From Sorangium aterium (GTDB lineage Bacteria > Myxococcota_A > Polyangia > Polyangiales > Polyangiaceae): a stretch of DNA of 64,000 nt. This document shows positions 1 to 64,000 of this stretch, in pieces. Position numbers and translations under genes: made by a program. The first letter of the stretch is position 1, and each line of letters begins with the position of its first letter. The stretch is from positions 248,001 through 312,000 of the forward strand of contig NZ_JAQNDK010000002.1 in assembly GCF_028368935.1 (NCBI RefSeq), written 5' to 3'. Under the pieces are notes generated by a model. The model was not told the DNA's origin. It did no database searches and worked only from the letters and a program-made list of their open reading frames with translations.

Positions 1-143
1 GCTCGGGCACCCCGGCCGAGCTCCTGCATGCGGCGGGGCTGGATGCTTCCGCCATCGTTGGCGCAGCGAAGCGGCTTCTCTCCGACCAAGCACGCGCCGC
101 GGGCGTGGGCCACGGGGGCGAGAGCGGGGGCCACATGTCCTGA
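1..143 (+). CDS. C-terminal end of an unidentified protein (5' truncated by window)
   Basis: An open frame enters the window at base 3 and stops with TGA at 141-143. The last 46 residues include a helical stretch (AELLHAAGLDASAIVGAAKRLL) and a Gly/His-rich tail (GVGHGGESGGHMS). Codon use is typical of a GC-rich coding frame, which supports a real C-terminus. I do not recognise the family. About 100 bases separate it from the next gene on the same strand. Confidence 0.45.
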   Translation, partial: SGTPAELLHAAGLDASAIVGAAKRLLSDQARAAGVGHGGESGGHMS

Positions 144-245
144 TGCGCGCGCGAGCAGGGCGTGCAGGCCGCGAAGGATCGGGCGCAAGCGCGCTGCGGA
201 TCGGTCGTCGGCCGATCGTGATACAACGCCAGCGACAGGACCGAC

Positions 246-992
246 ATGAGCGCTCTCTATGATCGCATCGGTGCAGGCTACTCCGCGACGCGGAGGACGG
301 AGCCCCGTATCGAGGCGCTGATCAGAGGCGCCCTTGGTGATGCGCGCTCGGTGGTCAACGTGGGCGCGGGCGCCGGCGCGTATGAGCCGACCGACCGAGA
401 GGTGCTCGCGGTTGAGCCCTCGGCGGCCATGATCGCGCAAAGGCCGCTCGGTGCGGCGCCGGCCCTCCAGGCCACGGCCGAGCGCCTGCCCCTCCCCGAC
501 CAGAGCTTCGACGCCGCCTTGGCCGTCAACACGCTACATCACTGGACCGACCTGCGGGCAGGCCTGCGCGAGCTTCGCAGGGTCGCGCGCAAGCGAATCG
601 TCATCTTCATGCGCGACCCGTCGAGTGGTGAACCTTGCTGGCTGACCGAGGACTACCTTCCCTCGCTCGACCCATCACGAAGGAACTCCGCCATTGTCGG
701 CGTGATCAGAGAAGAGCTCCCGTCCGTGAAATCGCTGCCGTTCCAGCTGCCTCGCGATTGCGCCGACGGTCTGTTCGCTGCGTACTGGGGGCGGCCGGAG
801 ATGTACCTGGATGCCGAGGTCCGGCGGAACATCTCCAACTTTGCGCTCGCGGAGGAGGGCGATGTGGCGAAAGGGCTCGCGTGGTTGAGGGCGGACCTTG
901 CGTCAGGGGAGTGGGATCGCAAGTACGGGGCGCTGCGACGCCTGGAGTCGTTGGACCTGGGCCATCGCGTGCTGCTCGCCGAGCTGGCGTGA
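246..992 (+). CDS. Class I SAM-dependent methyltransferase
   Basis: This 248-residue protein is a Rossmann-fold methyltransferase of the Methyltransf_11 (UbiE-like) type. Motif I is VVNVGAGAGAYEP near residues 36-48, followed by the acidic ribose-binding position (LAVEPS) and a motif LPLPDQSFDAALAVNTLHHW near residue 85 where these enzymes bind the adenine and start the active-site loop. The length fits a single-domain enzyme. The substrate cannot be read from the sequence. The ATG at 246 is the first in the frame after the preceding region. It stands alone, so neighbours give no pathway hint. Confidence 0.85.
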   Translation: MSALYDRIGAGYSATRRTEPRIEALIRGALGDARSVVNVGAGAGAYEPTDREVLAVEPSAAMIAQRPLGAAPALQATAERLPLPDQSFDAALAVNTLHHWTDLRAGLRELRRVARKRIVIFMRDPSSGEPCWLTEDYLPSLDPSRRNSAIVGVIREELPSVKSLPFQLPRDCADGLFAAYWGRPEMYLDAEVRRNISNFALAEEGDVAKGLAWLRADLASGEWDRKYGALRRLESLDLGHRVLLAELA

Positions 993-1064
993 CGCACCAC
1001 CTGGGCAGAGCGTGCCAGCTCGTCTCCGGTGACAGAAGGGGGCCCTTCGTCTCGCGGTGAGCCG

Positions 1065-1090
1065 CCACGGCACCCGCGCGGGTGCCGTGG
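1065..1090. other. Perfect GC-rich inverted repeat downstream of the methyltransferase gene
   Basis: CCACGGCACCC is followed by a 4-base loop and its exact complement GGGTGCCGTGG, 73 bases after the methyltransferase stop codon. There is no T-run on the plus strand, so it is not a canonical intrinsic terminator. It could be a pause site or transcript 3'-end stabiliser. Confidence 0.5.
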
Positions 1091-1102
1091 CGGAGGCGCG
1101 CA

Positions 1103-1163
1103 CAAAAGAAAAAAAGAGCGCCCGTCCGACGGTGTGGGGGGGGAAACCGTCCCTCAGGCGCTC
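1103..1163 (-). terminator. Rho-independent terminator, minus strand
   Basis: Read on the minus strand, GAGCGCC (1163-1157) pairs with GGCGCTC (1122-1116), with a nested ACGGT/ACCGT stem, and the hairpin is followed directly by a T-rich run (plus-strand A-run at 1103-1115). It lies about 210 bases after the stop codon of the minus-strand gene at 1376-1837 and probably ends that transcript. Confidence 0.7.
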
Positions 1164-1375
1164 CGGTGTCAGGGCTATGCAGGAGCTGGGCCAGGAGTCT
1201 CCTGATGGAGGTCCGTGAATTTACGTAGGCCTTGTCCGGGTGAGGCTTTCGTTTCTGGTGTGGTGGATTTCATTGCTGAAGCGCAGGGGGGCCGTTTCCC
1301 GCGAGCGGTCGCGCGGTGGCGCCTGCCCGAGCGTCATGCGCGCGCTGCGCCTGGGCAGCCAGGCGAGCGCTGCGC

Positions 1376-1837
1376 CTAGGCGGGGCGGTGGGGCGTGCCG
1401 GCGATGGCTCCGACGCGGCGCGTCTTCGCCACGCGCCTCGCCTGCTGCCGGATGTGCTCCACGGCCTTCTCGAAGAAGGCGTCGGGGGAGGACTTGCTGA
1501 CGGTGATCTGCTCTCCGCCGATGAGGACGACGAGGAGGCCCCTGTCGGTCCTGCCCACCGCGAAGAAGTCGACGGTGAACGGCAGCTCTTCCTCGACGGT
1601 GAGGGACAGCTGGCACTTCAAGACCTCGCCGACGCCGGGCTGATTCTCGACGACGAACCGCTGCAAGAGCCCGTTCGCGTGGGCGTCCCCGGCGATCCGG
1701 TTGAGCGCCCACTTGTCCCTCGGCCAGGCCATGTGGTCGCGGAGCTCATATATCCACTGCAAGAGCTCCTCGGCGACCTGGCCGATCGCCGCCTTGGAGG
1801 CCTCATAGGACAGCTTGATGTGCTCGTATTTCGTCAT
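1376..1837 (-). CDS. Conserved-looking hypothetical protein, 153 aa
   Basis: The protein begins MTKYEHIKLSYEASKAAIGQ and alternates helical and beta segments, with a central strand pattern (FTVDFFAVGRTDRGLLVVLIGGEQITV) like a small alpha/beta domain and a basic tail. It has no signal peptide or membrane segment, so it is probably cytoplasmic. I do not recognise the family. Third-codon-position GC is high, which supports coding. The ATG at 1837 is preceded by a purine-rich stretch. It is monocistronic, with an intrinsic terminator at 1103-1163. Confidence 0.7.
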   Translation of the reverse strand: MTKYEHIKLSYEASKAAIGQVAEELLQWIYELRDHMAWPRDKWALNRIAGDAHANGLLQRFVVENQPGVGEVLKCQLSLTVEEELPFTVDFFAVGRTDRGLLVVLIGGEQITVSKSSPDAFFEKAVEHIRQQARRVAKTRRVGAIAGTPHRPA

Positions 1838-2034
1838 CGGGGCTCCATCGCTCTCCGGCGCGCGCCCTCGAGGCTACCAGATCGCCGCGCCCCGCCGCAC
1901 GCGGATCGGGCGCCTCGGCCTCGCCGGCGCCGCGGGATTCTTCGGCGCAGCGCGCGGCGTCGCGGGCGACCGCGCGGCGCTCGCGCTGCCTGCTCTCGGC
2001 GCGCGCCGCGGCCGGCAGGACCGGCCGGGCTCGC

Positions 2035-2763
2035 TCAGGCGTATTGCTGCAGCAGCGCGCCGCGCATGGGGTTGTCGCAGGCCTTCACCGCCGCGCGGAG
2101 CGCGTCCCTGTCGACCGGCACCCTGTGCAGGCTGACGTTGACCGCGCCGCCCTGCGCCTCCACGGTCGCGTACTCGGCGTGGTGCAGCAGCGTCGGCGGC
2201 CCGCCGTTCGCGTACTCCTTGAAGGGGAGCCCGACGCTCCCCGGGTTCACGAGGAGCGTGCCGCGGTGCTGCCGGAGCATCTGGAGGTGCGTGTGCCCCC
2301 CGGCCATCACCGTCGCGGCGTGGCCCGCGAGGCGGCGATCGAGCTCCTCCGGCGGGGTGTTCGCGAGGAGATCCTCCATGTGAGACCGGGGCGAGCCGTG
2401 GAACACGAGGAGCGTCGAATGGGCGTCGAGCGGGATCTCGAGGCGTGCCTGGAACGTGCGCAGGAAGGCGAGCTCGTCGTTCGACAGCCGATCACGGCAC
2501 CAGTCCACCGCGTCGACGACGATGGAGGCCTCGGTGTAGGTGCGGATCAGCTCCGGATCCAGCATGAACTCGTCGTGGTTCCCGAGGATGCACGGGCACC
2601 CGAGCTCCTGCAGCATGTCCAGGATGGCCGAAGGCCGCGGTCCCAGCGTCGCGACGTCGCCGAGGCAGATCACCTGATCGACGCCCGTCGCCTGGATGCT
2701 GGCCAGCACGGCCTTGAGCGCCACTTCATTGCCGTGGATGTCGGATATCAGCGCGATCCGCAT
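2035..2763 (-). CDS. Calcineurin-like metallophosphoesterase (YfcE/MJ0936-type)
   Basis: This is a predicted two-metal phosphoesterase of 242 residues. Metal-ligand motifs appear in the family order: SDIHGN (residues 7-12), CLGDVA, GNHDE, VFHGSP and GGHTHLQM. The length matches single-domain YfcE-like phosphodiesterases and diadenosine-tetraphosphatase-like proteins. The frame is open much further upstream, but the start at 2763 (MRIALISDIHGN) places the first metal motif at the usual N-terminal distance and has a G-rich run about 10 bases before it. The natural substrate is unknown; many members hydrolyse phosphodiesters or regulate cyclic nucleotides. Confidence 0.88.
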   Translation of the reverse strand: MRIALISDIHGNEVALKAVLASIQATGVDQVICLGDVATLGPRPSAILDMLQELGCPCILGNHDEFMLDPELIRTYTEASIVVDAVDWCRDRLSNDELAFLRTFQARLEIPLDAHSTLLVFHGSPRSHMEDLLANTPPEELDRRLAGHAATVMAGGHTHLQMLRQHRGTLLVNPGSVGLPFKEYANGGPPTLLHHAEYATVEAQGGAVNVSLHRVPVDRDALRAAVKACDNPMRGALLQQYA

Positions 2764-3009
2764 GGCAGGACCCCCCCTTCGGCGGCCATCGAGACGTTGG
2801 AGCGGCTCTCGGCGCCTCGCGGCGTCCGATCGGCGGACTCGTGACGATAGACCATGTCCGCCGGCGCCTCCAGCCCCTCGCGCGCGGCCGAGCGAGGCGC
2901 GAAGCGGCGCGGTCATGCGACAGCGCGACGGCTGGCGGCGATCGACATGCGCATCACAGCCGCGAAGTCTCCCTGTCCACCCCGGACCACGAGCGGGTAA
3001 CATCGGCGC

Positions 3010-3349
3010 GTGCGCGCGCTCTGGCCTCGGCGAGGCTCGCGCTCCTCCGCGATCGGCCGCTGCTCGACAAGACGATCCACGTCTTCGGGGACCCCACGCC
3101 CGGCGGCATCGCGCCCACGCCGTTCCAGAGGATGCCGCTCGTGCACGAGCGCGCGGCGGGCGGACCCAGCCATCCGTGGAACCCGGTCGGCGTCTCCGAG
3201 GCCGGCGAGGGCGCGCGTGCCGACGCGCTGGATCCAGCGATGGGCGCAAGGCGAGCGCGCCCGAACCTGGTCAATCCTGCGAGCCCCCACCGGCCCGCGT
3301 GCTTCGGGGCCATCGCGCCTCACTGGGCCTTGCGGGCGCGGCTCTTCAA
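3010..3349 (+). pseudogene. Remnant of a DUF2169 (T6SS-associated) gene
   Basis: One plus-strand frame encodes RPLLDKTIHVFGD, TPFQRMPLVHERA, HPWNPVGVSE and CFGAIAPHWALRARLF. These match, in order, the intact DUF2169 protein at 53852-55669 (GPLLDKELLVKD, GFQRMPLVYERA, NFLGVQGTGD, GFGPIARAWPARRRLL). Both ends of the domain are missing: no plausible start lies upstream, and the similarity stops at about 3346, where a minus-strand RCC1 gene fragment begins. This looks like a truncated copy left by a recombination event. The left boundary is approximate. Confidence 0.7.
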
Positions 3350-4496
3350 CGTTGTAATCGTTGCCGAAACAGTAGACCTCGGCGCCCTTGCGCGCGCGCG
3401 CGTGTGCCGGTCGCCCGCGGCCACCTCGTCGACGCCTGCCGCGAGCGGCGCGAGGACGTTCACCGGAGAGGGCGAGGCCTCCTGCCCGCCGTTGCCGAGC
3501 TGTCCATCGAAGTTCCTGCCCCAGCAGAGCACACCCCCGTCGGAGGTCTTGATGGCGCAGGTGTGATCCTGGCCGGCCGCGACCTGCCGGAGTTCGCTCC
3601 GGACGAGGAGCGGCGTCGCATAGCCCGACTGCTCCGCCGCGCCATTGCCGATCTGGCCTTCCTCGTCGGATCCCCAGCAGTACAGCTCATCACCCGTCTT
3701 CACGGCGCACGAGTGCGCCGCGCCCAGCGAGATCTGCACGACGTTGATGAGGCTCGTCAGCCGCATCGGTCCGACGGAATCGAGGGTTGAAGCCGTTGCC
3801 GATCTGCCCGCGCCGGCCGTTTCCCCAGCAGACGACCGTCGTGTCCGCCATCACCGCGCAGGAGTGCGCAGGGGCACTGTTGTCCGTGCGCGAGTCTCCG
3901 CCGCCCGCCGCCACGTGGACCGCCTTGCTGGGCAGCGACACCCGCGCGGGCCAGGGCACGCTCGGCTCATCGAGCGGCGCTCCGGCTTCCCCGAACGTGT
4001 TCCTCCCCCAGCACCAGACGCTGCCGTCCCCTCGCAGCACGCAGGTGTGGGCGAACCCGGCCGAGATCTCGACCGGGTCGTTGCAGAAGGCCCCCTCGGC
4101 CCCGTCCACGCACTCCATCGCGCAGCGGCGGTCGCAGGCGCCGCAGTGCTGGGGATCGCGCGCGCTCGCCTCGCACCCCGGCGCCGCTGCGTCGCAGTCG
4201 AGGAAGCCCGCGTCGCACGCGAGGCCGCAGACGCCGTCCTCGCACGTGGGCGCCGCGTTCTCCCCGGCGGGGCAGTCCTTCGGCGAGGTGCACGCGACGC
4301 CGTGGCCGCCGGCGCCGCCCTGGCCGCTGGCCCCACCCTCGCCGCCGGCGGTGGCGCTGCCGTGGCCAGCGCCGCCGCCCTGGCAGCCCCCGGCCGACGC
4401 GAAGTTGCGCTCGGAGGGCGAGCAGCCGGCGCAGAGCGCGATCGCGCCGATCGTGAGGAATCCCAGCGCGGTCATCGACAGGCGAAGCCTGTGCAT
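3347..4496 (-). pseudogene. Frameshifted, truncated RCC1-repeat lipoprotein gene
   Basis: The gene starts at 4496 with a lipoprotein-like leader (MHRLRLSMTALGFLTIGAIALCAGC), a Gly-rich linker and a Cys-rich segment (CTSPKDCPAG... CGACDRRC), then enters RCC1-type repeats (HTCVLRGDGSVWCWGRN, HSCAVMADTTVVCWGNG). Near 3770-3785 the frame breaks after GNGFNP. The repeats resume in another frame (SLGAAHSCAVKTGDELYCWG, DHTCAIKTSDGGVLCWGRN) and break again in a CG-dinucleotide run at about 3390-3402, after which EVYCFGNDYN is readable in a third frame. The 3' end is lost at about 3347, where the DUF2169 remnant begins. Intact relatives are surface beta-propeller proteins of myxobacteria. Sequencing error at one break is possible, but two breaks plus the truncation favour a dead gene. 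Confidence 0.75.
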
Positions 4497-4788
4497 GATC
4501 GAAGCTGCCGAAGCGGCAGGTGTCCCGGAGCAGCAAGTTGCTCCTTGGTCAGCTTTTTACGCTGCCGCTCTCCGCGCGGAAAGCCGCTCCCGCCGGCGGG
4601 CGCGGTGGTCCGGCTCTGCGGGCGTGGACGCCTGGCGCCGGCTCGATGCGCACGTGGGGGCGCGGCGCTCGCCGTGCGCTGCTGGGCCCTGCTCCGGCGG
4701 CCGACATGAAGTAACCTTTCCCCCAGCGCGGATCGACGCGGTGCGCCGCGCCCGCGCCACGCCGAGAGCCCCTTCGATTCGAGATGAG

Positions 4789-5979
4789 ATGCAGCGCATG
4801 AGCGCCGACGGCCGGGATCCCGGCGCCGCGGCCCCCTTCGACTGGAACCGCGCCGAGCCCGCGCCGGGGGAGCGCCCGCCGCGCCCCGGAGGGCGGATGT
4901 CGCCCTCCGGCGGGCAGCCGTCGCCCTCCGGCGGGCAGCCGTTGCCCTCCGGCGGGCAGCAGCCGCCCTCCGGCGGGCAGCTGTCGCCCTCCGGCGGGCA
5001 GCAGCCGCCCTCCGGCGGCCTGGCCGCCGACGCGTGGGGCGCCGCGCGCGCCGACGGGGAGGCGTGGCTGCCCTTTGGCCGGGGAGCCCGGCCGGTCGAG
5101 GTGCTCGACGAGACGCTGCGCGACGGCATCCAGGGCGTCTCCACGGTGAACCCGCCGCGCGCGCGCAAGATCGAGCTTCTCCATGCGATGGCGAGCGTCG
5201 GCGTCGACGTCGTGAACCTCGGCATGCCGGCGACCGGGCCGCGGCAGTTCGACGACGCGTGCCTGCTCGCCCGGGAGATCGTCGCGTCCCGCCTGCCGCT
5301 CGGCCTGACCGCGGCCGCGCGCACCCTCGCCGTGGACGTCCAGGAGGTCGCCCGCGTGGCCGAGCGCACCGGGGCGCCGATCATGGTCTACGCGTTCATC
5401 GGCAGCTCACCGATCCGGCACTTCGTCGAGGGGTGGGGGCCTGATTTCCTGGCCCGCAGCGTCGACGAGGCCGGGCGGGCGGCCGCGGCGGCCGGCCTGC
5501 CCTTCTGCCTCGTTGCGGAGGACGCGACCCGCTCGCCGCCCGACATGCTCCGCACGCTCTTCCGCGCCGCCGTCGATGCCGGCGCGGCGCGCCTCTGCCT
5601 TTGCGACACGACCGGCCATGTCACCCCGCCGGGGGTCGAGGCGCTCGTCGCGTTCGCCCGGCGCGAGCTGGGCGCGCTGGGGGCGACCGGGATCGAGCTT
5701 GACTGGCACGGCCACAACGATCGCGGGCTCGGCCTCGCGGCCGCGCTCTGGGCGGTGGCGAGCGGCATCGAGCGGGTCCACGCCACGGCGCTCGGCGTCG
5801 GGGAGCGGACGGGCAACACCTGCCTCGAGCTGCTCGTCGACAACCTCGGCCGTCTGGGCGCGCGCCCCCCGGTGCCGCGCGAGCGCCTGGCAGCGTACTG
5901 CGCGGCCGCGTCGCGTGCGCTCGCCTGGCCCGTCGCGCCGGACCATCCGATCGCGGGGGCGCTCAGCCGCCGGGGGTGA
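4789..5979 (+). CDS. LeuA-like (HMGL/isopropylmalate-homocitrate synthase family) enzyme
   Basis: This 396-residue protein has a DRE-TIM barrel of the 2-isopropylmalate/homocitrate synthase family. The catalytic entry motif is VLDETLRDGIQG, the metal-binding HxH motif is DWHGHNDRGLG, and GVGERTGNTCLE is the conserved C-terminal barrel signature. The LeuA regulatory domain is absent, so it may be a homocitrate-, citramalate- or isopropylmalate-synthase-like condensing enzyme or an HMG-CoA-lyase-like enzyme. The first 100 residues are an unusual Pro/Ser/Gly-rich extension with six SPSGGQP-type repeats. The start is ATG 4789 or 4798; the frame is open far upstream, but that part overlaps the RCC1 gene antisense and has no family similarity. 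Confidence 0.8.
   Translation: MQRMSADGRDPGAAAPFDWNRAEPAPGERPPRPGGRMSPSGGQPSPSGGQPLPSGGQQPPSGGQLSPSGGQQPPSGGLAADAWGAARADGEAWLPFGRGARPVEVLDETLRDGIQGVSTVNPPRARKIELLHAMASVGVDVVNLGMPATGPRQFDDACLLAREIVASRLPLGLTAAARTLAVDVQEVARVAERTGAPIMVYAFIGSSPIRHFVEGWGPDFLARSVDEAGRAAAAAGLPFCLVAEDATRSPPDMLRTLFRAAVDAGAARLCLCDTTGHVTPPGVEALVAFARRELGALGATGIELDWHGHNDRGLGLAAALWAVASGIERVHATALGVGERTGNTCLELLVDNLGRLGARPPVPRERLAAYCAAASRALAWPVAPDHPIAGALSRRG
4900..5019 (+). repeat. 21-bp tandem repeat inside the LeuA-like gene
   Basis: Six copies of a 21-base unit (TCGCCCTCCGGCGGGCAGCC plus one base) encode the heptapeptide S/L-P-S-G-G-Q-P/Q/L. Because 21 is a multiple of three, copy number can change without breaking the frame. 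The repeat lies ahead of the catalytic barrel and would form a flexible N-terminal arm. Confidence 0.9.
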
Positions 5980-6292
5980 GGTTGCCCCCGCCGACGCGCG
6001 CCAGGGCGGCGCGGACGATGGGCGCAGCGGGCGCGAGCGCGTCCGCGAGCTCGCCGACGCGGCCCGCCGCGCGCTCGGCGCGGGCCCACGCCGACGAGAA
6101 GCCGAGCGTGCCGGGCGGATGGGCCTCGGCGAGGGCGATCGCTTGCCGGAGGTCGTCGCCGACCGCCGCGATGGCGTGGAGATCTGCCACGCTGGCCCCG
6201 CGGGAGCGCGCCTCGGCGTAGAGCGCGCGCACGATGCCGAGCAGGTCGCGGGCGGCCTCCAGCGGGAAGGGATCGTGGCGGATCGAGAGCAC
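5963..6292 (-). CDS. Small helical hypothetical protein, 109 aa
   Basis: The protein is Ala/Arg-rich and predicted mostly helical (AARDLLGIVRALYAEARSRG, DDLRQAIALAEAHPPGTLGF). It has no signal peptide or membrane span. The only usable start is GTG 6292, because a TGA lies five codons upstream in frame. Its 3' end overlaps the last 17 bases of the convergent LeuA-like gene. I do not recognise the family. Codon bias supports coding, but shadow effects from GC-rich DNA cannot be excluded. Confidence 0.55.
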   Translation of the reverse strand: MLSIRHDPFPLEAARDLLGIVRALYAEARSRGASVADLHAIAAVGDDLRQAIALAEAHPPGTLGFSSAWARAERAAGRVGELADALAPAAPIVRAALARVGGGNLTPGG

Positions 6293-6392
6293 GCTGGCTG
6301 CAGATCACGGATGCCGGGCGGGGGCGTCAAGCAGGGGGGCGGCTCCTGGGCTTCTGGGCGCTCCGGTTTGAAAATTGCAGTCGAAGGCCGTC

Positions 6393-6566
6393 ATGAGCCA
6401 CCGCACGCATGAGCTCGCAAAGACGGACGTTCCCGGCGACGACGAGGATGCCCCGCTGCCGCCGAACCCGGGGGATCCGGGGCCGGAGCAGCCGGAGCCG
6501 CCGTCGCCCGATCCGACGGAGGACCCGCGCTTCCCGCCGCTGGGCGACTTCCCGCGCGGGGTTTGA
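6393..6566 (+). CDS. Small acidic proline-rich protein, 57 aa
   Basis: The product MSHRTHELAKTDVPGDDEDA is followed by a Pro/Asp/Glu-rich tail (PLPPNPGDPGPEQPEPPSPD) and is likely disordered. ATG 6393 has a GAAGG motif 5 bases upstream, which favours it over the TTG at 6375. No family is recognised. It could be a short secretion-independent linker protein or a chance frame. Confidence 0.4.
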   Translation: MSHRTHELAKTDVPGDDEDAPLPPNPGDPGPEQPEPPSPDPTEDPRFPPLGDFPRGV

Positions 6567-6753
6567 GGTGCGCCTGGTCGCGTGAGGAAAACGGGGTGAG
6601 GCGTCTGATGTGAGGTAAGGAGTCCTGCGAGTCCGCTCGCCTCACCACAGCGGTCTAGAGTGCTGCCCTCCTCAGACAGGCCGTAGCAGGTGTTTCTCTC
6701 GTGAAGCCGTTCAGCGAAGCCAAAATTCAATAGGTCACACGCAGGTCACAAAA

Positions 6754-6775
6754 GCAAAAAGAGCACGGCTCTCGC
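6754..6775 (-). terminator. Intrinsic terminator downstream of the tRNA/tmRNA 3' end
   Basis: On the minus strand AGAGC, a CGT loop and GCTCT are followed by TTTTTGCTTTT (plus-strand A-run 6751-6760). It begins about a dozen bases after the CCA end of the RNA remnant at 6785-6822, the usual place for the terminator of a stable RNA gene. Confidence 0.75.
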
Positions 6776-6784
6776 GGTGTCTTC

Positions 6785-6822
6785 GTGGTGGAGGCGCCGG
6801 GAATCGAACCCGGAGCTGAACT
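6785..6822 (-). other. 3'-end fragment of a tRNA or tmRNA gene (candidate att site)
   Basis: Read on the minus strand, a T-arm CCGGG-TTCGATT-CCCGG is followed by CGCCTCC and ACCA, that is, the T-stem/loop, 3' acceptor strand and CCA end. The matching 5' acceptor strand (GGAGGCG or GGGGGCG) does not occur within several hundred bases upstream, and no anticodon arm or tmRNA tag frame is visible. Only the 3' end is present, yet an intrinsic terminator follows. Integrases often use exactly this part of tRNA or ssrA genes as attachment site, so it may mark one end of an integrated or decayed element. The acceptor sequence would suit tmRNA or a class II (Ser/Leu) tRNA. Confidence 0.65.
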
Positions 6823-7128
6823 TGCGGGGCGGATGCGCGAGAGACGCGGCGGACACCGCGTCAGACGCGTCGGAACGGTGTCAGCGGCCATCGAGGGCTC
6901 GATTCCTCTCGTATACCCGAGTGCACTCTCGTGGAGCCCCGTGCCCTCAAGTCGGGGCAGACGGAGGTCACACGGCGCGACGAACCTCGGGGGCTGCCCG
7001 TAAATGAGGCCAGCCTGTCGATTGACCCGTTGCGGACGTAACGGTCGGCGGATGACCGTACGACTCTGCCGAGCTCGTTCCCCCGGTGAACGTTCCGTGG
7101 TGGCCCGCGGCTCGCTTGGGCGGCGCAC

Positions 7129-7503
7129 ATGCGAACACATCATCTCGCCTCAGTGATGCTGATCTCCCTCTCGTGTGCGCTCGGTGCTGCATCGTGCGCC
7201 CTGAGCCCGGGAGCGACGTGGGAGACGGACGACGACATCGAGGCCTGGATCGCGGCCATGGCCGGCGGTGTGCGGGCCAGCCAGCAGGACTTGGATGACT
7301 CGGAAAGCCTCGAGTTCTTGGCAACACCAGCGGCGACGGATGTAACACCGGATGCGGCTCCGCGCGGCAGATGCGAGGACGCCTGTATGGCCTACTATGA
7401 GGTCATCGACAGGTTCTGCTCACAAGTTCCAGTGAAGTGGAAGATTCGCTGCCATCTCGCGAAAGCTTCTGGAAACGCTGCATGCCACGCGCGTTGTCCC
7501 TGA
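7129..7503 (+). CDS. Small secreted Cys-rich lipoprotein
   Basis: This 124-residue protein has a typical lipoprotein leader (MRTHHLASVMLISLSCALGAASC, lipobox A-A-S-C near residue 23). An acidic middle (WETDDDIEAWIAAM) follows, then a C-terminal domain with paired cysteines (RCEDACMAYYEVIDRFC, IRCHLAKASGNAACHARC) that could form disulfides outside the cytoplasm. ATG 7129 gives the complete signal sequence. The family is unknown. It lies beside the tRNA/tmRNA remnant in a patch of orphan genes. Confidence 0.65.
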   Translation: MRTHHLASVMLISLSCALGAASCALSPGATWETDDDIEAWIAAMAGGVRASQQDLDDSESLEFLATPAATDVTPDAAPRGRCEDACMAYYEVIDRFCSQVPVKWKIRCHLAKASGNAACHARCP

Positions 7504-7550
7504 CGACCCGGTTGACGAGCTGGAGGGAGATCGGGTGCTATGATGCCAGC

Positions 7551-7922
7551 ATGGACATCATCGGCGAACGGAAAATCGTCTTTCAGCCGGCCGGAGCGGA
7601 GCATGGGCGCGAGATTTCCCTTCACGTCGGCCGACCTCAACAACGGTCGGATGACGGATGGGAAGTCCAGATCGACATCTTGGATCCAGAGAAACCGTGG
7701 AAACTGCCGCCGGTGTGGGGAACCGACGGGCTAGGCGCGGTCATCCTCGGCATCTTCGCGCTCTCCAAGTACGTCGAGTGGTACACCATGAGGGGGCGGC
7801 TGACGTTGCCCGAACACGGAGAGACCGTGTTCCCCGAATGGGCACTCCTGCTGGAGGCGAGCACGCCGCCGGCTCCTGTCCCGGGAGCGGCGCCGGAGCC
7901 GGACGGTGGGGCAGAGGGTTAG
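7551..7922 (+). CDS. DUF6968-like small protein
   Basis: The 123-residue product MDIIGERKIVFQPAG...ISLHVGRPQQRSDDGWEVQIDIL resembles the DUF6968 pattern: a polar strand, a Gly-Arg-Pro turn, a Trp-containing strand, then the helix GLGAVILGIFALSKYVEWYT and a Pro-rich end. The function of that family is unknown. The frame is open further upstream to 7437 but overlaps the previous gene, so ATG 7551 (48 bases after the previous stop) is preferred. The last 20 residues are Pro/Ala/Gly-rich. The family assignment is from memory of the pattern and is tentative. Confidence 0.6.
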   Translation: MDIIGERKIVFQPAGAEHGREISLHVGRPQQRSDDGWEVQIDILDPEKPWKLPPVWGTDGLGAVILGIFALSKYVEWYTMRGRLTLPEHGETVFPEWALLLEASTPPAPVPGAAPEPDGGAEG

Positions 7923-8041
7923 GATCGCGCTCTACTCGCCTCCCTCGGTCAGTCACGCCAACGAGTTCCCCGTGGCCTGGTGGTCTACTCATGAACTCGC
8001 ACGCTCCTCGCCGCTCGGCAACGAGATGACCGCCAAACCGC

Positions 8042-8215
8042 CGGGCGTCCGCCTGCGCCGTCTCGCCCGGGCGCTCGGGCTGGAGATCTGCGCGGCCCGC
8101 GGCAGCGCGGGAGCGCGTCCTCGCGAGCACCGACCCGGCGGAGCTGGACCGCTGGCTCCGCCGCGCCGGGGTCGTCAGCGATGCCCGGGAGCTCCTCGCT
8201 ACGACCGGCTCCTGA
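8042..8215 (+). pseudogene. 3' remnant of an unidentified gene
   Basis: The frame ending at TGA 8213 reads ARERVLASTDPAELDRWLRRAGVVSDARELL, a pattern common at the C-terminus of bacterial proteins of the Rpn/PD-(D/E)xK-transposase-associated group. The sequence just before it fits in another frame (RRLARALGLEICAARG), implying a frameshift near 8100. No start codon or upstream domain remains. The rest of 7923-8302 shows nothing else I can support. Confidence 0.45.
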
Positions 8216-8302
8216 TACCGTCCGTCATGGAGACGTCGAATTTTATCCCGCCCCTGACTGCTGAGACCCTTCCGTGGAGCTCGACCTTATTTCGAATCGG
8301 GC

Positions 8303-9619
8303 TCACCCCGTGGGAGCCTGCGTTGTAAATTGTTCGCGTGCAGATTGGAAGCGAAACGACCACGTGAGCGACATAGGACGCCAGAGATATACATGGCTTT
8401 CTGATTGCGGGCGGAACATGGCGCTCAGCATGCCGTCTTCGGATGCGATGAACACAAGCGATTCCGGCGAACGGAAGGCGAAGGTGGCTGCCGAGTTGTG
8501 ACGTGTTCCGAGATGCTTGATGGGATTAGGTGTGGGGATACTAGCTGCTTTCTCTGTGTCCGCGCGGAGGGCGTCTACTATGTGGAATTCGTCGGTGGTA
8601 CGAAGTATTCTTGCACCGAATGCCGCGATAGTGAGATCTGTGCGCAGGACGAGAGCACCATCAACAGACGCGAGGTTGGCAGCAAAGTCTGTTGCATCTT
8701 CGAGCATGCGAAGCGCTTCTAGCTCCCGCTTAATCTCGCGATGCTTGCGCTCGATCTCAAGATGTTCTTGCCGTTCGGATTCGGTCTCCTTGGCATGCAG
8801 CGCCTTGACGACCGCTGGAATATGGATGCGCGAAGTTGCAAGGTCACGTCCGCCAAGCTGATGAACCGCGTCCAGTAGATTGGTGCCTCCAGAGTCGATC
8901 CGGTAGCCGCCCTCGAGCAGGTCGCTGCACTCCGTGTCACCTTGTATAATGATGATTCCGCCGTGGCCGCGATCCAACAAGCTAAGTAGCGTATGGCGTA
9001 CTACTTGTTCGTAATCTGCTTCATCTAGTTTGCTATTCGTGGCGAGGTTTGATAGCTGCCTGGATACGGCAATCGGCTTAGACTTGTTGAATTCTTCGTG
9101 GTCGATGATTGTTCCACCAGTGAGAGACGAAACGTAGCTGTTCCCGATGTTGACTCGCAGTTGGCCTGGGCCATTCACTTTTATGACCAGGCACTGCCAT
9201 GGAGTGAGTCGCACGGGGTAGCGTTCTCCACGGCTATGACGGTGTTCGTTTCGGCTGGTTCTTACCACGCCGACGATCTTCAAAGATTCATTGATGGCTT
9301 CGACGGCAATAACACTGTAATTCGGGTTGGCTGCGTGCGCTAGCTTGGCCACTGCGGCCACGCTGAAGTCGATGGGCTGCGCGAAAATACACGGACACCA
9401 TACGTCTAGGCCACTTTGAGAGGATTGTAGTGTGTCTCTATCTACAAAAGCGACCGCGAACTTCAGATCGCGTCCCTCTTCTTTGGTAATGCTGGCGTAG
9501 AAGGCAACTAGGATGAGTTCTTGTAGTTCCTTTGTGCTAGGGGCGGGGTCGACGTCGCCATTGAGTAGCAGAGAAGTCAGGTGTTCTGCGAATTTTTCCG
9601 GCGTGACAACGTGCGTCAT
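8303..9619 (-). CDS. Protein with C-terminal diadenylate-cyclase-like (DAC/DisA_N, DACNV-type) domain
   Basis: This 438-residue protein ends in a DAC-like fold: DGALVLRTDLTIAAFGARI at about residue 320 (DGA motif) and GTRHNSAATFAFRSPESLVFIASEDG at about residue 371 (the RHR motif region of DisA/CdaA). In true c-di-AMP synthases the second motif is G-T-R-H-R-A-A; here Asn-Ser replace Arg-Ala, so it may be a modified synthase or a nucleotide sensor of the DACNV class. The N-terminal 290 residues form a separate alpha/beta region, and a charged helix (ESERQEHLEIERKHREIKREL) links the two. There is no signal peptide or membrane span. GC content and codon use are visibly lower than in all neighbours, suggesting transfer. 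No partner gene is adjacent. Confidence 0.75.
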   Translation of the reverse strand: MTHVVTPEKFAEHLTSLLLNGDVDPAPSTKELQELILVAFYASITKEEGRDLKFAVAFVDRDTLQSSQSGLDVWCPCIFAQPIDFSVAAVAKLAHAANPNYSVIAVEAINESLKIVGVVRTSRNEHRHSRGERYPVRLTPWQCLVIKVNGPGQLRVNIGNSYVSSLTGGTIIDHEEFNKSKPIAVSRQLSNLATNSKLDEADYEQVVRHTLLSLLDRGHGGIIIIQGDTECSDLLEGGYRIDSGGTNLLDAVHQLGGRDLATSRIHIPAVVKALHAKETESERQEHLEIERKHREIKRELEALRMLEDATDFAANLASVDGALVLRTDLTIAAFGARILRTTDEFHIVDALRADTEKAASIPTPNPIKHLGTRHNSAATFAFRSPESLVFIASEDGMLSAMFRPQSESHVYLWRPMSLTWSFRFQSAREQFTTQAPTG

Positions 9620-9800
9620 TGGTCTTGCGCTCCACGTCTCTGCTCTTGAACCTCAACAGTGATAGCAAGAAACGTTGAGAGATGTCGATGCTCGGTCGCT
9701 GCCGACTAATGTCCGGGCGGCGCCGAAGGACGCTCCGGCGGCTGCTCCTTCTCGTCCGGGTGGGGCGCGTCCTCAGCCAGGCCACCCGGCTGCCGGCCCG

Positions 9801-10115
9801 TCAGAGCACGATCCACGTCGCGCCGTCGCTCACCAGGCGGATGGTCACGTTGGGGTATCCGTTCCGCGCGACCTGCTGGCCCGTGCTCTCGAGGAACTCG
9901 ATTTCCTCCTCCTTCCCGGCGATCTTCTTGATCACGACCTCGGCGTCGACGTTCCCGGCGGTCGGCGGGAGCCGGATCGTCACCGGGTCGGGCGCATCGA
10001 CTCGCACGAATTCGCCCGGTCGGGTTATGTAGGTGTTTGTGACCACCGGACCGACCAGCCATACCCCCGGGATGAACACATCGGTCCGGTTCTCGGCCGG
10101 GCTGTCGGTGACCAC
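9801..10115 (-). CDS. Phage-tail/tail-fibre-like C-terminal fragment
   Basis: The 104 residues read VTDSPAENRTDVFIPGVWLVGPVVTN... IRLPPTAGNVDAEVVIKKIAGKEEEIEFL, a beta-rich pattern typical of phage or tailocin structural C-termini. The only canonical start is GTG 10115, but the same frame stays open up to 10253 and encodes an equally convincing segment (WIDTLFFGVRRIFAAGVELPE, HPALNFVEAV) before a TAG at 10254. The gene is therefore either started by a rare codon or is the 3' remnant of a longer gene. No other phage genes are adjacent. Confidence 0.5.
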   Translation of the reverse strand: MVTDSPAENRTDVFIPGVWLVGPVVTNTYITRPGEFVRVDAPDPVTIRLPPTAGNVDAEVVIKKIAGKEEEIEFLESTGQQVARNGYPNVTIRLVSDGATWIVL

Positions 10116-10270
10116 CGCCTCGACGAAGTTGAGCGCGGGGTGCTCCGGCAGCTCGACCCCCGCGGCGAAGATGCGGCGGACGCCAAAGAACAGCGTGTCG
10201 ATCCAGCGAGCAGGCCTTGCTCGACCAGCTCGAACGCGCGCGGCGACGGTGAGCTATGTCCGCACCTTTT

Positions 10271-10852
10271 TCAGCGGAGGATCTTCCCCAACTGCTTTCG
10301 CCCGCGGTGCAGCCGCTTGTTCGTCGTGCCTGGATGGGCACCAAACTCTGCTGCGATCTCCTCAGCGGTATTGCCCACAGCGGTGCCCGCGAGCACGGCA
10401 CGGAGCTCGGGCTCGAGCCGCTCCAGGCAACGAAGCGCCATCCGAGCCTCCACCTGGCCGAAGGGCGATGGTGCATGCCTCGCTCTCTCTGGAGTCGCGA
10501 ACGCCGCAAGCTCCCTGTACCACCGGTATAGGCGCTCCCGGTAATGGAAGATGTGGTGCCAAGTAACAGCGAGGAGCCAGCTCTGTAGAGCCTTGTTCGG
10601 CGGCACCTCCGGACGGGGCCGAAATCCTCCGCCTTCCACGCTGCGCCAGGCGGACAGGAAGATCTCCTGCATGATATCCGGCTGGTCACGAGCGGGTACG
10701 CCTAACTGGCGCAACACGGCATGGATCATCCTCGAGTGCCGCATGATGGCCTCGAAGGGAACGTGCACTGCCGGGGGCGCACCCATCTCGACTCGACGTG
10801 ACGTGCGCCTATGCTCGGCCACGGCTTCCTTGCGTGTCATGGCCGTGCTCAT
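10271..10852 (-). CDS. ECF-type sigma-70 family RNA polymerase sigma factor
   Basis: Region 2 is visible (FEAIMRHSRMIHAVLRQLGV, DIMQEIFLSAWRSVEGG) with a Trp/aromatic-rich 2.3-2.4 segment (LLAVTWHHIFHYRERLYRWY). Region 4 has a helix-turn-helix (TAEEIAAEFGAHPGTTNKRLHRGRKQLGKIL). The length of about 190 residues fits a bare ECF factor, and no anti-sigma gene is next to it. Start choice: ATG 10852 (MSTAMTRKEA) has AGGAGA just upstream; GTG 10915 and ATG 10840 are alternatives. A second sigma-like gene follows upstream on the same strand after 96 bases. Confidence 0.85.
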   Translation of the reverse strand: MSTAMTRKEAVAEHRRTSRRVEMGAPPAVHVPFEAIMRHSRMIHAVLRQLGVPARDQPDIMQEIFLSAWRSVEGGGFRPRPEVPPNKALQSWLLAVTWHHIFHYRERLYRWYRELAAFATPERARHAPSPFGQVEARMALRCLERLEPELRAVLAGTAVGNTAEEIAAEFGAHPGTTNKRLHRGRKQLGKILR

Positions 10853-10948
10853 TCTCCTGGTCCGGCGCAGGGCGGATCTCGGCCTGACGTCGCTCAAGAA
10901 CGCCGCCGTCTCCACCGCTGGCTATCTGTCGCCAGGGCCGCCGCCGAT

Positions 10949-11893
10949 TCAGCGAAGTTGCAGCAGCAGCGCCTCGCGCTCCCGGGCCAGCTGACCCCGA
11001 GGGAACTCCATGGCGTGCATGTCGAGCAGGCGTCGCGCCTCGACGTCAGCCCTGGCGTTGTAGGCTTCGACCGCCTTGTGCGCCTGGAGGACCAGGTCCT
11101 TCTCGCGCTCGCTCGCGACCGGGCGTACGGCGCGGACGGGCGGCGAGGAACGCGCAGCTGTTGCGGCCGGCGAAGCGGGCTTGCCGTTCATCGCGGCCGG
11201 TGCGTGCTCGCCGGGTGCTGGGATGCCCTGCACCGGGCGCGAGGCCGTGGCGACCGCACGGCGTACGTCTGGCTGGTCGAGGGGCGGCGCGGTGTGCTGC
11301 TGCGGGGGCGTGGCCGCACCGGCGTGGATCGCTGCCGGCCGTAACCACGGGGCCGTGCTGGCCGAGCCTGACGAGCGTGGAGCTGTCGCGACGACGGCGC
11401 CCGTCAGCACGACGAGCGCCGCCTGCGCGAAGACCTTCGCCCCGACCTTCGGCAGGTGCAGCGCGGTCGTCCACGACGGGCGACGGAACAGGCCGAACGC
11501 CACCGGGACGCAGGGCTCCTTGTCCCAGCCCCGGAATTCTTGCTGCGCCATCCAGCGCCGCTTCGCCTCGTCCAGCTGCTCGCGTGCCCTGCGGTGCTGG
11601 CTCCTCACGGTGTCCAGCTTGAGTCCCTGCTCGGCGGCGATCTCGGCGAGCGACTTCTCCTCGAGCTCGTGCTTGACCAAGAGGTCGTGGTACTTGGGGT
11701 CGACCTGCTCGATCAGGTCGCGCATGACGGCTTCCCGCTCCTGCCTCCGGAGCAAGGCTTCCGGGCTCGGTTGGTCCCCGCGGAAGTCGTGCTCGTCGAA
11801 GGGGATCAGGACCTCACCCCGACGGCTCGCGTCCCGTAGGTGGCTGCGGGCGAGGTTCAGGGCGATGGTGACGGAGTACGGCGCTGGATCCAC
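10949..11893 (-). CDS. ECF-type sigma factor fused to a membrane span and outer domain
   Basis: Sigma region 4 is clear (DLIEQVDPKYHDLLVKHELEE, SLAEIAAEQGLKLDTVRSQHRRAREQL). It is followed by a hydrophobic helix (VFAQAALVVLTGAVVAT, about residues 155-171), an Ala/Pro/Thr-rich linker and a helical C-terminal domain (EKDLVLQAHKAVEAYNARAD) like the TPR-type domains near myxobacterial anti-sigma proteins. Region 2 lies partly upstream of GTG 11893: the same frame is open to a TGA at about 12092 and encodes SSFRRLVRRVGVPARHAEDL and AQEALLRDWEARG, but offers no ATG, GTG or TTG there. The true start may be a rare CTG (12085), or the 5' end is damaged. A sigma factor tethered in the membrane would be unusual. 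Confidence 0.75.
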   Translation of the reverse strand: MDPAPYSVTIALNLARSHLRDASRRGEVLIPFDEHDFRGDQPSPEALLRRQEREAVMRDLIEQVDPKYHDLLVKHELEEKSLAEIAAEQGLKLDTVRSQHRRAREQLDEAKRRWMAQQEFRGWDKEPCVPVAFGLFRRPSWTTALHLPKVGAKVFAQAALVVLTGAVVATAPRSSGSASTAPWLRPAAIHAGAATPPQQHTAPPLDQPDVRRAVATASRPVQGIPAPGEHAPAAMNGKPASPAATAARSSPPVRAVRPVASEREKDLVLQAHKAVEAYNARADVEARRLLDMHAMEFPRGQLAREREALLLQLR

Positions 11894-12266
11894 GCCCGGC
11901 TCGAGCCGCCCTCTCGCCTCCCAGTCCCGTAGGAGCGCTTCCTGCGCGAGGTCCTCGGCGTGTCGCGCGGGGACACCGACCCGCCTGACGAGGCGGCGGA
12001 AGCTCGAAGTGGGGGGGAGTTCGTGCTGGCTTGCCCACAGCTGGTAGCACCCCTGAGCTGGCCGGAAGGGTTCAAGAAAGAGCAGGGTGGGTCAACTTTG
12101 GTAGGATAATGTGCGCTTGGTGATCTGCGTACCTGGGCGGCTCCACTGCTCGGAGGGTCAACGGGCGCCTTTACGTCGTCGGGCCGATCTTTGCCTGGCA
12201 AAACGCTCATTCCCTGCGAATTTCTCGCCGTTGACGCCGCGCGCCGGGCGTAAGTACGTTCGGCGC

Positions 12267-13343
12267 ATGCGTGACGCTGCGCCTTCATTGTTGTTCTTCC
12301 TGATGCTTGGCGCCGCTGGTGTCTACACGAGCCCCGCCAGCCCCGAGGACATCTATTCGACGCTGGAGCGAAGCGGCAGCTCGACGGTGAAGGACCATGT
12401 TCGCCGTGCGCAGATAGCCCGTGACGCAGGTCGGTGGACCCAGGCACACGCGGCCTACAATGCGGCGCTCGATGCGACAGACCCGGCGTCGAACACGGAG
12501 AAGGAGCGCGCGGAGATCGCCGGAGAGCTCGGCCTGTGTGAGCTCGAGCTGCGCAAGTACCGTGATGCTGCCGAGCATCTCGCCTGGAGTCTCGAGCAGC
12601 GCAACGTCCTCCCCCTTGAACTACAGCTGCGGTTCGAGGCCGGGCAACGCAAGGCAGCGTCGCATGTCGCGACCCTCTACCTGTCTGTCGACCCGCCGGA
12701 CGCGGAGGTGCTCATCGACGGCAAGCCCATCAGCGTGCCTGCACGGACCTACAGGCTATTCCTGGAGCCTGGTCAGCACATGGTGCGGGCCCGGTTGGCG
12801 GGCCATGAGGAGGCGTTCGCGTCGTTCGACGCGCAGGCCGGGAAGCCGACGACCATCTCGCTGCAGGTACCGCGCGCCGCAGCGCCGGGCATCCCTGCAA
12901 AGGGAACCTCAACCATGAGCTCCGCGCGAGGAGCGCAGGCGTCGTCCGTGGCGCCGTCCACCACCGCGTCGACGCTGCGCATCGGCGGCGCGGTCGTGGC
13001 GGGGGCAACCATGGCAGCCGGCGGCGGGTTGCTGATCTGGGGTGCCTACACCGAGGATGAGCTCCACGATCGAGCTACCGCGCTGCGTGGCGCAGACGAG
13101 GACGCGAGCCGATGTGCCCGCTCGAACGCACCGCGCGCGTGCTCGGAGCTGCGCGACCTGCAAGAGAAGCGCGATCTCCTGAAGAAAGCCGGCTGGGTTA
13201 CCCTGGTGTCGGGCGGCGCGATCGGTGCGCTGACGCTCGTGTCTCTGCTCGTGGACCGAACCTCACCGTCCAGCGATGGAGTGCGTGTTGTGCCCACGGT
13301 GAGCGGGCAGCGCATGGGGCTTATGATGGCGGGTGTGTGGTGA
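12267..13343 (+). CDS. Exported TPR/PEGA-like protein with C-terminal membrane spans
   Basis: This 358-residue protein has an N-terminal signal (MRDAAPSLLFFLMLGAAGVYT), a TPR-like helical region (AQIARDAGRWTQAHAAYNAA, LGLCELELRKYRDAAEHLAW) and a PEGA-like beta module (LYLSVDPPDAEVLIDGKPI, YRLFLEPGQHMVRARLAGHE). A linker and two hydrophobic helices follow (AVVAGATMAAGGGLLIWGAY, AGWVTLVSGGAIGALTLVSLLV) around a Cys-containing loop. This architecture is common in the Polyangiales next to sigma-factor genes. ATG 12267 restores the signal peptide; the frame is open further upstream without similarity. It diverges from the sigma genes and lies 20 bases before the first Gly-rich lipoprotein gene, so they probably share an operon. 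Confidence 0.75.
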   Translation: MRDAAPSLLFFLMLGAAGVYTSPASPEDIYSTLERSGSSTVKDHVRRAQIARDAGRWTQAHAAYNAALDATDPASNTEKERAEIAGELGLCELELRKYRDAAEHLAWSLEQRNVLPLELQLRFEAGQRKAASHVATLYLSVDPPDAEVLIDGKPISVPARTYRLFLEPGQHMVRARLAGHEEAFASFDAQAGKPTTISLQVPRAAAPGIPAKGTSTMSSARGAQASSVAPSTTASTLRIGGAVVAGATMAAGGGLLIWGAYTEDELHDRATALRGADEDASRCARSNAPRACSELRDLQEKRDLLKKAGWVTLVSGGAIGALTLVSLLVDRTSPSSDGVRVVPTVSGQRMGLMMAGVW

Positions 13344-13363
13344 CGAACGTGGAGCTTCGGAGC

Positions 13364-15010
13364 ATGGATACCTCATCGAAAGGTCGACGCCGGGTGGCTG
13401 TGGCCACCTTGGTGCCTATCGCGCTCGGGTTCGGAGTCGCTTCTGTCGTATACGGGTGTTCCTCCGGTCACGAGGATCCCATCTGTGTCGACGACCCCAC
13501 GGTGAAGCCTCCGCAAGATGGGTGCGGCCTGTTCGTCAGCGCAAGTCTCGGCGACGACGCGAATCCAGGAACGCGCGCAGCACCCCTGAAAACACTGCGC
13601 AAGGCCCTCGAGCTCGTGGAGGAGGGCGGTCACCCCCACCATGTCTACGCTTGCGCTGAGACCTTCGACGAACGTCTCTGGTTCTACGACACGAGTATCT
13701 GGGGCGGGTTCGACTGCACGAACGGCTGGCAGCACCTCGGTGCCGATGCGAAGACCGTCATCGCCCCGAATCAGCCCGAGCGTGAAGTCGTGACGTTCGG
13801 AGGGCGGGAAGTCACGCTCTCGAACCTGCGGATCGTGGCGCCCGATGGTAACCAGATGGACCGAACAGAAGCGTGCTCGATCGGAATCGTCGCTGTGCGC
13901 GATGAGGCCAAGCTCAAGCTCGTGGCGAGCGAGGTCATCACAGGACGGGGCGCGATGCCGGGCGGCAACTCGATCGGGATCTATCTCTCCGCTGGCAGCG
14001 AGATCGAGGTGATCGACAGCCGCATCGTCGCAGGTGACGCAGCCGACGGTGAGCCCGGAGCTCCGGCGGAGGACGCAGCGGCGGCCGATGGGCGGCCTGG
14101 ACACGTTGGAGCCGACGCGTGCACGGTCGATGACGTGACTGCAACCCGAGAGGTCACGACGGAGTGTGACGACGAAACCTCGGTCAGCGGCCAAGGCGGC
14201 CCCGGTCTGCCCGATGAGGGCTTCAACGCAGGTTATGGGGAGCCGCTGCCCGACCCGAACCCGACGGGCGCCGGCATCGGGGGTGTCGGTCAGCAAGGAA
14301 GCATGGCGTGCACCGACGGCCAGCGCGGCCTCGACGGTGCCGCGGGTGTGCACGGTCAGGGGGCAAGGCTTCCTGGTGTTGTTGGGTGGGTCCGCTCGCT
14401 GGGCAAGGGGCAGGACGGGACGCTCGGACGCCCGGGTCAGGGCGGCGGCGGTGGTGGCGGTTCGCGCGGCGGCGCGACCGCCTGTGGCGCCGGGCCGGTC
14501 GGGGGGGCGTTCGGCGGCTCGGGCGGTTCCGGAGGTTGTGGCGGCAAGCAGGGAACAGGCGGTTTCGCCGGAGGAGTGAGCGCTGGCATCGTCACAAGAG
14601 GTTCGAAGGTCACCATCCGCGGATCGACCCTACAGACCGGCCGCGGCGGTCGGGGCGGCGCGGGAGGGGCGGGACTGCCAGGAGGAAGCGGAGCTCCCGG
14701 CGGTGAGGGAGGCGGAGGCGTGCCCGGGGCGCTCCCGGGATGCCGCGGAGGCGATGGCGGCAACGGGGGGCCCGGTGGTGGTGCAGGCGGCGGGCTCGGC
14801 GGTCATTCGGTAGCCATCGCGTACCTGGAGACCGCGGAGGTTACGCGCGAGAACGTCCAGGCGACGTTTCTCCTTGGAACTGCTGGGAAGGGGGGGGACG
14901 GCGGCGATCCGAATGTCACGGAGAGCAAGGGCGACGATGGCGTGGCGGCCGAGTTCCTGCCGTTTGCGGCCATTGATCCGAACGACCCAGACTCTCATGA
15001 GCTGCAGTAG
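13364..15010 (+). CDS. Large glycine-rich surface lipoprotein (copy 1)
   Basis: This 548-residue protein has a lipoprotein leader ending V-Y-G-C near residue 32, then a domain that looks like the start of a right-handed beta-helix of the DUF1565 type (DGCGLFVSASLGDDANPGT, PLKTLRKALELV, VYACAETFDERL, IWGGFDC). The second half is dominated by G-G-x-G and G-G-A repeats broken by conserved Cys pairs and by a segment SNLRIVAPDG/TIRGSTLQTG suggesting more helix coils. It is probably displayed on the outer membrane. GTG 13337, overlapping the previous stop, is an alternative start. It is a clear paralogue of the next gene, nine bases downstream. Confidence 0.75.
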   Translation: MDTSSKGRRRVAVATLVPIALGFGVASVVYGCSSGHEDPICVDDPTVKPPQDGCGLFVSASLGDDANPGTRAAPLKTLRKALELVEEGGHPHHVYACAETFDERLWFYDTSIWGGFDCTNGWQHLGADAKTVIAPNQPEREVVTFGGREVTLSNLRIVAPDGNQMDRTEACSIGIVAVRDEAKLKLVASEVITGRGAMPGGNSIGIYLSAGSEIEVIDSRIVAGDAADGEPGAPAEDAAAADGRPGHVGADACTVDDVTATREVTTECDDETSVSGQGGPGLPDEGFNAGYGEPLPDPNPTGAGIGGVGQQGSMACTDGQRGLDGAAGVHGQGARLPGVVGWVRSLGKGQDGTLGRPGQGGGGGGGSRGGATACGAGPVGGAFGGSGGSGGCGGKQGTGGFAGGVSAGIVTRGSKVTIRGSTLQTGRGGRGGAGGAGLPGGSGAPGGEGGGGVPGALPGCRGGDGGNGGPGGGAGGGLGGHSVAIAYLETAEVTRENVQATFLLGTAGKGGDGGDPNVTESKGDDGVAAEFLPFAAIDPNDPDSHELQ

Positions 15011-15018
15011 GGGGCGCA

Positions 15019-16602
15019 ATGTGGGAAGAGATGACGAGATGGGAATCGGGCTTCCGCGCGCTGGGTGCTCGGCCTTTGCTGTTCGGAGTCGCTTTGTTCA
15101 ACGGGAGCGCGGCGCTTGGATGCGGTAGCGAATCGGGGGTGTGGGAACGTTGCGAGGAGACCCTCACATGCGCGCCGGTTGAATCCTGCAACGCGGATCC
15201 CGGCAACGCCGATCGTCCGGTCGACTGCGATGGCGTGTATGTGGCAGACAAAGGCGATGATGGTAGGCCTGGCACGTCGAATCTGCCGGTAAAAACGTTT
15301 GCGCGGGCGTTCGAGCTTGCCCGCGAGCGTGGCATGCGGGTGTACGCATGCGCCGACACATTCTCTGTCGAAGTCCGTGTGCCGGCAGGAATGGACGTGT
15401 GGGGAGGTCTCGACTGCCGCGGTCTGCCAAGTCGTTGGCCGTTGCATCCACTCGGCGAGCTCACCACGATCGCGCCAGGTCCGAACCGGATTCCGCTCAC
15501 CGTCGTGGATCAGGCGGCGGAGCCCTCACCCGAGGCCGACGTGATCACCACGCTGACGAGAATCCGTATGATCGCACAAGATGCCACCGTGCCGGGCGGC
15601 TCCTCCATCGCCATGCGCGCCCTGCCGGGAGTGACGGTACAGCTGCGCTTGAGCGAGGTCGTAGCCGGGGACGGCGCAGATGGAGCTCCTGGCGCGGACG
15701 GCGGCGTCGACCCAGCACAAGAGGGGGCACCAGGGAACCCGGGAGCGATGGCGTGCTCTGCCGATACGGTGACGGGAGGGGCGCGAGTCACAACCTCGTG
15801 TGACGATGGCATCTCGTCGGGCGGGATGGGCGGTATCGGCACAAATGGTGATGGTGGCGACGGCGAAAGTGGTTCCCCTCTGCCGATCACCAATCCAATG
15901 AGCCACGGTCTGGGTGGAGCTGGGCAAGGCATCCTGTCGTGCACAGAGGGGAGGGGCGGGCTGGCGGGGGATGACGGCGCGAACGGGAACGGCGCATCGG
16001 GGCCGGGTCGGGTCACAGACACGGGGCTGGAAGGTGGCGCAGGCGAGGATGGCCATGCAGGGCAGCACGGTTACGGAGCCGGCGGTGGAGGTGGCTCGCG
16101 CGGCGGCTCAGCGTACTGCGGCGCAGGAGCCGCACAGGGCGGCGCTTCTGGCGGTTCCGGCGGTGCTGGCGGCTGCGGAGGCAAGCCCGGAAAGGGCGGC
16201 GGTCCAGGCGGATCCAGCATCGGAATTCTGTCTTACCACGCCAGCGTCCGCGTAAGTAAAACCAGCATCATCACGGGCCGTGGCGGAAACGGTGGACGGG
16301 GCGGGGACGGCCAGTACGGCGGCGTGGGTGGGTACGGGGGCACTGGCGGGAGTAACAGAGCTGGATCGCAGCCAGGCTGCCGTGGTGGCGACGGCGGGAA
16401 GGGCGGCAACGGGGGCCGGGGCGGTGGAGGCCACGGAGGACATTCACTCGCGGTGGCACATACCGTCGACCAGGGCCCGAACGTCGAGCCCGACTCTCCG
16501 ATCAAGATCGGCATCCCTGGTGACGGCGGAGGCGCCGGCGATCTGAACGCGAACTCGGGCAAGCCCGGTTCCGCAGCCGTCTCGACGGGCTTCCAGGATT
16601 AG
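15019..16602 (+). CDS. Large glycine-rich surface lipoprotein (copy 2)
   Basis: This 527-residue paralogue of the preceding gene shares the order of features: leader with lipobox A-L-G-C near residue 35, a Cys-rich beta-helix start (DCDGVYVADKGDDGRPGTS, PVKTFARAFELARERGMRVY, DVWGGLDC), a short strand pair (TRIRMIAQDA), then long Gly-rich arms with G-G-x-G-G-x-G-G units and a conserved CRGGDGG(N/K)GG block near the end. The two copies probably arose by tandem duplication and diverged. Start is ATG 15019 or 15031. No catalytic residues are apparent; a structural or adhesive surface role is inferred. Confidence 0.75.
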   Translation: MWEEMTRWESGFRALGARPLLFGVALFNGSAALGCGSESGVWERCEETLTCAPVESCNADPGNADRPVDCDGVYVADKGDDGRPGTSNLPVKTFARAFELARERGMRVYACADTFSVEVRVPAGMDVWGGLDCRGLPSRWPLHPLGELTTIAPGPNRIPLTVVDQAAEPSPEADVITTLTRIRMIAQDATVPGGSSIAMRALPGVTVQLRLSEVVAGDGADGAPGADGGVDPAQEGAPGNPGAMACSADTVTGGARVTTSCDDGISSGGMGGIGTNGDGGDGESGSPLPITNPMSHGLGGAGQGILSCTEGRGGLAGDDGANGNGASGPGRVTDTGLEGGAGEDGHAGQHGYGAGGGGGSRGGSAYCGAGAAQGGASGGSGGAGGCGGKPGKGGGPGGSSIGILSYHASVRVSKTSIITGRGGNGGRGGDGQYGGVGGYGGTGGSNRAGSQPGCRGGDGGKGGNGGRGGGGHGGHSLAVAHTVDQGPNVEPDSPIKIGIPGDGGGAGDLNANSGKPGSAAVSTGFQD

Positions 16603-17173
16603 AGGCGCGGCGCTCCGAGGGCGCCGGCCCGGCACCGGGCTCCGCCCCACGGCCGATTCCCGGGGCGAACGCCTCGTCGCCAATGCCGTCCAGCCTGGCC
16701 TCGCGGCAGCACGGCGAGGCGCCGTTGCGAACCGGCGCGAGCTCGCCCGGCGGACCGTCGCTACGCCGCAGCACGGCGGTGCCGTGCCCAGAATGACGCA
16801 CACGGAACGAGAGTGCCACACTGGTGGCCCGTCGGAATCAGGTTTCTTCTGACCATATGGCTGCGACGAGCGCACCATTGAGACGCTGGGCATGCGTCAT
16901 ACCGAGCTTCGCCAGGCGCACGTCCGCTCCGTCGGAGACGCGCGCGGCCAAGCAATCGACCAAACGCCGGACCGCACAGCCAATCGATGAGCGCAGCAAA
17001 CGTCCTCGCTGTGACAGTATCGAGCAACAGGCCCTGCTGTCCCCACTGTGAGCGTATTCCTGCTGAGATTGATGCTGTCTAAGGCGGCTCATCAGGTGTA
17101 ACGTCGCTGGTGGAGGCGAGCTCTACACCGCCGCCGCCTGACGTTTGCCAGCAGTCAGCATTGGGGGAAATCG
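16603..17173. other. Intergenic region, 571 bases, no gene supported
   Basis: Short overlapping frames exist on both strands (for example minus 16838-17092), but none shows a recognisable domain, a good ribosome-binding site or consistent codon bias. GC content is lower near 17040-17110, just ahead of the PAS-STAS gene, where its promoter probably lies. I see no clear -35/-10 pair or hairpin. Confidence 0.5.
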
Positions 17174-18472
17174 ATGGAACCTCACGAGACGGTTCTCCAA
17201 TCGCATCATGGCGAGCTTGCCGCCCTGCGCGCTCGTGTGTCCAGGCTAGAGCAGATCGAGCGGGACCTGCGTGCCGAGCTCAGCCGTACGAACGCGGTGC
17301 TACAGGCAATTCCGTACCTGCTCTGCGTCCACGATCCGGTCGAGCAGCGCGCGCTCTACGAGAACCGCTCGCTGGCCCGCGAGCTCGGTTATGCGGCGGA
17401 CGACGAGGACCTCGGGGGCCTCGATGCGTTCGTGACGCTCGCGCACCCCGACGACCAGACCCGGGCTCGCGAGCAGCTCGATCACGCCGGAGAAGGCCAG
17501 GCGAGCGACTCGGCGGAGCTCGCGTATCGGCTGCGCAAGGCGGACGGGTCGTGGTGCTGGGTCACCAGGCGCGAGATCGTCCTCGCGCGCGACGGCGCCG
17601 GCAAGCCGCGCCAGGTCATGAGTGTAGTCCAGGACATCACGGGTCGAAAGGACATGGAGGTCGAGCAGCGCCGCCAGGCCGAAGAGCTAGGCGTGTCGAA
17701 GACATTGATTGACAATGCGCTAGATGGCATCACATTGACGTCCATGAGCGGGCAGGTCGTCTATGCCAACACCGCCTTCAAGGCGATGAGCGGCTTCGGC
17801 GACAGCGCGGTCGGCTGCGGGCTGACCGACTTCTATGCGCCCGAGACCTTCCGCCAGCTCTCCGACGAGGTCTTGCCGACCTTGATGAAGGACGGCGCAT
17901 GGCGCGGCGTCCTCAAGATCCGGCGCCCCGACGGGAGCGAGTGGATGGGGCAGACCACCGCCTTCGTGGTCGTGGGCCCGGCGGGCGAGCCGACGGGCAT
18001 GGCGGCGTTCTTCAGGGACATCACGGAGCAGCTCCGGTACGAGGAGGAGACGCTCGCCCAGATGCGGGTGATCCAGGCGCAGCAGGCGGCGCTCCGCGAG
18101 CTCGGCACGCCGCTCATCCCGATCGCCGACGGCGTGATCGCGATGCCCCTCATCGGAACGATCGACCGGGAGCGCGCGCAGCAGATCCTGGAGACGCTCC
18201 TGAACGCGCTCGGCGAGAAGCAATCGGCCGTGGCGATACTCGATATCACCGGCGTGAAGGCCGTGGACGGAGAGGTGGCCGCCGCGCTGGTCCGCGTCGC
18301 GCAGGCGGCGAGGCTGCTCGGCGCCGACGTCGTGTTGTCAGGCGTCCGTCCCGTCGTCGCGCAGGCGCTCGTCGATCTTGGCACAGAGCTCAGAGGGCTC
18401 GTCACCTGCGGCACCCTGCAAAGTGGTATCGCCTACGCGCTGAAGCGCAAGGCACGCTCGATGACCGTCTGA
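17174..18472 (+). CDS. PAS-PAS-STAS regulator (RsbR-like)
   Basis: This 432-residue cytoplasmic protein starts with a coiled coil (LAALRARVSRLEQIERDLRA), followed by two PAS domains (AIPYLLCVHDPVEQ...VMSVVQDITGRKDM and DNALDGITLTSMSGQVVYAN...AAFFRDITEQLRYEEE) and a C-terminal STAS domain (TPLIPIADGVIAMPLIGTID ... VAILDITGVKAVDGEVAAAL). RsbR-type proteins join stressosome-like complexes and are phosphorylated on a conserved Ser/Thr in the V-D-S/T motif; here the motif is VDG, so that acceptor is missing. ATG 17174 has GGGGGA upstream. It lies 44 bases before the NRPS gene, so co-transcription is likely. A paralogue with the Thr intact is at 51021. Confidence 0.85.
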   Translation: MEPHETVLQSHHGELAALRARVSRLEQIERDLRAELSRTNAVLQAIPYLLCVHDPVEQRALYENRSLARELGYAADDEDLGGLDAFVTLAHPDDQTRAREQLDHAGEGQASDSAELAYRLRKADGSWCWVTRREIVLARDGAGKPRQVMSVVQDITGRKDMEVEQRRQAEELGVSKTLIDNALDGITLTSMSGQVVYANTAFKAMSGFGDSAVGCGLTDFYAPETFRQLSDEVLPTLMKDGAWRGVLKIRRPDGSEWMGQTTAFVVVGPAGEPTGMAAFFRDITEQLRYEEETLAQMRVIQAQQAALRELGTPLIPIADGVIAMPLIGTIDRERAQQILETLLNALGEKQSAVAILDITGVKAVDGEVAAALVRVAQAARLLGADVVLSGVRPVVAQALVDLGTELRGLVTCGTLQSGIAYALKRKARSMTV

Positions 18473-18516
18473 GCTCCCACGCATCGTCCTCTGCAGTTCA
18501 ACGGGGAGGTTCGATC

Positions 18517-21500
18517 ATGCGCGCTCACGCGACACAGGCTCGTCTGTCCCACGCACCAGGGGAGCTCCCGCGCGAGCTCCCCGCGCTCGATCTAGCGACC
18601 GATCGCCCACGCCCGCCCGCGCCTTCGCGACGTCGCGCGTCGGTGTCCCGAGAGCTGCCGCCTCGGCTCGCCCTGGAGCTCGATCGCGTGCGCCGGGGCT
18701 CGGGCGCGACGCTCTTCGTCACCCTGCTCTCCGCTTATGCGGCGCTGCTCTACCGCCATACCGTTCAGAGCGAGATCCTGATCGGGACGCCCTGGCCTCG
18801 CCGCGGCGGTCGGCGGGGCTGGCCCGCGGCGCCAGGGCCGCGCCATCCGCTCGTCCTGCATGCCCGCATCGACGAGGAGCTCAGCTTTCGAGACCTCCTC
18901 GCGCAGATCGCCGCGCAGATCGCCTCGGCCGAGGGCCGTCGGCACGTGCCTCCGGACGAGCCGCTCGCGGAGCCCGGGGCGGCGGACGACACGAGCGATC
19001 ACCCGATGTTCCAGACCACCTTCGAGCTCGCGCGACCCGGGGATGTCCCGCGCCGCGCCGCGCTCAAGGCGGCGACAGCGGCGCGGCGCTCGCGCGCCCG
19101 GCCAGCCACGCCGGTCGATCTGTCGCTGTCCGTCACGGCGTCGGAGCGAGGGCTCGCCGCGACGATGACGTACAGCACCGACGTGTTCGATCCCGGGACC
19201 ATCGAGCGGCTCCTGGACCACCTCGGCCTCCTGCTCGCGGGCGTCGCGGAGGACGCAGAGCGGCCGATCGCCGAGATTCCGCTGCTCACGCCGGAGGAGC
19301 GCCGCCGGATGACCGTGGTCTGGAACGCGACGCGGACCGCCTACCCGCGCGACGCGTGTGTTCATGAGCTCTTCGAGGAGCACGTCGCGCGGACGCCCGA
19401 CGCCATCGCTGTCATCGAGGGCGGCGAGGCGCTCACCTACCGCGAGCTGAACCGCCGCGCCAACCGGCTCGCTCATCGGATCTCCGCGCGCCGCGCCGGC
19501 CCCGATCTGCGCGTGGCCGTCGTTGTCGAACGTTCGTCGAGCGCGCTCGTCGCCCTGCTCGGGGTCCTCAAGGCAGGCGGCGCCTACGTGCCCCTCGATC
19601 CGAGCTATCCAGACGAGCGGCTGCGCTTCATGCTGGAGGACGCGGCGGTGAGCCTGGTGCTCGGGCAGCGAGCGCTGGTGACGCGGCTCGACTTCCGCGG
19701 GGAGGTCATGTGCCTCGACGAGGACCACGGCGCGCCCGGCGACGACAGAAACCCCGCCATTCCTGCTGCCCCGACCGATCTCGCTTATGTGATGTTCACA
19801 TCGGGCTCGACCGGCCGGCCCAAGGGCGTTGCCGTCCCGCACCGAGGGGTCGTCCGCCTCGTACGGGACACCGGCTATGTGGCGTTCGGGCCCTCGGATC
19901 GCGTGGCCCACGCCTCCAGCCTCTCCTTCGACGCGTCGACGTTCGAGATCTGGGGCGCGCTGCTCAACGGCGCATGCCTCGTCATCGTGTCTCACGAGAC
20001 GCTGCTGTCGCCGGAAGCGATGCCTGCGCTCCTCCGCCGCGAAGGCATCACCGTCCTGTTCCTGACGACAGCGCTCTTCCACCACCTCGCGCGTGTGGGC
20101 CCGGACGCCTTTCAGGGGCTCTCCTACCTCGTCGTCGGCGGCGACGTGCTCAATCCGACGCTGTCCAGAGAGGTGCTCCTGAAAGGCCCCCCGAAGCACC
20201 TCGTGAACGGCTACGGTCCGACCGAGAACACGACGTTCTCCACGGCTCACCTCGTGCGCGCGGTCCCGGAGGGCGCCTCCCGCGTGCCGATCGGAAGGCC
20301 CATCTCGAACACGCGCGCCTATGTCCTCGACCGCCGGCTCCAGCCGGTGCCGGTGGGGGTCCCCGGTGAGCTCTACGTCGCCGGCGACGGGCTCGCCCGA
20401 GGCTACCTGAACCGACCCGATCTGACCGCCGCAGCGTTTGTCCAGAACCCCTTGCCCGAGGAGCCGGGAGAGCGCCTGTACAGGACGGGCGATCAGGTCC
20501 GCTATCTGGCCGATGGCTCGCTCGATTTCCTGGGGCGGATCGACGCCCAGGTGAAGATCCGCGGCTTCCGCGTCGAGCTCGGCGAAATCGAGGCGGCGCT
20601 GTGCGCGTGCCCCTCCGTGCGCGAGGCCGTTGTCGTGCTCCATGAGCACGCGCCCGGCGACATGCGCCTCGTGGCGTACGTCGTCTCGGACTTCGGCCCG
20701 GGCGGCCCTCCGTCGCGCCCGCCGTGCGGGGATCGGTCGCAGGGAGCGGAGGCCGGCGTGGACAGCAGCGGCCCCGCGAGCTGCGGCCCCGCATCCCGCG
20801 ACCTGTCGAGGAGCCTGCGCCGGTGTCTGCAGGAGAAGCTGCCCGACTACATGATCCCGGCCGCGTTCGTCGTTGTGCCAAAGCTGCCGCTCGCCGCGAC
20901 AGGGAAGGTCGATCGCAAGACGCTGCCGCCGCCCGACGTCGGCCGGCTGCACGCCGGAGAGCCGGAGAGCTCCCGCTCTCCGATCGAGCGTCAGGTGGCC
21001 GAGATCTGGGCGTCCGTCCTCCATACCGACCGCCCGGAGGTCGACGATGACTTCTTCGAGCTCGGCGGAGACTCGCTGCTGGCGGCGCAGGTGCTCCTCC
21101 AGGTGCGGACGGTCTTCCATGTCGACGTGCCCGCGCGCCGGCTGTTCGAGTCGCCCACCCTGGCCGGGCTCGCCCGCGCCGTCGAGGAGGCGCTGCGCTG
21201 GAAGGCGCGCGGCGCCAGGGGGTCGATGGGCGCGATCGACCTCCGCGCGGAGGCCGCCCTCGCCCCCGACATCCGCCCTTGCGGCTCGCTCGTCGACACG
21301 AGCGCTCCGCCTCGCCACGTCTTCCTCACCGGCGCCACGGGGTTCCTGGGCGCCTTTCTCGTGCGCGACCTCCTCACGCAGACGCGCGCCACGGTCCATT
21401 GCCTGGTCCGCGCTCCCGACGCCGCCGCAGGCCTGGCGAGGCTCCGGCGGAGCCTGGAGGCCTATTCGCTCTGGGATCCCGCGGCGAGCGCGAGGATCGT

Positions 21501-22545
21501 CGCCGTGCCTGGCGATCTGAAAGAGCCGCTGCTCGGGCTCACCCCGGCCTGCTTCGAGGCGCTCGCGCAGCGCATCGACGCGATCTACCACGCCGGCGCC
21601 GAGGTCAATTACATCAAGCCCTACGCGTCCCACAAGGCGGCGAACGTGCTGGGGACACAGGAGGTCCTGCGGCTCGCTTGCCTGCGCAGGACGAAGCCCG
21701 TGCATCACGTCTCGACGATCGGGATCACCGGCCAGATCGGCTATTTCACGGGCGCCCGGACCGTGCGGGAGAGCGATGATCTCGATCGCTGGGTGGACCA
21801 CCTCCACACGGACATGGGTTATTCCCAGAGCAAGTGGGTTGCCGAGAAGCTCGTGTGGCTCGCGCACGGGCGCGGGGTGCCCGTCACCGTCTTCCGCCCC
21901 GGGTTCATCCTGGGTCACAGCCAGACGGGCGCCGCCAACGTGGCCGACTTCGTGAGCAGGATGATCAAAGGCTGCGTCGAGATGGGATGTGCCCCCGACC
22001 TCCCCGCGCAGAGCAAGGAATTCGTGACGGTCGATTACGTCAGCCGGGCGATCGTGCACCTGTCCTGCCGGCCGGGCTCGCTGGGGAAGGCGTTCCACCT
22101 GGTGCCCCCCTCGTCTCAGCGGCTCGATCTGAACGGCTTCTTCGACCTGCTCGTGTCCCGCGGCTATCCGCTCGTGCGCTTGCCGTACGCGCAATGGTGC
22201 GAGCAGCTGCTGGCGTGGATACGGCGATCGGGCGACAGCCCGTTCCTTCCCCTCCTGCCGATGCTGACCGAGAAGGTCCACGGCGACCTGACCCGATGGG
22301 AGCTGTACGCGCAGATGCCGGCCTACGACTGCCAGAACACGATCGATGGGCTGGCCGGCACGGCGATCGCGTGTCCCCCGATGGACGCCCGGCTGCTGGA
22401 CACGCTCCTGGCCTACTACCTGCGCAGCGGGCACCTGAGCGCCCCGGCGCCGGCCGCGAGCGGCGTGCGCCTGGCCGCGCCGAGGGCCCGCAGCCCGCTG
22501 CGATGGCAAGATGTCGCGCGCACGCGGCGGGGCGCTCACGGCTGA
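18517..22545 (+). CDS. Single-module NRPS: partial C - adenylation - carrier - thioester reductase
   Basis: The 1342-residue enzyme starts with only the C-terminal half of a condensation domain (about 40-275; the HHxxxDG half is absent). It is followed by an adenylation domain with MFTSGSTGRPKG (about 426), SFDASTFEIWG, NGYGPTENTT, YRTGDQVR and ATGKVDRK. The carrier serine lies in FFELGGDSLLA (about 852). The terminal NAD(P)H-dependent reductase has GATGFLGAFL (about 938) and YSQSKW (about 1101). A by-eye specificity code reads D-A-F-F-V-G-G-T-F, closest to the Val/Ile class. The expected chemistry is activation of one amino acid and reductive release as an aldehyde or alcohol. ATG 18517 has GGGGAGG 7 bases upstream. 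It is transcribed with the STAS regulator; no other biosynthetic genes follow. Confidence 0.9.
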   Translation: MRAHATQARLSHAPGELPRELPALDLATDRPRPPAPSRRRASVSRELPPRLALELDRVRRGSGATLFVTLLSAYAALLYRHTVQSEILIGTPWPRRGGRRGWPAAPGPRHPLVLHARIDEELSFRDLLAQIAAQIASAEGRRHVPPDEPLAEPGAADDTSDHPMFQTTFELARPGDVPRRAALKAATAARRSRARPATPVDLSLSVTASERGLAATMTYSTDVFDPGTIERLLDHLGLLLAGVAEDAERPIAEIPLLTPEERRRMTVVWNATRTAYPRDACVHELFEEHVARTPDAIAVIEGGEALTYRELNRRANRLAHRISARRAGPDLRVAVVVERSSSALVALLGVLKAGGAYVPLDPSYPDERLRFMLEDAAVSLVLGQRALVTRLDFRGEVMCLDEDHGAPGDDRNPAIPAAPTDLAYVMFTSGSTGRPKGVAVPHRGVVRLVRDTGYVAFGPSDRVAHASSLSFDASTFEIWGALLNGACLVIVSHETLLSPEAMPALLRREGITVLFLTTALFHHLARVGPDAFQGLSYLVVGGDVLNPTLSREVLLKGPPKHLVNGYGPTENTTFSTAHLVRAVPEGASRVPIGRPISNTRAYVLDRRLQPVPVGVPGELYVAGDGLARGYLNRPDLTAAAFVQNPLPEEPGERLYRTGDQVRYLADGSLDFLGRIDAQVKIRGFRVELGEIEAALCACPSVREAVVVLHEHAPGDMRLVAYVVSDFGPGGPPSRPPCGDRSQGAEAGVDSSGPASCGPASRDLSRSLRRCLQEKLPDYMIPAAFVVVPKLPLAATGKVDRKTLPPPDVGRLHAGEPESSRSPIERQVAEIWASVLHTDRPEVDDDFFELGGDSLLAAQVLLQVRTVFHVDVPARRLFESPTLAGLARAVEEALRWKARGARGSMGAIDLRAEAALAPDIRPCGSLVDTSAPPRHVFLTGATGFLGAFLVRDLLTQTRATVHCLVRAPDAAAGLARLRRSLEAYSLWDPAASARIVAVPGDLKEPLLGLTPACFEALAQRIDAIYHAGAEVNYIKPYASHKAANVLGTQEVLRLACLRRTKPVHHVSTIGITGQIGYFTGARTVRESDDLDRWVDHLHTDMGYSQSKWVAEKLVWLAHGRGVPVTVFRPGFILGHSQTGAANVADFVSRMIKGCVEMGCAPDLPAQSKEFVTVDYVSRAIVHLSCRPGSLGKAFHLVPPSSQRLDLNGFFDLLVSRGYPLVRLPYAQWCEQLLAWIRRSGDSPFLPLLPMLTEKVHGDLTRWELYAQMPAYDCQNTIDGLAGTAIACPPMDARLLDTLLAYYLRSGHLSAPAPAASGVRLAAPRARSPLRWQDVARTRRGAHG

Positions 22546-22632
22546 GCGCGCCTCCCACGCGCGCAGCGCGCCCCTCGCGGAGGCCGCGCGGGCTACCTCT
22601 ACTGCGGGAAGTTGCCCCGGATCAGCAGAAAA

Positions 22633-22734
22633 ACCGCCAAGGCGCCGAGGCCGCCAAGAGAAGAAGGGGACGGCCGTCCCGGCATTCCCCCTCTTATTCC
22701 CCTGGTTTCTTGGCGCCTTTGGCGGCTTGGCGGT
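22633..22734. repeat. Inverted-repeat intergenic element A (CGCCAAG units)
   Basis: The left arm ACCGCCAAGGCGCCGAGG continues with CCGCCAAGA (22633-22659), and the right arm TCTTGGCGCCTTTGGCGG continues with CTTGGCGGT (22708-22734), its imperfect complement. Each arm is itself about three copies of a 9-base unit. The middle contains the palindrome GGGACGGCCGTCCC. The element sits between the convergent NRPS and nitrate reductase genes. Its architecture matches elements at 36317 and 57324. Confidence 0.8.
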
Positions 22735-22765
22735 TCGCTTCTCAGGGCGACCTCCCGCAGTCGTG

Positions 22766-25012
22766 CTACCCGCGATCCTCTTCCCGCCGCACCTTCACCG
22801 CGCAGGCCTTGTACGACGGCTGCCGGGAGTACTGGTCGAAGGCCGGGAACGTCAGCTTGTTCGTGATCTCGTAGTGCATCGGGACGAATATCTCCCCGGG
22901 CTTCACCGAGTTCGTGACGAACGCCCGCGCCTTGATCTCCGCGCGGCGGGAGGCGATGACCACCCACTCGTTCATCTCGATGCCGATCTTCTTCGCGTCG
23001 ACAGGGCTCAGCTCGACGTAGATCTCCTTCGGATAGAGCCGCTGCAGCACCGCCGACTTCTTGGTCCGCGTCTGCGTGTGCCACTGGCTGGAGCTCCCTC
23101 GCCCCGTGAGCAGCGTGAAGGGATACTGCTCGTCGGTCGGCTCCGGCAGCTGGCGGGGCGCCTGGAAGGTGAACTTCGCCTTCTGATCCGGGCGGTAGTA
23201 CTGGCCGTCCTCGAACAGCCGCCGCTCGTTCGTCTCGAAGGCAGCCCCCTCGGGGTAGGGCCACTGGATGCCGCCGCGCTCGTCGAGCATCGCGTAGCCC
23301 TCGATGCCCGTGATGTCGCACGGCTGCCCCTTCGAGAGCCGCTTCATGATCTGGAAGACCGCCTCCGGGCTCTTCCACTCCTTGAACAGCTCGCCGCAGC
23401 CCCAGTACTGGGCGACCAGCTGGAAGATGTGAAAGTCCGCCAGCGCCTGGCCCGGGGCCCGCGCGACCTTCTTGACGAGGCCGATGCGCCGCTCCGAGTT
23501 GATGAACGTGCCCTCTTTTTCGGCCCACGAGGCGGCCGGCAGGACGAGGTGGGCGCGCTCCGCCGTCTCCGTCGTGGAATACATGTCCTGCACCACGAGG
23601 AACTCCAGGCGGCCGAGGAGCTCGTGCAGGTCTTCCTGGTTGATCCAGGAGTGGGCCGGGTTCGTCGCGATGATCCAGAGGCCCTTGATCTTCCCCTTCA
23701 AGATGCCTTCGATGATCTGGTCGTAGGCCAGGCTGTTCCGGGTCGGGATGACCTCCTCCGGAATACCGAGGATCCCGGCGATCTTCTTCCGGTGCTCCTC
23801 CTTCGTGAAGTCGTGGCCGGCGAACAGGCCCGTCGTGTTGCTGAACATCCGCGAGCCCATCGCGTTGCACTGGCCCGTGATGGAGTTCGCCCCGGTGCCG
23901 GGACGGCCGATGTTCCCCGTCATCAGCGCCAGGTTGATGAGCGACTGCGCGACCCGCACGCCCTCGTGGCTCTGGTTGACGCCCATGGTCCACCAGAACG
24001 ACACCCGCTTCCCGCTGTGGATCTTCTCCGCGAACGACGCGAGCTGCGCCTCGCTGAGCCCCGTCGCCTCGGCGACCCGCGCCGGCGTGAAGTCCTCGAC
24101 GTTCGCCTTGAACGCCTCGAAATCGACCGTGTGCGCGTCGATGTACCCCTGGTCGATCCACCCGCGCTGGATGAGGATGTGGGCGATGCCGTAGAACAGC
24201 GTCAGATCCGACTTCGGATTGAGCGCATAATGCGCCGTCGCCGCCATCGCCGTCTCGGTCTTGCGCGGATCCACGACGAGGATCTCGGGGCGGTTCTTGT
24301 TCTTGCAGAGCCGCTCCCACATGATCGGGTGGGCGATGCAGAGGTTCGAGCCGACGAGCACAACGACGTCGGACTCCTCGAAATCGCGGTACGTGTAGGG
24401 CGGCGCGTCGAACCCGAACGCCTCCTTGTACGCGACCACCGCCGTCGCCATGCATTGCCGGGTGTTGCCGTCCCCGTGCAGCATGCCCATCCCGAACTTC
24501 GCGAGCGCCCCGAGGAAGGCCATCTCCTCGGTGACGATCTGCCCGGTGCTGATGAACGCGACCGACTCCTTGCCGTGCGCGTCCTGGATCGCCTTGAACC
24601 GATCGACGAACGTGCGGAGCGCGACGTCCCACTCCACGCGCTCCAGCTTCCCGCGCGCGTTCCTGAGGAGCGGCGCCGTCGCGCGATCGGTCGCGCGGAG
24701 CGGCGTGAGCGCCTCCCAGCCCTTCGGGCACGCCATCCCGAGGTTCACGGGATAGTCGGTGTTCGGCGAGAGGTTGATCGCCTCGCCGTCCTTGAGGTGC
24801 ACGTTCAGCCCGCACCCGGTCGAGCAGAACCCGCACACGACCGTCGTCGTCTGGTCGGGCTTGAGCCGCGCAGGCACCCTCCCGAGGCCGAACTCGCCAG
24901 GGGTGAGGAGCAGCTCGCGCGTCAGCGGCCCGTTGCGCTGCAAGAGGAGGTTGTCCGCCTGCTTGGGCGCCGGAGGCGTCTTCTTCGCATCGCTCGCATC
25001 GCTGGTCGTCAT
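22766..25012 (-). CDS. nasA: Assimilatory nitrate reductase, molybdopterin catalytic subunit
   Basis: This 748-residue member of the DMSO-reductase family has an N-terminal 4Fe-4S motif ([13 protein letters not shown] ... GMACPKGW). It has a probable Mo-ligand cysteine in [10 protein letters not shown], cofactor-contact motifs ([58 protein letters not shown]) and the C-terminal dinucleotide-binding domain ([15 protein letters not shown]). The length and the N-terminal cluster suit cytoplasmic NasA/NarB enzymes. There is no twin-arginine leader. The start codon overlaps the stop of the upstream electron-transfer gene by one base (TGATG), implying coupled translation. With nirB and nirD it would reduce nitrate to ammonium for assimilation. 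Confidence 0.88.
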
Positions 25013-26742
25013 CAGGAGAGCCCTCCGGGCATCTTGGAGGCGGGCGCCGCTGCGAAGAAGAGGTACCGCTCGAGGAACTCGCCCGCGAGGCAGAACAGGA
25101 ACGCCACGACCGCCATCGCCATCAGAACTTCAGAGCTCACGCCGCTGTTCGGCGCCGAGAAGAGGCTGAGCGCCGGCAGGACGATCCCGCCGAGCGCCCC
25201 GCAGGCGAAGCGCCAGCCCGTCGCGCCCTTCAGCTCTCCCGTCATCAGGATCGCGCTCCGCTTGAGCGTGGAGTGGCTCCGCTTCCGCAGGTGCCGGAAC
25301 ATCGAGAGCTCCACGAGCAGCTTGAGCGCCGTCGTCACGCACAGGAACGCGCTCAGCCCGCGGAAGCCCCGGGTCAGGAGCAGCGCCGCGTGCTCGGCGC
25401 TCAGGAGCAGGCCGATCATCAGGACCGTCGAGCTCCCGAGGATGGCCGCCGTGGTCGCGAACTTGAAGCCCGTCAGGGCCCCGCGCCAGTGCTCCCGCTG
25501 CGTCGCGGCGTACACCATCACGGAGCAGAAGACCCCGAGGATCCCGCTCAGCGCGACCGCATAGGAGAGCGGCGCCTGCAGGGGCCCGATCGGGGGCAGC
25601 ATCGAGAGCGCCGGGATGGCAGGCACCCAGAAGGACGCTGCGTATAGCGTCGCGGCGCCCGCGAAGAGCGAGAAGCCCAGGATCTCCCGGCTGAGCCACG
25701 ACGTCTTGAGGCCCAGGAAGGCCCGGAACGCGAACTGCGGCCGGCCGAGGTGAAAGAGGCTCGCCTTCAGCGCGGCGATCCCGAAGACGAGCGCGAACGT
25801 CGCGCTGTGGCCGCCGAAATCCCGCGTCGCCTGCGCGCCGAGGAGCTCGTTGAGCGCCAGGTTCACGCAGAACGCGCCCACCGAGAGCTGCGTCAGCACC
25901 AGCATCGCGACGAGCGGAGGGTGGGAGTGCTCCCGGCTCACCTGGTAGAAGTCCGCGGGGAGCATGTTGCGCGGCAGCGACTTCTGCGTCTTGTAGGTCG
26001 TCGTCGGGATCGTGATCTCCGGCGCCGCCGCCCCCGGCAGGAAGAGGCTCGTCTGGCTCTCTTGCACGGCCTGCTGCTGGTCGACCATCGTGATCCGGAT
26101 GGCGCCGTTCGGGCACGACTGCACGCACGCCGGGGCCTCGTCGTTGGCCAGCCGGTCGCTGCACATGTCGCACTTGCGCACGATCCCCCGCTCCGCGTTG
26201 AACTTCGGAGCGTCGTAGGGGCACATCAGGATGCAGTACTGGCAGCCGATGCACTGGTCATCGAGGTGCTTGACGATGCCGGTGATCGGGTCCTTCTCGT
26301 AGGCCTTGACCGGGCACCCCGACATGCACGCCGGGTCCAGGCAGTGGTGGCACGCCGTCGTCACGCTCTGCTGCGCCGGCGTCTGGGGCGTGCCGCCGTG
26401 GAGGAGCCCGACCGAGCGCCACACCTCGTTGTCGTCGAGGCCGTTCAGGCTGTGGCAGGCAGTGACGCACGCCTTGCAGGCCGTGCACGCGTCGAGGTCG
26501 ACCTCGAAGCCGTACTGCTGGCCAGGCTTCGGCTTCTCGAGCGGGATGAGGTCGCGGTAGTACTTGGACTGAGCCGGGAGCGCGTGCTCCTCGTGCATCC
26601 TGGAGAACTTCTCGACCGCCGTGAGCTTCTGCTGGTCGGCCAGGAGCGACTCCAGCAGGCTCTTGTTGTTGTCGTGGATCTTCGGCGCCGAGTTGACGAT
26701 GGGTAAGCGAAAATGAGTGTCCGAGACCTTTGCAACGCTCAT
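25012..26742 (-). CDS. Fused DmsB-DmsC-like electron-transfer subunit
   Basis: The 576-residue protein joins two usual subunits. Residues about 80-230 hold four cysteine groups of a DmsB/NrfC ferredoxin ([60 protein letters not shown]...[10 protein letters not shown]). From about residue 285 a DmsC-type membrane anchor with about eight hydrophobic helices follows ([33 protein letters not shown] and others). DmsC-type anchors oxidise quinol, so this chain could pass electrons from the quinone pool to the nitrate reductase it overlaps. ATG 26742 ([11 protein letters not shown]) is preferred over 26826. Pairing with an assimilatory nitrate reductase rather than a DMSO or polysulfide reductase is unusual. 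Confidence 0.85.
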
Positions 26743-26861
26743 CGAAATTCCCTGTCTACCCGGCGCGGAAGCCCAGCCCCGAGAACTCCAAGAGAGACAC
26801 AGCGAACGGCGGCGCGTCCGCCGCAAGGGAGCGCCTGGCGCCGGCTCGCCAGGTCATCCCG

Positions 26862-27260
26862 TCAGCTCGCCGCCGCGAGCGGCTCCGCCGCGGCCTGGAT
26901 CTCGACGCGTCCGGCCCGGACCCGGATCGGATACACGGGGATGCTCACGCCCGGGTCGTCGAGGCACTGACCCGACCGCAGATCGAAGCTCTGCTTGTAG
27001 ATCGGCGAGGCGATCTTGGGGACGCCCCCCTTGTCCCCGACGATGCCGCGGGAGAGGACGAACGCCTTGCTGAACGGGTCGAAGTTGCTGATGGCGTAGA
27101 CCTCCTCGCCCTCGCCGACCCGGACGAGCGCGATCTGGCGCTTCCCGACGAGCGCGCAGACCCCCGTGTTCGGGATGATGTCCTCTACCCCGCAGACGTC
27201 GATCCACCCCTGGGTCATGGTCTCGCTCCGAGGCGCTTCCGAAGTGTGCAGCTCGCTCAT
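26862..27260 (-). CDS. nirD: Nitrite reductase small subunit (Rieske-like NirD)
   Basis: The 132-residue protein has the NirD fold: WIDVCGVEDIIPNTGVCALV, RQIALVRVGEGEEVYAISNF, DPFSKAFVLSRGIVGDKGGV, KIASPIYKQSFDLRSGQCLDD. As usual for NirD, the Rieske Cys/His ligands are missing. It forms the NADH-dependent siroheme nitrite reductase with NirB, encoded 37 bases upstream. An internal ATG (MTQGWIDV) is an alternative start. Confidence 0.9.
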   Translation of the reverse strand: MSELHTSEAPRSETMTQGWIDVCGVEDIIPNTGVCALVGKRQIALVRVGEGEEVYAISNFDPFSKAFVLSRGIVGDKGGVPKIASPIYKQSFDLRSGQCLDDPGVSIPVYPIRVRAGRVEIQAAAEPLAAAS

Positions 27261-27297
27261 GACGGTCTCCCTCAGACAAGGCCCCTCGGCCCTGCCG

Positions 27298-29838
27298 TCA
27301 GATCATCTCCTCGACGAGGTTCGACTTCTCCTGCCACGCCGCGGGGCGGTGCTGCGCGCGCTCGCTGACGAACACGATGCTCCGGTCGCGCTCGCCGACG
27401 TTCACGAACTGGCGGAACTGCTTGAGCTTCTCGGGGTCGTTGACAGCGGCCTTCCACTCGCACTCGTAGGTGGCGATGAGGTGGGCCATCTCCTTCTCCA
27501 GCTCATCGCAGATCCCGAGCGAGTCCTCGATGATGACCTGGCGGAGGTAATCCATGCCGCCCTCGAGGTTGTTGAACCACACCGACGTGCGCTGGAGCCG
27601 GTCCGCCGTGCGGATGTAGAACATCAGGAACCGGTCGAGGTACTTGATGAGCGTCGCCTCGTCGAGATCCGAGGCGAAGAGCTGGGCGTGCTGCGGCTTC
27701 ATCCCGCCGTTGCCGCAGAGGTAGAGGTTATAGCCCTTCTCCGTCGCGATGATGCCGAAGTCCTTGCCCTGCGCCTCGGCGCACTCGCGCGCGCAGCCGG
27801 ACACCGCGGACTTCAGCTTGTGGGGGCTGCGCAGCCCCTTGTAGCGGTTCTCGACCGCGACCGCGAAGCCCACCGAGTCCTGCACGCCGTAGCGGCACCA
27901 GGTGCTGCCCACGCACGACTTCACGGTGCGCAGCGCCTTGCCGTACGCGTGCCCCGACTCGAAGCCGGCGGCGATGAGCTCGCGCCAGATGTCGGGCAGC
28001 TGCTCCAGCCGCGCGCCGAACAGGTCCACGCGCTGGCCGCCGGTGATCTTCGAGTACAGGTTGTACTTCTTCGCGACCACCCCGAGGGCGATGAGCTGAT
28101 CCGGCGTGATCTCGCCGCCCGCCACGCGCGGGACCACCGAGTAGGTGCCGTCCCGCTGGACGTTGGCCAGGTACCGATCGTTCGTGTCCTGCAGCGGGAG
28201 GTGCTTCTTGTTCAGGATGTGCTCGTTCCACGTCGACGCGAGGATCGACGCCACCGCGGGCTTGCAGATCTCGCAGCCCTTGCCCTGGCCGTGGCGGGCG
28301 ACCAGGTCGTCGAAGGTCTTGATCTGGTGGATCCGGACGAGGTGATAGAGCTCCTGGCGCGAGTGGTTGAAGTGCTCGCAGATGTAGTTGTTGACCGCGA
28401 CGCCGGCCTTCTTGAGCTCCTTCTTCAGGATGTCGGAGATCAGCGTGGTGCACGAGCCGCAGCCCGTGCCGGCCTTGGTGTGCCCCTTGATGCCGGCGAC
28501 CGTGACGTGCTTGTCGTCGCAGATGGCCGAGCAGATGGCCTTCTTCGTGACGTTCAGGCACGAGCAGATCATCGCGGTGTCGGGCAGCGCGTCGACGCCG
28601 AGGCCCGCCGGCTTCGCGCCGTCCCGCGCCGTGACGATGAGATCCTCCGGGTGCGGCGGGAGGACGATCTTGTTCTGCACGAGCTGGAGCAGCTGACCGT
28701 AGTTCGCGGCGTCGCCGACGAGGATGCCGCCGAGGAGGAGCTTGCCGTCCGAGCTGACGACGAGCTTCTTGTAGACGTTCGACGTCGCGTTCATGAAGCT
28801 GAGCACGCGCGCGCCCTGCTGGGTCGCGAACGCGTCGCCGAAGCTCGCGACGTCCACGCCCATCAGCTTGAGCTTCGTGCTCATGTCGAAGCCGCCGAAG
28901 GTCTCCTTCCCCCCGGTGATGGCGTCGACCGCGACCTTGGCCATGTGGTAGCCGGGCGCCACCAGGCCGTAGAGCTGGCTGTTATAGCTCGCGCACTCGC
29001 CGATCGCGTAGATGTCCGGATCCGACGTCTGACAGCGCTCGTTGATGGCGACGCCGCCGCGGTTCCCGAGCGCGAGCTCGCACGCCCTCGCGAGCTCGTC
29101 CCTCGGGCGGATGCCGGCCGAGAAGACGATCATGTCGGTCGAGAGCTCGCTCTGGTCGGCGAAGACCATCCTCGCCACGCGGCCGTGCTCCGCGACGATC
29201 TCCGTCGTCGACTTGCTCGTGTGCACGTTCACGCCGAGCGACTCGATCTTGGCCCGGAGGATCGCGCCGCCGGCGTCGTCGACCTGGAGGGCCATCAGGC
29301 GCGGCGCGAACTCCACGACGTGGACCTGGAGGCCCATGTTCTTGAGCGCGTTGGCCGCCTCCAGCCCGAGCAGGCCGCCGCCGATGACCGTGCCGACCTT
29401 CGCGACCTTGGCGTAGGCGTCCATCGCCTCGAGGTCGTCGATCGTGCGGTAGACGAAGCAGCCCTTCGCGTCTTTGCCCTTGATCGGCGGGACGAACGGA
29501 TACGAGCCGGTGGCGAGGATGAGCTTGTCGTAATAGACCGTCTTCCCCTTCGCCGACGTGACGGCCTTCTTCCGCCGATCGATCGAGACGGCCTTGTCGT
29601 TGAGGTGGACCTGAATGCCCGCCTCCTCGTAGAGGCCGGGCTTGACCATCGACAGATCCTCGGCCGATTTGCCGTTGAAGAAGGCAGACAGGTTCACCCG
29701 GTCGTAGGCGAGCCGCGGCTCCTCGCAGAAGGTCGTGATGTTCCACTCGCGCAGGAAGCCGCCGAGAACCATGTTCTCGATGAACTTGTGCCCGACCATG
29801 CCGTTGCCGATGACGAGGAGGTCCTTCTTCTTGCTCAT
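27298..29838 (-). CDS. nirB: NADH-dependent nitrite reductase large subunit
   Basis: The 846-residue protein reads in the NirB order: FAD/NADH oxidoreductase part (DLLVIGNGMVGHKFIENMVL, VIGGGLLGLEAANALKNMGL), a BFD-like [2Fe-2S] region (MICSCLNVTKKAICSAICD, AGTGCGSC), and a sulfite/nitrite reductase half with the siroheme/4Fe-4S cysteines in CVGSTWCRYG (about 640) and CARECAEAQ (about 680). It reduces nitrite to ammonium in the cytoplasm with NirD. ATG 29838 (MSKKKDLLVIGNG) fits the family start. It is the first gene of the minus-strand nirB-nirD-dmsBC-nasA cluster; its promoter must lie in 29839-30191. Confidence 0.93.
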   Translation of the reverse strand: MSKKKDLLVIGNGMVGHKFIENMVLGGFLREWNITTFCEEPRLAYDRVNLSAFFNGKSAEDLSMVKPGLYEEAGIQVHLNDKAVSIDRRKKAVTSAKGKTVYYDKLILATGSYPFVPPIKGKDAKGCFVYRTIDDLEAMDAYAKVAKVGTVIGGGLLGLEAANALKNMGLQVHVVEFAPRLMALQVDDAGGAILRAKIESLGVNVHTSKSTTEIVAEHGRVARMVFADQSELSTDMIVFSAGIRPRDELARACELALGNRGGVAINERCQTSDPDIYAIGECASYNSQLYGLVAPGYHMAKVAVDAITGGKETFGGFDMSTKLKLMGVDVASFGDAFATQQGARVLSFMNATSNVYKKLVVSSDGKLLLGGILVGDAANYGQLLQLVQNKIVLPPHPEDLIVTARDGAKPAGLGVDALPDTAMICSCLNVTKKAICSAICDDKHVTVAGIKGHTKAGTGCGSCTTLISDILKKELKKAGVAVNNYICEHFNHSRQELYHLVRIHQIKTFDDLVARHGQGKGCEICKPAVASILASTWNEHILNKKHLPLQDTNDRYLANVQRDGTYSVVPRVAGGEITPDQLIALGVVAKKYNLYSKITGGQRVDLFGARLEQLPDIWRELIAAGFESGHAYGKALRTVKSCVGSTWCRYGVQDSVGFAVAVENRYKGLRSPHKLKSAVSGCARECAEAQGKDFGIIATEKGYNLYLCGNGGMKPQHAQLFASDLDEATLIKYLDRFLMFYIRTADRLQRTSVWFNNLEGGMDYLRQVIIEDSLGICDELEKEMAHLIATYECEWKAAVNDPEKLKQFRQFVNVGERDRSIVFVSERAQHRPAAWQEKSNLVEEMI

Positions 29839-30191
29839 GAAACCCACCTTTGGACCCGGTGAGTCCTTCTCACCGTCACTGCCGCGCTGCCGTCCGAACG
29901 AGGCATCAGCCACAGTCCCGGACCAAAAACTGTGTACTGTGGGCTCTGTTTCGCAACTGTTTCGCACGAATAAATTGTCGGCCCGACGGCGCGCTCAGCC
30001 CGGGACATCGCCTCTGTTTCATGCATGTTTCGCCGTCATCGACGAGCCCAACAAGGCCCCGAGCGAACCTGGACGCGACAGCGTCGATGAAAGGAAATGG
30101 GCGCATCCTTCAGAGCTGAAAGAGTCTGTTTCAGTGACGTATCGCGCCCCGGGGCGGAAGCATTGCACTTCTGAAATGGAGCGCGGGCCGA
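29839..30191 (-). promoter_or_regulatory. Control region between nirB and the hybrid kinase gene with repeated TGTTTC motifs
   Basis: This region is less GC-rich than its surroundings. It holds a direct repeat CTGTTTCGCA at 29946-29955 and 29957-29966 (11-base period, about one helical turn), about 110-130 bases ahead of the nirB start, plus single TGTTTC copies near 30014-30020, 30025-30032 and 30126-30133. The spacing suggests a regulator binding one face of DNA. No coding frame is supported. Confidence 0.45.
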
Positions 30192-32909
30192 TCAGCCTCG
30201 TGGGGCGGCTTCGGCGAGCAAGGACAGGAGCTGCGCCGTCGCGACCGGCTTGGTGAGGTGCGCGTCGAAGCCGGCTTCGCGCGAGCGGCGGCGGTCCTGG
30301 TCTTGACCGTAACCGGAGACGGCGGCGATGTAGGAGCGCGTGAGCTCGGGCTCGGCGCGCAGGCGCCGGACGACCTCGTAGCCGTCCATCCCGGGAAGGC
30401 CGATATCGAGCAAGACGAGCTCGGGCTTCGACGCGCGCGCGGCCTCGAGCGCCGCCGGGCCGTCGTGGACCACCGAGACGGCGTGGCCGTGGAGCTGGAG
30501 GATGCGCCGGAGGCCCTCGGCGGCGTCGACGTTGTCGTCGACGACGAGGACCTGGAGGGCGCGCGCCCCGGAGCGCCCAGGGGCGGCCTCGAGCGCCGGC
30601 GGAGGCGCTGGCGGAGGGGGGGCTTCGGCCGGCGCGCTCGGCGGGCCCGCGAGCGGGAGCCAGACGCTGATGGCCGTCCCCTCGCCGTGGCCCGCGCTCA
30701 GCGCTTCGACGCGGCCGCCGTGCAGCTCGGCGAGCCGCTTGACCAGCGTGAGCCCGATCCCGAGGCCGCCCTGGGAGCGGTCCAGCGTGCGCCGGGCCTG
30801 CATGAACGGCTCGAAGACGCGCGGGAGCAGCTCGGCGGAGATGCCGACGCCGGTGTCGGTCACCTGGATCCGCGCGTCGCCGGCGATCGCGGCGCAGGCG
30901 AGCGAGACGCGGCCGCCGGGGTTCGTGTACTTGATCGCGTTGTTGAGGAGGTTCACGACGATCTGCTCGAGCCGCACGCGGTCGCCGTGCACGAAGACGC
31001 CCGGATCCACCGACAGGACGAGATCGTGCCCGCGGTGGACGAGCAGCGGGCGGACCGACTCGACGGCGGTCTCGATCACCGAGGCGACGTCGAGCCGCTC
31101 CCGCTTCAGGTCGATCTTGCCCCGCGTGATCCTGGAGACGTCGAGGAGATCGTCGACGAGCCGGACGATCGTCTTCACCTGCCGCTCGAGGGTCGCCAGG
31201 ATGTGCCTATCGTCGCGATCCGCGCGCTCGCCGGCGCTCATCTGGGCGCTCATTTGCAAGAGCTCGAGGCCGGTGGTGAGGGGCGCCAGCGGGTTGCGGA
31301 GCTCGTGCGACAGCATGGCGATGAACTCGTCCTTGCGCCGGTCCGCCTCGTGGGCCTCGCGGTAGAGCCGGGCGTTCTCGAGGGCGACGCGCCGCTCGCG
31401 CTCGACGAAGGCGGCGCGCTCCTCGTGCAGGCGGGCGCGCTCCATGGCCTGCGCGCACTGGCGCGACACCGCGACGAGGAACTCCTGCTCTTCCCGGTCG
31501 AACGGGCGCGGCTCCGCGAAGCTCAGCCCGAGCACGCCGATGGGCCGCTCCTGGACCACGAGCGGGAGACAGCAGAGCGACTGGGTCGCGCCGGACAGCG
31601 CGGTGCTCACGATGTGCGGGTAGCGGGCGGAGCACTCCTCGCGCGAGCGCAGCCAGACGGGCGCGCCGGTCCGCAGCGCGTCGGTGAGCGGGAGCGCGGC
31701 GTCGCGGGGCATCTGCCGGAAGCGCTCGACGGTGTCACCCTCGTAGCCGGCCGCCTTGAGGCACTCGAGCTCGTCGCCCGCCGTCACGACGATGGCCCCG
31801 CCGTACGCGCCCGCGGCGGCGACGCCGACGTCGACGACGACCTGCGCCACGGCCTCGCTGGTGAGCGCGTCGGCGAGCGCCGCCGTGATCCGCTGGAGGC
31901 CGGCCATGCGCTGCGCCGCGCGCTCGGCGGCCCGGCGCGCCTCCTGCTCGGCGAGGAAGCGCCGCCGCGCCTCGGACTCGGCGTCGCGGGCCATGTCGTA
32001 GAGGCGCACGCGCTGCAAGGCCACCTCGATGCGCTGCGCGAGCTCCTCGGCGAAGGCGAGATCGGCGGCGCCGGAGGTGCGATCCGCCACCTCCGCGGAC
32101 GCGAGCGTGAGCGCCGCGAGGACACACCCGTCGCCGCGGATGGGCACGATCATCGCGGAGCGGCAGCCGAGCTCGCGCAGGGCGGCGATGTGATCCGCGT
32201 CGGCCAGCGCGTGGCCGGCGAGGTCGGGGAGGAGCCGGCCGTGGCCGCCGTGGAGCACCTCGTGGAGCGGCGACGGCGGCGTCCCGGGCTCCGGCCGGGT
32301 GCGGCTGCGCCGGGCCAGCCGGGCGGCGAGCTCTGCCTTGGCGGGATCGGCGTGCGCGACGACGCGCGCGTGGACGGAGCCGTCGGGTTCGAGCGTGTGG
32401 ACGGCGCACAGCTCGGCCACCGAGGTGACCGCGAGGGCCGCGACGCGCCGGAAGCCCGCGTCGCGGCCCTGCGCCGGATCGAGCGCGGCCGACGCGTCGG
32501 CCAGGAAGCGCCGCGCGTCCTCGGCGCGCTTCTGCTCGCTGACGTCCGAGACGAGCACGAAGAAGCCGCGCACGTCGCCGCCCGCCCCGAGGTGGGGAAT
32601 GTACTGGATGCGCACGTGGCGCCGGCCGCCCTTTGGGTAGGTGAGCGCCGACTCGAAGTCTTGCGGCCGCCCGGCGAGCACCGCGGCGATGTGCGGCTTC
32701 ACGGAGGCGTAGGCGGCGTCGCCGATCACCTCGCGCACGTGCCGGCCGACGACGGAGCCGCTGTCTTCGCCGAACCAGCGCTCGTAGGCCCGGTTGACGA
32801 TGCCGTAGCGCTCGTCGCTGTCGATATACGAGATGAGCGCCGGGAGGGCGTCCAGCAAGCGCTGGAGCTGCTCGGCTTCCATCGTCACGCTCGGCTCGCC
32901 TGCGCTCAT
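30192..32909 (-). CDS. Hybrid sensor histidine kinase (PAS-GAF-GAF-HisKA-HATPase-REC)
   Basis: The 905-residue soluble kinase starts with a PAS domain (LLDALPALISYIDSDERYGI), followed by two GAF-like domains separated by a coiled coil (ARDAESEARRRFLAEQEARR). The phosphoacceptor region is MLSHELRNPLAPLTTGLEL (His about residue 533), and the ATPase has N- and G-boxes QIVVNLLNNAIKYTNPGGRV, VTDTGVGISAELL and GGLGIGLTLV. A C-terminal receiver reads VLVVDDNVDAAEGL with acceptor Asp in LLDIGLPGMDGYE (about 833). No membrane span is seen, so the signal is probably cytoplasmic. ATG 32909 is chosen; 32954 and 32993 are possible. It ends about 350 bases from the divergently controlled nirB promoter region, but on the same strand as the nitrate genes. 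Confidence 0.88.
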   Translation of the reverse strand: MSAGEPSVTMEAEQLQRLLDALPALISYIDSDERYGIVNRAYERWFGEDSGSVVGRHVREVIGDAAYASVKPHIAAVLAGRPQDFESALTYPKGGRRHVRIQYIPHLGAGGDVRGFFVLVSDVSEQKRAEDARRFLADASAALDPAQGRDAGFRRVAALAVTSVAELCAVHTLEPDGSVHARVVAHADPAKAELAARLARRSRTRPEPGTPPSPLHEVLHGGHGRLLPDLAGHALADADHIAALRELGCRSAMIVPIRGDGCVLAALTLASAEVADRTSGAADLAFAEELAQRIEVALQRVRLYDMARDAESEARRRFLAEQEARRAAERAAQRMAGLQRITAALADALTSEAVAQVVVDVGVAAAGAYGGAIVVTAGDELECLKAAGYEGDTVERFRQMPRDAALPLTDALRTGAPVWLRSREECSARYPHIVSTALSGATQSLCCLPLVVQERPIGVLGLSFAEPRPFDREEQEFLVAVSRQCAQAMERARLHEERAAFVERERRVALENARLYREAHEADRRKDEFIAMLSHELRNPLAPLTTGLELLQMSAQMSAGERADRDDRHILATLERQVKTIVRLVDDLLDVSRITRGKIDLKRERLDVASVIETAVESVRPLLVHRGHDLVLSVDPGVFVHGDRVRLEQIVVNLLNNAIKYTNPGGRVSLACAAIAGDARIQVTDTGVGISAELLPRVFEPFMQARRTLDRSQGGLGIGLTLVKRLAELHGGRVEALSAGHGEGTAISVWLPLAGPPSAPAEAPPPPAPPPALEAAPGRSGARALQVLVVDDNVDAAEGLRRILQLHGHAVSVVHDGPAALEAARASKPELVLLDIGLPGMDGYEVVRRLRAEPELTRSYIAAVSGYGQDQDRRRSREAGFDAHLTKPVATAQLLSLLAEAAPRG

Positions 32910-33040
32910 GAGGCCGCTCTCGTGCGTCGTGGCGGGGGCTTCCGGCCTACGCATCTCGGCGTAGGCATATCTGCAATCCTCGCGGGTCGCCACTCGCCGG
33001 TCCGCTGCGGCCCGGCTCGAGCGTGCTATGGTCGCCGCCG

Positions 33041-33970
33041 ATGCGGATCCTCGTCGTGGGCGCGGGCGCGGTGGGCGGCTATTTCGGGGCGCGGCTCACG
33101 CTCGCTGGGGAGGACGTCACCTTCGTCGCGCGGGGCGCGCACGCCGAGGCGATGCGGTCCCGCGGGCTCATCCTCCGCACGCCGTCCGGCGAGCTGCGCA
33201 CTCCGCCCCTCCGTGTCGTCGAGCTCGACGGGGCGCGCGGGCCGTTCGATCTCGCGCTCATCGCCGTGAAATCGCCGTCGCTCGCCGCGGTGAGCGCCAA
33301 GCTGCCCGGGCTGCTCGCCGCGGACGGCCTCGCCGCGCCCCTCCTGAACGGGCTCGACTCCGAGGACGTGGTCGCGCGCGACGTCGGCGCGCCGCGCGTG
33401 ATCGCCGCGATCGCGTACATGTCCTCGGGCGTGGCCGCGCCTGGCGAGATCGAGACGCTCGCGCCGACGCGCGCCGGGCTCGCGCCCTACCGGCCTGGGC
33501 AGGAGGCGCGGGTCGAGGCAACCGCCGCGCTGCTCGAGCGCGCGGGCATCCCGGTCCGCCGCGGGGCGGACCACCGCGCCATGCTCTGGGAGAAGATGGT
33601 CTGGAACGCCCCCTTCAATGCGATCTGCGCGCTGACCGGCCAGCGCGCCGGCGTGGTCGCGGAGCGGATGGAGGACCTCACCCGCACGGCGATGCTCGAG
33701 GTGATCTCGGTCGCGCGGGCGGAAGGGGCGGAGATCTCCGAGGCGACCGCGGACGCGATGCTCGCCCTCACGCGCTCGGAGTTCCCGCTCACCGAGCCCT
33801 CGATGCTGCAGGACGTGCGGGCCGGCCGCGCGACGGAGGTCGATATCCTCCAGGGCGCGGTGGTCGAGCGCGGGCGCCAGGCCGGGGTCGACACCCCGGT
33901 GCTGCGCACGCTGGCGACCCTCGTCCGCGGCCTGTCGCCGCGGGCGAGCGCGCCCTCTGCGGGCCGATAA
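33041..33970 (+). CDS. panE: 2-dehydropantoate 2-reductase (ketopantoate reductase)
   Basis: The 309-residue protein begins with the NADP-binding Rossmann motif MRILVVGAGAVGGYFGARL. It has the ApbA/PanE features LIAVKSPSL, LLNGLDSEDVV, the catalytic-lysine region WEKMVWNAPFNAICALTG and a C-terminal helical domain ending EPSMLQDVRAGRATEVDILQG, matching the family E(x)SMxxDxxxGRxTEID signature. It reduces ketopantoate to pantoate for coenzyme A synthesis, or a related 2-keto acid, since this family includes relatives of other specificity. ATG 33041 is at the canonical distance from the motif. Confidence 0.9.
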   Translation: MRILVVGAGAVGGYFGARLTLAGEDVTFVARGAHAEAMRSRGLILRTPSGELRTPPLRVVELDGARGPFDLALIAVKSPSLAAVSAKLPGLLAADGLAAPLLNGLDSEDVVARDVGAPRVIAAIAYMSSGVAAPGEIETLAPTRAGLAPYRPGQEARVEATAALLERAGIPVRRGADHRAMLWEKMVWNAPFNAICALTGQRAGVVAERMEDLTRTAMLEVISVARAEGAEISEATADAMLALTRSEFPLTEPSMLQDVRAGRATEVDILQGAVVERGRQAGVDTPVLRTLATLVRGLSPRASAPSAGR

Positions 33971-34126
33971 ATAGACCTCGCGCTCGCGACGGGACCGGCG
34001 ATGGCGAGGGCGGCGCGCGCCGCTTCCTGGGCGCGTGGGCGCCCTGGGAAACGCGTCGTCGCGACCGCCACGGCGGTGTCTCGGGTGCTTCGGGGAATTC
34101 GGGGAAGGGGCGTGGAGCGCGAAGCG

Positions 34127-34166
34127 CTCATCTCACCTCCTGGGGATCGAGAGGAGATGAGATGAG
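34127..34166. terminator. Hairpin between convergent panE and lipoprotein genes
   Basis: CTCATCTCACCTCC (34127-34140) and GGAGATGAGATGAG (34153-34166) pair with one mismatch around a 12-base loop. The hairpin lies 22 bases before the stop codon of the minus-strand lipoprotein gene (which ends at 34189) and 156 bases after panE. No strong T-run follows on either strand, so it may be a bidirectional, partly Rho-dependent transcript end. Confidence 0.5.
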
Positions 34167-34188
34167 TGCCTGTCCTGGGACTCGGCGA

Positions 34189-35403
34189 TCAGGCGCCGCC
34201 GGTGCCGCCCGCGCCGCCGGCGCCGCCCGCGCCGCCCGCGCCGCCGCTTCCGCCGGCGCCGCTGGTGCTGGCCGCGCTGCTGGTGCTGGCCGCGGTGGTG
34301 CTGGCCGCGGTGGTGCTGGCCGCGCTGCTGCTGGCGGCCGCGCCGCCGCTGCCACCCGCGCCGTCGCTGCCACCCGCGCCGCCGTCGCCGCCGCCGCTGC
34401 CGCCCGCGCCGCCGCTGCCGCCCGCGCCGCCCGTGCCCTCGTTGCTCAGCGGGTACAGCGGGTCGAGGCAGAAGAAGCCATCAGGCGTCTCGGCGCACTC
34501 GTCCGGGTCCTTGCAATCGCTGTTGTCCTCGCACGGCAGCTTGTCGAAGATGCAGAAGCCGTTGTTCGGGAGGCCGAAGTCCTCGCAGCGGGCGTTAGGC
34601 AACAGGCAATCGTCGTGCGCCGTGCACGCCCTGGTGCAGGCGCCGAAGTCGCCGGCGCCGACGACCTCCGCGAACTGGTAGAGGCAGATACCGTTCTCGA
34701 ACCCGCCGCAGTCGGACTCGAGCGGATCGCCGCCGAAGCCGCAGAACTCGGTGCATGCGCTGACGCCGCCGGGGAAGCCCACGCACCATCCGGCGCACGG
34801 ATCCTCGTCGGCGTCGCGGTCGCACGCGGCGCCCATCGGCAGACCCTCGTGCGGCGTGTCGACGCACGCGTTCTGCCTGGGATCGCAGCTGCGGCCGGAG
34901 TCGGAGCACTGGGAGTCGGAGCCGCAGTTCGGCATGCAGACCGTCACGCCGTCATCCACCTCCTCACAGCGCAGCTCGTCGCGGCCGTGGCACTTGAGCG
35001 GATCGAGCTCATCGTCGAGGGCCGAGATCTGGGGCTCTCCGAGGACGCAGCCCAGGTAACAGATGCCATTGACGCAGGCGCTGCCCTCGCCTTCACAGTC
35101 GCCGTCGTCGGCGCACTCCGTCGTGCAGTACCCGCCCGCAGGACCGGCCTCCCCATCCGACTCCAGGACGCACACGCCGTCCGTCCCGCAGTCGGCGTCG
35201 GCCGTGCAGCGGGTGCCGAGGAACTCGGCCGTGTTCGCGCCCGCGCCGCTGCTCTGGGCGACTCCCCCCGATGACGAGCTCGTGGTCGAAGAGGAAGAGC
35301 CGCCGCCCGTGCCCTCGCCCGAGTCGTCGTCACCGCAACCGATGAAGCCTGCAGAGAAGGCGACCGAGGTGAGCAGGATCGCCGAAATGCGTTGCACTTT
35401 CAT
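34189..35403 (-). CDS. Cys-rich lipoprotein with low-complexity Gly/Ala/Ser tail
   Basis: The 404-residue protein has a lipoprotein leader (lipobox F-I-G-C near residue 23) and a Ser/Thr-rich spacer. About 250 residues follow with repeated six-cysteine-like units (CTADADCGTDGVCVLE, CTTECADDGDCEGEGSACVN, CRDPxQ-type CDPRQNACVD, CEDNSDCKDPDECAE), as in myxobacterial surface proteins. The last 80 residues are (G-G-A)n alternating with (A-S-T)n blocks. It is predicted on the outer surface; no enzyme motif is visible. A comparable Cys pattern occurs in the leader part of the broken RCC1 gene at 4.2 kb. Confidence 0.75.
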   Translation of the reverse strand: MKVQRISAILLTSVAFSAGFIGCGDDDSGEGTGGGSSSSTTSSSSGGVAQSSGAGANTAEFLGTRCTADADCGTDGVCVLESDGEAGPAGGYCTTECADDGDCEGEGSACVNGICYLGCVLGEPQISALDDELDPLKCHGRDELRCEEVDDGVTVCMPNCGSDSQCSDSGRSCDPRQNACVDTPHEGLPMGAACDRDADEDPCAGWCVGFPGGVSACTEFCGFGGDPLESDCGGFENGICLYQFAEVVGAGDFGACTRACTAHDDCLLPNARCEDFGLPNNGFCIFDKLPCEDNSDCKDPDECAETPDGFFCLDPLYPLSNEGTGGAGGSGGAGGSGGGDGGAGGSDGAGGSGGAAASSSAASTTAASTTAASTSSAASTSGAGGSGGAGGAGGAGGAGGTGGA

Positions 35404-35657
35404 TACTGTCTCCCGAGCCAGGAGGCCCTGCCCACATCGGGCGCGCCTTCATGTGATTTCGGGACGGTAACGGAATCGGTGCGGCTCCGCCATACCGGAC
35501 GGGCTGGGGAGCGCGCGATGTCGAGCTCAGCGGAAGGCCCGTGGGCGCGGATGGCGCTCCAGGGGGCCGGCATCAGGACGTCAGTGCGACGACTGATGGT
35601 CTATTTTTCAGGTGATACCCGACTGGACCACTACGTGGACTTCGTGATTTTTGACAC

Positions 35658-36233
35658 CTACCGCACGGCCCTCCGGTTAGGGCCTCCGAGCGGCAGCGCG
35701 CGCTGCGCGCCGACGTCGTAGATCAGGTGGCCGGCGCCGTCGGGCCGGGCTGCGGGGTTCAGCTGGTGCGGGGTCCGCGTGCCGGGGCCGAGCAGGTGGA
35801 CGACCGTGAGCCCGCGCGCGACGAGGGCGTCGGCGATGAGGCGGCGGTGACACCGCCACCAGAGCGTCTCGGCGCACAGGAGGGCCATTCGCCGTCCAGC
35901 GCGCGCTTCCGCCTCGAGCTCGGAGAGCGCGCGCTGGAACGCGGCGGTCTCCATGTGATCGGCGTAGGCCCGGAAGCTCGGGTTCTCCCAGGCGACGTGC
36001 GGCGAGTCGGCCCGCCCCGTCCGCCGCCCGCCGAGGGCGTCGCCGCGGAAGACGTAGGTCACCCCGAGCCGAGGCAGCGCCTCGGCGAGCGCAGCGCGGC
36101 CGAGGTGAGGGGAGCGGCTCGATCCAGGGAACCTCCGGACGTCGACCAGCGTGTCGGCCGGCCCCTCGCCGAGCAGCTCGACGAGCTCCTCCACGCTGCG
36201 GGTGCCGTGGCCGATGGTGAAGAGGGTGTCCAC
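35658..36233 (-). CDS. DUF488 family protein
   Basis: The protein reads VDTLFTIGHGTRSVEELVELL, LVDVRRFPGSSRSPHLGRAA, GVTYVFRGDALGGRR, LLCAETLWWRCHRRLIADAL, GLTVVHLLGP, all hallmarks of DUF488 with its conserved GH, DVR, P-S-R, C-E and CHR positions. The biochemical role of DUF488 is not established. The start is GTG 36233, at the usual family start; a TTG at 36269 would add 12 residues. It is preceded on the same strand by the repeat element at 36317 and the HSP90-like operon, but the gap of about 180 bases argues against strict co-transcription. Confidence 0.85.
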   Translation of the reverse strand: MDTLFTIGHGTRSVEELVELLGEGPADTLVDVRRFPGSSRSPHLGRAALAEALPRLGVTYVFRGDALGGRRTGRADSPHVAWENPSFRAYADHMETAAFQRALSELEAEARAGRRMALLCAETLWWRCHRRLIADALVARGLTVVHLLGPGTRTPHQLNPAARPDGAGHLIYDVGAQRALPLGGPNRRAVR

Positions 36234-36316
36234 GGGGAAGAGCTTTGCGCCCCGGCGGCGCGCGGGCAACGTGGGGAGCGGGGACGCCCGCGCGCTCCGG
36301 TACTGGTCAATTTGAA

Positions 36317-36377
36317 CAGGGAGACCGGGAGGCCGGGAGAAAAGCTTAGTGAATCTCCCTGTCTCCCCGTCTCCCTG
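36317..36377. repeat. Inverted-repeat intergenic element B (CAGGGAGA units)
   Basis: The left arm CAGGGAGACCGGGAGG continues to 36340 and the right arm TCTCCCTGTCTCCCCG to 36377; the right arm is the imperfect complement of the left. Each arm is three copies of an 8-base unit (CAGGGAGA-like). It lies between the HSP90-like operon and the DUF488 gene. The unit sequence differs from elements A and C but the build is the same. Confidence 0.75.
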
Positions 36378-36413
36378 TGTCTTTCTCGGGCAACGTCGAC
36401 CACCACCCGCGCT

Positions 36414-39400
36414 CTACCCGATGGAGCGCAGCAGATGGTCGAGCGCCCGGCGCTCCTCCGCGTCGGTGACCGACTTCAGCGCCCGGTTGACCTCGCCGAC
36501 GGCGGCCGCCGCCAGCAGCGCGACGGCCGCCGGGTCGGGCGCCCCGCGCGCGCGCAGCCACGCGAGCGCCTCGTGCTCGGTGTTGACGACGATGAGGCTC
36601 CGGCTCGCCTCGTAACGGATCGGCCGCCCTGAGCGGCCCTCGACGACGGCGCGCACCGGGGCCCCCTCGAGGTTCATCCGGGCGATGGCCTCGTGGATCG
36701 CGGCCGCGAGCGGGCTCCCGGTCGCCGCCTCCTGCCCCTCGGGCGCGGCGCCGGGCAGCGGCGCCGCCTCGCCGCCGAGCAGGCCGAGCACGCTGCGCCA
36801 CAGCGCGAGGGCCCAGGCCCGCGCGCCGCTCGAGTCGGGCGGCGCCTCGGCGGCGGGCGCCTCCGCGCCGCGCGTGGCCGCGTGCGCCTCCGCGCCGTGG
36901 GCGCCCGCGGCGGGAAGGCCCGCGCCCGCGGCGGGAGGGCCCGTCCCGGAGGGAGGCCCGATCTCCACCGCGGTCGCCCCGGCCGGGGCGGGCGTCGCCG
37001 CGAGGGCGCCGAGCTCGCGCAGCGCGCCGGGGGCGGCGCGGTGGCGCAGCACCTCGACGAGCGGCGAGCCGTCGTCGAGTAGAACGAAGGGCGGCGTGCC
37101 GTCCGGGAAATCGCCGTCCGCGCTCCCTCGGCGATCGGAGATCCACAGGCAGCCGCTCGCCGCGAGCTCGGCGCGGACCGCCGCCGGGCCGACGCTCTCG
37201 CCGGCGGCGGTCCGCGCCGTGAGCTTGCCGCCGGAGAGGCGGCCGAGCAGGTGCAAGTTCCACAGGTACGGCGCCGCGGCCGCCTGGTCCGAGAGCTCGG
37301 CGGCCATGGACGCCGCGGCCTCCATGGCAAGCTCCGCGATGGCGTCCCAGCGCGCCTCGCGCAGCGGCCACACGAGGAGCCTCCCCTCGACCGGCGCGAG
37401 CTCGACCACGCCGGTCACCCCGGACCCCACGCCCGCCCCGCAGCGCAGCGCGACGGGGGTGAAGCCGCCGTCGCTCCCTTCGCCACCGCCGCCGCCACCG
37501 CCGCCGCCACCGCCGCCGCCACCGCCGCCGCCACCGCCGCCGCCACCGCCGCCGCCACCGCCGCCGCCTCCGCGGCCCTCGCCGAGGATCGCCGCGGAGG
37601 GCGCGGCAACCAGCACCCGGGGCGCACGCGGCCACCGCGCGGGCAGCCAGAGCGCGCCGGTCACGAACAGCGGCCGGGGCCAGGTGGTGGCGACGTCGAT
37701 CCACCGCGTCGCGAGCGCGTCGTCGGGCGGCGCGAGCCGGGCGCGCAGCCACCGCGCGGCGGCGTCGCGCACCGCCTGCCGGAGCCGCGACGCGTCCCCG
37801 CGGGCCTTGAGCCCGTCGAAGGCGCGGTTCGGCTCGAGCGCGTCGTCGTTGACGGCCGCGCACAGCGGCCACCCATCGCCAGCGTCGAGCGCGCAGAGCG
37901 GGCGGCGCCCGACGTGCACCGCGATGCCCGCCGCCCCGGCGTGCTCCGGGGCGAGCAGGCCGATCTCGCCGCGCGCGGGCGGCGCGCCCTCCTGCGCTCC
38001 GGCCGGCTGCTCGAAGGGCAGGATCGCGAAGCACGCGGCGCGCGCGGCCGCGTCGAGGCCGACGGCGGCGAGCGGCGGCGCCGTGACGCGCTCCTCGGCC
38101 GCGCGATCGCGCGTGACAGCGTCGGTGATGTCCCTGATGAGCACGGCGGTCGCGAGCTGCAGCCGCTCGGGCCTGCTCAGCGCGAGGACCGGCCGCTCGT
38201 AGCGCTGCGTCGGGTAGGGCGGCGGCGTCGAGGTGCACAGCCACTCGGCGCGCGGGTCGCGCCGGAGGTCGTCGAGCGAGAAGAGGTTCCCCTCGATGTC
38301 GTGGAAGAGCTGCGCGCGCGCCGCCTCCGCGACGACGCGCTTGCCCTGGGCCAGCGTCTTCAGGACCGCGCGGCGCGCGTGGCTCCGCGCGAACGGCGGC
38401 AGCTCGTCGAAGCGCGGCGCAAGCGAGATCAGGTGGCGGCCCGCGGCCTTCGCGAGGCGCGTCAGGATCGCGCGCGAGGCGTCCCTCGATGGGTCCGCGG
38501 CGCCGGCGCGCACGAGGAGGCGGAGCGGGATCGGCAGCTCCACCTCCACGCGCCGCTCCGCGCCGTCGGGGCCGACGAAGCGGGCGTCCGATACCGGCCC
38601 CTCGACGATCTCGATCTCGCCTTCGAGCCCCTGCATGCCGAGCGCGGCGGCGCTCACCCGCAGCAGCGGGTGCGAGGGCGCGCCCGTCAGCGCGAGCGGC
38701 GCGCGCGGCGGGCCCGCGGCGCCGCGCGGGCCATGCTCCTGCTGCGCCCCGCCGGCGAGGGCGCGGCGCTCCTGCGCGGCGGCGGCGCGCTGCCGCCGCG
38801 CCGGCACCCCGCTCTGCGCCAGGAGGGCGCGCCCGCCGGCCCACCGCATCAGGGCCGCGCGCTCTCGCGGGTCGCGGGCGACGAGGGGGTGCCAGGAGAG
38901 CGTCTCGAAGCCGGGCGCCGCGTCGAGCACCGGGATCGGCGCGGGCGCTGGGTGGGTCTCGTCGAGGGCCTCGAGCGAGCACGCGACCTCCTGGCCGCGC
39001 GCGTCGAGCATCACGAGCAGCGGCAGGCGCCGGATGCGGGCGGCGAGGTCGCTCTGGGCGGCCCTGAGGGGCGCGCTTCCGAGCGCCCGCGCGCGCGCCT
39101 CGAGCGCCTGCGCGCTGTCGAGCAGGTAGGCGCTCACGCGGGCGTCCGGCCTGCCGCGCTCGCGGAGCGGATCGCCCCGCAGGCCGAGCCGCGCGCGCGC
39201 CGCGGCGTCGCCCTCCAGCGCGGCCACGAGCGCCTCGCAGAGCGCGCGCTCGACCGCGTGGACGACGACGTCGTTGCGCGGCGACAGGAGGCCGTCCCAG
39301 CCGCTGTTCGGCGCCGCCGTGTCGTCGTCGATCGCGATGGCGGCGGGGCCGAGCAGCGGCGCGGCCTCCAGGGTGGCGAGGGGCCGCGACGCGTGGTGCC

Positions 39401-41837
39401 ACGCCTCCACCATCGCGTCGCTCGGCGTGGCGAGCGCGAGGAAGCCGGGGCCGCTGACCTCGAGGACCGGCGCGCCGGCGGGGAGCGCCGCGAGCCGCTC
39501 CAGCGACGCCGCGAGCGCGCGCCGCCGCGCCGGCCCCCGCGCCGCGAGCTCGTCCTCGGTGAAGAGCCCCGGCGCGTAGGGGACGAGCTCGCGCTCCGGG
39601 AGCGCGGCGGCGAGCCAGTCGAGCTCGCGCTGCGAGGCGGCGAGCACCGTCCTCCGGTCGGCCGCGCGCCCCCGCGCCTCGGGCGGCGCCGTGCAGAGGC
39701 TGCGCGTCGGCCGGGAGAGCGCGGAGAGTCCCTTCAGGCTCACGAACCACCCGGCCGCGAGCGTGGGCCAGATCCGCGCGTCCAGGAGGCCTTCGAAGCT
39801 CGCGGGCGCGAGGCCGTCGTCCGGGGCCGGCGCCGCGCCGCCTCCGCGCCCGGGGCTGCCGTCCGCGGCGCCGAGGCGCGGCGGCGCGCAGAACACCGCG
39901 CCGATCGCGGCGCGCAGCGCGGGCCTCACGCGCGCGAGCTCGCTCTCGGGCGCAGGCGCGGGCGTCGTCGAGCGCGGGCCTCGCCGAGCGTCCCTCGGGC
40001 CGAAGAGCCGCCTCGCCTCGCGGTCGGCCGCGGCGAGCGCGACCTTCAGCGCATGGCGGACGGCGCGCCAGAAGCGCGCGTCGCGCTCGACCCCGTCGTA
40101 CGCGAACCGCGGCCGCACGCGCCCCTTCCACGCGAGCGCGATCTCGACGGGCAAGGGGGCGGCGGCGGGATCGAGCTCCACGGTCTCGAGGTGCCGCCCC
40201 TCCACGAACACCCGGACCTCGGCGCCGCGGGGGGGCTCGCGAGCGTCGGCGAAGACCGCGAGCTCGCCGCGGAGGCCGGCGAGCGGCCCTTCGTCCACCT
40301 GGAAGGCGTCGCGGAACGCGTGCTCCGGGGAGGGCGGCACGACGGGATCGCCGGTCGCGTGCAGGAGGAACGCCCTGCGGCGCTCGGCGCCGAGCTTCAC
40401 TTGCTCGATCATGGCCTCGGCGTCGGCGAGCGGGAGCCCAGCGAGCGCGCGCTCGACGAGACCCCCCGGGCTCCAGACCACGTCGCCGGCCCAGGGGGCG
40501 AGCTCCTTCGGGAGCTTCGCGTCGCCGCGGAAGAGGAAGAGCCGCGGCGCATCGTGCGCGTCGAGCGCCGCGAGCGACGTCGGTCGCCCGCGCCCGTCGC
40601 GGAGCAGCGGGAGCTCGCGCACGGCCTGCGCCTCGGCGGGCAGCTCGGCGCCGGTCCGCGCCGCCCCGGTCGCGACGCAGGCGAAGGCCGCGAGCGCGTT
40701 CGCGAGCCGGCCGCGGTCCTCGTCGACGACGAGCGCGCCGTCGGGGACCGCGCCCTCGCCGCACACGAGCGCGGCGAGGGCCTTGATGGCGTCGAGCAGC
40801 GCGCCGGCCGCCGCCTCGCGGAGCCGCGTGCGGAGGGGCGCGTCCTCGCGCAGCGCCGAGCGCGACGCGTTGGTGGGCAGCGCGTCCGCGTCGACGACGA
40901 CGCGGACCGGGAGCTCGACGCCCTGGTAGGGCGCCGAGGGGAACCGCGGGGCGAAGCTCCAGCGCTCGCGGACGAGCCGCACGCCGTGCTCGAGGTAGTC
41001 GACGGCGGGGAGGCCGGAGGGGAGGGGAGTGGGGAGGGGCGCGGAGACGGGCGCGGCGAGGGGGCGCGAGCGGGGCGCCGAGCTGGCCGGCCCTGCTGGG
41101 GGCTCGGGGGGCGCGACGATCTCCAGCGCGGCTCGGCGCGCGCCGCGCACATGGAACGGCACGCGCACGAGCACTGCGACGTCGCTGCTCGGGAGAGCGC
41201 GGCGCAGCGGCTCGCCGGCGAGCGCGATCGGGACCGGGAAATCGCCGGTGGCCGCGGCGAGGTGCGCGAGCTCGGGCGGGCTATCGCCCGTGATCGCCCG
41301 GCGGAGCACCGACCAGCCGAGCCTCCGCCGCACCTCGATGCGCAGGCCGGCCGCGGGCATCCCGGGCGGCCTCGGGACCTCCTCGCAGGCGGGGCCGGCG
41401 GCCGGCGCGGGGGCCTCGGCGGGCGCCTCGAGCAGGGCGGGCGTGAAGCGCACGCGCGTGCAGGTCGTGCCTCGGGCCTCGCCGGACGGCCCGCGGCCCG
41501 TCGTGAGCAGGTCGACGCGCGCCGGGCGCAGCCCGAGCGCCGCGTTCACGCCGAGGGCGAGCAGGCGGAGCCTCCGGGACGCGGCGTCGGGCGCGGCGTT
41601 GAGCACGTGGTCGAGGAGGCGCGCCAGCGCGGGCCCGTCGGGCGGCTCTCCGTCGAAGGTCACGACGACGTCGTCGGCGTCGTAGCGGAGATCGATCTGC
41701 GTCGCGCCCCCGGCCGCGGCGGCGCGGACGAGCTCGAGCAGGTAGAGGTCCAGGTCGACGAGCAGGTGCTCCCTGAGCTTCTGGACGGCGCGGCGGGCAT
41801 CGACGCGGATCGCGCCGCGGGCGACGACCCGGCTCAC
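36414..41837 (-). CDS. Giant protein with degenerate HSP90-like N-domain and three HSP90-middle-like repeats
   Basis: The 1807-residue protein starts at GTG 41837, which overlaps the stop of the ATPase gene (GTGA). Its N-terminus resembles a GHKL fold (LYLLELVRAAAAGGATQIDL ... VTFDGE ... LALGVNAALGL), but the Mg-binding Asn and the DxGxG glycines are lost, so ATP binding is doubtful. A motif like the HSP90 middle segment occurs three times about 500 residues apart: VDADALPTNASRSALRED (about 310), DDDTAAPNSGWDGLLSPRND (about 833) and VNDDALEPNRAFDGLKARGD (about 1326), each followed by a helix of the RxAVxxAxxxxL type. About 29 consecutive glycines sit near residue 1440. The C-terminal 350 residues are Ala/Pro-rich and helical. 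No membrane span or signal is seen. I know no named family with this layout; sacsin is the nearest architectural analogue. Confidence 0.8.
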   Translation of the reverse strand: MSRVVARGAIRVDARRAVQKLREHLLVDLDLYLLELVRAAAAGGATQIDLRYDADDVVVTFDGEPPDGPALARLLDHVLNAAPDAASRRLRLLALGVNAALGLRPARVDLLTTGRGPSGEARGTTCTRVRFTPALLEAPAEAPAPAAGPACEEVPRPPGMPAAGLRIEVRRRLGWSVLRRAITGDSPPELAHLAAATGDFPVPIALAGEPLRRALPSSDVAVLVRVPFHVRGARRAALEIVAPPEPPAGPASSAPRSRPLAAPVSAPLPTPLPSGLPAVDYLEHGVRLVRERWSFAPRFPSAPYQGVELPVRVVVDADALPTNASRSALREDAPLRTRLREAAAGALLDAIKALAALVCGEGAVPDGALVVDEDRGRLANALAAFACVATGAARTGAELPAEAQAVRELPLLRDGRGRPTSLAALDAHDAPRLFLFRGDAKLPKELAPWAGDVVWSPGGLVERALAGLPLADAEAMIEQVKLGAERRRAFLLHATGDPVVPPSPEHAFRDAFQVDEGPLAGLRGELAVFADAREPPRGAEVRVFVEGRHLETVELDPAAAPLPVEIALAWKGRVRPRFAYDGVERDARFWRAVRHALKVALAAADREARRLFGPRDARRGPRSTTPAPAPESELARVRPALRAAIGAVFCAPPRLGAADGSPGRGGGAAPAPDDGLAPASFEGLLDARIWPTLAAGWFVSLKGLSALSRPTRSLCTAPPEARGRAADRRTVLAASQRELDWLAAALPERELVPYAPGLFTEDELAARGPARRRALAASLERLAALPAGAPVLEVSGPGFLALATPSDAMVEAWHHASRPLATLEAAPLLGPAAIAIDDDTAAPNSGWDGLLSPRNDVVVHAVERALCEALVAALEGDAAARARLGLRGDPLRERGRPDARVSAYLLDSAQALEARARALGSAPLRAAQSDLAARIRRLPLLVMLDARGQEVACSLEALDETHPAPAPIPVLDAAPGFETLSWHPLVARDPRERAALMRWAGGRALLAQSGVPARRQRAAAAQERRALAGGAQQEHGPRGAAGPPRAPLALTGAPSHPLLRVSAAALGMQGLEGEIEIVEGPVSDARFVGPDGAERRVEVELPIPLRLLVRAGAADPSRDASRAILTRLAKAAGRHLISLAPRFDELPPFARSHARRAVLKTLAQGKRVVAEAARAQLFHDIEGNLFSLDDLRRDPRAEWLCTSTPPPYPTQRYERPVLALSRPERLQLATAVLIRDITDAVTRDRAAEERVTAPPLAAVGLDAAARAACFAILPFEQPAGAQEGAPPARGEIGLLAPEHAGAAGIAVHVGRRPLCALDAGDGWPLCAAVNDDALEPNRAFDGLKARGDASRLRQAVRDAAARWLRARLAPPDDALATRWIDVATTWPRPLFVTGALWLPARWPRAPRVLVAAPSAAILGEGRGGGGGGGGGGGGGGGGGGGGGGGGGGGGGGEGSDGGFTPVALRCGAGVGSGVTGVVELAPVEGRLLVWPLREARWDAIAELAMEAAASMAAELSDQAAAAPYLWNLHLLGRLSGGKLTARTAAGESVGPAAVRAELAASGCLWISDRRGSADGDFPDGTPPFVLLDDGSPLVEVLRHRAAPGALRELGALAATPAPAGATAVEIGPPSGTGPPAAGAGLPAAGAHGAEAHAATRGAEAPAAEAPPDSSGARAWALALWRSVLGLLGGEAAPLPGAAPEGQEAATGSPLAAAIHEAIARMNLEGAPVRAVVEGRSGRPIRYEASRSLIVVNTEHEALAWLRARGAPDPAAVALLAAAAVGEVNRALKSVTDAEERRALDHLLRSIG
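37481..37575 (-). repeat. GC-rich 9-base microsatellite encoding a polyglycine run
   Basis: About ten copies of a 9-base unit (plus strand CCGCCGCCA) encode about 29 glycines inside the giant HSP90-partner protein. The unit length keeps the frame when copy number changes, so this tract is likely length-variable between strains and error-prone in assembly. Confidence 0.9.
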
Positions 41838-43639
41838 CGCGGGGACCCCCTTGGCGCGGGGCGCGGGCCGCCTGCGGGCGCCCGCTCGCCGCGCGCCGCG
41901 CCCGCGAGCGGCGGCGGGCTCGCCGAGAGGTCGAGGAGCCGGTCGCTGTCCTCGGGATCGAGCGGCCCCTTGGCCTCGACGAGCAGCGCGCGGGCGAGCA
42001 GGTTGCCGGCCGTCACCGCGTCGACGGCGGCCCGTCTGCGCGCGAGGGCCACGGTGTCGCTCTCGATGTTGAGGTAGAGGGCGTGCCCGGGCGGGAAGCG
42101 CGCCGCGCGGCGCACGACCTCGCGCGCCGCGTGGCAGCTCTGCTCGGGCCCGGCGCGCTCCCCGCTCCCGGGCAGGAGGAACCCGCTGCGCTGGCGGAGG
42201 GCGCCCTCGACCTGGCAGAGGCTCACCCGGGCGACCCCGTGCCGGGCGCGGGCGAGCGCGTCGGCGATCACCTGGAGGAGCGCGGCGTCGGCCGCGCGGG
42301 CGCGTTTCGGCTCCTCGCGCTCCTCGCGCACGAGCAGGTAGGCGGCGTGCGCCTTCTCGATGCGCGCCGCCGGGAAGCACCGCTTCAGCAGCGCCCTGGT
42401 CGCGCGGTGGTTGCACAGCACGACGGGCAGCCCGCCACGGGCCATGGCCGCGGTCAGCGCGTCGGATCGCCTGGCCACGAGCAGCGGCTCGCGCCCTGGC
42501 GCCAGCGCCCGGAGCCCCGCGCGGCACCGGTCGCCGGCGACGGGGCTCGCGAGCGGGAACGGGATCTCGTCCGGATCGAGCGCGGTCGGCGGCGACAGCG
42601 CCGCCTCCAGCATCGCCGCGTAGGTGGCGGCGCCCTCGGCCTCGCCGGCGGCTGCGGCTGCCGCGGCCTGCGGGAGGCGGGCGGCGAGCTCGCGCCGGAG
42701 CGGACCTTTGACGAGCTCGCGCACGCGCGCGATCGCCTCCCAGAAGGCGTCGTCGCGGCGCACGTTGTCGCGGCTCAGGGTGTGCTGGAGGTGGGGGCTC
42801 ATCACCTTGAACCGCACGCCCGAGAGCCCGCTGAAGAGCTCGTCCGCGGTCTCGAACAGGGTGAGCCCGCGGTTGTAGAAGCCGGCGAAGCTCTGGCCGT
42901 GCTCGCCGGCGGGGTCCCCGTCCCCGCTCGTGGGCCGTGCGAGGTGCTGAGCGCCGGCGGAGGGGCCGACGACGACGGTGGTCTCTTCCTCGACGGCGGT
43001 CACGGAGACGGGCGCTGCGATGGCGAGCGGGGAGTCGATCCGCAGGGCGCCCGTGCGGGAGCCGCCCTCGTGGTCGGCGATGCTGAGGGTGATCTCGCGA
43101 TCGGCGTGGCGGCACCAGCGGCGGAGCGCCGCCTGCGCGCGGCGCGCGTGCTCCACGAACGCTTCCCGGCCGAGCCGCTGGATCAGGGTCACGCGCGTGC
43201 CGCTGCCCTGGCGCGGTCCGGCGTCCTCGAGCTCGTAGCTCGTGTCGCTGTGCAGCCGGAGGAGCCATGCCTTCCCGTCGCGCCACGTTTCCACGTCGAC
43301 CTGCTGCGGCTGGAGGGCGAACACGGAGACGAAGCCGACGCCGTATTTACCGATCTTCGTCGCGTCGCCTTCCTTCGACGAGCTGAAGAGGGTGAGCAGC
43401 GGGCCCTCGATGTCCTCGCGGCTCATGCCGCACCCGTCGTCGGCGACCGAGGTGGCGCACGCGCCGGGCAGCGCCTCGACGCGCACGGCGATCTTCCGCG
43501 CGCCGGCGTCCATGCCGTTCTGCACGAGCTCGCGCAGGAAGGCGTACGGGTCGGCGAACTGCTGCACCATGTCGGCGACCGGGCCTGGCGGCGGCGGGGG
43601 CGCGGCGCGGTCCTCGCGAGAGGAGCGGTAGGGTGCCAT
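41834..43639 (-). CDS. HSP90-like (GHKL) ATPase
   Basis: The 601-residue protein opens with an HSP90-type nucleotide-binding domain: N-box FLRELVQNGMDAGARKIAV (about 34-52), G1 VADDGCGMSREDIEG (about 65-79) and the glycine-rich lid TKIGKYGVGFVSVFAL (about 93-108). A middle-like region contains HTLSRDNVRRDDAFWEAIA, similar to the HSP90 SRE segment. The C-terminal half has an alpha/beta part (PVVLCNHRATRALLKRC) unlike HtpG, and the HSP90 dimer domain is not evident. It is translationally coupled to the 1807-residue partner, so the two probably form a complex. An intact ATP site here and a degenerate one in the partner suggest an asymmetric ATPase. It is distinct from housekeeping HtpG. No regulatory gene is adjacent. 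Confidence 0.85.
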   Translation of the reverse strand: MAPYRSSREDRAAPPPPPGPVADMVQQFADPYAFLRELVQNGMDAGARKIAVRVEALPGACATSVADDGCGMSREDIEGPLLTLFSSSKEGDATKIGKYGVGFVSVFALQPQQVDVETWRDGKAWLLRLHSDTSYELEDAGPRQGSGTRVTLIQRLGREAFVEHARRAQAALRRWCRHADREITLSIADHEGGSRTGALRIDSPLAIAAPVSVTAVEEETTVVVGPSAGAQHLARPTSGDGDPAGEHGQSFAGFYNRGLTLFETADELFSGLSGVRFKVMSPHLQHTLSRDNVRRDDAFWEAIARVRELVKGPLRRELAARLPQAAAAAAAGEAEGAATYAAMLEAALSPPTALDPDEIPFPLASPVAGDRCRAGLRALAPGREPLLVARRSDALTAAMARGGLPVVLCNHRATRALLKRCFPAARIEKAHAAYLLVREEREEPKRARAADAALLQVIADALARARHGVARVSLCQVEGALRQRSGFLLPGSGERAGPEQSCHAAREVVRRAARFPPGHALYLNIESDTVALARRRAAVDAVTAGNLLARALLVEAKGPLDPEDSDRLLDLSASPPPLAGAARGERAPAGGPRPAPRGSPR

Positions 43640-43796
43640 GCGTCCTGCGAGGCTATCACACGGCGCGAGCTGCGGTTGGAGGGGGGCCTGCCGGGGCTGG
43701 AGGGGTGGAGTCGCTGCGAGCGGAGACCGGACCTAGGACAGGCGCAGGTGTGACAGGTGCAAAGCCCGAAGTGAAGAGAGCGGGGGAGACTCTGCG

Positions 43797-44858
43797 TCAG
43801 GACATCAGGCCGAGTGCGGAGAGGGTGGCAGCCCAGAGCGGCCAGAGCGTGCGGTAGGGGTGGGTTGCCAGCAAGATGCCACCGTTCGGGAGGCGCCGGA
43901 CGTGGAACCGGGCGTGATCCACGAGGAAGTAGACGTGCTCGCCCGTCAATTTCACCCAGGTGAGGGACCCGCCGCCGCGGGTGAACGGCTCGCCGCGCGC
44001 CCTGGCCTGCACCGTCAGGTTGTGGATCTCCTCGGCGCGTGGCTCCGCGGCGCGCCACGCCTCGTCGGGCACATCGGCGGCGGCCACGAGCGCCTCGATC
44101 AGGGCGGAGCCCGGCATGGCCAGCGCCTTGAGGACGGTCTCGCGGGAGAGCGGGATCGAGCGCCCGCTCTTGTCTGTCGGAACCACGCGCGCCCCGGCCG
44201 GCGCGGCGTCGATACGCGCGTGCAGCGCCTCCAGCGACATGCCCGCGATCAACGAGACCTTCTCTTTGTCGTGGAGGCTGACCCACGACAGGGCCAGATC
44301 GCGCGCGATGTCGCGGGCGTCCGCGTTGTACGTCGCGCACATCGAGACCGGCGCGAGCCAGGTCCACGCGCTCGTGCAGCCGCCGGTCGAGACGCGCCTG
44401 CTCGCGTCGGGCGCGCAGAGGCGGAGCAGCAAGTCCTCGAGGTAGTCCAGAACGATGTGCCACGTGAGCTCGGCTTCCGCCTCCACGGAGCGCGGGCCGC
44501 TGCCCAGGGCGGGGTACAATTCCAGCGGGAGAATGTCCGCCGCGCTCGCAGGGACCATGTGGATGGGGCCCCGTGGCTTGAGACGTTCGCTCTTGCCGGT
44601 GAAGCAGCGATAGTGGCCATAGAATGAGCGCCGGTCGTCGAACTCCATGGCGAAGTAGGTTTCGGCGTCGGTGCGTCCGAAGTGGGCGCGGATCATCGCG
44701 ACCGCCTCGTCCACGAAGCTCACGGTGCGATCCACGTCGGAGCCCATCGTCACGCTGATATACATCCCTGGGATGACGAGCGCCGGCAGCGCCGCCGCGA
44801 ACGCGTCGACCCGCTCTGCCTCGTCACACCAGGCGAAGAAGTACGGCCCTGGTTTCAT
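43797..44858 (-). CDS. Candidate immunity protein (copy 2 of tandem pair)
   Basis: The 353-residue cytoplasmic protein begins MKPGPYFFAWCDEAERVDAF and ends FHVRRLPNGGILLATHPYRT...LSALGLMS. It is a clear paralogue of the next gene upstream: both share LLLRLCAPDASxRVxTGxCT, APVxMCATYNADARDIARDL and SRETVLKALA. The pair follows a polymorphic toxin gene, and unrelated long cytoplasmic partners duplicated after a toxin are typical of immunity genes. I do not recognise the family, so immunity is inferred from position. There are 29 bases between the copies. ATG 44858 is chosen because the longer frame upstream overlaps copy 1 without similarity. Confidence 0.7.
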   Translation of the reverse strand: MKPGPYFFAWCDEAERVDAFAAALPALVIPGMYISVTMGSDVDRTVSFVDEAVAMIRAHFGRTDAETYFAMEFDDRRSFYGHYRCFTGKSERLKPRGPIHMVPASAADILPLELYPALGSGPRSVEAEAELTWHIVLDYLEDLLLRLCAPDASRRVSTGGCTSAWTWLAPVSMCATYNADARDIARDLALSWVSLHDKEKVSLIAGMSLEALHARIDAAPAGARVVPTDKSGRSIPLSRETVLKALAMPGSALIEALVAAADVPDEAWRAAEPRAEEIHNLTVQARARGEPFTRGGGSLTWVKLTGEHVYFLVDHARFHVRRLPNGGILLATHPYRTLWPLWAATLSALGLMS

Positions 44859-44887
44859 CCTTGGTTCACCCTCATGAGGTTGCTGGG

Positions 44888-45940
44888 TCAGGGCATCAGG
44901 CCGAGCGAGAAGAGCGCGTCGACCCAGAGCGGCCAGAGCGAGCGGAACGGGTGGGTAGCCAGGATCACGCCGCCGCCCGCGAGGCGGCGCACGTGAAAAG
45001 GCGCGTGCTTTCGGAGGAAGCGGACGTGGGCACGCGTGTCCGTGTGCACCGGCCACGTGGGCGGGCCTTCGCCCGTCTCCGCGATCTGGCTCGTCAGCGC
45101 CAGGATCTCTCTCGCGCGCGGCTCGGCGGCGCGCCACGCCTCGTCGGGCGCCGCCGCGGCCTCGAGCGCCTCCAGCAGGGCGGAGGGCGGCGTTGCCAGC
45201 GCCTTGAGGACGGTCTCGCGGGAGAGGGAGTGCGCGCGCTCGCTTCCGCCCTTGAGCGGGACGCGCGCCCCGGCCGGCGCGGCGTCGACGCCCGCGTGGA
45301 GCGCTTCCAGACACAGGCCCGCATTGCGCGATATCATCTCCTTGTCGTGGCGCTGTAGCCACGAGAGGGCGAGATCGCGCGCGATGTCCCGCGCGTCCGC
45401 GTTGTACGTCGCGCACATGCGCACCGGCGCGATCCAGTCTCCCCCGTTCGTGCACGCGCCGGTGCGGACGCGGCCGCTCGCGTCCGGCGCGCAGAGGCGG
45501 AGCAGGAGGTCCTCGAGGTCGTCCCGGAGCAGGTGCCACGCGACCGCGGCCTCGGCCTCGATCGAGCGCGGGCCCCTGCCCCAGGCGAGCTCGAGGTAGG
45601 AGTAGAGGAAGCCTTCCTGGTCGCTCGTGGACATGTCGATGGGACCGGCCGAGATGTTACGGGCGGCCTCTTCCGTGTAACAGTAGCCGCTGCACGGGAA
45701 GATGCGCTTGGAGGCGCTCAACATTACGTCGAAGAGTGCTCCACCGGCAGGACCTTCGGCGAACTCGGTGCGGATCATCTCGACCGCCTCGTCCATAGAA
45801 GTCGTGTCGGTGAGGGTTCCGTCTTTCCGCACGCAGATAGGAAGCCGTGGGTCTACGAGCGCCGAGAGCGCCGCCAGGAACGCTTCGAGCGTCTCTGTCG
45901 CGTCACACCAGGCGAAGAAGGTCGGTCCTGATTCACTCAT
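44888..45940 (-). CDS. Candidate immunity protein (copy 1, coupled to toxin gene)
   Basis: The 350-residue protein begins MSESGPTFFAWCDATETLEAF and is paralogous over its whole length to the next gene. Its ATG lies inside the toxin stop region (ATGA overlap at 45937-45940), so the two are translationally coupled, as expected when an antidote must be made with the toxin. Conserved positions include LRLCAPDASGRVRTGACT, MCATYNADARDIARDLALSW and HAPFHVRRLAGGGVILATHP. There is no signal peptide, which fits protection against a cytoplasmic nuclease. Divergence is concentrated in the N-terminal third, a possible specificity region. Confidence 0.75.
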   Translation of the reverse strand: MSESGPTFFAWCDATETLEAFLAALSALVDPRLPICVRKDGTLTDTTSMDEAVEMIRTEFAEGPAGGALFDVMLSASKRIFPCSGYCYTEEAARNISAGPIDMSTSDQEGFLYSYLELAWGRGPRSIEAEAAVAWHLLRDDLEDLLLRLCAPDASGRVRTGACTNGGDWIAPVRMCATYNADARDIARDLALSWLQRHDKEMISRNAGLCLEALHAGVDAAPAGARVPLKGGSERAHSLSRETVLKALATPPSALLEALEAAAAPDEAWRAAEPRAREILALTSQIAETGEGPPTWPVHTDTRAHVRFLRKHAPFHVRRLAGGGVILATHPFRSLWPLWVDALFSLGLMP

Positions 45941-47994
45941 AGCTGGGTCACCTTGATGGGTCTGTTGAACCCGTTCAGGGGCTCCCTCTTGCCCTTCTTC
46001 ACATTGAAGAGGTACCCATCCTTGACGGTATAGGTATCTTCCGGCTTGAATTTCGCACCGCGCTTCATGATGAGCTCGACCTGCTCGACATCCCCGACGA
46101 CCCCCTCCTTCCGTAGCCCCTCCATCCCGTTCGACAGCTGCCTGACCACATCGTCTACTTTGACGGTGTTGCCCCCTTTCACTTCGCTCACGATGAGCTT
46201 CTGCCCGCGGGACACCGTCACGAAGTCAGGAGCCCTCCCGCCGGACATGCCGGGGAGCGACTCTTTTGGCATCTTGAGCATCTCGCGCACGCCCTCGTCG
46301 CCGACGCCGAGGCGCGCCCGCCCTTCGCGGGTCATGTGGCTGATCGCCGCCTTCTCGAAGGTGTTGAAGGCGGCTTCCGTGACGTGCCCCTTCAGGTTCT
46401 TGAACCCGCGGAGCCTCCATACCTCGAACCCCTCGACAACGACCTTATCGACTTTTGCGATCTCCCCGGCGATCCGGATCCCACGCGGCGGTAGCGCGCC
46501 GGCGGCAGCAACGCCGTGCCAGATGTGCCCGACCGCCCCGAGCCCGAACCCCAGCCCCGAGAAGATCCGCTCCTCATCGCTGAGCTCTCGCCCGGCCGGC
46601 AGGCACCACTCCTTGCCCGTCACGGCCTCGCACAGGTCGAGCGTCGGCCCGACCACGGGCACGAACCCCACCCCGATGCGCGTCGTCGCGTGCACCAGCG
46701 TCTGCATCACCTCGGCGTACGCCTCGAAGCCTTCGGCGACCGTCGACATCGCGCCCGCGAACGCGCTGATCGTCTGGTAGAGCTGCGTCTGCTCCAGGTC
46801 GAGCCCGCCCCCCGTCCACAGGTTGAGGTTGTCCTTCATCTGGTCCGCGAGCGCATCGAACCGTGGCTTCAGCACCGTGTCCACCTGCGCCCGCAGGTCG
46901 GCAGGCACGGGCGAGTCCTCGAACCAGTCCGACGCATCCATGAACTGCCGCACGAACCCGGTGATCCGGTTCTGCGCCTTCAGGAACGCGTTGGTCTCCG
47001 CGAGCGATACACCCATCCGGTCGCGCAGCGCGATCTCCAGCGCCGCGCTGTTGGCCCTCCACGCCCGCACGTTCGCCACGAAGTCCGCCCGGAGGACCAC
47101 CACCCGGCCGCTGACGTCCGCCTCCAGCGCCGCGAGCACCGCGTCCGCGTACGCCGCGTAGGGGTCCCTCCCCTCCTCGAACGCGCCGTCCACCTCGGAG
47201 ATGTCCGGCACCTCGACCCACGGCACCTCGCTCTCCCCGAGCGCGTACGCCTGCGGGTCGTCCGGGTCCCACCCCTCGGCGCGCGCGTCTTCCGTCGCCA
47301 GGTCCGCCACCTCGTCGGCCTGCGCGCCGAACTCGTCCATCAGCCGCGCGAGCTCGTCCTCGAGATCGCTGACGCTCTGCTTCAGGTCGTCGACGAGCTG
47401 CTCCATCGCCGTGCGCGTCGCCGGCGCGACCGCGTCCTCGTACCGGTCCAGGATCGCCTCGAGGTCGGTCCGCGAGATCTCGTCCAGCGGCCGGCTCACC
47501 AGGTCCTTCAGCTCGGTGTCGAGCTGCTGGAGCAGGTCCAGCTTTTCCGCCAGCTGGCCCACCGCCCGTGCGTTCGCCACGAGCGCCGCGCGCTCCTTGG
47601 TGATCTCGGCCAGCAAGACCTCGATGTCGCGCGCCAGCGTCGGGTTGATCTCCGCGAGGCTCAGGTCGAGCGTCGTGTCGCCGTGGAACGCCGTCCCGCT
47701 GCGCCGCACATTGAATAGCGGCTTGTTCAGCCCGAGCGGCTCCGAGACGAGGTGCACCACGTCGTGCGCGTCGGTGCACCGGTCCTCGCCGGCGGAGTTC
47801 TGCACGTGGAAGTGGAAGTCGTTCGCTCCAATCTGGAGCAGCACCGAGTCGAACTCCGTCTCCGCCCTGTTGGTAGCCGAGCCGTCGGCGTGCTCGACCA
47901 GCGCGCCGGGGACCTCGTAGGTGGTCAGCGGCGTGTCGTTCACGCTGAAGAAGTCATGCCCGACGAAGAGGGGCGCCGCGCACGGCGGCGTCAT
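45937..47994 (-). CDS. Polymorphic toxin with pre-toxin region and C-terminal nuclease-like domain
   Basis: The 685-residue protein has a beta-rich N-terminus (PLFVGHDFFSVNDTPLTTYE), then about 250 residues of acidic coiled coil (LDLLQQLDTELKDLVSRPLD, DDLKQSVSDLEDELARLMDE). A PT-TG-like pre-toxin segment follows (GFVPVVGPTLDLCEAVTGKE ... ERIFSGLGFGLGAVGHIWHG, about 435-490). The C-terminal domain contains APDFVTVSRGQKLIVSEVKGG (about 590-608), the D...ExK arrangement of PD-(D/E)xK nucleases. It has no signal peptide, and no VgrG, PAAR or TcdB segment is fused, so the export route is unknown. It overlaps the upstream lipoprotein gene by 41 bases and the downstream immunity candidate by 4. DNA or RNA cleavage is inferred. 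Confidence 0.78.
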   Translation of the reverse strand: MTPPCAAPLFVGHDFFSVNDTPLTTYEVPGALVEHADGSATNRAETEFDSVLLQIGANDFHFHVQNSAGEDRCTDAHDVVHLVSEPLGLNKPLFNVRRSGTAFHGDTTLDLSLAEINPTLARDIEVLLAEITKERAALVANARAVGQLAEKLDLLQQLDTELKDLVSRPLDEISRTDLEAILDRYEDAVAPATRTAMEQLVDDLKQSVSDLEDELARLMDEFGAQADEVADLATEDARAEGWDPDDPQAYALGESEVPWVEVPDISEVDGAFEEGRDPYAAYADAVLAALEADVSGRVVVLRADFVANVRAWRANSAALEIALRDRMGVSLAETNAFLKAQNRITGFVRQFMDASDWFEDSPVPADLRAQVDTVLKPRFDALADQMKDNLNLWTGGGLDLEQTQLYQTISAFAGAMSTVAEGFEAYAEVMQTLVHATTRIGVGFVPVVGPTLDLCEAVTGKEWCLPAGRELSDEERIFSGLGFGLGAVGHIWHGVAAAGALPPRGIRIAGEIAKVDKVVVEGFEVWRLRGFKNLKGHVTEAAFNTFEKAAISHMTREGRARLGVGDEGVREMLKMPKESLPGMSGGRAPDFVTVSRGQKLIVSEVKGGNTVKVDDVVRQLSNGMEGLRKEGVVGDVEQVELIMKRGAKFKPEDTYTVKDGYLFNVKKGKREPLNGFNRPIKVTQL

Positions 47995-49408
47995 ACGCGA
48001 TCGCGGCGCCCTTCACGTCCCCCGCGTCGAGCCTCGCCTGAGCCGCGTCGAGCTCCGCCGCGGCCATGCCCTTCTCCCGCAGCGCCGCGAGACCCGCCGC
48101 GATCTTCTGCGGCACCCCCGTCCTGAGCTCGGCCTCCGCGGCGTCGAACCTTCCTCGAAGCTCCGCGCACCCGGCCTCGCGCCAGGACGACCCGGCCGCC
48201 TCGCAGAGCGGTCGCAGCTGCGCCAACGCCAGGAGCTCCCCGCACCGCTCGGCCAAGAGCGGCAGCCCGAGCTTCTCGCTCACCGGCGGCGCCGCCGACA
48301 GGGCCGCGACCTGCGCGCGCGCCCGCTCCCCGAAGGCGTCCGACGCCTTGCGGGTCCGCGCGCCTGCGACGGCCTCGCGCGCCCCTTCGTCCATCTGCAG
48401 CACGCGGAGCGCCTGCCGGCGCAGCGCGATGCCGCCGAGCAGCGCCGCCGCGGTCGCGTCGCTCCGGGCGACGCGACCCTTCCCGTAACCCAGCATCGCG
48501 TTCAGCGAGCGCAGCGCGCCCGACGTCATGTCCGGCAGCACCGCGCCGTGCGTCGCGAGCAGCTCCCTGTGCGGCGCCATCGCCTCATCGAAGGAGGCCG
48601 CGAAGACCTGGAGCGTCGCCGACCACCTCAGGATCTCCGCGGTGAGCTCGCCGGGTGAGCGGCTCGCCTCGCGCGCCGTCGCGAGCACCGCCTGCTCCAC
48701 GCCGTCGAGGCCGTCGATGTCCGACCGCGACGCCTGCTTCGAGAGCGTCGCGTACGCCGCCGTCTCCGCCGCCTCGGTCGCGCGGTACGCGGCGAAGCGC
48801 GCCGCGACGCCCGCGTATTTCGATCGCAGCGGCGCGACGTCGCTCCGGGCCTGGTCGAAGACCGCCTGCACGGCCGCCATGGCCTGCCTGTCGGCCGCGA
48901 GCGCGGCGGCGAGCGGCTCCCTCTCGGCGCTGGCCTTGTCGAGCATCGCCGCCGTGAAGTTGCCGGCCGCATCGACCGGCGCCTCCGCAAGCAGCGCCCT
49001 CTGGCGGTCCCTCGCCTCGTCGAGCAGCCGCGCGAGCTTGCCCGCGAGCGTTGCCCGCAGCGACTCGGCGTTCCTCGCGTCGTCGCGCACGTACGCGATC
49101 GCCTCGTCGATGTGGCCGAACCAGACGCCGAGCGAGGTTTCGCTCGCGACGATCTCCTCCGGCGTCTTGTTGTTCGGCCAGGTGGCCCACACCTCGATGG
49201 GCAGCGCGCCGTCCTTCTCGGCCTGGGCCCACGCGGCGGCCGGCCCCTGATTCTCGCCCACGCAGTGCTCCTCGCCGCCCGCCGCCGCCGCGCAGAAGCT
49301 CCCGAACGTGTCGTCCCCGAACTTCCACAAGCACCCGGCCGCAGTCGCGCCGAACGCCAGGGCGGCCACGGCCACCGCGACGACCTTTATCTGTCGCCTC
49401 GTTCCCAT
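47954..49408 (-). CDS. Coiled-coil lipoprotein at the head of the toxin operon
   Basis: The 484-residue protein has a lipoprotein leader (VVAVAVAALAFGATAAGC, lipobox A-A-G-C), a short Cys segment (FGSFCAAAAGGEEHC) and a long Ala/Arg-rich helical body with heptad-like pattern (LARLLDEARDRQRALLAEAP, LAADRQAMAAVQAVFDQARS). No enzyme motif is seen. ATG 49408 is preferred over 49414 because GGAGG lies 8 bases upstream of it. The 3' end overlaps the toxin start by 41 bases, so both are made from one transcript; it may help present or export the toxin. Confidence 0.75.
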   Translation of the reverse strand: MGTRRQIKVVAVAVAALAFGATAAGCLWKFGDDTFGSFCAAAAGGEEHCVGENQGPAAAWAQAEKDGALPIEVWATWPNNKTPEEIVASETSLGVWFGHIDEAIAYVRDDARNAESLRATLAGKLARLLDEARDRQRALLAEAPVDAAGNFTAAMLDKASAEREPLAAALAADRQAMAAVQAVFDQARSDVAPLRSKYAGVAARFAAYRATEAAETAAYATLSKQASRSDIDGLDGVEQAVLATAREASRSPGELTAEILRWSATLQVFAASFDEAMAPHRELLATHGAVLPDMTSGALRSLNAMLGYGKGRVARSDATAAALLGGIALRRQALRVLQMDEGAREAVAGARTRKASDAFGERARAQVAALSAAPPVSEKLGLPLLAERCGELLALAQLRPLCEAAGSSWREAGCAELRGRFDAAEAELRTGVPQKIAAGLAALREKGMAAAELDAAQARLDAGDVKGAAIAYDAAVRGAPLRRA

Positions 49409-49663
49409 GCTCATCGCCTCCTCCCCGCGATTTTTCTCGCCAGGGCACGCTCGTCCGCGCGTCCTCCAGAAGCAAGCGTCCCCACCAAAGCGCCAGGACA
49501 TTGCTCGGCCCTGGATCGCGCCCTCGTGCGCCATGTCGTCCGTCGTCAACACACGGACCGTCGCCGGACCACGAGGTGTCCTCCGGTGCATCCGACGGGA
49601 GTCCGTGGTGATGCCAGGGCCGTCCACCGAAGCGCAGGGGAAGCAGGGAGGTGTGGCGCTCGA

Positions 49664-49832
49664 CGCAGCAGCCGGTCCACGGGCGACGAGACCAGGGCGA
49701 GACGACACAGCAGCCGGTCCACAAGCGACGAGACCAGGGCGAGACGACACAGCAGCCGGTCCACAAGCGACGAGCCCGGGGCGAGACGACGCTGGAGCCG
49801 CTCCACAGGCGACGAGCCCGGGGCGAGACGAC
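49664..49832. repeat. Four tandem copies of a 42-bp repeat upstream of the toxin operon
   Basis: The segment AGCCGGTCCAC recurs at 49670, 49712, 49754 and (with one change) 49796, an exact 42-base period; the remainder of each unit (GCGACGAGACCAGGGCGAGA) is also conserved. The block lies about 255 bases before the lipoprotein start. On the minus strand it is open and would encode a 14-residue repeat (CGPAAVSSRPGLVA), but without signal or start it is more likely non-coding. Flanking parts of 49409-50110 show no gene I can support. Confidence 0.85.
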
Positions 49833-50110
49833 GTGCACATAAAGCAGTTCCTGCGGACCGGCCCGCGGGGTCGAGGTGGACGCCGGCGAGCGCGCGATCG
49901 CGGCACCTCGCGGGCTTCTGCTCAGCCACGCCTGGTTGGTCGGCTTCGACGGGGCCGCCGCCTGCGCGGCGGAAGGTGGCCGACTTGAGGAAAGGGAAGC
50001 GTCCGGACAGGCAGGCCCCTACCGCCGCGCCCCGCGACAGGGCAGGCTGATCTCGGCATCACGCGGCATTACACTCCCGGTCGAAGCCGCATAGACAAGC
50101 GAGTTCATCC

Positions 50111-50455
50111 ATGGAATCCAGCCCGAACAACGATCTCTATGTTGCCGTTCTCCTCTACGAGTCTTGGTCACCGGACCCATCGTACACACCCATGTGCGAA
50201 GAGTGCTTCGCGCTGGTGCGCGCCGAAGGTGAGGAGCAGGCACGCGCGCGCGCCGAGCAACACAGCCGTGCGCATGAAACATGCTTCAGCAATGTTTTAG
50301 GGCAGGAGATTCACTGGAAGCTGAAGCACGTTGTGGATGTAAGCCGTGTTCTTTCAGACGCTCTTGATGACGGCGCGGACATCTACGCGCGGCACTTCAA
50401 GAGCTATGAGGCTTACCACGCGTTCGAGCTATTGCTCGGCGGCAGTGTCGACTGA
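50111..50455 (+). CDS. DUF4288-like small protein
   Basis: The 114-residue protein reads NDLYVAVLLYESWSPDPSYT, PMCEECFALVRAEGEEQARA, HWKLKHVVDVSRVL, DIYARHFKSYEAYHAFELLL, which fits the DUF4288 pattern of a small alpha/beta protein. DUF4288 members often sit near toxin or contact-dependent systems, and some are thought to be immunity-related, but no function is proven. It is less GC-rich than its neighbours and stands on the strand opposite to the toxin operon. ATG 50111 starts the domain directly. Confidence 0.65.
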   Translation: MESSPNNDLYVAVLLYESWSPDPSYTPMCEECFALVRAEGEEQARARAEQHSRAHETCFSNVLGQEIHWKLKHVVDVSRVLSDALDDGADIYARHFKSYEAYHAFELLLGGSVD

Positions 50456-51020
50456 CACATGAATTGGAAGGGGTGGAGCGCGCAGGGCCGTCATTGTCGG
50501 GATTGTGCTCTCAAGCCTAGTGGGGATTCTTGCGCCGATCCCGCCCTTGTCGAGCAGTTCGAGACGGTAGACGCCGACCTGAGGGCGCGAGCGTCTGCTG
50601 GGGTCACCTCGCGATGATGGTCTCCCTCGGTCACTACGCCCGCTCCGCCGCGGGGCGTCCCCTGGGTCCTGATGACATGCCGGTCCCTCGTCCAGAGCGA
50701 CCCAGCCCATGGCCTCGTGGTCACGAGCCTGTCGTGAGGCGCTCCCGGAATCCCCTGGACCGCACCTCTCACCACCTCTCCCGCTCCGGTCCACGCAAGC
50801 AGCGCACCGCCGTCCTGCGCCCACCTCGCCGCAGCTCATTCAGCGGCGGGCCAGCTCACCGTCTTGCCGCGCAGCGCCCGCCACGCTAGCGCTAGCGCCC
50901 CCACGAAGTGGCGCGTTTCTCCCGGCTCAATCGCACAACGGCCGCCAGGGAGCTCTTTCGCAGCCTGCTCCGTCCACGTTATACTTATCCTTCTCTGCTC
51001 TCTGAGGAGTCGTGAGACTG
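50456..51020. other. Intergenic region, 565 bases, no gene supported
   Basis: Overlapping frames occur on both strands (such as minus 50429-50839), but none has a recognisable domain or a convincing start. An octamer-type palindrome GCTAGCGCTAGCGC occurs near 50885-50898. Base composition drops just ahead of the PAS-STAS gene, where its promoter (CGTTATACTTATCC near 50978) may lie. Confidence 0.45.
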
Positions 51021-52223
51021 ATGGAATCTGCCTCCAGTGTGTTGCTCGGCGAGCTCTTCGCCCGTTCTGCCGATCTGCTCTTCATCGCCTCGGCCGACGG
51101 AGCGTTGCTCCACGGGAGCGGCGGGCTGCGCGAGGCGCTGGGCCCCGGGGTCGAGGGGGGCGCGCTCCTCGCGGATCTCGCGCACCCGGACGATCGCGCC
51201 GCGCTCTCGGCGGCCTGGTCGACAGTCCTTCAGAGGGACGAGCCGGTCTCGTTCAGCGTGCGCCTGCGCGACGGCGGCGGCGCCTACCGGCCGCTGTCGT
51301 GCAGCGTCAGCCGGTCATCCGACCGAAGCGCCGTCCTCGGCACGCTCCGCCCCGCGCCCGCGGCCGCCGCCCCGGTGACCGAGGACGAGCTGAGCAAGCT
51401 CCGGCTCAAGGCGCGCCTCCTCGACGGCCTCGTCGAGCACGTGGATCCCTTGACGATATGGGCGCTCGACCGCGACGGGATCTACGTCTATCACGACGGC
51501 AAGTCGACCGCGAAGGCCGGATTGACACGGGGGCAGCACGTCGGGCACAGCGTGTACGACCTCTATGGGGCCACCCCGGAGGCCGCCGCCGACATGCGGC
51601 AATGGTACGACGGCCAGGTGCGCCGCGGTCGCGGCGAGGCGCACGGCGCCGACTGGGACACCTGGCTCATCCCGCTCCGCAGCGAGCCCGGCGGCCCCAT
51701 CGACGGCGTGCTCGGGGTCTCGCTCGACGTGTCGGACTCCAGGCTCGTCGAGAAGGAGCTGCGCATCCAGCTCGACCAGATCGCGGCGCAGCAGAAGGTG
51801 ATCCGCGATCTCTCGACGCCGATCATCGAGGTCTGGGACGGCGTGCTCACGCTCCCCATGGTCGGCACGGTCGACAGCGTCCGCACCGCGGAGGTCATGG
51901 ACAGCCTGCTCGCGCAGATCGTCGAGAAGCGGGCGCGCTTCGCCATCCTCGACCTCACCGGCGTCGAGGTCGTCGACACCCGGGTCGCGAGCCACCTCAT
52001 CCAGCTCATCACCGCCATCCGCCTCCTCGGCGCGGACGGCATCGTCGCCGGCATCAAGCCGACGGTCGCCCAGACCATGGTCGCGCTCGGCCTCGACCTC
52101 TCCCAGCTCAACACGCAACGCAACCTGCGCGCCGCGCTCAACTACGCCATCCGGGCCATGACGAGCGCCCAGGGCGCCTCCCCCGCCGCGGGCCCGGTGC
52201 CCGGCAAGAAGCCAGCTCCCTGA
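51021..52223 (+). CDS. PAS-STAS regulator (RsbR-like) with intact Thr
   Basis: The 400-residue protein has two PAS-like regions (LLFIASADGALLHGSGG, VDPLTIWALDRDGIYVYHDG ... DGVLGVSLDVSDSRLV), a short linker helix and a STAS domain (TPIIEVWDGVLTLPMVGTVD, FAILDLTGVEVVDTRVASHL). The V-D-T motif keeps the phosphorylatable residue that is lost in the paralogue at 17174. It is likely a cytoplasmic stressosome-type signalling protein. ATG 51021 has GAGGAG 11 bases upstream; GTG 51012 is an alternative. No kinase of the RsbT type is adjacent, so its partner is encoded elsewhere. Confidence 0.85.
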   Translation: MESASSVLLGELFARSADLLFIASADGALLHGSGGLREALGPGVEGGALLADLAHPDDRAALSAAWSTVLQRDEPVSFSVRLRDGGGAYRPLSCSVSRSSDRSAVLGTLRPAPAAAAPVTEDELSKLRLKARLLDGLVEHVDPLTIWALDRDGIYVYHDGKSTAKAGLTRGQHVGHSVYDLYGATPEAAADMRQWYDGQVRRGRGEAHGADWDTWLIPLRSEPGGPIDGVLGVSLDVSDSRLVEKELRIQLDQIAAQQKVIRDLSTPIIEVWDGVLTLPMVGTVDSVRTAEVMDSLLAQIVEKRARFAILDLTGVEVVDTRVASHLIQLITAIRLLGADGIVAGIKPTVAQTMVALGLDLSQLNTQRNLRAALNYAIRAMTSAQGASPAAGPVPGKKPAP

Positions 52224-52287
52224 GCGGCGTCATCGCCCGCCACCCCGGGACCGCGCGCGGCGCGCCCGTTCACGAGATCGAGGCCGC

Positions 52288-53736
52288 TCACTCGTCCACG
52301 AGATCGAAGACGATGCCTCCCTGCGTCTTGATCCGGTGAGTCGACCGGTTCGCGCTGTTGACCGGAGAGGGCGTCAGCGGGTTCGGCGCGGCGCCCACGA
52401 TGACCGGCCGATCCGGGTCGCCGTTCACGAAGGCGATGAGCACCTCCGTCCCCGGCTTGAGCGGGAAATGCGTGCCGTAGTTCGCTCCAGCGTGGTTCTG
52501 GAGCATGCGCACCGGCCTGGACGTCACGCCGCCGGCTGCCCCCGTGTCGAAGAGGAACCGGACCATGTACCTGCCCTGATCGTCGATCTGGGCGTCGTTG
52601 CCCCCGCCCCCCGGCCCGGCGTCGACGATGCCCGTGACGACGCCGCCGATCCGGGGCGTCGGGGTGACGCGCGGCGGCCGGTACGTGTTCTTGCCCGGGA
52701 TCGCGCGGAACGTGTTCACGTAGCGCCGCGGCTCGTCGCCGCCGCCCTGGCCGCCGGCCGCCTGCGACGCGCGGTGCTCCACCTCGACGAAGAGCAGATC
52801 GAGCGACTCCAGGCTCGGGTGCCCTTCCAGCACCGATCGCCCGCCCGCTCCGATCGCGCACACCGCGCTCCTGCCCGCATACACGAGCTGCGTCGCCTGC
52901 CGCTCCTCGGCCCGGACCTGCGCCAGCGCCTTGCCCTCCGCCGGCGTCTTGTAATGGCCGCCGTACTCGATGATGCCGCCCGCATACCCGGTCGAGAGGA
53001 CGTGCTCCGACGTCAGATCGAGCATCGGTTGCCGGTAGTTGTAGTCGCGGGCCACATACACGCTCGGCACGAGCCGCGATCTCGCCTCGAGCTCGAAGAC
53101 GTCCCGCGTCTCGCCGCGCTCGCGGAAATGGACGGACTCGGCGCCGGCCGCGGGCTTGAATCCGGCGCCGTCGGTGAAGACCATCGTGTCCTGCCCGTCC
53201 TGGTGCTCGAAGAAGAAGCTGATCCCGGCGTGCTCGGCCAGGCGGGAGATGAAGGCGAGATCGGTCTCCTGGTACTGCACCGTGAACTCCCGCGGCGGGT
53301 AGGTGCCCGTCAGCCGGAGCTCCACGTCGCTCCCGCTCAGGCCCACGAGCTCGAGCTTCTGCTTGATGATGTCGGGCACCGCCTTGTTCATCGAGATCTC
53401 CGTGGTCTCGACCAGCGTCAGCCGGAAGGCGCGCGGGACGATGCGCAGCCGGTAAGCGCGGTAATCGCGCAGGTTCGCGAGGAGGTCGTGGACCTCCGCG
53501 ATCATCCCGTGGACGCGCCGCACCTCGACCCCGTCCTGCTCGAAGACGATCGCGACGCTCTCGCCCGTGAAGGTCTGTCCGTCGACCCCGGCGTCGCTCG
53601 GACAGGCCACCTCGACCTCGAACGTGAAGAGCTGCGAGATCGCCTCGCGCCCGGACAGCCTGTTCACCTGGAGGAGGTCGGACGAGAAGCCGGAGAGCTC
53701 GAGTCGAATGTCTAGTGAATCGGATCGGGTGGTCAT
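52288..53736 (-). CDS. vgrG: Type VI secretion VgrG spike protein
   Basis: The 482-residue protein has the gp27-like part (LEVACPSD-type FTFEVEVACPSD, YRAYRLRIVPRAFRLTLVET, TVQYQETDLAFISRLAEHAG, ISFFFEHQDG) and the gp5-like OB domain (TGIVDAGPGGGGNDAQIDDQ, GRYMVRFLFD, RMLQNHAGANYGTHFPLKPG, VLIAFVNGDPDRPVIVGAAPN). It ends soon after a short VNSANRSTHRI-KTQGG segment, so it carries no C-terminal effector. VgrG trimers tip the T6SS tube. It is followed upstream on the same strand by a DUF2169 gene (115-base gap); no other T6SS core genes are present, making this an orphan VgrG island. Confidence 0.93.
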   Translation of the reverse strand: MTTRSDSLDIRLELSGFSSDLLQVNRLSGREAISQLFTFEVEVACPSDAGVDGQTFTGESVAIVFEQDGVEVRRVHGMIAEVHDLLANLRDYRAYRLRIVPRAFRLTLVETTEISMNKAVPDIIKQKLELVGLSGSDVELRLTGTYPPREFTVQYQETDLAFISRLAEHAGISFFFEHQDGQDTMVFTDGAGFKPAAGAESVHFRERGETRDVFELEARSRLVPSVYVARDYNYRQPMLDLTSEHVLSTGYAGGIIEYGGHYKTPAEGKALAQVRAEERQATQLVYAGRSAVCAIGAGGRSVLEGHPSLESLDLLFVEVEHRASQAAGGQGGGDEPRRYVNTFRAIPGKNTYRPPRVTPTPRIGGVVTGIVDAGPGGGGNDAQIDDQGRYMVRFLFDTGAAGGVTSRPVRMLQNHAGANYGTHFPLKPGTEVLIAFVNGDPDRPVIVGAAPNPLTPSPVNSANRSTHRIKTQGGIVFDLVDE

Positions 53737-53851
53737 CGTCGCAGCTCCATCCTTCGTGCCTTGGGAGAAGATCTCCTGCCTTGGGGCGCCTCGCGCGCGG
53801 GCGCCCCTCGCGCTCGTCGAGGTGGGCTCGGCGAGCTACCGTTTGCGCGAG

Positions 53852-55669
53852 CTACCGTTTGCGATCGAACCGTTCGTAAAGGCTCCTCCTCAACGCAGGG
53901 GAAGGGGTCGGCAGCGCCGGGCGCTCCGGCGGAGGTGGCGGCGGCCGTCGGGGCGGCGGGGCCGGCGGCGGCTCGTCCGGCTCGGGGGAGCGCGCCGGTG
54001 AGGCGCTGAGCACCGGCCTCGGCGGGGGCGGAGGCTCCGGCAGCGCGGGCTCCGGAGGCGGCGCGGCCGGCTCCAGCTCTGGGAGCGGCGCGGCCGCGGT
54101 CTCCGCCGCTCCCGCGTGAGCAGGCGTGATCGCAGGCGAGGCCGCGGGCGCGCGATCGCCGGAAGGGTCGGGCGCGCCGGCGCCCGGCGTCCAGTCGTCG
54201 TCCAGCGCGAGGGCGAGCGTGCCAGAGCCCGCGCGCTCCTCCGCCGCGACCGGCTCCTGGGCCGTCATCGAGGGAGGCAGCCCCGCGCCCGGGGGCGCCG
54301 GCTGGAACGGGAGCGCCGGCTGGTCCGTCGCGTCGGCGTCCTGCTCGGGCAGCAGGGCCAGCGTCGTGGCCGGAGACGCCTCCGGGCCTTCTTCCACCGA
54401 GGAGATCGAGAGGGTCCCGGTGTCGATCCGCGGCCCGGGCGCGCCCGCGGCCGGCCCGACGATGTCGCCGGGAGCCGACCCGGGGCGGAACGGCGTCGCC
54501 GCCGCCGAGGCCAGGGCAGCCGCCGCCACGCCGGCGTCCGGGAGGCTCAACGTGCGCGCCCCGGCGGCCGGAGCGGCCAGGGTCTCCCCCAGGCCGCCGT
54601 CGTGGTCGCTGTCGACGCCTCGCGCGGGTCCGCCCGCGGCGCCCTGCTCCGCCGGCAGCTCCGGCCACTCGAGCGGCTCGCCGGGGAGCTCGACCCCCGC
54701 CACGAGGGTGGCCGCCGCGAGCGCGGCCTCGTCGGGGACGACCAGGCTGCCCCGGAAGACGAGCGTGCAGCGCTGCTCGTCGCCGTCGATGCGCAGCGTG
54801 TCCGCGTTCAGCTCGAGCGGGTGGCCCTCGCTCACGCCGAACCCGGAGAGGCCGTGGACGCGCGCTCGCCCGCGCGCCTCGGGCAGCCGCATCCGGAGGC
54901 GCGGCAGCGTGGGGTGGAGCCCGTGGAGCTCGATCCACTCGCCGCCGCGCAGGTAGCGCGTCCGCTGATCGGCGGGCGCCGCCTGGTAATAGGCCCACTC
55001 GAAGGGATCGGGGATCTCGGCGATGGCGGCGTCGAGCGCCTTGCGGGGCGTGGCCCCGAGCAGCCGCCTGCGCGCGGGCCAGGCGCGCGCGATCGGCCCG
55101 AAGCCGGCCGCGCGCGCCGGCTGGAGCGGATCGACGATGTTCGCCTCGGGCTCGGACGCGTCGCCCGTCCCCTGCACGCCGAGGAAGTTCTCCTGGTCGT
55201 TCTCCCCGCGGAGCGCCCGCTCGTACACGAGCGGCATCCGCTGGAACCCGGCCCTGTCCTTGACCAGGAGCTCCTTGTCTAGGAGGGGCCCGCCCTCATC
55301 GGAGATCGCGAGTCGCACGGGCAGGGCGTGCACGGGCGCGCCGGGCGGCGGCGCGTGGGCGTGGCCGGTAAAGAGCACGTCGGCGCGCTCCAGGTGCGGC
55401 GCGAGATCGCTCGTGAGCCGGACGCTCCGCCCAGGGTTGTTGCCGTGATGGACCTCCCCGTGGACGACCTGCTGCGGCTCGACCCTGGGCATCTCCGCGT
55501 CCGCCGCGAAGGCGAAGGTGGCCTTGACGATGACGGTGATGTGGAGCTCGCCCCGGCTGCGCCATGCGACGGCGGCGGCTGCTGCTCCGTTGAGCGGCGT
55601 GACCCTCACGGGCCCGGTCGCGCCGTTCGTCCCACGGTTCATCGCGCTCTTGGTCGCACCGTTCGCCAT
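53852..55669 (-). CDS. DUF2169 domain protein (T6SS-associated) with Pro-rich tail
   Basis: The 605-residue protein has an N-terminal DUF2169 domain of about 330 residues (VIVKATFAFAADAEMPRVEP, PLLDKELLVKD, GFQRMPLVYERALRG, DPFEWAYYQAAPADQRTRYL, EWIELHGLHPTLPRLRMRLP). About 270 residues of disordered Ala/Pro/Glu-rich sequence follow, ending in a proline run. DUF2169 proteins are found beside VgrG and PAAR genes and are thought to help load effectors. It is next to vgrG on the same strand. A 16-base direct repeat (GCGAGCTACCGTTTGC) spans its stop codon. A truncated homologue is at 3010-3349. Confidence 0.85.
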   Translation of the reverse strand: MANGATKSAMNRGTNGATGPVRVTPLNGAAAAAVAWRSRGELHITVIVKATFAFAADAEMPRVEPQQVVHGEVHHGNNPGRSVRLTSDLAPHLERADVLFTGHAHAPPPGAPVHALPVRLAISDEGGPLLDKELLVKDRAGFQRMPLVYERALRGENDQENFLGVQGTGDASEPEANIVDPLQPARAAGFGPIARAWPARRRLLGATPRKALDAAIAEIPDPFEWAYYQAAPADQRTRYLRGGEWIELHGLHPTLPRLRMRLPEARGRARVHGLSGFGVSEGHPLELNADTLRIDGDEQRCTLVFRGSLVVPDEAALAAATLVAGVELPGEPLEWPELPAEQGAAGGPARGVDSDHDGGLGETLAAPAAGARTLSLPDAGVAAAALASAAATPFRPGSAPGDIVGPAAGAPGPRIDTGTLSISSVEEGPEASPATTLALLPEQDADATDQPALPFQPAPPGAGLPPSMTAQEPVAAEERAGSGTLALALDDDWTPGAGAPDPSGDRAPAASPAITPAHAGAAETAAAPLPELEPAAPPPEPALPEPPPPPRPVLSASPARSPEPDEPPPAPPPRRPPPPPPERPALPTPSPALRRSLYERFDRKR

Positions 55670-55740
55670 TCCGCGGCGTTATAGCACGGCTCTCGTCACG
55701 AACTTGCCGCCGCACTGCGCCCATGCCACCCACGGCGATC

Positions 55741-56082
55741 ATGAAGCTGGCTGGAACCGCTCGTGGGCTGGGATCGGCGCTCGCCCTCCTCGTCATGATT
55801 GCCTCGTTCGGCTGCGACACGGTGGCGACGCTCGTCGCGCCTGCGGTTCCGGTGGTCATCGAGAAGGCGACCGCGCCCGGGGAGCCGGCCGCGCCCGAGG
55901 ATGCGGCCGCCGCGCCCGAGACGCCCGAGAGCCGGAAGTGCTGCTTCCGGAGCGGCGAGGGCGCCGCGAAGGTGTGCGAGAGCCAGGAGCGCTGCTGCTC
56001 TGGCAGGTACGACCGCAGCGCGTGCGAGGACTCCGGCGGTCTCTGGTTCAACAGCGCCGACGGCTGCGCCGGCGCCTGCTGA
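55741..56082 (+). CDS. Small Cys-rich lipoprotein
   Basis: The 113-residue protein has a lipoprotein signal (MKLAGTARGLGSALALLVMIASFGC, lipobox S-F-G-C), an Ala/Pro/Glu spacer and a compact C-terminal domain with eight cysteines (CCFRSGEGAAKVCESQERCC, CEDSGGLWFNSADGCAGAC), likely disulfide-bonded. No family is recognised. ATG 55741 gives a shorter, better signal than ATG 55723. It diverges from the DUF2169 gene. Confidence 0.65.
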   Translation: MKLAGTARGLGSALALLVMIASFGCDTVATLVAPAVPVVIEKATAPGEPAAPEDAAAAPETPESRKCCFRSGEGAAKVCESQERCCSGRYDRSACEDSGGLWFNSADGCAGAC

Positions 56083-56128
56083 GCGCCTGGCCCGTTCCTG
56101 CACCGGGACAGGCGTCAACGCGTTGTGG

Positions 56129-56217
56129 GGACAGGCGCCGAGGCGGTGAGGGGGACAGGCGCCGAGGCGGCAAGGGGGACAGGCGCCGAGGCGGCGAGGG
56201 GGACAGGCGGCGAGGCG
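56129..56217. repeat. 24-bp tandem repeat between lipoprotein and kinase genes
   Basis: About four copies of a 24-base unit (GACAGGCGCCGAGGCGGNGA plus GGGG) run from 56129 to 56217, ending about 30 bases before the GTG start of the next gene. The copies differ at a few positions. A role in expression of that gene is possible, but no promoter element can be identified inside it. Confidence 0.8.
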
Positions 56218-56248
56218 TGACGGCCGCAGCGCGGCGCGGGGCGATGTC

Positions 56249-57316
56249 GTGACAGCCCTGGCGTCCGCGCCGTCCGCCGGCGTAGGAGAGGGTGTGCGCG
56301 AGCTCGACACCGACGCCCTGCTCCGGCTCGTCCAGCGGGCCACGGGCCATGTCCCGTCGTCGATGGTCCCGCTGCGCGGGGGCGTGTCGTGCCGGCGCTA
56401 TCTGCGCATCGTGACGCCGGCCGGGACGGCTGTCGCGATGTTCGCGCCGAGCGCGGAGGGCGACGGCGTCGCGGTCGGCGCCGCTCCCCCGCGGTGGGCT
56501 TTCCTGGAGGTGCACGCGCTCCTCCGGGAGCGCGGCGTCCGGGTGCCGGCGCTGCTCGGTGAGGATTGCGAGCATGGCCTGCTCCTCCTGGAGGATCTCG
56601 GGAACGCGACGCTCTCGGCCTTCGTCGAGCGCGCGCCCGCCCGCCGCGTCGAGGTCTACGCGCTGGCCTCGCGCGATCTCGCCCGGGCGCAGCGGGCGCT
56701 CGCGGCGCTCCCGAGCGGCTCGATCGTCGACTCGTGCGCGCTCGACGAGACGCTCCTGCGCTGGGAGCTCGACCATTTCCGCGCGTGGGCGCTCGACGCG
56801 CGCGGGCTCCGCCTGGGCGACGCCGCGCGGGCCGAGCTCGATGCCGTCTCGGATCGCCTCGCCCGGCGCATCGCCGCGTGGCCGCGTGGCTTCGTTCACC
56901 GCGATTACCAGAGCCAGAACCTCATGGTCGTGGACGCGGCGGGCGGGGGCCTCGAGATCGCCTGGCTCGACTTCCAGGACGCCCTCCTCGGCCCGCGAGC
57001 CTACGATCTGGCGACGCTCCTGAACGACAGCGCCCAGGACCTGGATCGCCCGTTCGTCGAGGCCCGGCTGGACGACTATGCGGCCGCCGCCTCGCTCGAC
57101 CGGCCGGCGCGCGACGCGCTTGGCCGGGAGTTCGACGTGCTCACGGTCCAGCGCAAGCTGAAGGACGCAGGCCGCTTCGTCTTTCTCGATCGTATCGGCG
57201 TGGATTCGACGTATTTGCGCTACGTCGAGCCCGCGCTCGCGACGGCGCGCGCCGCGCTCGCGAGGATGGGCGACGACGAGGACATGCGGGTGCTGGCGCG
57301 CCTCATCGCGTTGTGA
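56249..57316 (+). CDS. APH/choline-kinase-fold phosphotransferase (AmgK-like)
   Basis: The 355-residue protein has the kinase-like motifs GHVPSSMVPLRGGVSCRRYLR (nucleotide loop), LLLLEDLGNATL, Brenner motif GFVHRDYQSQNLMV (catalytic Asp about residue 219) and IAWLDFQDALLGPRAYDLAT (metal Asp about 243). The DFQD and AYDL context is typical of AmgK-type sugar kinases that phosphorylate the anomeric position of N-acetylmuramate/N-acetylglucosamine in cell-wall recycling. A MurU nucleotidyltransferase, its usual partner, is not adjacent, so substrate is uncertain; aminoglycoside resistance is less likely. GTG 56249 is chosen. Confidence 0.8.
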   Translation: MTALASAPSAGVGEGVRELDTDALLRLVQRATGHVPSSMVPLRGGVSCRRYLRIVTPAGTAVAMFAPSAEGDGVAVGAAPPRWAFLEVHALLRERGVRVPALLGEDCEHGLLLLEDLGNATLSAFVERAPARRVEVYALASRDLARAQRALAALPSGSIVDSCALDETLLRWELDHFRAWALDARGLRLGDAARAELDAVSDRLARRIAAWPRGFVHRDYQSQNLMVVDAAGGGLEIAWLDFQDALLGPRAYDLATLLNDSAQDLDRPFVEARLDDYAAAASLDRPARDALGREFDVLTVQRKLKDAGRFVFLDRIGVDSTYLRYVEPALATARAALARMGDDEDMRVLARLIAL

Positions 57317-57323
57317 GAGAGAG

Positions 57324-57467
57324 TTGACGCCAAGACGCCAAGAGACGCCAAAAGACGAGAGAAAAGGGGGCGCGTGGTCCTCGGAACGCCATATCGAGGA
57401 CCCTGGCTATCTTGTCGCGAACAATCCCGTCTCTTTTTTGGCGTCTTCTGGCGTCTTGGCGTTTCAA
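57324..57467. repeat. Inverted-repeat intergenic element C (GACGCCAAGA units)
   Basis: The left arm TTGACGCCAAGACGCCAAGA continues with GACGCCAAAAGACG, and the right arm (57429-57467) contains GGCGTCTTCTGGCGTCTTGG followed by CGTTTCAA, its imperfect complement. The units are 9-11 bases long. It begins 8 bases after the kinase stop codon and lies between convergent genes, as element A does. It could fold into a long hairpin in either transcript. Confidence 0.85.
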
Positions 57468-57521
57468 TCCGACATGCCCGGTCGTCGGCCGGCTGGATCT
57501 CGGCCCCGGCCGCTGTGCGGC

Positions 57522-58886
57522 TCAGAGCTCCGACTCTTCCAGGAAGCGCTGGAGGAACGTGACGGCGGCATGCTCTCCAGCCTCCGGGAAGCCCCCGAAC
57601 ATCGCGAACTGGTGCCATACCCAGTCGGCGTGCAGATAGGTATCCTTCTCGCTCGGCTCGAGCGAGGAGCACACGTGATCCCAGCGCGGGTTCGCCCCGG
57701 GGAGATAGCCGCTCTTGTCGGGCGGGAGGCGGGTCAGGCGCGCTTCCTTCGAAGGGCCAGGGAGCTTCTGCTGGAGCGCGGCGTTCGCGTCGAGCTGGTG
57801 GCCGCCGGTCATCCGCAGGCGGCGCGAGGCGTCGCCGCCGAGCCAGCGCACGAGCAAGGCCTCGTTCTTGGCGATGCCGCGGGCGTCGAACGCGAACACC
57901 TCGCTCACGCGGTCCTTGTTGGCCGCGAGCGCCTGCCACAGGGCCAGTCCGCCGGCGCTGAAGCCCGCGAGCCCGAGCTTCCCGAGCCGCGGCCCGCCCT
58001 GTCCGAACCCGACCTTCTGCGCCCCGCAGAGGAAGCGGAGCGCCGCCTCGGCGAGGCCGGGCAGGCTCGCGGTCGTGGCGGCGCCGAAGCTCGCCCCGCT
58101 CGGCCACGGGTGCAGCATGACCACCGCCCTGCCGCTCGCGGCGAGCGCCTCCTCGAAGCCGCAGCGGACATAGACCCAGCGGGACTGGTCGCGCGGATCG
58201 CGCTCGAACACGTCGCGCGCCCAGAACGACGCGCCGGGGGACGGGTCGGGCGTGAGCAGGTATCGATTCAGCCCGAACATCTCGTGGCGCTGGTCGACCC
58301 GGGTATAGGCGTACCCTTCCGGCCGGTAGAACACGAGGGCGGAGATCCCGCCGTCCGGCGGCGCCTTGCAGGCCTCCGGGATGCTCGCGAACCAGATCTT
58401 CGGATCTCCCGCGGTGGCGCCGAGGGCCACGAGCTCGGTCCCGGGCCGGTGCTCGCGCTGGTACTCGTCCGTGTACCCGGCGTAGGCCATCCAGAACGGG
58501 GTGATATCGACGAAATCCGTTTTGACCTGGGCGAGCGCGAGGCCGGGCGCTGATTGCACGTCGACGAGCGGGTGAGCCTGCCCGAACGCAGGGTCAGGGG
58601 CGGGGCTGAGCGCCGTCCCCCCGCCCGTCACGTCGAACGCCTGGTCGACCGACAGGACCTCTTCCTCCCGGGCGGGGACGTCCTCGAAGGCCTCGAACGC
58701 CGCCGAGAAGCGCGCGCTGAGCGCGACGCGCGACGCCCCGGCCGGGATCACGAACTCGCGCCGTCCCGGGCTCGAGCCGGCGAGCGGCAGCGGCGCGTCG
58801 TCGGCCGTTGCCTGTACGTCGGAGAGCGCGTCGGGCAGCAGCGGGCTGCCCGCATTGCGCCAGGTGACCCGGAGCCTCAGCGCCAT
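57522..58886 (-). CDS. Alpha/beta-hydrolase-like protein with N-terminal beta domain
   Basis: The 454-residue protein starts with a beta-rich domain of about 100 residues (LRVTWRNAGSPLLPDALSDV, REFVIPAGASRVALSARF) and continues with a hydrolase-like fold. The nucleophile motif is KLGLAGFSAGGLALWQALAA (G-F-S-A-G-G, Ser about residue 307), a strand with a candidate Asp is VFAFDARGIAKN, and a late His is in YLHADWVWHQFAMFGGF. Predicted activity is an esterase or lipase. There is no signal peptide. Its position in the VgrG/DUF2169 neighbourhood raises the possibility of an effector, but the strand and a 1.9-kb gap make this speculative. Confidence 0.65.
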   Translation of the reverse strand: MALRLRVTWRNAGSPLLPDALSDVQATADDAPLPLAGSSPGRREFVIPAGASRVALSARFSAAFEAFEDVPAREEEVLSVDQAFDVTGGGTALSPAPDPAFGQAHPLVDVQSAPGLALAQVKTDFVDITPFWMAYAGYTDEYQREHRPGTELVALGATAGDPKIWFASIPEACKAPPDGGISALVFYRPEGYAYTRVDQRHEMFGLNRYLLTPDPSPGASFWARDVFERDPRDQSRWVYVRCGFEEALAASGRAVVMLHPWPSGASFGAATTASLPGLAEAALRFLCGAQKVGFGQGGPRLGKLGLAGFSAGGLALWQALAANKDRVSEVFAFDARGIAKNEALLVRWLGGDASRRLRMTGGHQLDANAALQQKLPGPSKEARLTRLPPDKSGYLPGANPRWDHVCSSLEPSEKDTYLHADWVWHQFAMFGGFPEAGEHAAVTFLQRFLEESEL

Positions 58887-59177
58887 GCGGCGCCCCGGAC
58901 CGGACGGCGCGCCCGGCGACGAGGGAGCGCGGCGGCGTGGAGGGGCTCGATTGGGCTATCGCCGGCGAGGGGGAAGCGCTGCGGGGCGGAGGGCACGGTG
59001 CGCCCACGGTACCAGAGGGCGCGGGCTGCGGGCGAGCTCGACCGGGCGCGGAGGCCCCGCGGGGAGCCCGAGAGGGGCTCTTCCCGTGTCGCTCGGCCCC
59101 TCCTGCGAGGTAGGTGCGCCGCGCCGTCGGGAGGCCGTCTCTCCTCCTCGATCGGCGCGGCGCTCGTCGACTGGAGC

Positions 59178-60632
59178 TCAGCGCGTGCCGTTCGCGCAGT
59201 ACCCGAACTCGACGTTCGTCCCAGGCTTGATCTTGGCGTTCCAGCTCACGCCGGTGAACACGAAGTCGGTGCCTTGCTTGACGGCGTTGGTGTTCCAGAA
59301 GTCACGGAGCGTCGCGCCGTTCGAGGGCACGTAGAGCTTCCATGTGGTCTCGCCGCTGTCGGTCTTCGTCAGCTTGATGTTGTTGCAATAGCCGCCCGTC
59401 CACGTCGAGTTGGGGGTGATGCTGACGGTGATGTTGCCGCCCTCGACGCGCACCCCGGTCCCGGGGTTGCCCCCGCCGCTGCCGCCGCCGCCGGTGCTGC
59501 TGCTGCTGCTGCTCGACGAGGACGTGGTGGTGCCGCCGCCGCCACCACCGCTGCCGGAGGTGCTGGAGCTGCTGGAGCTGGAGCTGCTGGAGGTGCTGCT
59601 GCTGGAGCTGGAGCTGCTGCTGCCCTTCACCCGGGCGATGAAGCTGTCATAGCCGGCGACGTCGCCCGTCTGGGAGAGCATGACGATCGCGACGCCCATG
59701 TCGACGGCCTTGGCGACGTTGCTCTCGTTGAGCCAGGTGGAGTCGACGTTGATCGGGCCGCCGCCGAACGTGTACGCGTCCACGATGACGAGCGGCAGGC
59801 TGACCGCGGTGGTGATCTCCTTGTAGGTGAAGTTGTCGATCTTGCCCGTGGTGAACGGGAATTGCTTGCCCGTGAGACCGACGTACTTGACCACGCTGCG
59901 ATCCCAGCCGTCGTAGAAGTCGCCGACCGACGACGCCCACTTGGTGGCCGACGGGCTGAACCACGGGCTGAAGTCGATGACCACCTTGCACGAGGGGCAG
60001 CCCGACTTGATGGCGCCGAGGATCTGGTTGATGAAGCTGTCGGACTCCGTCTCCGTGAGCGCGTTCTGCTGCGCCGTCTGCGAGAACTGGTACCAGTCCG
60101 GCTCGATGTGGATCAGCGCCTCGCGTCCTCCGAGGGCCGCGCCGATCCCTGCCGCCGCCTTCTGGTAGGCGCTCGCCATCGAGGCGATGTTGGCGCGCAC
60201 GTACGCCGCGCCCTTCTGGCACAGCGGTGCGCCGCTGTTGCCGTCGCAATCGTTCTCGGATCCGAGCCCCTTCTTCGTCATGTCCGTGGCGATGTAGCCG
60301 AAGAAGTAGGGGGTCTTCCCGGCGTTGACGATCTGCTGAAGCTTGGTCTTATGTGTGCTGGTGAAGCCGCCAGATTGCAACCAGTCCCCGACGGCGACCA
60401 CCTCGACGTTGGCGGGTCCGGACTGGGGCGGCGACCAGGTCTGGCTCCACTGCGGGGCGACGCCGAAGCGCATCTGCGATGCCGCCGCGGCCGCCGCTGC
60501 CTCATCGGCGAAAATCTCGTCCTCTTCGGAGGCGCTGGAACCATCGTCCGCGACAACGATGCACCCGCCGACAGCGGCGAGCAGGCACAGAGCTGCCCCA
60601 GCACCGAAAAGCGAACCCTTGATCTTCGTCAT
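59178..60632 (-). CDS. Secreted TIM-barrel-like protein with Ser/Gly linker and CBM2
   Basis: The 484-residue protein has a lipoprotein-type leader (SLFGAGAALCLLAAVGGC), an Ala-rich spacer and a catalytic-looking domain of about 280 residues (VEVVAVGDWLQSGGFTSTHK, TPYFFGYIATDMTKKGLG, ALIHIEPDWYQFSQTAQQNA, KVVIDFSPWF, MGVAIVMLSQTGDVAGYDSF). A long Ser/Thr/Gly linker and a CBM2-type binding module follow (SITPNSTWTGGYCNNIKLTK, WKLYVPSNGATLRDFWNTNA, FTGVSWNAKIKPGTNVEFGY). The barrel family is not certain; E-P-D-W could hold an acid residue of a glycosidase. Binding to cellulose or chitin is likely. ATG 60632 restores the signal. Confidence 0.75.
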   Translation of the reverse strand: MTKIKGSLFGAGAALCLLAAVGGCIVVADDGSSASEEDEIFADEAAAAAAASQMRFGVAPQWSQTWSPPQSGPANVEVVAVGDWLQSGGFTSTHKTKLQQIVNAGKTPYFFGYIATDMTKKGLGSENDCDGNSGAPLCQKGAAYVRANIASMASAYQKAAAGIGAALGGREALIHIEPDWYQFSQTAQQNALTETESDSFINQILGAIKSGCPSCKVVIDFSPWFSPSATKWASSVGDFYDGWDRSVVKYVGLTGKQFPFTTGKIDNFTYKEITTAVSLPLVIVDAYTFGGGPINVDSTWLNESNVAKAVDMGVAIVMLSQTGDVAGYDSFIARVKGSSSSSSSSSTSSSSSSSSSSTSGSGGGGGGTTTSSSSSSSSSTGGGGSGGGNPGTGVRVEGGNITVSITPNSTWTGGYCNNIKLTKTDSGETTWKLYVPSNGATLRDFWNTNAVKQGTDFVFTGVSWNAKIKPGTNVEFGYCANGTR

Positions 60633-60959
60633 TGTCAATCTCCAAGTGACCGAGCGGCTCCGCGCCGCATCGGATTTTTCCACTCCCGAGTGCCAGCATC
60701 GGCTTGGCACGGGGCGCTTGTTGAAAGGAAGGTTCGTAGATCGTTGCAACGGCCGGGCCATCGTCTCTCCAGAGCGGAGAACGCCGGTTCACGGGCGCAT
60801 TCCGACGGTGCCTGTCCGCGAGAGATGGAGAGTGGGCCGATGGAGTGGATCGCCGAACCGGGGCACGGATGATCCACCGCGAACGGCCTGATTTCTCGGT
60901 GCGGAACGCCGGCAAGCGGGTAGGCTGCGCCCGATGAACCAGGACCGTGGAGTGGAGCG
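60633..60959. other. Intergenic region, 327 bases, divergent promoters presumed
   Basis: This region separates the divergent CBM2 and ABC ATPase genes. Short frames on both strands show no domain or ribosome-binding site. No repeat or hairpin stands out. It should hold both promoters, but I cannot assign -35/-10 elements with confidence. Confidence 0.45.
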
Positions 60960-61754
60960 ATGAGCGCGCCCGCGCTCATCGAGATCGAGGACGCCGACGT
61001 CTTCCGCGGCGACACGCGCGTCTTCGAGGGGCTGTCGCTGCGCATCGAGCAGGGCGAGAACACCGCGATCCTCGGGCCCAACGGCGCCGGGAAGTCGACC
61101 TTGCTGCGGCTGCTCTCACGGGAAATCTATCCGGTCCACCGCGAGAGCTCGCATGTGCGAATACTCGGTCGCGAAAGGTGGGAGGTGTCCGCACTCCGGC
61201 GCAGGTTAGGGCTCGTGTCGTACGAGCTGCAGATGGCCTATCCTCGGGGTGTGCGGGGCTGCGACGTGGTGCTCTCCGGCTTCTTCGCGAGCGCCGGCCT
61301 GCACGAGCACGAGCCGCCGACCGCCGCGCAGCGCCGGCGCGCCGAGGAGGTGCTCGGCGATCTCGGCGTCGCGCACCTCGGCGGCAAGCCCATCGCGGAG
61401 ATGTCTGCCGGCGAGCAGCGGCGCTGCCTGCTCGGGCGCGCCCTTGTGCACGACCCGGAGGCGCTGGTGTTCGACGAGCCGACGACGAGCCTCGATCTGA
61501 AGGCCGCGTTCGAGCTCATCGACCTGCTCAGGCGCCTCGCGCAGCGGGGCAAGACGCTGATCCTGGTGACGCACCATGTGCACGAGATCCCGCCGGAGAT
61601 CGGGCGCGTCGTCCTGCTGCGGAGAGGCCGTGTCTTCGCCGATGGCCCGAAGCGCGCGGTGCTGACCGACGACAACCTGTCGCGCCTGTTCGACGTGCCC
61701 CTCACCGTCGTCGAGCGCGACGGCTTCTTCCAGGTCTTCCCCCGATCTCTCTGA
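60960..61754 (+). CDS. ABC transporter ATP-binding protein (ModF/YlmA-like)
   Basis: The 264-residue ATPase has Walker A LGPNGAGKSTLLRLL (about 38), a Q-loop region, signature MSAGEQRRCLLGRALVHDP (about 147), Walker B ALVFDEPTTSLD (about 168) and the switch His in LILVTHHVHEIP. The sequence pattern is like stand-alone ModF/YlmA-type ATPases. No permease gene is adjacent, so it may serve a transporter encoded elsewhere or act as a soluble ABC-F-like factor. ATG 60960 follows a GGAGTGGAG purine stretch. Confidence 0.88.
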   Translation: MSAPALIEIEDADVFRGDTRVFEGLSLRIEQGENTAILGPNGAGKSTLLRLLSREIYPVHRESSHVRILGRERWEVSALRRRLGLVSYELQMAYPRGVRGCDVVLSGFFASAGLHEHEPPTAAQRRRAEEVLGDLGVAHLGGKPIAEMSAGEQRRCLLGRALVHDPEALVFDEPTTSLDLKAAFELIDLLRRLAQRGKTLILVTHHVHEIPPEIGRVVLLRRGRVFADGPKRAVLTDDNLSRLFDVPLTVVERDGFFQVFPRSL

Positions 61755-61893
61755 GGCACGGAGTCTCGCCTTCACGTCTCACCGCTTCGCAAGACGCACG
61801 GTTCGTCCTCTGCGCACTGGAGAGATCATAAAATGGTAGGCCCTCGCGCATAGGCGTTAACGAAGCTTTGCGCCGCGTTCTCCTATCATCCGA

Positions 61894-62060
<167 letters not shown>

Positions 62061-62116
62061 TTGGTGACCGGTGGAGGGGGGACCCGGCACTCTAGCGAGT
62101 GCCCGCCCCCCGCGCG

Positions 62117-63742
62117 CTACCCGATCTCCACCTTGCTCCACATGTCGCGCCGCATCCGCTCCTTCCGCCGGTCGGTCCGGGTCACGAGCCTCGCTGCGCC
62201 CCAGGCGGCGAGCAGTTGGCCCTCCTGGCCGAGGCCGGGCAGCACGCTCCGGCCGACGAGCAGCGTGCGCTCGATCGGCCCGCGGATCGGCTCGCCCGCG
62301 AGCCCGAGGTAGCCGGGCGGGTCGACCTCGAGCTGCCGCACCATCGGCTCGGCGCCCGGCGCGGCGCCCTTCAGCGCGGCGCGCTCGATGAGGCGGCGGC
62401 GCTGGCCGTCGTAGAGCCACACGGGCAGCCCGTCGTGCACCGAGTCGACGAGCACGAGGTGGCGCTCGAGGAAGGGCAGCTCGGCCGTGAGCGCGTCGAG
62501 CACCGCCTGGCGCGCCTCGAGAAGCGACAGCGGGCCCCGGTCGGGGAGCAGGATCTCCGCCACGAGCAGCGTGTCGGTCGAGGGAGCCGGCAGATCGCAG
62601 CGCTGGAGGTGGACCACGGGGCGCCCGGGCCCGGCCGGCCGCGTGTGCCGCGGCGAGCTCGGCCGGCCCCCGGGCGCGCCGTCGCTCGACACGCGCGGCG
62701 GCGCGGGCGAGCGGCCCGTCGACGCGGACGGGAAGGGGAACAGCAGCGCCTCCGGGCCGAGCGGCTCGGGCAAGCCCTCGCGGCGAACGATGAGCGACAC
62801 GACGAAGCGGCCGACCGACGAGGTGATCCGCGGCCACTCGCGCAGCGCGCGCTTGTGGATGCCCTCGCCGCCCGACAGGCTCGCGAGCGTCTCGCCGTCC
62901 ATGTCGGTGATGACGAAGCTGCTGCCGTTCGGGTGATCGTCGCCGTCGAGGACGACCCCCGCGGCGGTGCCGCGGCGGACGTGGACCGACGCGGCGCGCT
63001 CGTCGAGCAGGCAGCGGCCCCCGTGGGCGAGGATGCGCTCGACGAGGAACTCCTCGAGCTCCTCCTCGCCGCGCGGGAGCATCATCAGCCCGCGCGTCCA
63101 CGCCCCGTGCAGGCGCGCGACCGCGAAGGGGGGCGGGAGCGCCGAGAGATCCGTGGCGAAGAGGACGGACTGCGTGACGATCGAGCGGAACAGGTGGCCG
63201 CGCGGGAACTCGACGAGCAGGTCGGCGTCGGGCTCGGCGCGCGCGTACGGGAGCAGGCCGGCGTAGCGCGCGGTCTCGCGCCGCTCCCAGAACGTGCCCG
63301 GCGGCCAGAGGGCGTCGTGCGAGAACGCGTCGTCCGCGGCGCCGTTGACGTGGGCGAGCTCGGCGTAGAGCTCGTCGACGACCCGCCGGAGCTCGGGGAA
63401 CTCGCGGTCGATCTCGCGGCCGAAGAGGACCATGTCGGGCGGCACGTCGAGGCGCCGGCGCGGCGCGACGGCCTGCAGCATGGGCATGGCCGGGACGATG
63501 CGGCGCTTCCAGGTCTGCGACTGGGCGAGCTCGACGAGGAAGCGGCGCCACGCGGGCGAGGGCTCGGCGAGCATGGTGAACGCGCGCCGGCGGAGGACGT
63601 GCTGGTCGAGGCGGTAGGTGGCCGGGCGCTCGCCGTGCCCGACGACCATCACGGTGAAGTCGCGGCGCGCGAGGAGCGCCGCGGCCGTGAGCGCGCCGAT
63701 GGACCGGCCAAGGACGATGACGTCGTAGTGCTTGTGGATCAC
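62117..63742 (-). CDS. FAD-dependent phytoene-desaturase-like oxidoreductase
   Basis: The 541-residue protein opens with an FAD/NAD-binding beta-alpha-beta motif slightly off the consensus (YDVIVLGRSIGALTAAALLA, G-R-S-I-G-A instead of GxGxxG). It ends with a segment like the C-terminal FAD contact of carotenoid desaturases (RTLLVGRSVLPGLGQEGQLL followed by AAWGAA). Middle parts include GLMMLPRGEEELEEFLVERI and GRCLLDERAASVHVRRGTAAG, the usual place of the second FAD-binding strand. Substrate is unknown; these genes occur in many myxobacteria outside carotenoid clusters. GTG 63742 overlaps the purN stop codon (GTGA), implying coupled translation with purN. Confidence 0.8.
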   Translation of the reverse strand: MIHKHYDVIVLGRSIGALTAAALLARRDFTVMVVGHGERPATYRLDQHVLRRRAFTMLAEPSPAWRRFLVELAQSQTWKRRIVPAMPMLQAVAPRRRLDVPPDMVLFGREIDREFPELRRVVDELYAELAHVNGAADDAFSHDALWPPGTFWERRETARYAGLLPYARAEPDADLLVEFPRGHLFRSIVTQSVLFATDLSALPPPFAVARLHGAWTRGLMMLPRGEEELEEFLVERILAHGGRCLLDERAASVHVRRGTAAGVVLDGDDHPNGSSFVITDMDGETLASLSGGEGIHKRALREWPRITSSVGRFVVSLIVRREGLPEPLGPEALLFPFPSASTGRSPAPPRVSSDGAPGGRPSSPRHTRPAGPGRPVVHLQRCDLPAPSTDTLLVAEILLPDRGPLSLLEARQAVLDALTAELPFLERHLVLVDSVHDGLPVWLYDGQRRRLIERAALKGAAPGAEPMVRQLEVDPPGYLGLAGEPIRGPIERTLLVGRSVLPGLGQEGQLLAAWGAARLVTRTDRRKERMRRDMWSKVEIG

Positions 63743-64000
63743 GCCCCTTCCCCGACTTCTCCGACGCCTCCGACGTCCCCGCGCGCAGGGCCGCTCTGGG
63801 CGAGCCCGAGCGCGGTCTCGACGCCGGCGAGCGTCGCGCGCGCTCGCCCGCCCGGCACGTCAGGCGGCGCGATCTGGAGGCGCCCCTCGGCGATCCACGA
63901 GAGCGCGCGGATGAGCAGGGCGTGCTCCTGGACGAGGATGCGCGCGGCGAGCGCGTCGCGGTCGTCCCCGTCGAGCACGGGGACGGCGGCCTGCGCGAGG
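63739..64000 (-). CDS. purN: Phosphoribosylglycinamide formyltransferase, C-terminal part (5' end outside window)
   Basis: The open frame enters from the right edge as LAQAAVPVLDGDDRDALAAR and continues ILVQEHALLIRALSWIAEGRLQI, the conserved C-terminal signature of PurN (V-P-V-L-x-x-D-T/D...L-A-x-R-V-L-x-x-E-H). A short Gly/Val/Glu-rich tail follows. PurN adds the formyl group in the third step of purine synthesis. The start and formyl-folate-binding part lie beyond 64000. Confidence 0.8.
   Translation of the reverse strand, partial: LAQAAVPVLDGDDRDALAARILVQEHALLIRALSWIAEGRLQIAPPDVPGGRARATLAGVETALGLAQSGPARGDVGGVGEVGEGA

Follow-up and report, generated by a model that had tools for sequence, protein, structure and literature searches.

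Two overlapping genes in the soil bacterium Sorangium aterium, and in its relatives, encode what looks like a lopsided HSP90 chaperone, in which one ordinary protomer retains the ATP site and a giant partner has lost it and carries extra copies of the HSP90 middle domain. The pair lies on the minus strand of a 64,000-nucleotide window (NCBI RefSeq assembly GCF_028368935.1, contig NZ_JAQNDK010000002.1, positions 248,001 to 312,000). The small protein is a divergent full-length HSP90, and the partner is a pseudo-HSP90 whose C-terminus resembles the HSP90 dimerisation domain, although the evidence for this last feature is weaker. We found no description of such a pair in the literature searched. 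The features of the locus, in window coordinates, are as follows.

41834..43639 (-): ATPase protomer gene, a 601-aa divergent HSP90 (N-M-C), ATG start
43040..43597 (-): ATPase GHKL N-domain (about residues 15-200) with intact N, G1 and lid motifs (E37, N41, D67, G71, G97, G100, G102)
42320..43012 (-): ATPase HSP90-type middle domain (about residues 210-440), with catalytic-loop Arg R290
41921..42307 (-): ATPase HSP90-type C-terminal (dimerisation) domain (about residues 445-573)
36414..41837 (-): partner gene, a 1807-aa pseudo-HSP90 with tandem middle domains; GTG start, with the open frame itself running further upstream
41834..41837 (-): GTGA, the partner start codon (GTG) overlapping the ATPase stop codon (TGA)
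41193..41837 (-): partner degenerate GHKL N-domain (residues 1-215), with Glu35 kept and Asn, Asp and lid Gly lost
40353..41183 (-): partner middle domain M1 (residues about 219-495), with an LPTNASRS loop (R326)
39480..40331 (-): partner middle-domain repeat M2 (about 503-786)
38718..39479 (-): partner middle-domain repeat M3 (about 787-1040)
38052..38663 (-): partner middle-domain repeat M4 (about 1059-1262)
37734..38042 (-): partner probable fifth repeat M5, first half (about 1266-1368)
36438..36620 (-): partner C-terminal HSP90-dimerisation-like motif (about 1740-1800)

An earlier note, made from the sequence alone, had described a GTGA-coupled pair consisting of an HSP90-like ATPase with an intact GHKL motif set and a 1807-residue partner with a decayed set, and this observation was confirmed. 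The decay is systematic: at aligned positions the Mg-binding Asn, the adenine-contacting Asp and the first lid Gly were N, D and G in 55 of 55 ATPase rows but in 0 of 64 partners (0 of 41 close partners and 0 of 23 distant or cut ones), whereas the catalytic Glu position remained Glu in 61 of the 64 partners. All seven ATPase N-domain residues listed above, and R290 of the middle domain, were invariant in the 55 rows. The relationship between the two proteins is more than chance, since a profile-profile comparison matched ATPase residues 18-410 to partner residues 15-457 with a single-comparison E of 3.7e-14. The tandem repeats and the HSP90 middle and C-terminal domains had not been reported in the note.

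To identify the ATPase, we searched it against family models and an HtpG profile and compared its predicted structure with known folds. It matched Pfam HATPase_c_3 (1.7e-14), HATPase_c and the NCBIfam sacsin-type N-domain model P_loop_sacsin (NF047352; 53.6 versus a cut-off of 50) above cut-off, and fell just under the cut-off of Pfam SACS (31.0 versus 32.8). In contrast, it did not reach the curated HSP90 models: PF00183 hit neither protein at E 10, NCBIfam HtpG scored 46.3 against a cut-off of 371, and PRK14083 ('HSP90 family protein') scored 45.6 against a cut-off of 455, which places it outside the curated family as a divergent relative. However, residues 12-562 matched the HtpG profile with an E of 1.1e-26, and the predicted structure (pLDDT 88.4, pTM 0.85) aligned to HSP90 with a Z of 20.9 (rmsd 13.8, 461 residues aligned, model residues 15-574). 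Its C-terminus alone matched that of HtpG (E 1.2e-5), with a score of 35.4 compared with at most 14.5 in 60 column shuffles, although dimerisation itself was not examined. Thus the ATPase has the N-domain ATP residues, the middle domain with its catalytic-loop Arg and the C-terminal domain of HSP90.

The partner matched no family in Pfam, NCBIfam or PADLOC, and its best phmmer rows against PDB lay on its long glycine run. To determine its architecture, we used structure prediction and profile self-comparison. In a model of residues 1-1150 (pLDDT 83.9), residues 3-471 aligned to HSP90B as an HSP90 N+M fold (Z 16.9, rmsd 6.1, 376 residues aligned), but the pTM was 0.55, so that the model does not give the arrangement of the domains. 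The middle domain recurred in tandem in four to five copies, with self profile matches of E 1e-19 for M2, 2e-20 for M3 and 3e-12 for M4; M2 and M3 were also supported by the model, M2 showing the same order of elements. M4 and M5 are weaker than M1-M3; the first half of M4 was modelled at low to middling confidence, and M5, which was not modelled, rests on its own match of E 1e-3 and on the end of longer self matches. The M1 part of the partner N-terminal profile itself picked out canonical HtpG in three surveyed genomes (G069, G077 and G085) at E 1e-5 to 6e-5. The partner C-terminus matched the C-termini of HtpG and of the ATPase at a modest single-comparison E of 6e-4 each, with scores of 29.7 and 31.4 compared with at most 17.3 and 12.8 in 60 shuffles each. 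These two comparisons and that of the ATPase C-terminus with HtpG all exceeded every shuffle and the reversed profile; since the region was not modelled, these matches leave undecided whether the partner has a true dimerisation domain. A similar resemblance was seen near the end of 9 of 14 shorter partners at E 0.02 or lower.

To ask whether the two genes are coupled, we surveyed 377 Myxococcota genomes, using the N-terminal 353 residues of the partner as an alignment query. Both genes occurred in 78 genomes, next to each other in 77, whereas 7 had the partner only, 5 an ATPase hit only and 287 neither; the profile survey did not extend outside Myxococcota, where only one narrow pattern scan was made. 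The pair recurred with the same layout across the phylum, with the same 4-bp overlap in 14 of 16 further pairs and in 23 of 40 pairs examined. The distribution largely followed bacterial families: family labels required 14 changes on the ATPase tree, compared with a minimum possible of 12 and a shuffled mean of 31.6. Distance matrices of the two proteins correlated with r 0.967, a value reached in 0 of 2000 permutations, although such a correlation is expected for any two vertically inherited neighbours and does not by itself show contact. Some lineages have one ATPase with two or three shorter partners, at least one partner (locus L130) has no ATPase beside it, and in another locus (L135) the ATPase follows three partners.

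Because complete partner frames of about 740-2030 aa were kept across the phylum, nearly always beside the ATPase, and E35 and R326 were invariant in 40 partners, we rejected the possibilities that the partner is a decaying pseudogene copy of the ATPase, despite its lost ATP-binding residues and glycine run, or a chance ORF. We initially considered Glu35 and Arg326 together to be the conserved core of the partner, but this idea was dropped, since the catalytic-loop Arg was kept in 41 of 41 close partners but in only 3 of the 23 distant or cut ones. Self-comparison of the short, distant partners revealed hardly any repeats (best E 4e-4, most above 0.02), and their copy numbers are therefore only guessed from length.

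The note had inferred an asymmetric ATPase assembly and had named two outcomes that would overturn this inference, a partner predicted to lack the GHKL fold and homologues that are never adjacent in other genomes. Neither was observed, as the partner models with a GHKL/HSP90 N+M fold and the homologues are adjacent in nearly every genome that has both. Thus the note's interpretation is supported and becomes more specific, with two qualifications: its hint at a link to conflict systems found no support, and its statement that the assembly falls under no known family name holds for the partner but not for the ATPase, which is a divergent HSP90.

We favor, with reasonable but not full confidence, the explanation that the two genes encode the unequal protomers of an HSP90-type machine. 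In this view, the 601-aa protein is the only ATP-using protomer, and the partner shares its ancestry, lost nucleotide binding, and multiplied its middle domain into an arm while keeping a dead GHKL head and an HSP90-like C-terminus. The two would pair through their C-terminal domains, as HSP90 homodimers do, ATP binding on the live head would close it against the dead head, and the array of middle domains would hold a client protein, so that one ATP site drives remodelling of something held by a long passive arm. In lineages with several partners per ATPase, the partners would be interchangeable arms. Our computations establish the homology, the domain layout, the loss of the site and the co-occurrence, whereas ATP use, contact, closure, client binding and a chaperone-type role are inferences. 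An asymmetric assembly is strongly suggested by the coupling, the co-occurrence and the one-sided loss of the ATP site, but no complex was predicted or measured, and a live head facing a dead head at the end of a long arm may not fit a canonical HSP90 clamp. A bolder version, which we consider about as likely as not, is that this is a natural, obligate heterodimeric HSP90 with a client-binding arm of variable length, some bacteria keeping several interchangeable arms for one motor.

One alternative, which is possible but less likely, is that the ATPase is an HSP90-like homodimer on its own and the partner is a co-chaperone or regulator that docks through its dead head without replacing a protomer. 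The ATPase has its own complete N-M-C, the lineages with 2-3 partners per ATPase indicate that stoichiometry need not be 1:1, and 5 of 377 genomes had an ATPase hit without a partner hit. However, three of those five are frames of about 980-1010 aa that may be another family, and the partner keeps the HSP90 layout including an HSP90-like C-terminus, which a docking factor would not need.

GHKL ATPases also occur in defence, and paraMORC and sacsin-type modules are discussed in such contexts (PMC3710099). To examine whether the pair might be an anti-phage or other conflict system, with the partner as sensor or effector scaffold, we analyzed the neighbouring genes and viral, phage and plasmid collections. 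Of 146 nearest neighbours scanned at 41 loci, no Pfam or PADLOC family recurred more than twice among the first 25 families listed for each; PADLOC listed one type I methyltransferase, two hits each to Pycsar-cyclase and mad3 models and one TIR, without a background rate having been measured. There was no shared or clearly defence-rich neighbourhood at these loci. A pattern scan found no partner relative in viral contigs (0 of 347 stretches), the ATPase had no match in 50,697 phage records and one partial match (21% of the query, 30% identity) in plasmids, and 24 viral loci matched the GHKL part of the ATPase but none had a partner hit. Matches to the PADLOC models TmtA, MzaB and REase_II (a type II restriction enzyme) were confined to the GHKL stretch, and no nuclease or toxin domain was hit in either protein. 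Together with the largely family-wise distribution, these results make a defence role unlikely. A link to the VgrG gene upstream in the window was also dropped, since the VgrG query was found near the pair at only one (L036) of the 18 loci searched.

We also considered a MORC- or type II topoisomerase-like DNA clamp, because structure comparison (VIA) gave MORC2 a Z of 17.7 for the ATPase, and MORC3 14.7, GyrB 14.0 and topoisomerase VI 13.9 for the partner; families absent from these lists were not taken as excluded. This reading is very unlikely, since the HSP90 matches scored higher, spanned the N, M and C domains of the ATPase (Z 20.9, model residues 15-574; VIA rows span model residues 14-573) and covered more of the partner (residues 3-471), the HtpG profile match is nearly full length, and no DNA-binding domain was hit. 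GHKL heterodimers of the MutL-alpha type (MLH1-PMS2) offer a functional comparison, as they have two unequal GHKL protomers, but there both protomers have ATP sites and DNA-repair C-terminal domains, and the fold matches here favor HSP90.

Sacsin has three Hsp90-like N regions, each followed by a middle-like region (PMC9880540), but it is one giant chain that also has DnaJ and HEPN domains (PMC3710099), whereas here only M is repeated, in a separate dead protein, and neither protein had a DnaJ or HEPN hit in Pfam or NCBIfam. Divergent HSP90 paralogues, hsp90B and hsp90C, exist in bacteria (PMC3708813), but the section on them mentions no dead partner or tandem middle domains; no tree with hsp90B or hsp90C was made. 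HSP90 itself is described as homodimeric, and the apparent lack of cooperativity as puzzling (PMC5550277). How its two ATP sites work together is an open question that a machine already made single-sited by evolution would allow to be addressed without engineered heterodimers. A middle domain multiplied in tandem also offers a natural dissection of client binding, for which the range of partner lengths may give a series of arm lengths. The pair would add a chaperone-like system to Myxococcota, whose large genomes and complex life styles, we infer, make extra protein-remodelling capacity plausible. The S. aterium genome itself has a canonical HtpG elsewhere (G000:C2:1173801-1175033).

The pair studied here lies on the minus strand of a 13.5-Mb genome whose same-genus relatives include Sorangium cellulosum (So ce26, So0157-2 and So ceGT47). 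The features considered within the pair were as follows.

41834-43639, minus strand: gene encoding the 601-aa ATPase
36414-41837, minus strand: gene encoding the 1807-aa partner, overlapping the ATPase gene by GTGA
37482-37571, minus strand: pure glycine run of 30 residues in the partner

The 601-aa protein contained matches to HATPase_c_3, HATPase_c and the sacsin-type N-domain, whereas the 1807-aa protein had no hit in Pfam, NCBIfam or PADLOC. The glycine run arises from a GCC/GGC-type trinucleotide repeat and was not seen in the four orthologues inspected (loci L039, L042, L046 and L050); the same kind of repeat gave most of the 53 DNA matches in the genome.

The absence of adjacent homologues in other genomes had been named in advance as a result that would refute the proposed asymmetric assembly. 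We searched 59 relatives with the ATPase, of which 27 had a match at 1e-5, many of them only to other GHKL proteins, and 18 clear orthologues besides the window's own were retrieved. In 16 of these 18 loci the partner lies directly downstream, and the other two ATPases run off a contig end. In 14 of the 16 the overlap is 4 bp, with start codons chosen by rule. In a survey of 377 Myxococcota genomes, the partner N-terminus profile (E 1e-4) was found in 85 and the ATPase profile (E 1e-30) in 83; 78 genomes had both, 7 had the partner only and 5 had the ATPase only (Fisher p 8e-66, a value that ignores relatedness). Per-genome match counts rest on at most 5 scored candidates for the partner profile and 3 for the ATPase profile. 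Of the 7 partner-only genomes, three (surveyed genomes G069, G077 and G085) represent the profile hitting canonical HtpG genes, as shown by identical coordinates in a separate HtpG search, one (G055) has an ATPase fragment at a contig end (locus L116) and one (G216) is a short contig (locus L126); G045 and G154 were not followed. ATPase-profile matches (E 1e-32 to 1e-40) were also found in G283, G391 and G291 in single open frames of about 980-1010 aa without a partner hit, which perhaps represent another HSP90-like family.

Based on the hit coordinates, 77 of the 78 genomes have a partner and an ATPase hit within about 3 kb on one contig and strand, although G269 rests on two weak hits; in G229 the hits are on different contigs. 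Of 40 partner-anchored loci (L104-L143), 37 showed the ATPase next door by the first profile and L143 by a second one, while L126 is a short contig and L130 has no ATPase hit in the 20 kb retrieved. This lone partner gene (L130:6990-11705) lies in a genome (G261) that has other pairs. The 40 pairs listed with under 400 bp between the two genes had spacings of -22 to +63 bp, 23 of them -4; L125 is wider by the start rule. Copy number also varied: L129 has an ATPase plus two partners, L137 an ATPase plus three, L135 three partners followed by one ATPase, and L128 two separate pairs. Complete partners range from 741 to 2030 aa. Thus, the two genes form a conserved pair.

To place the ATPase, we aligned its profile to a profile of 27 HtpG proteins of the phylum. 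The match extended over residues 12-562 of 601 with an E-value of 1.1e-26 (hhalign E-values here are for single comparisons). An AlphaFold2 model built from 53 sequences had a pLDDT of 88.4 and a pTM of 0.85, and VIA-align gave a Z-score of 20.9 to HSP90 (rmsd 13.8, 461 residues aligned, model 15-574 to HSP90 24-693), with the high rmsd probably reflecting domain angles. MORC2 followed at 17.7; a role as a DNA clamp is one of the rival readings. Although its scores are far below the cut-offs of the curated HtpG and PRK14083 models, we conclude that the ATPase is a divergent HSP90.

We next asked how the partner is related to these proteins. ATPase residues 18-410 aligned to partner residues 15-457 (E 3.7e-14, probability 98), better than the partner aligned to HtpG (E 2.9e-4), which suggests that the partner arose from the ATPase lineage. 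A model of partner residues 1-1150 (40 sequences) had a pLDDT of 83.9 and a pTM of 0.55, and residues 3-471 matched HSP90B (Z 16.9, rmsd 6.1, 376 aligned), so that a predicted structure without a GHKL fold, the other outcome specified beforehand as contrary evidence, did not occur. The partner profile also matched itself off the diagonal: 277-869 to 809-1362 (E 2e-20), 219-1140 to 503-1368 (E 1e-19 to 3e-19), 275-608 to 1081-1368 (E 3e-12) and 219-355 to 1266-1368 (E 1e-3). Consistent with tandem middle domains, the model showed the same order of five strands, a long helix and a small alpha-beta part at about 222-490, 506-783 and 792-1027, and the first half again at 1059-1143 at lower confidence; a fifth copy is likely but was not modelled. 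In contrast, short distant partners hardly showed repeats by self comparison (best E 4e-4). The last about 60 residues of the partner resemble the C-terminal domain of HSP90, with E 6e-4 against both HtpG and the ATPase, and scores of 29.7 and 31.4, respectively, compared with at most 17.3 and 12.8 in 60 column shuffles each. The same stretch was found near the end of 9 of 14 shorter partners at E 0.02 or lower, weakly in one cut by a contig end, and not in four; the 14 come from two alignments and are not independent.

The ATP site differed consistently between the two proteins. E37, N41, D67, G71, G97, G100, G102 and R290 were present in 55 of 55 ATPases. Among 41 close partners, the Glu was retained in 41, the Asn, Asp and first lid Gly in 0, and the M-loop Arg in 41, whereas among the remaining 23 partners the Glu was retained in 20, the Asn, Asp and first lid Gly in 0, and the Arg in 3. 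Thus, the nucleotide-binding residues tested are lost throughout, the Glu is mostly kept, for a reason we do not know, and the Arg is not universal.

To examine inheritance, we mapped 13 bacterial family labels onto the ATPase tree, using 53 of 55 rows and leaving out two without a family code. The labels required 14 changes (least possible 12; shuffled mean 31.6, 0 of 200 as low). Family f1 (20 rows) is one side of a branch with an SH-aLRT of 100, while f16 needs 3 changes and f5, f28 and f32 need 2, so some deep duplication or transfer is possible. Pairwise distances of ATPase and partner correlated at r 0.967 in 36 loci, with 0 of 2000 permutations as high. A canonical HtpG hit was present in 249 of the 377 genomes, and in 63 but not in 15 of the 78 with the pair, so the pair is mostly an addition to HtpG, not a replacement.

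A role in defence is another rival reading. Among the two nearest genes on each side at 41 loci (75 and 71 scanned of 80 and 77), no family recurred more than twice. PADLOC hits in these neighbours, for which 25 of 69 and 25 of 38 families were inspected and no background rate was measured, were likewise single or double: many models of one kinase family, one type I methyltransferase, two hits each to Pycsar-cyclase, mad2 or mad3 models, and one TIR. One contig of the viral collection (L176:4794-10462) carries two adjacent overlapping ORFs that both match the ATPase profile (43 and 65 bits).

The observation in the earlier note, of an ATPase coupled to a partner with a degenerate copy, is real, and the finding is more specific than reported there: a divergent HSP90 coupled to an ATP-dead HSP90 relative with multiplied middle domains. 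The note's proposal that the two proteins form an asymmetric assembly is supported, although the step from domain layout to contact is not shown. In HSP90, C-terminal domains hold two protomers together, ATP closes the N-domains and middle domains bind clients. Here one head looks live and one dead, and the dead protomer has a long arm of middle domains. While this layout comes from the sequence and model comparisons, it is by inference that we consider a heterodimer likely, with the arm as client platform; a separate co-chaperone role is a further rival. Our confidence in the full mechanism, which remains somewhat better than even, was lowered slightly because repeats are hardly seen in the short distant partners and one partner stands alone. 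Literature searches on HSP90-like, sacsin and GHKL proteins, conflict and anti-phage systems, HtpG and hsp90B/C paralogues, tandem middle domains, pseudoATPases, and HtpG or Hsp90 in Sorangium, Myxococcus and Myxococcota (including PMC9880540, PMC3710099, PMC1525184 and PMC3708813) listed no title or abstract describing this pair, although such absence is not proof, and the pair is set apart from the HSP90 proteins compared here by its ATP-dead partner with multiplied middle domains.

The region upstream of the pair (43797-55669) contained the following features together with other unknown ORFs.

52288-53736: VgrG
53852-55669: DUF2169
45937-47994: unknown ORF with a weak, sub-cut-off pre-toxin TG match
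47954-49375: predicted ORF
48418-48500, minus strand: tRNA-Pro(cgg) called by ARAGORN inside the preceding ORF

One of the last two calls is probably wrong. This region looks like a type VI secretion cargo region. VgrG and the STAS/PAS gene recur in locus L036, where queries of the unknown ORFs between them and the pair found nothing.
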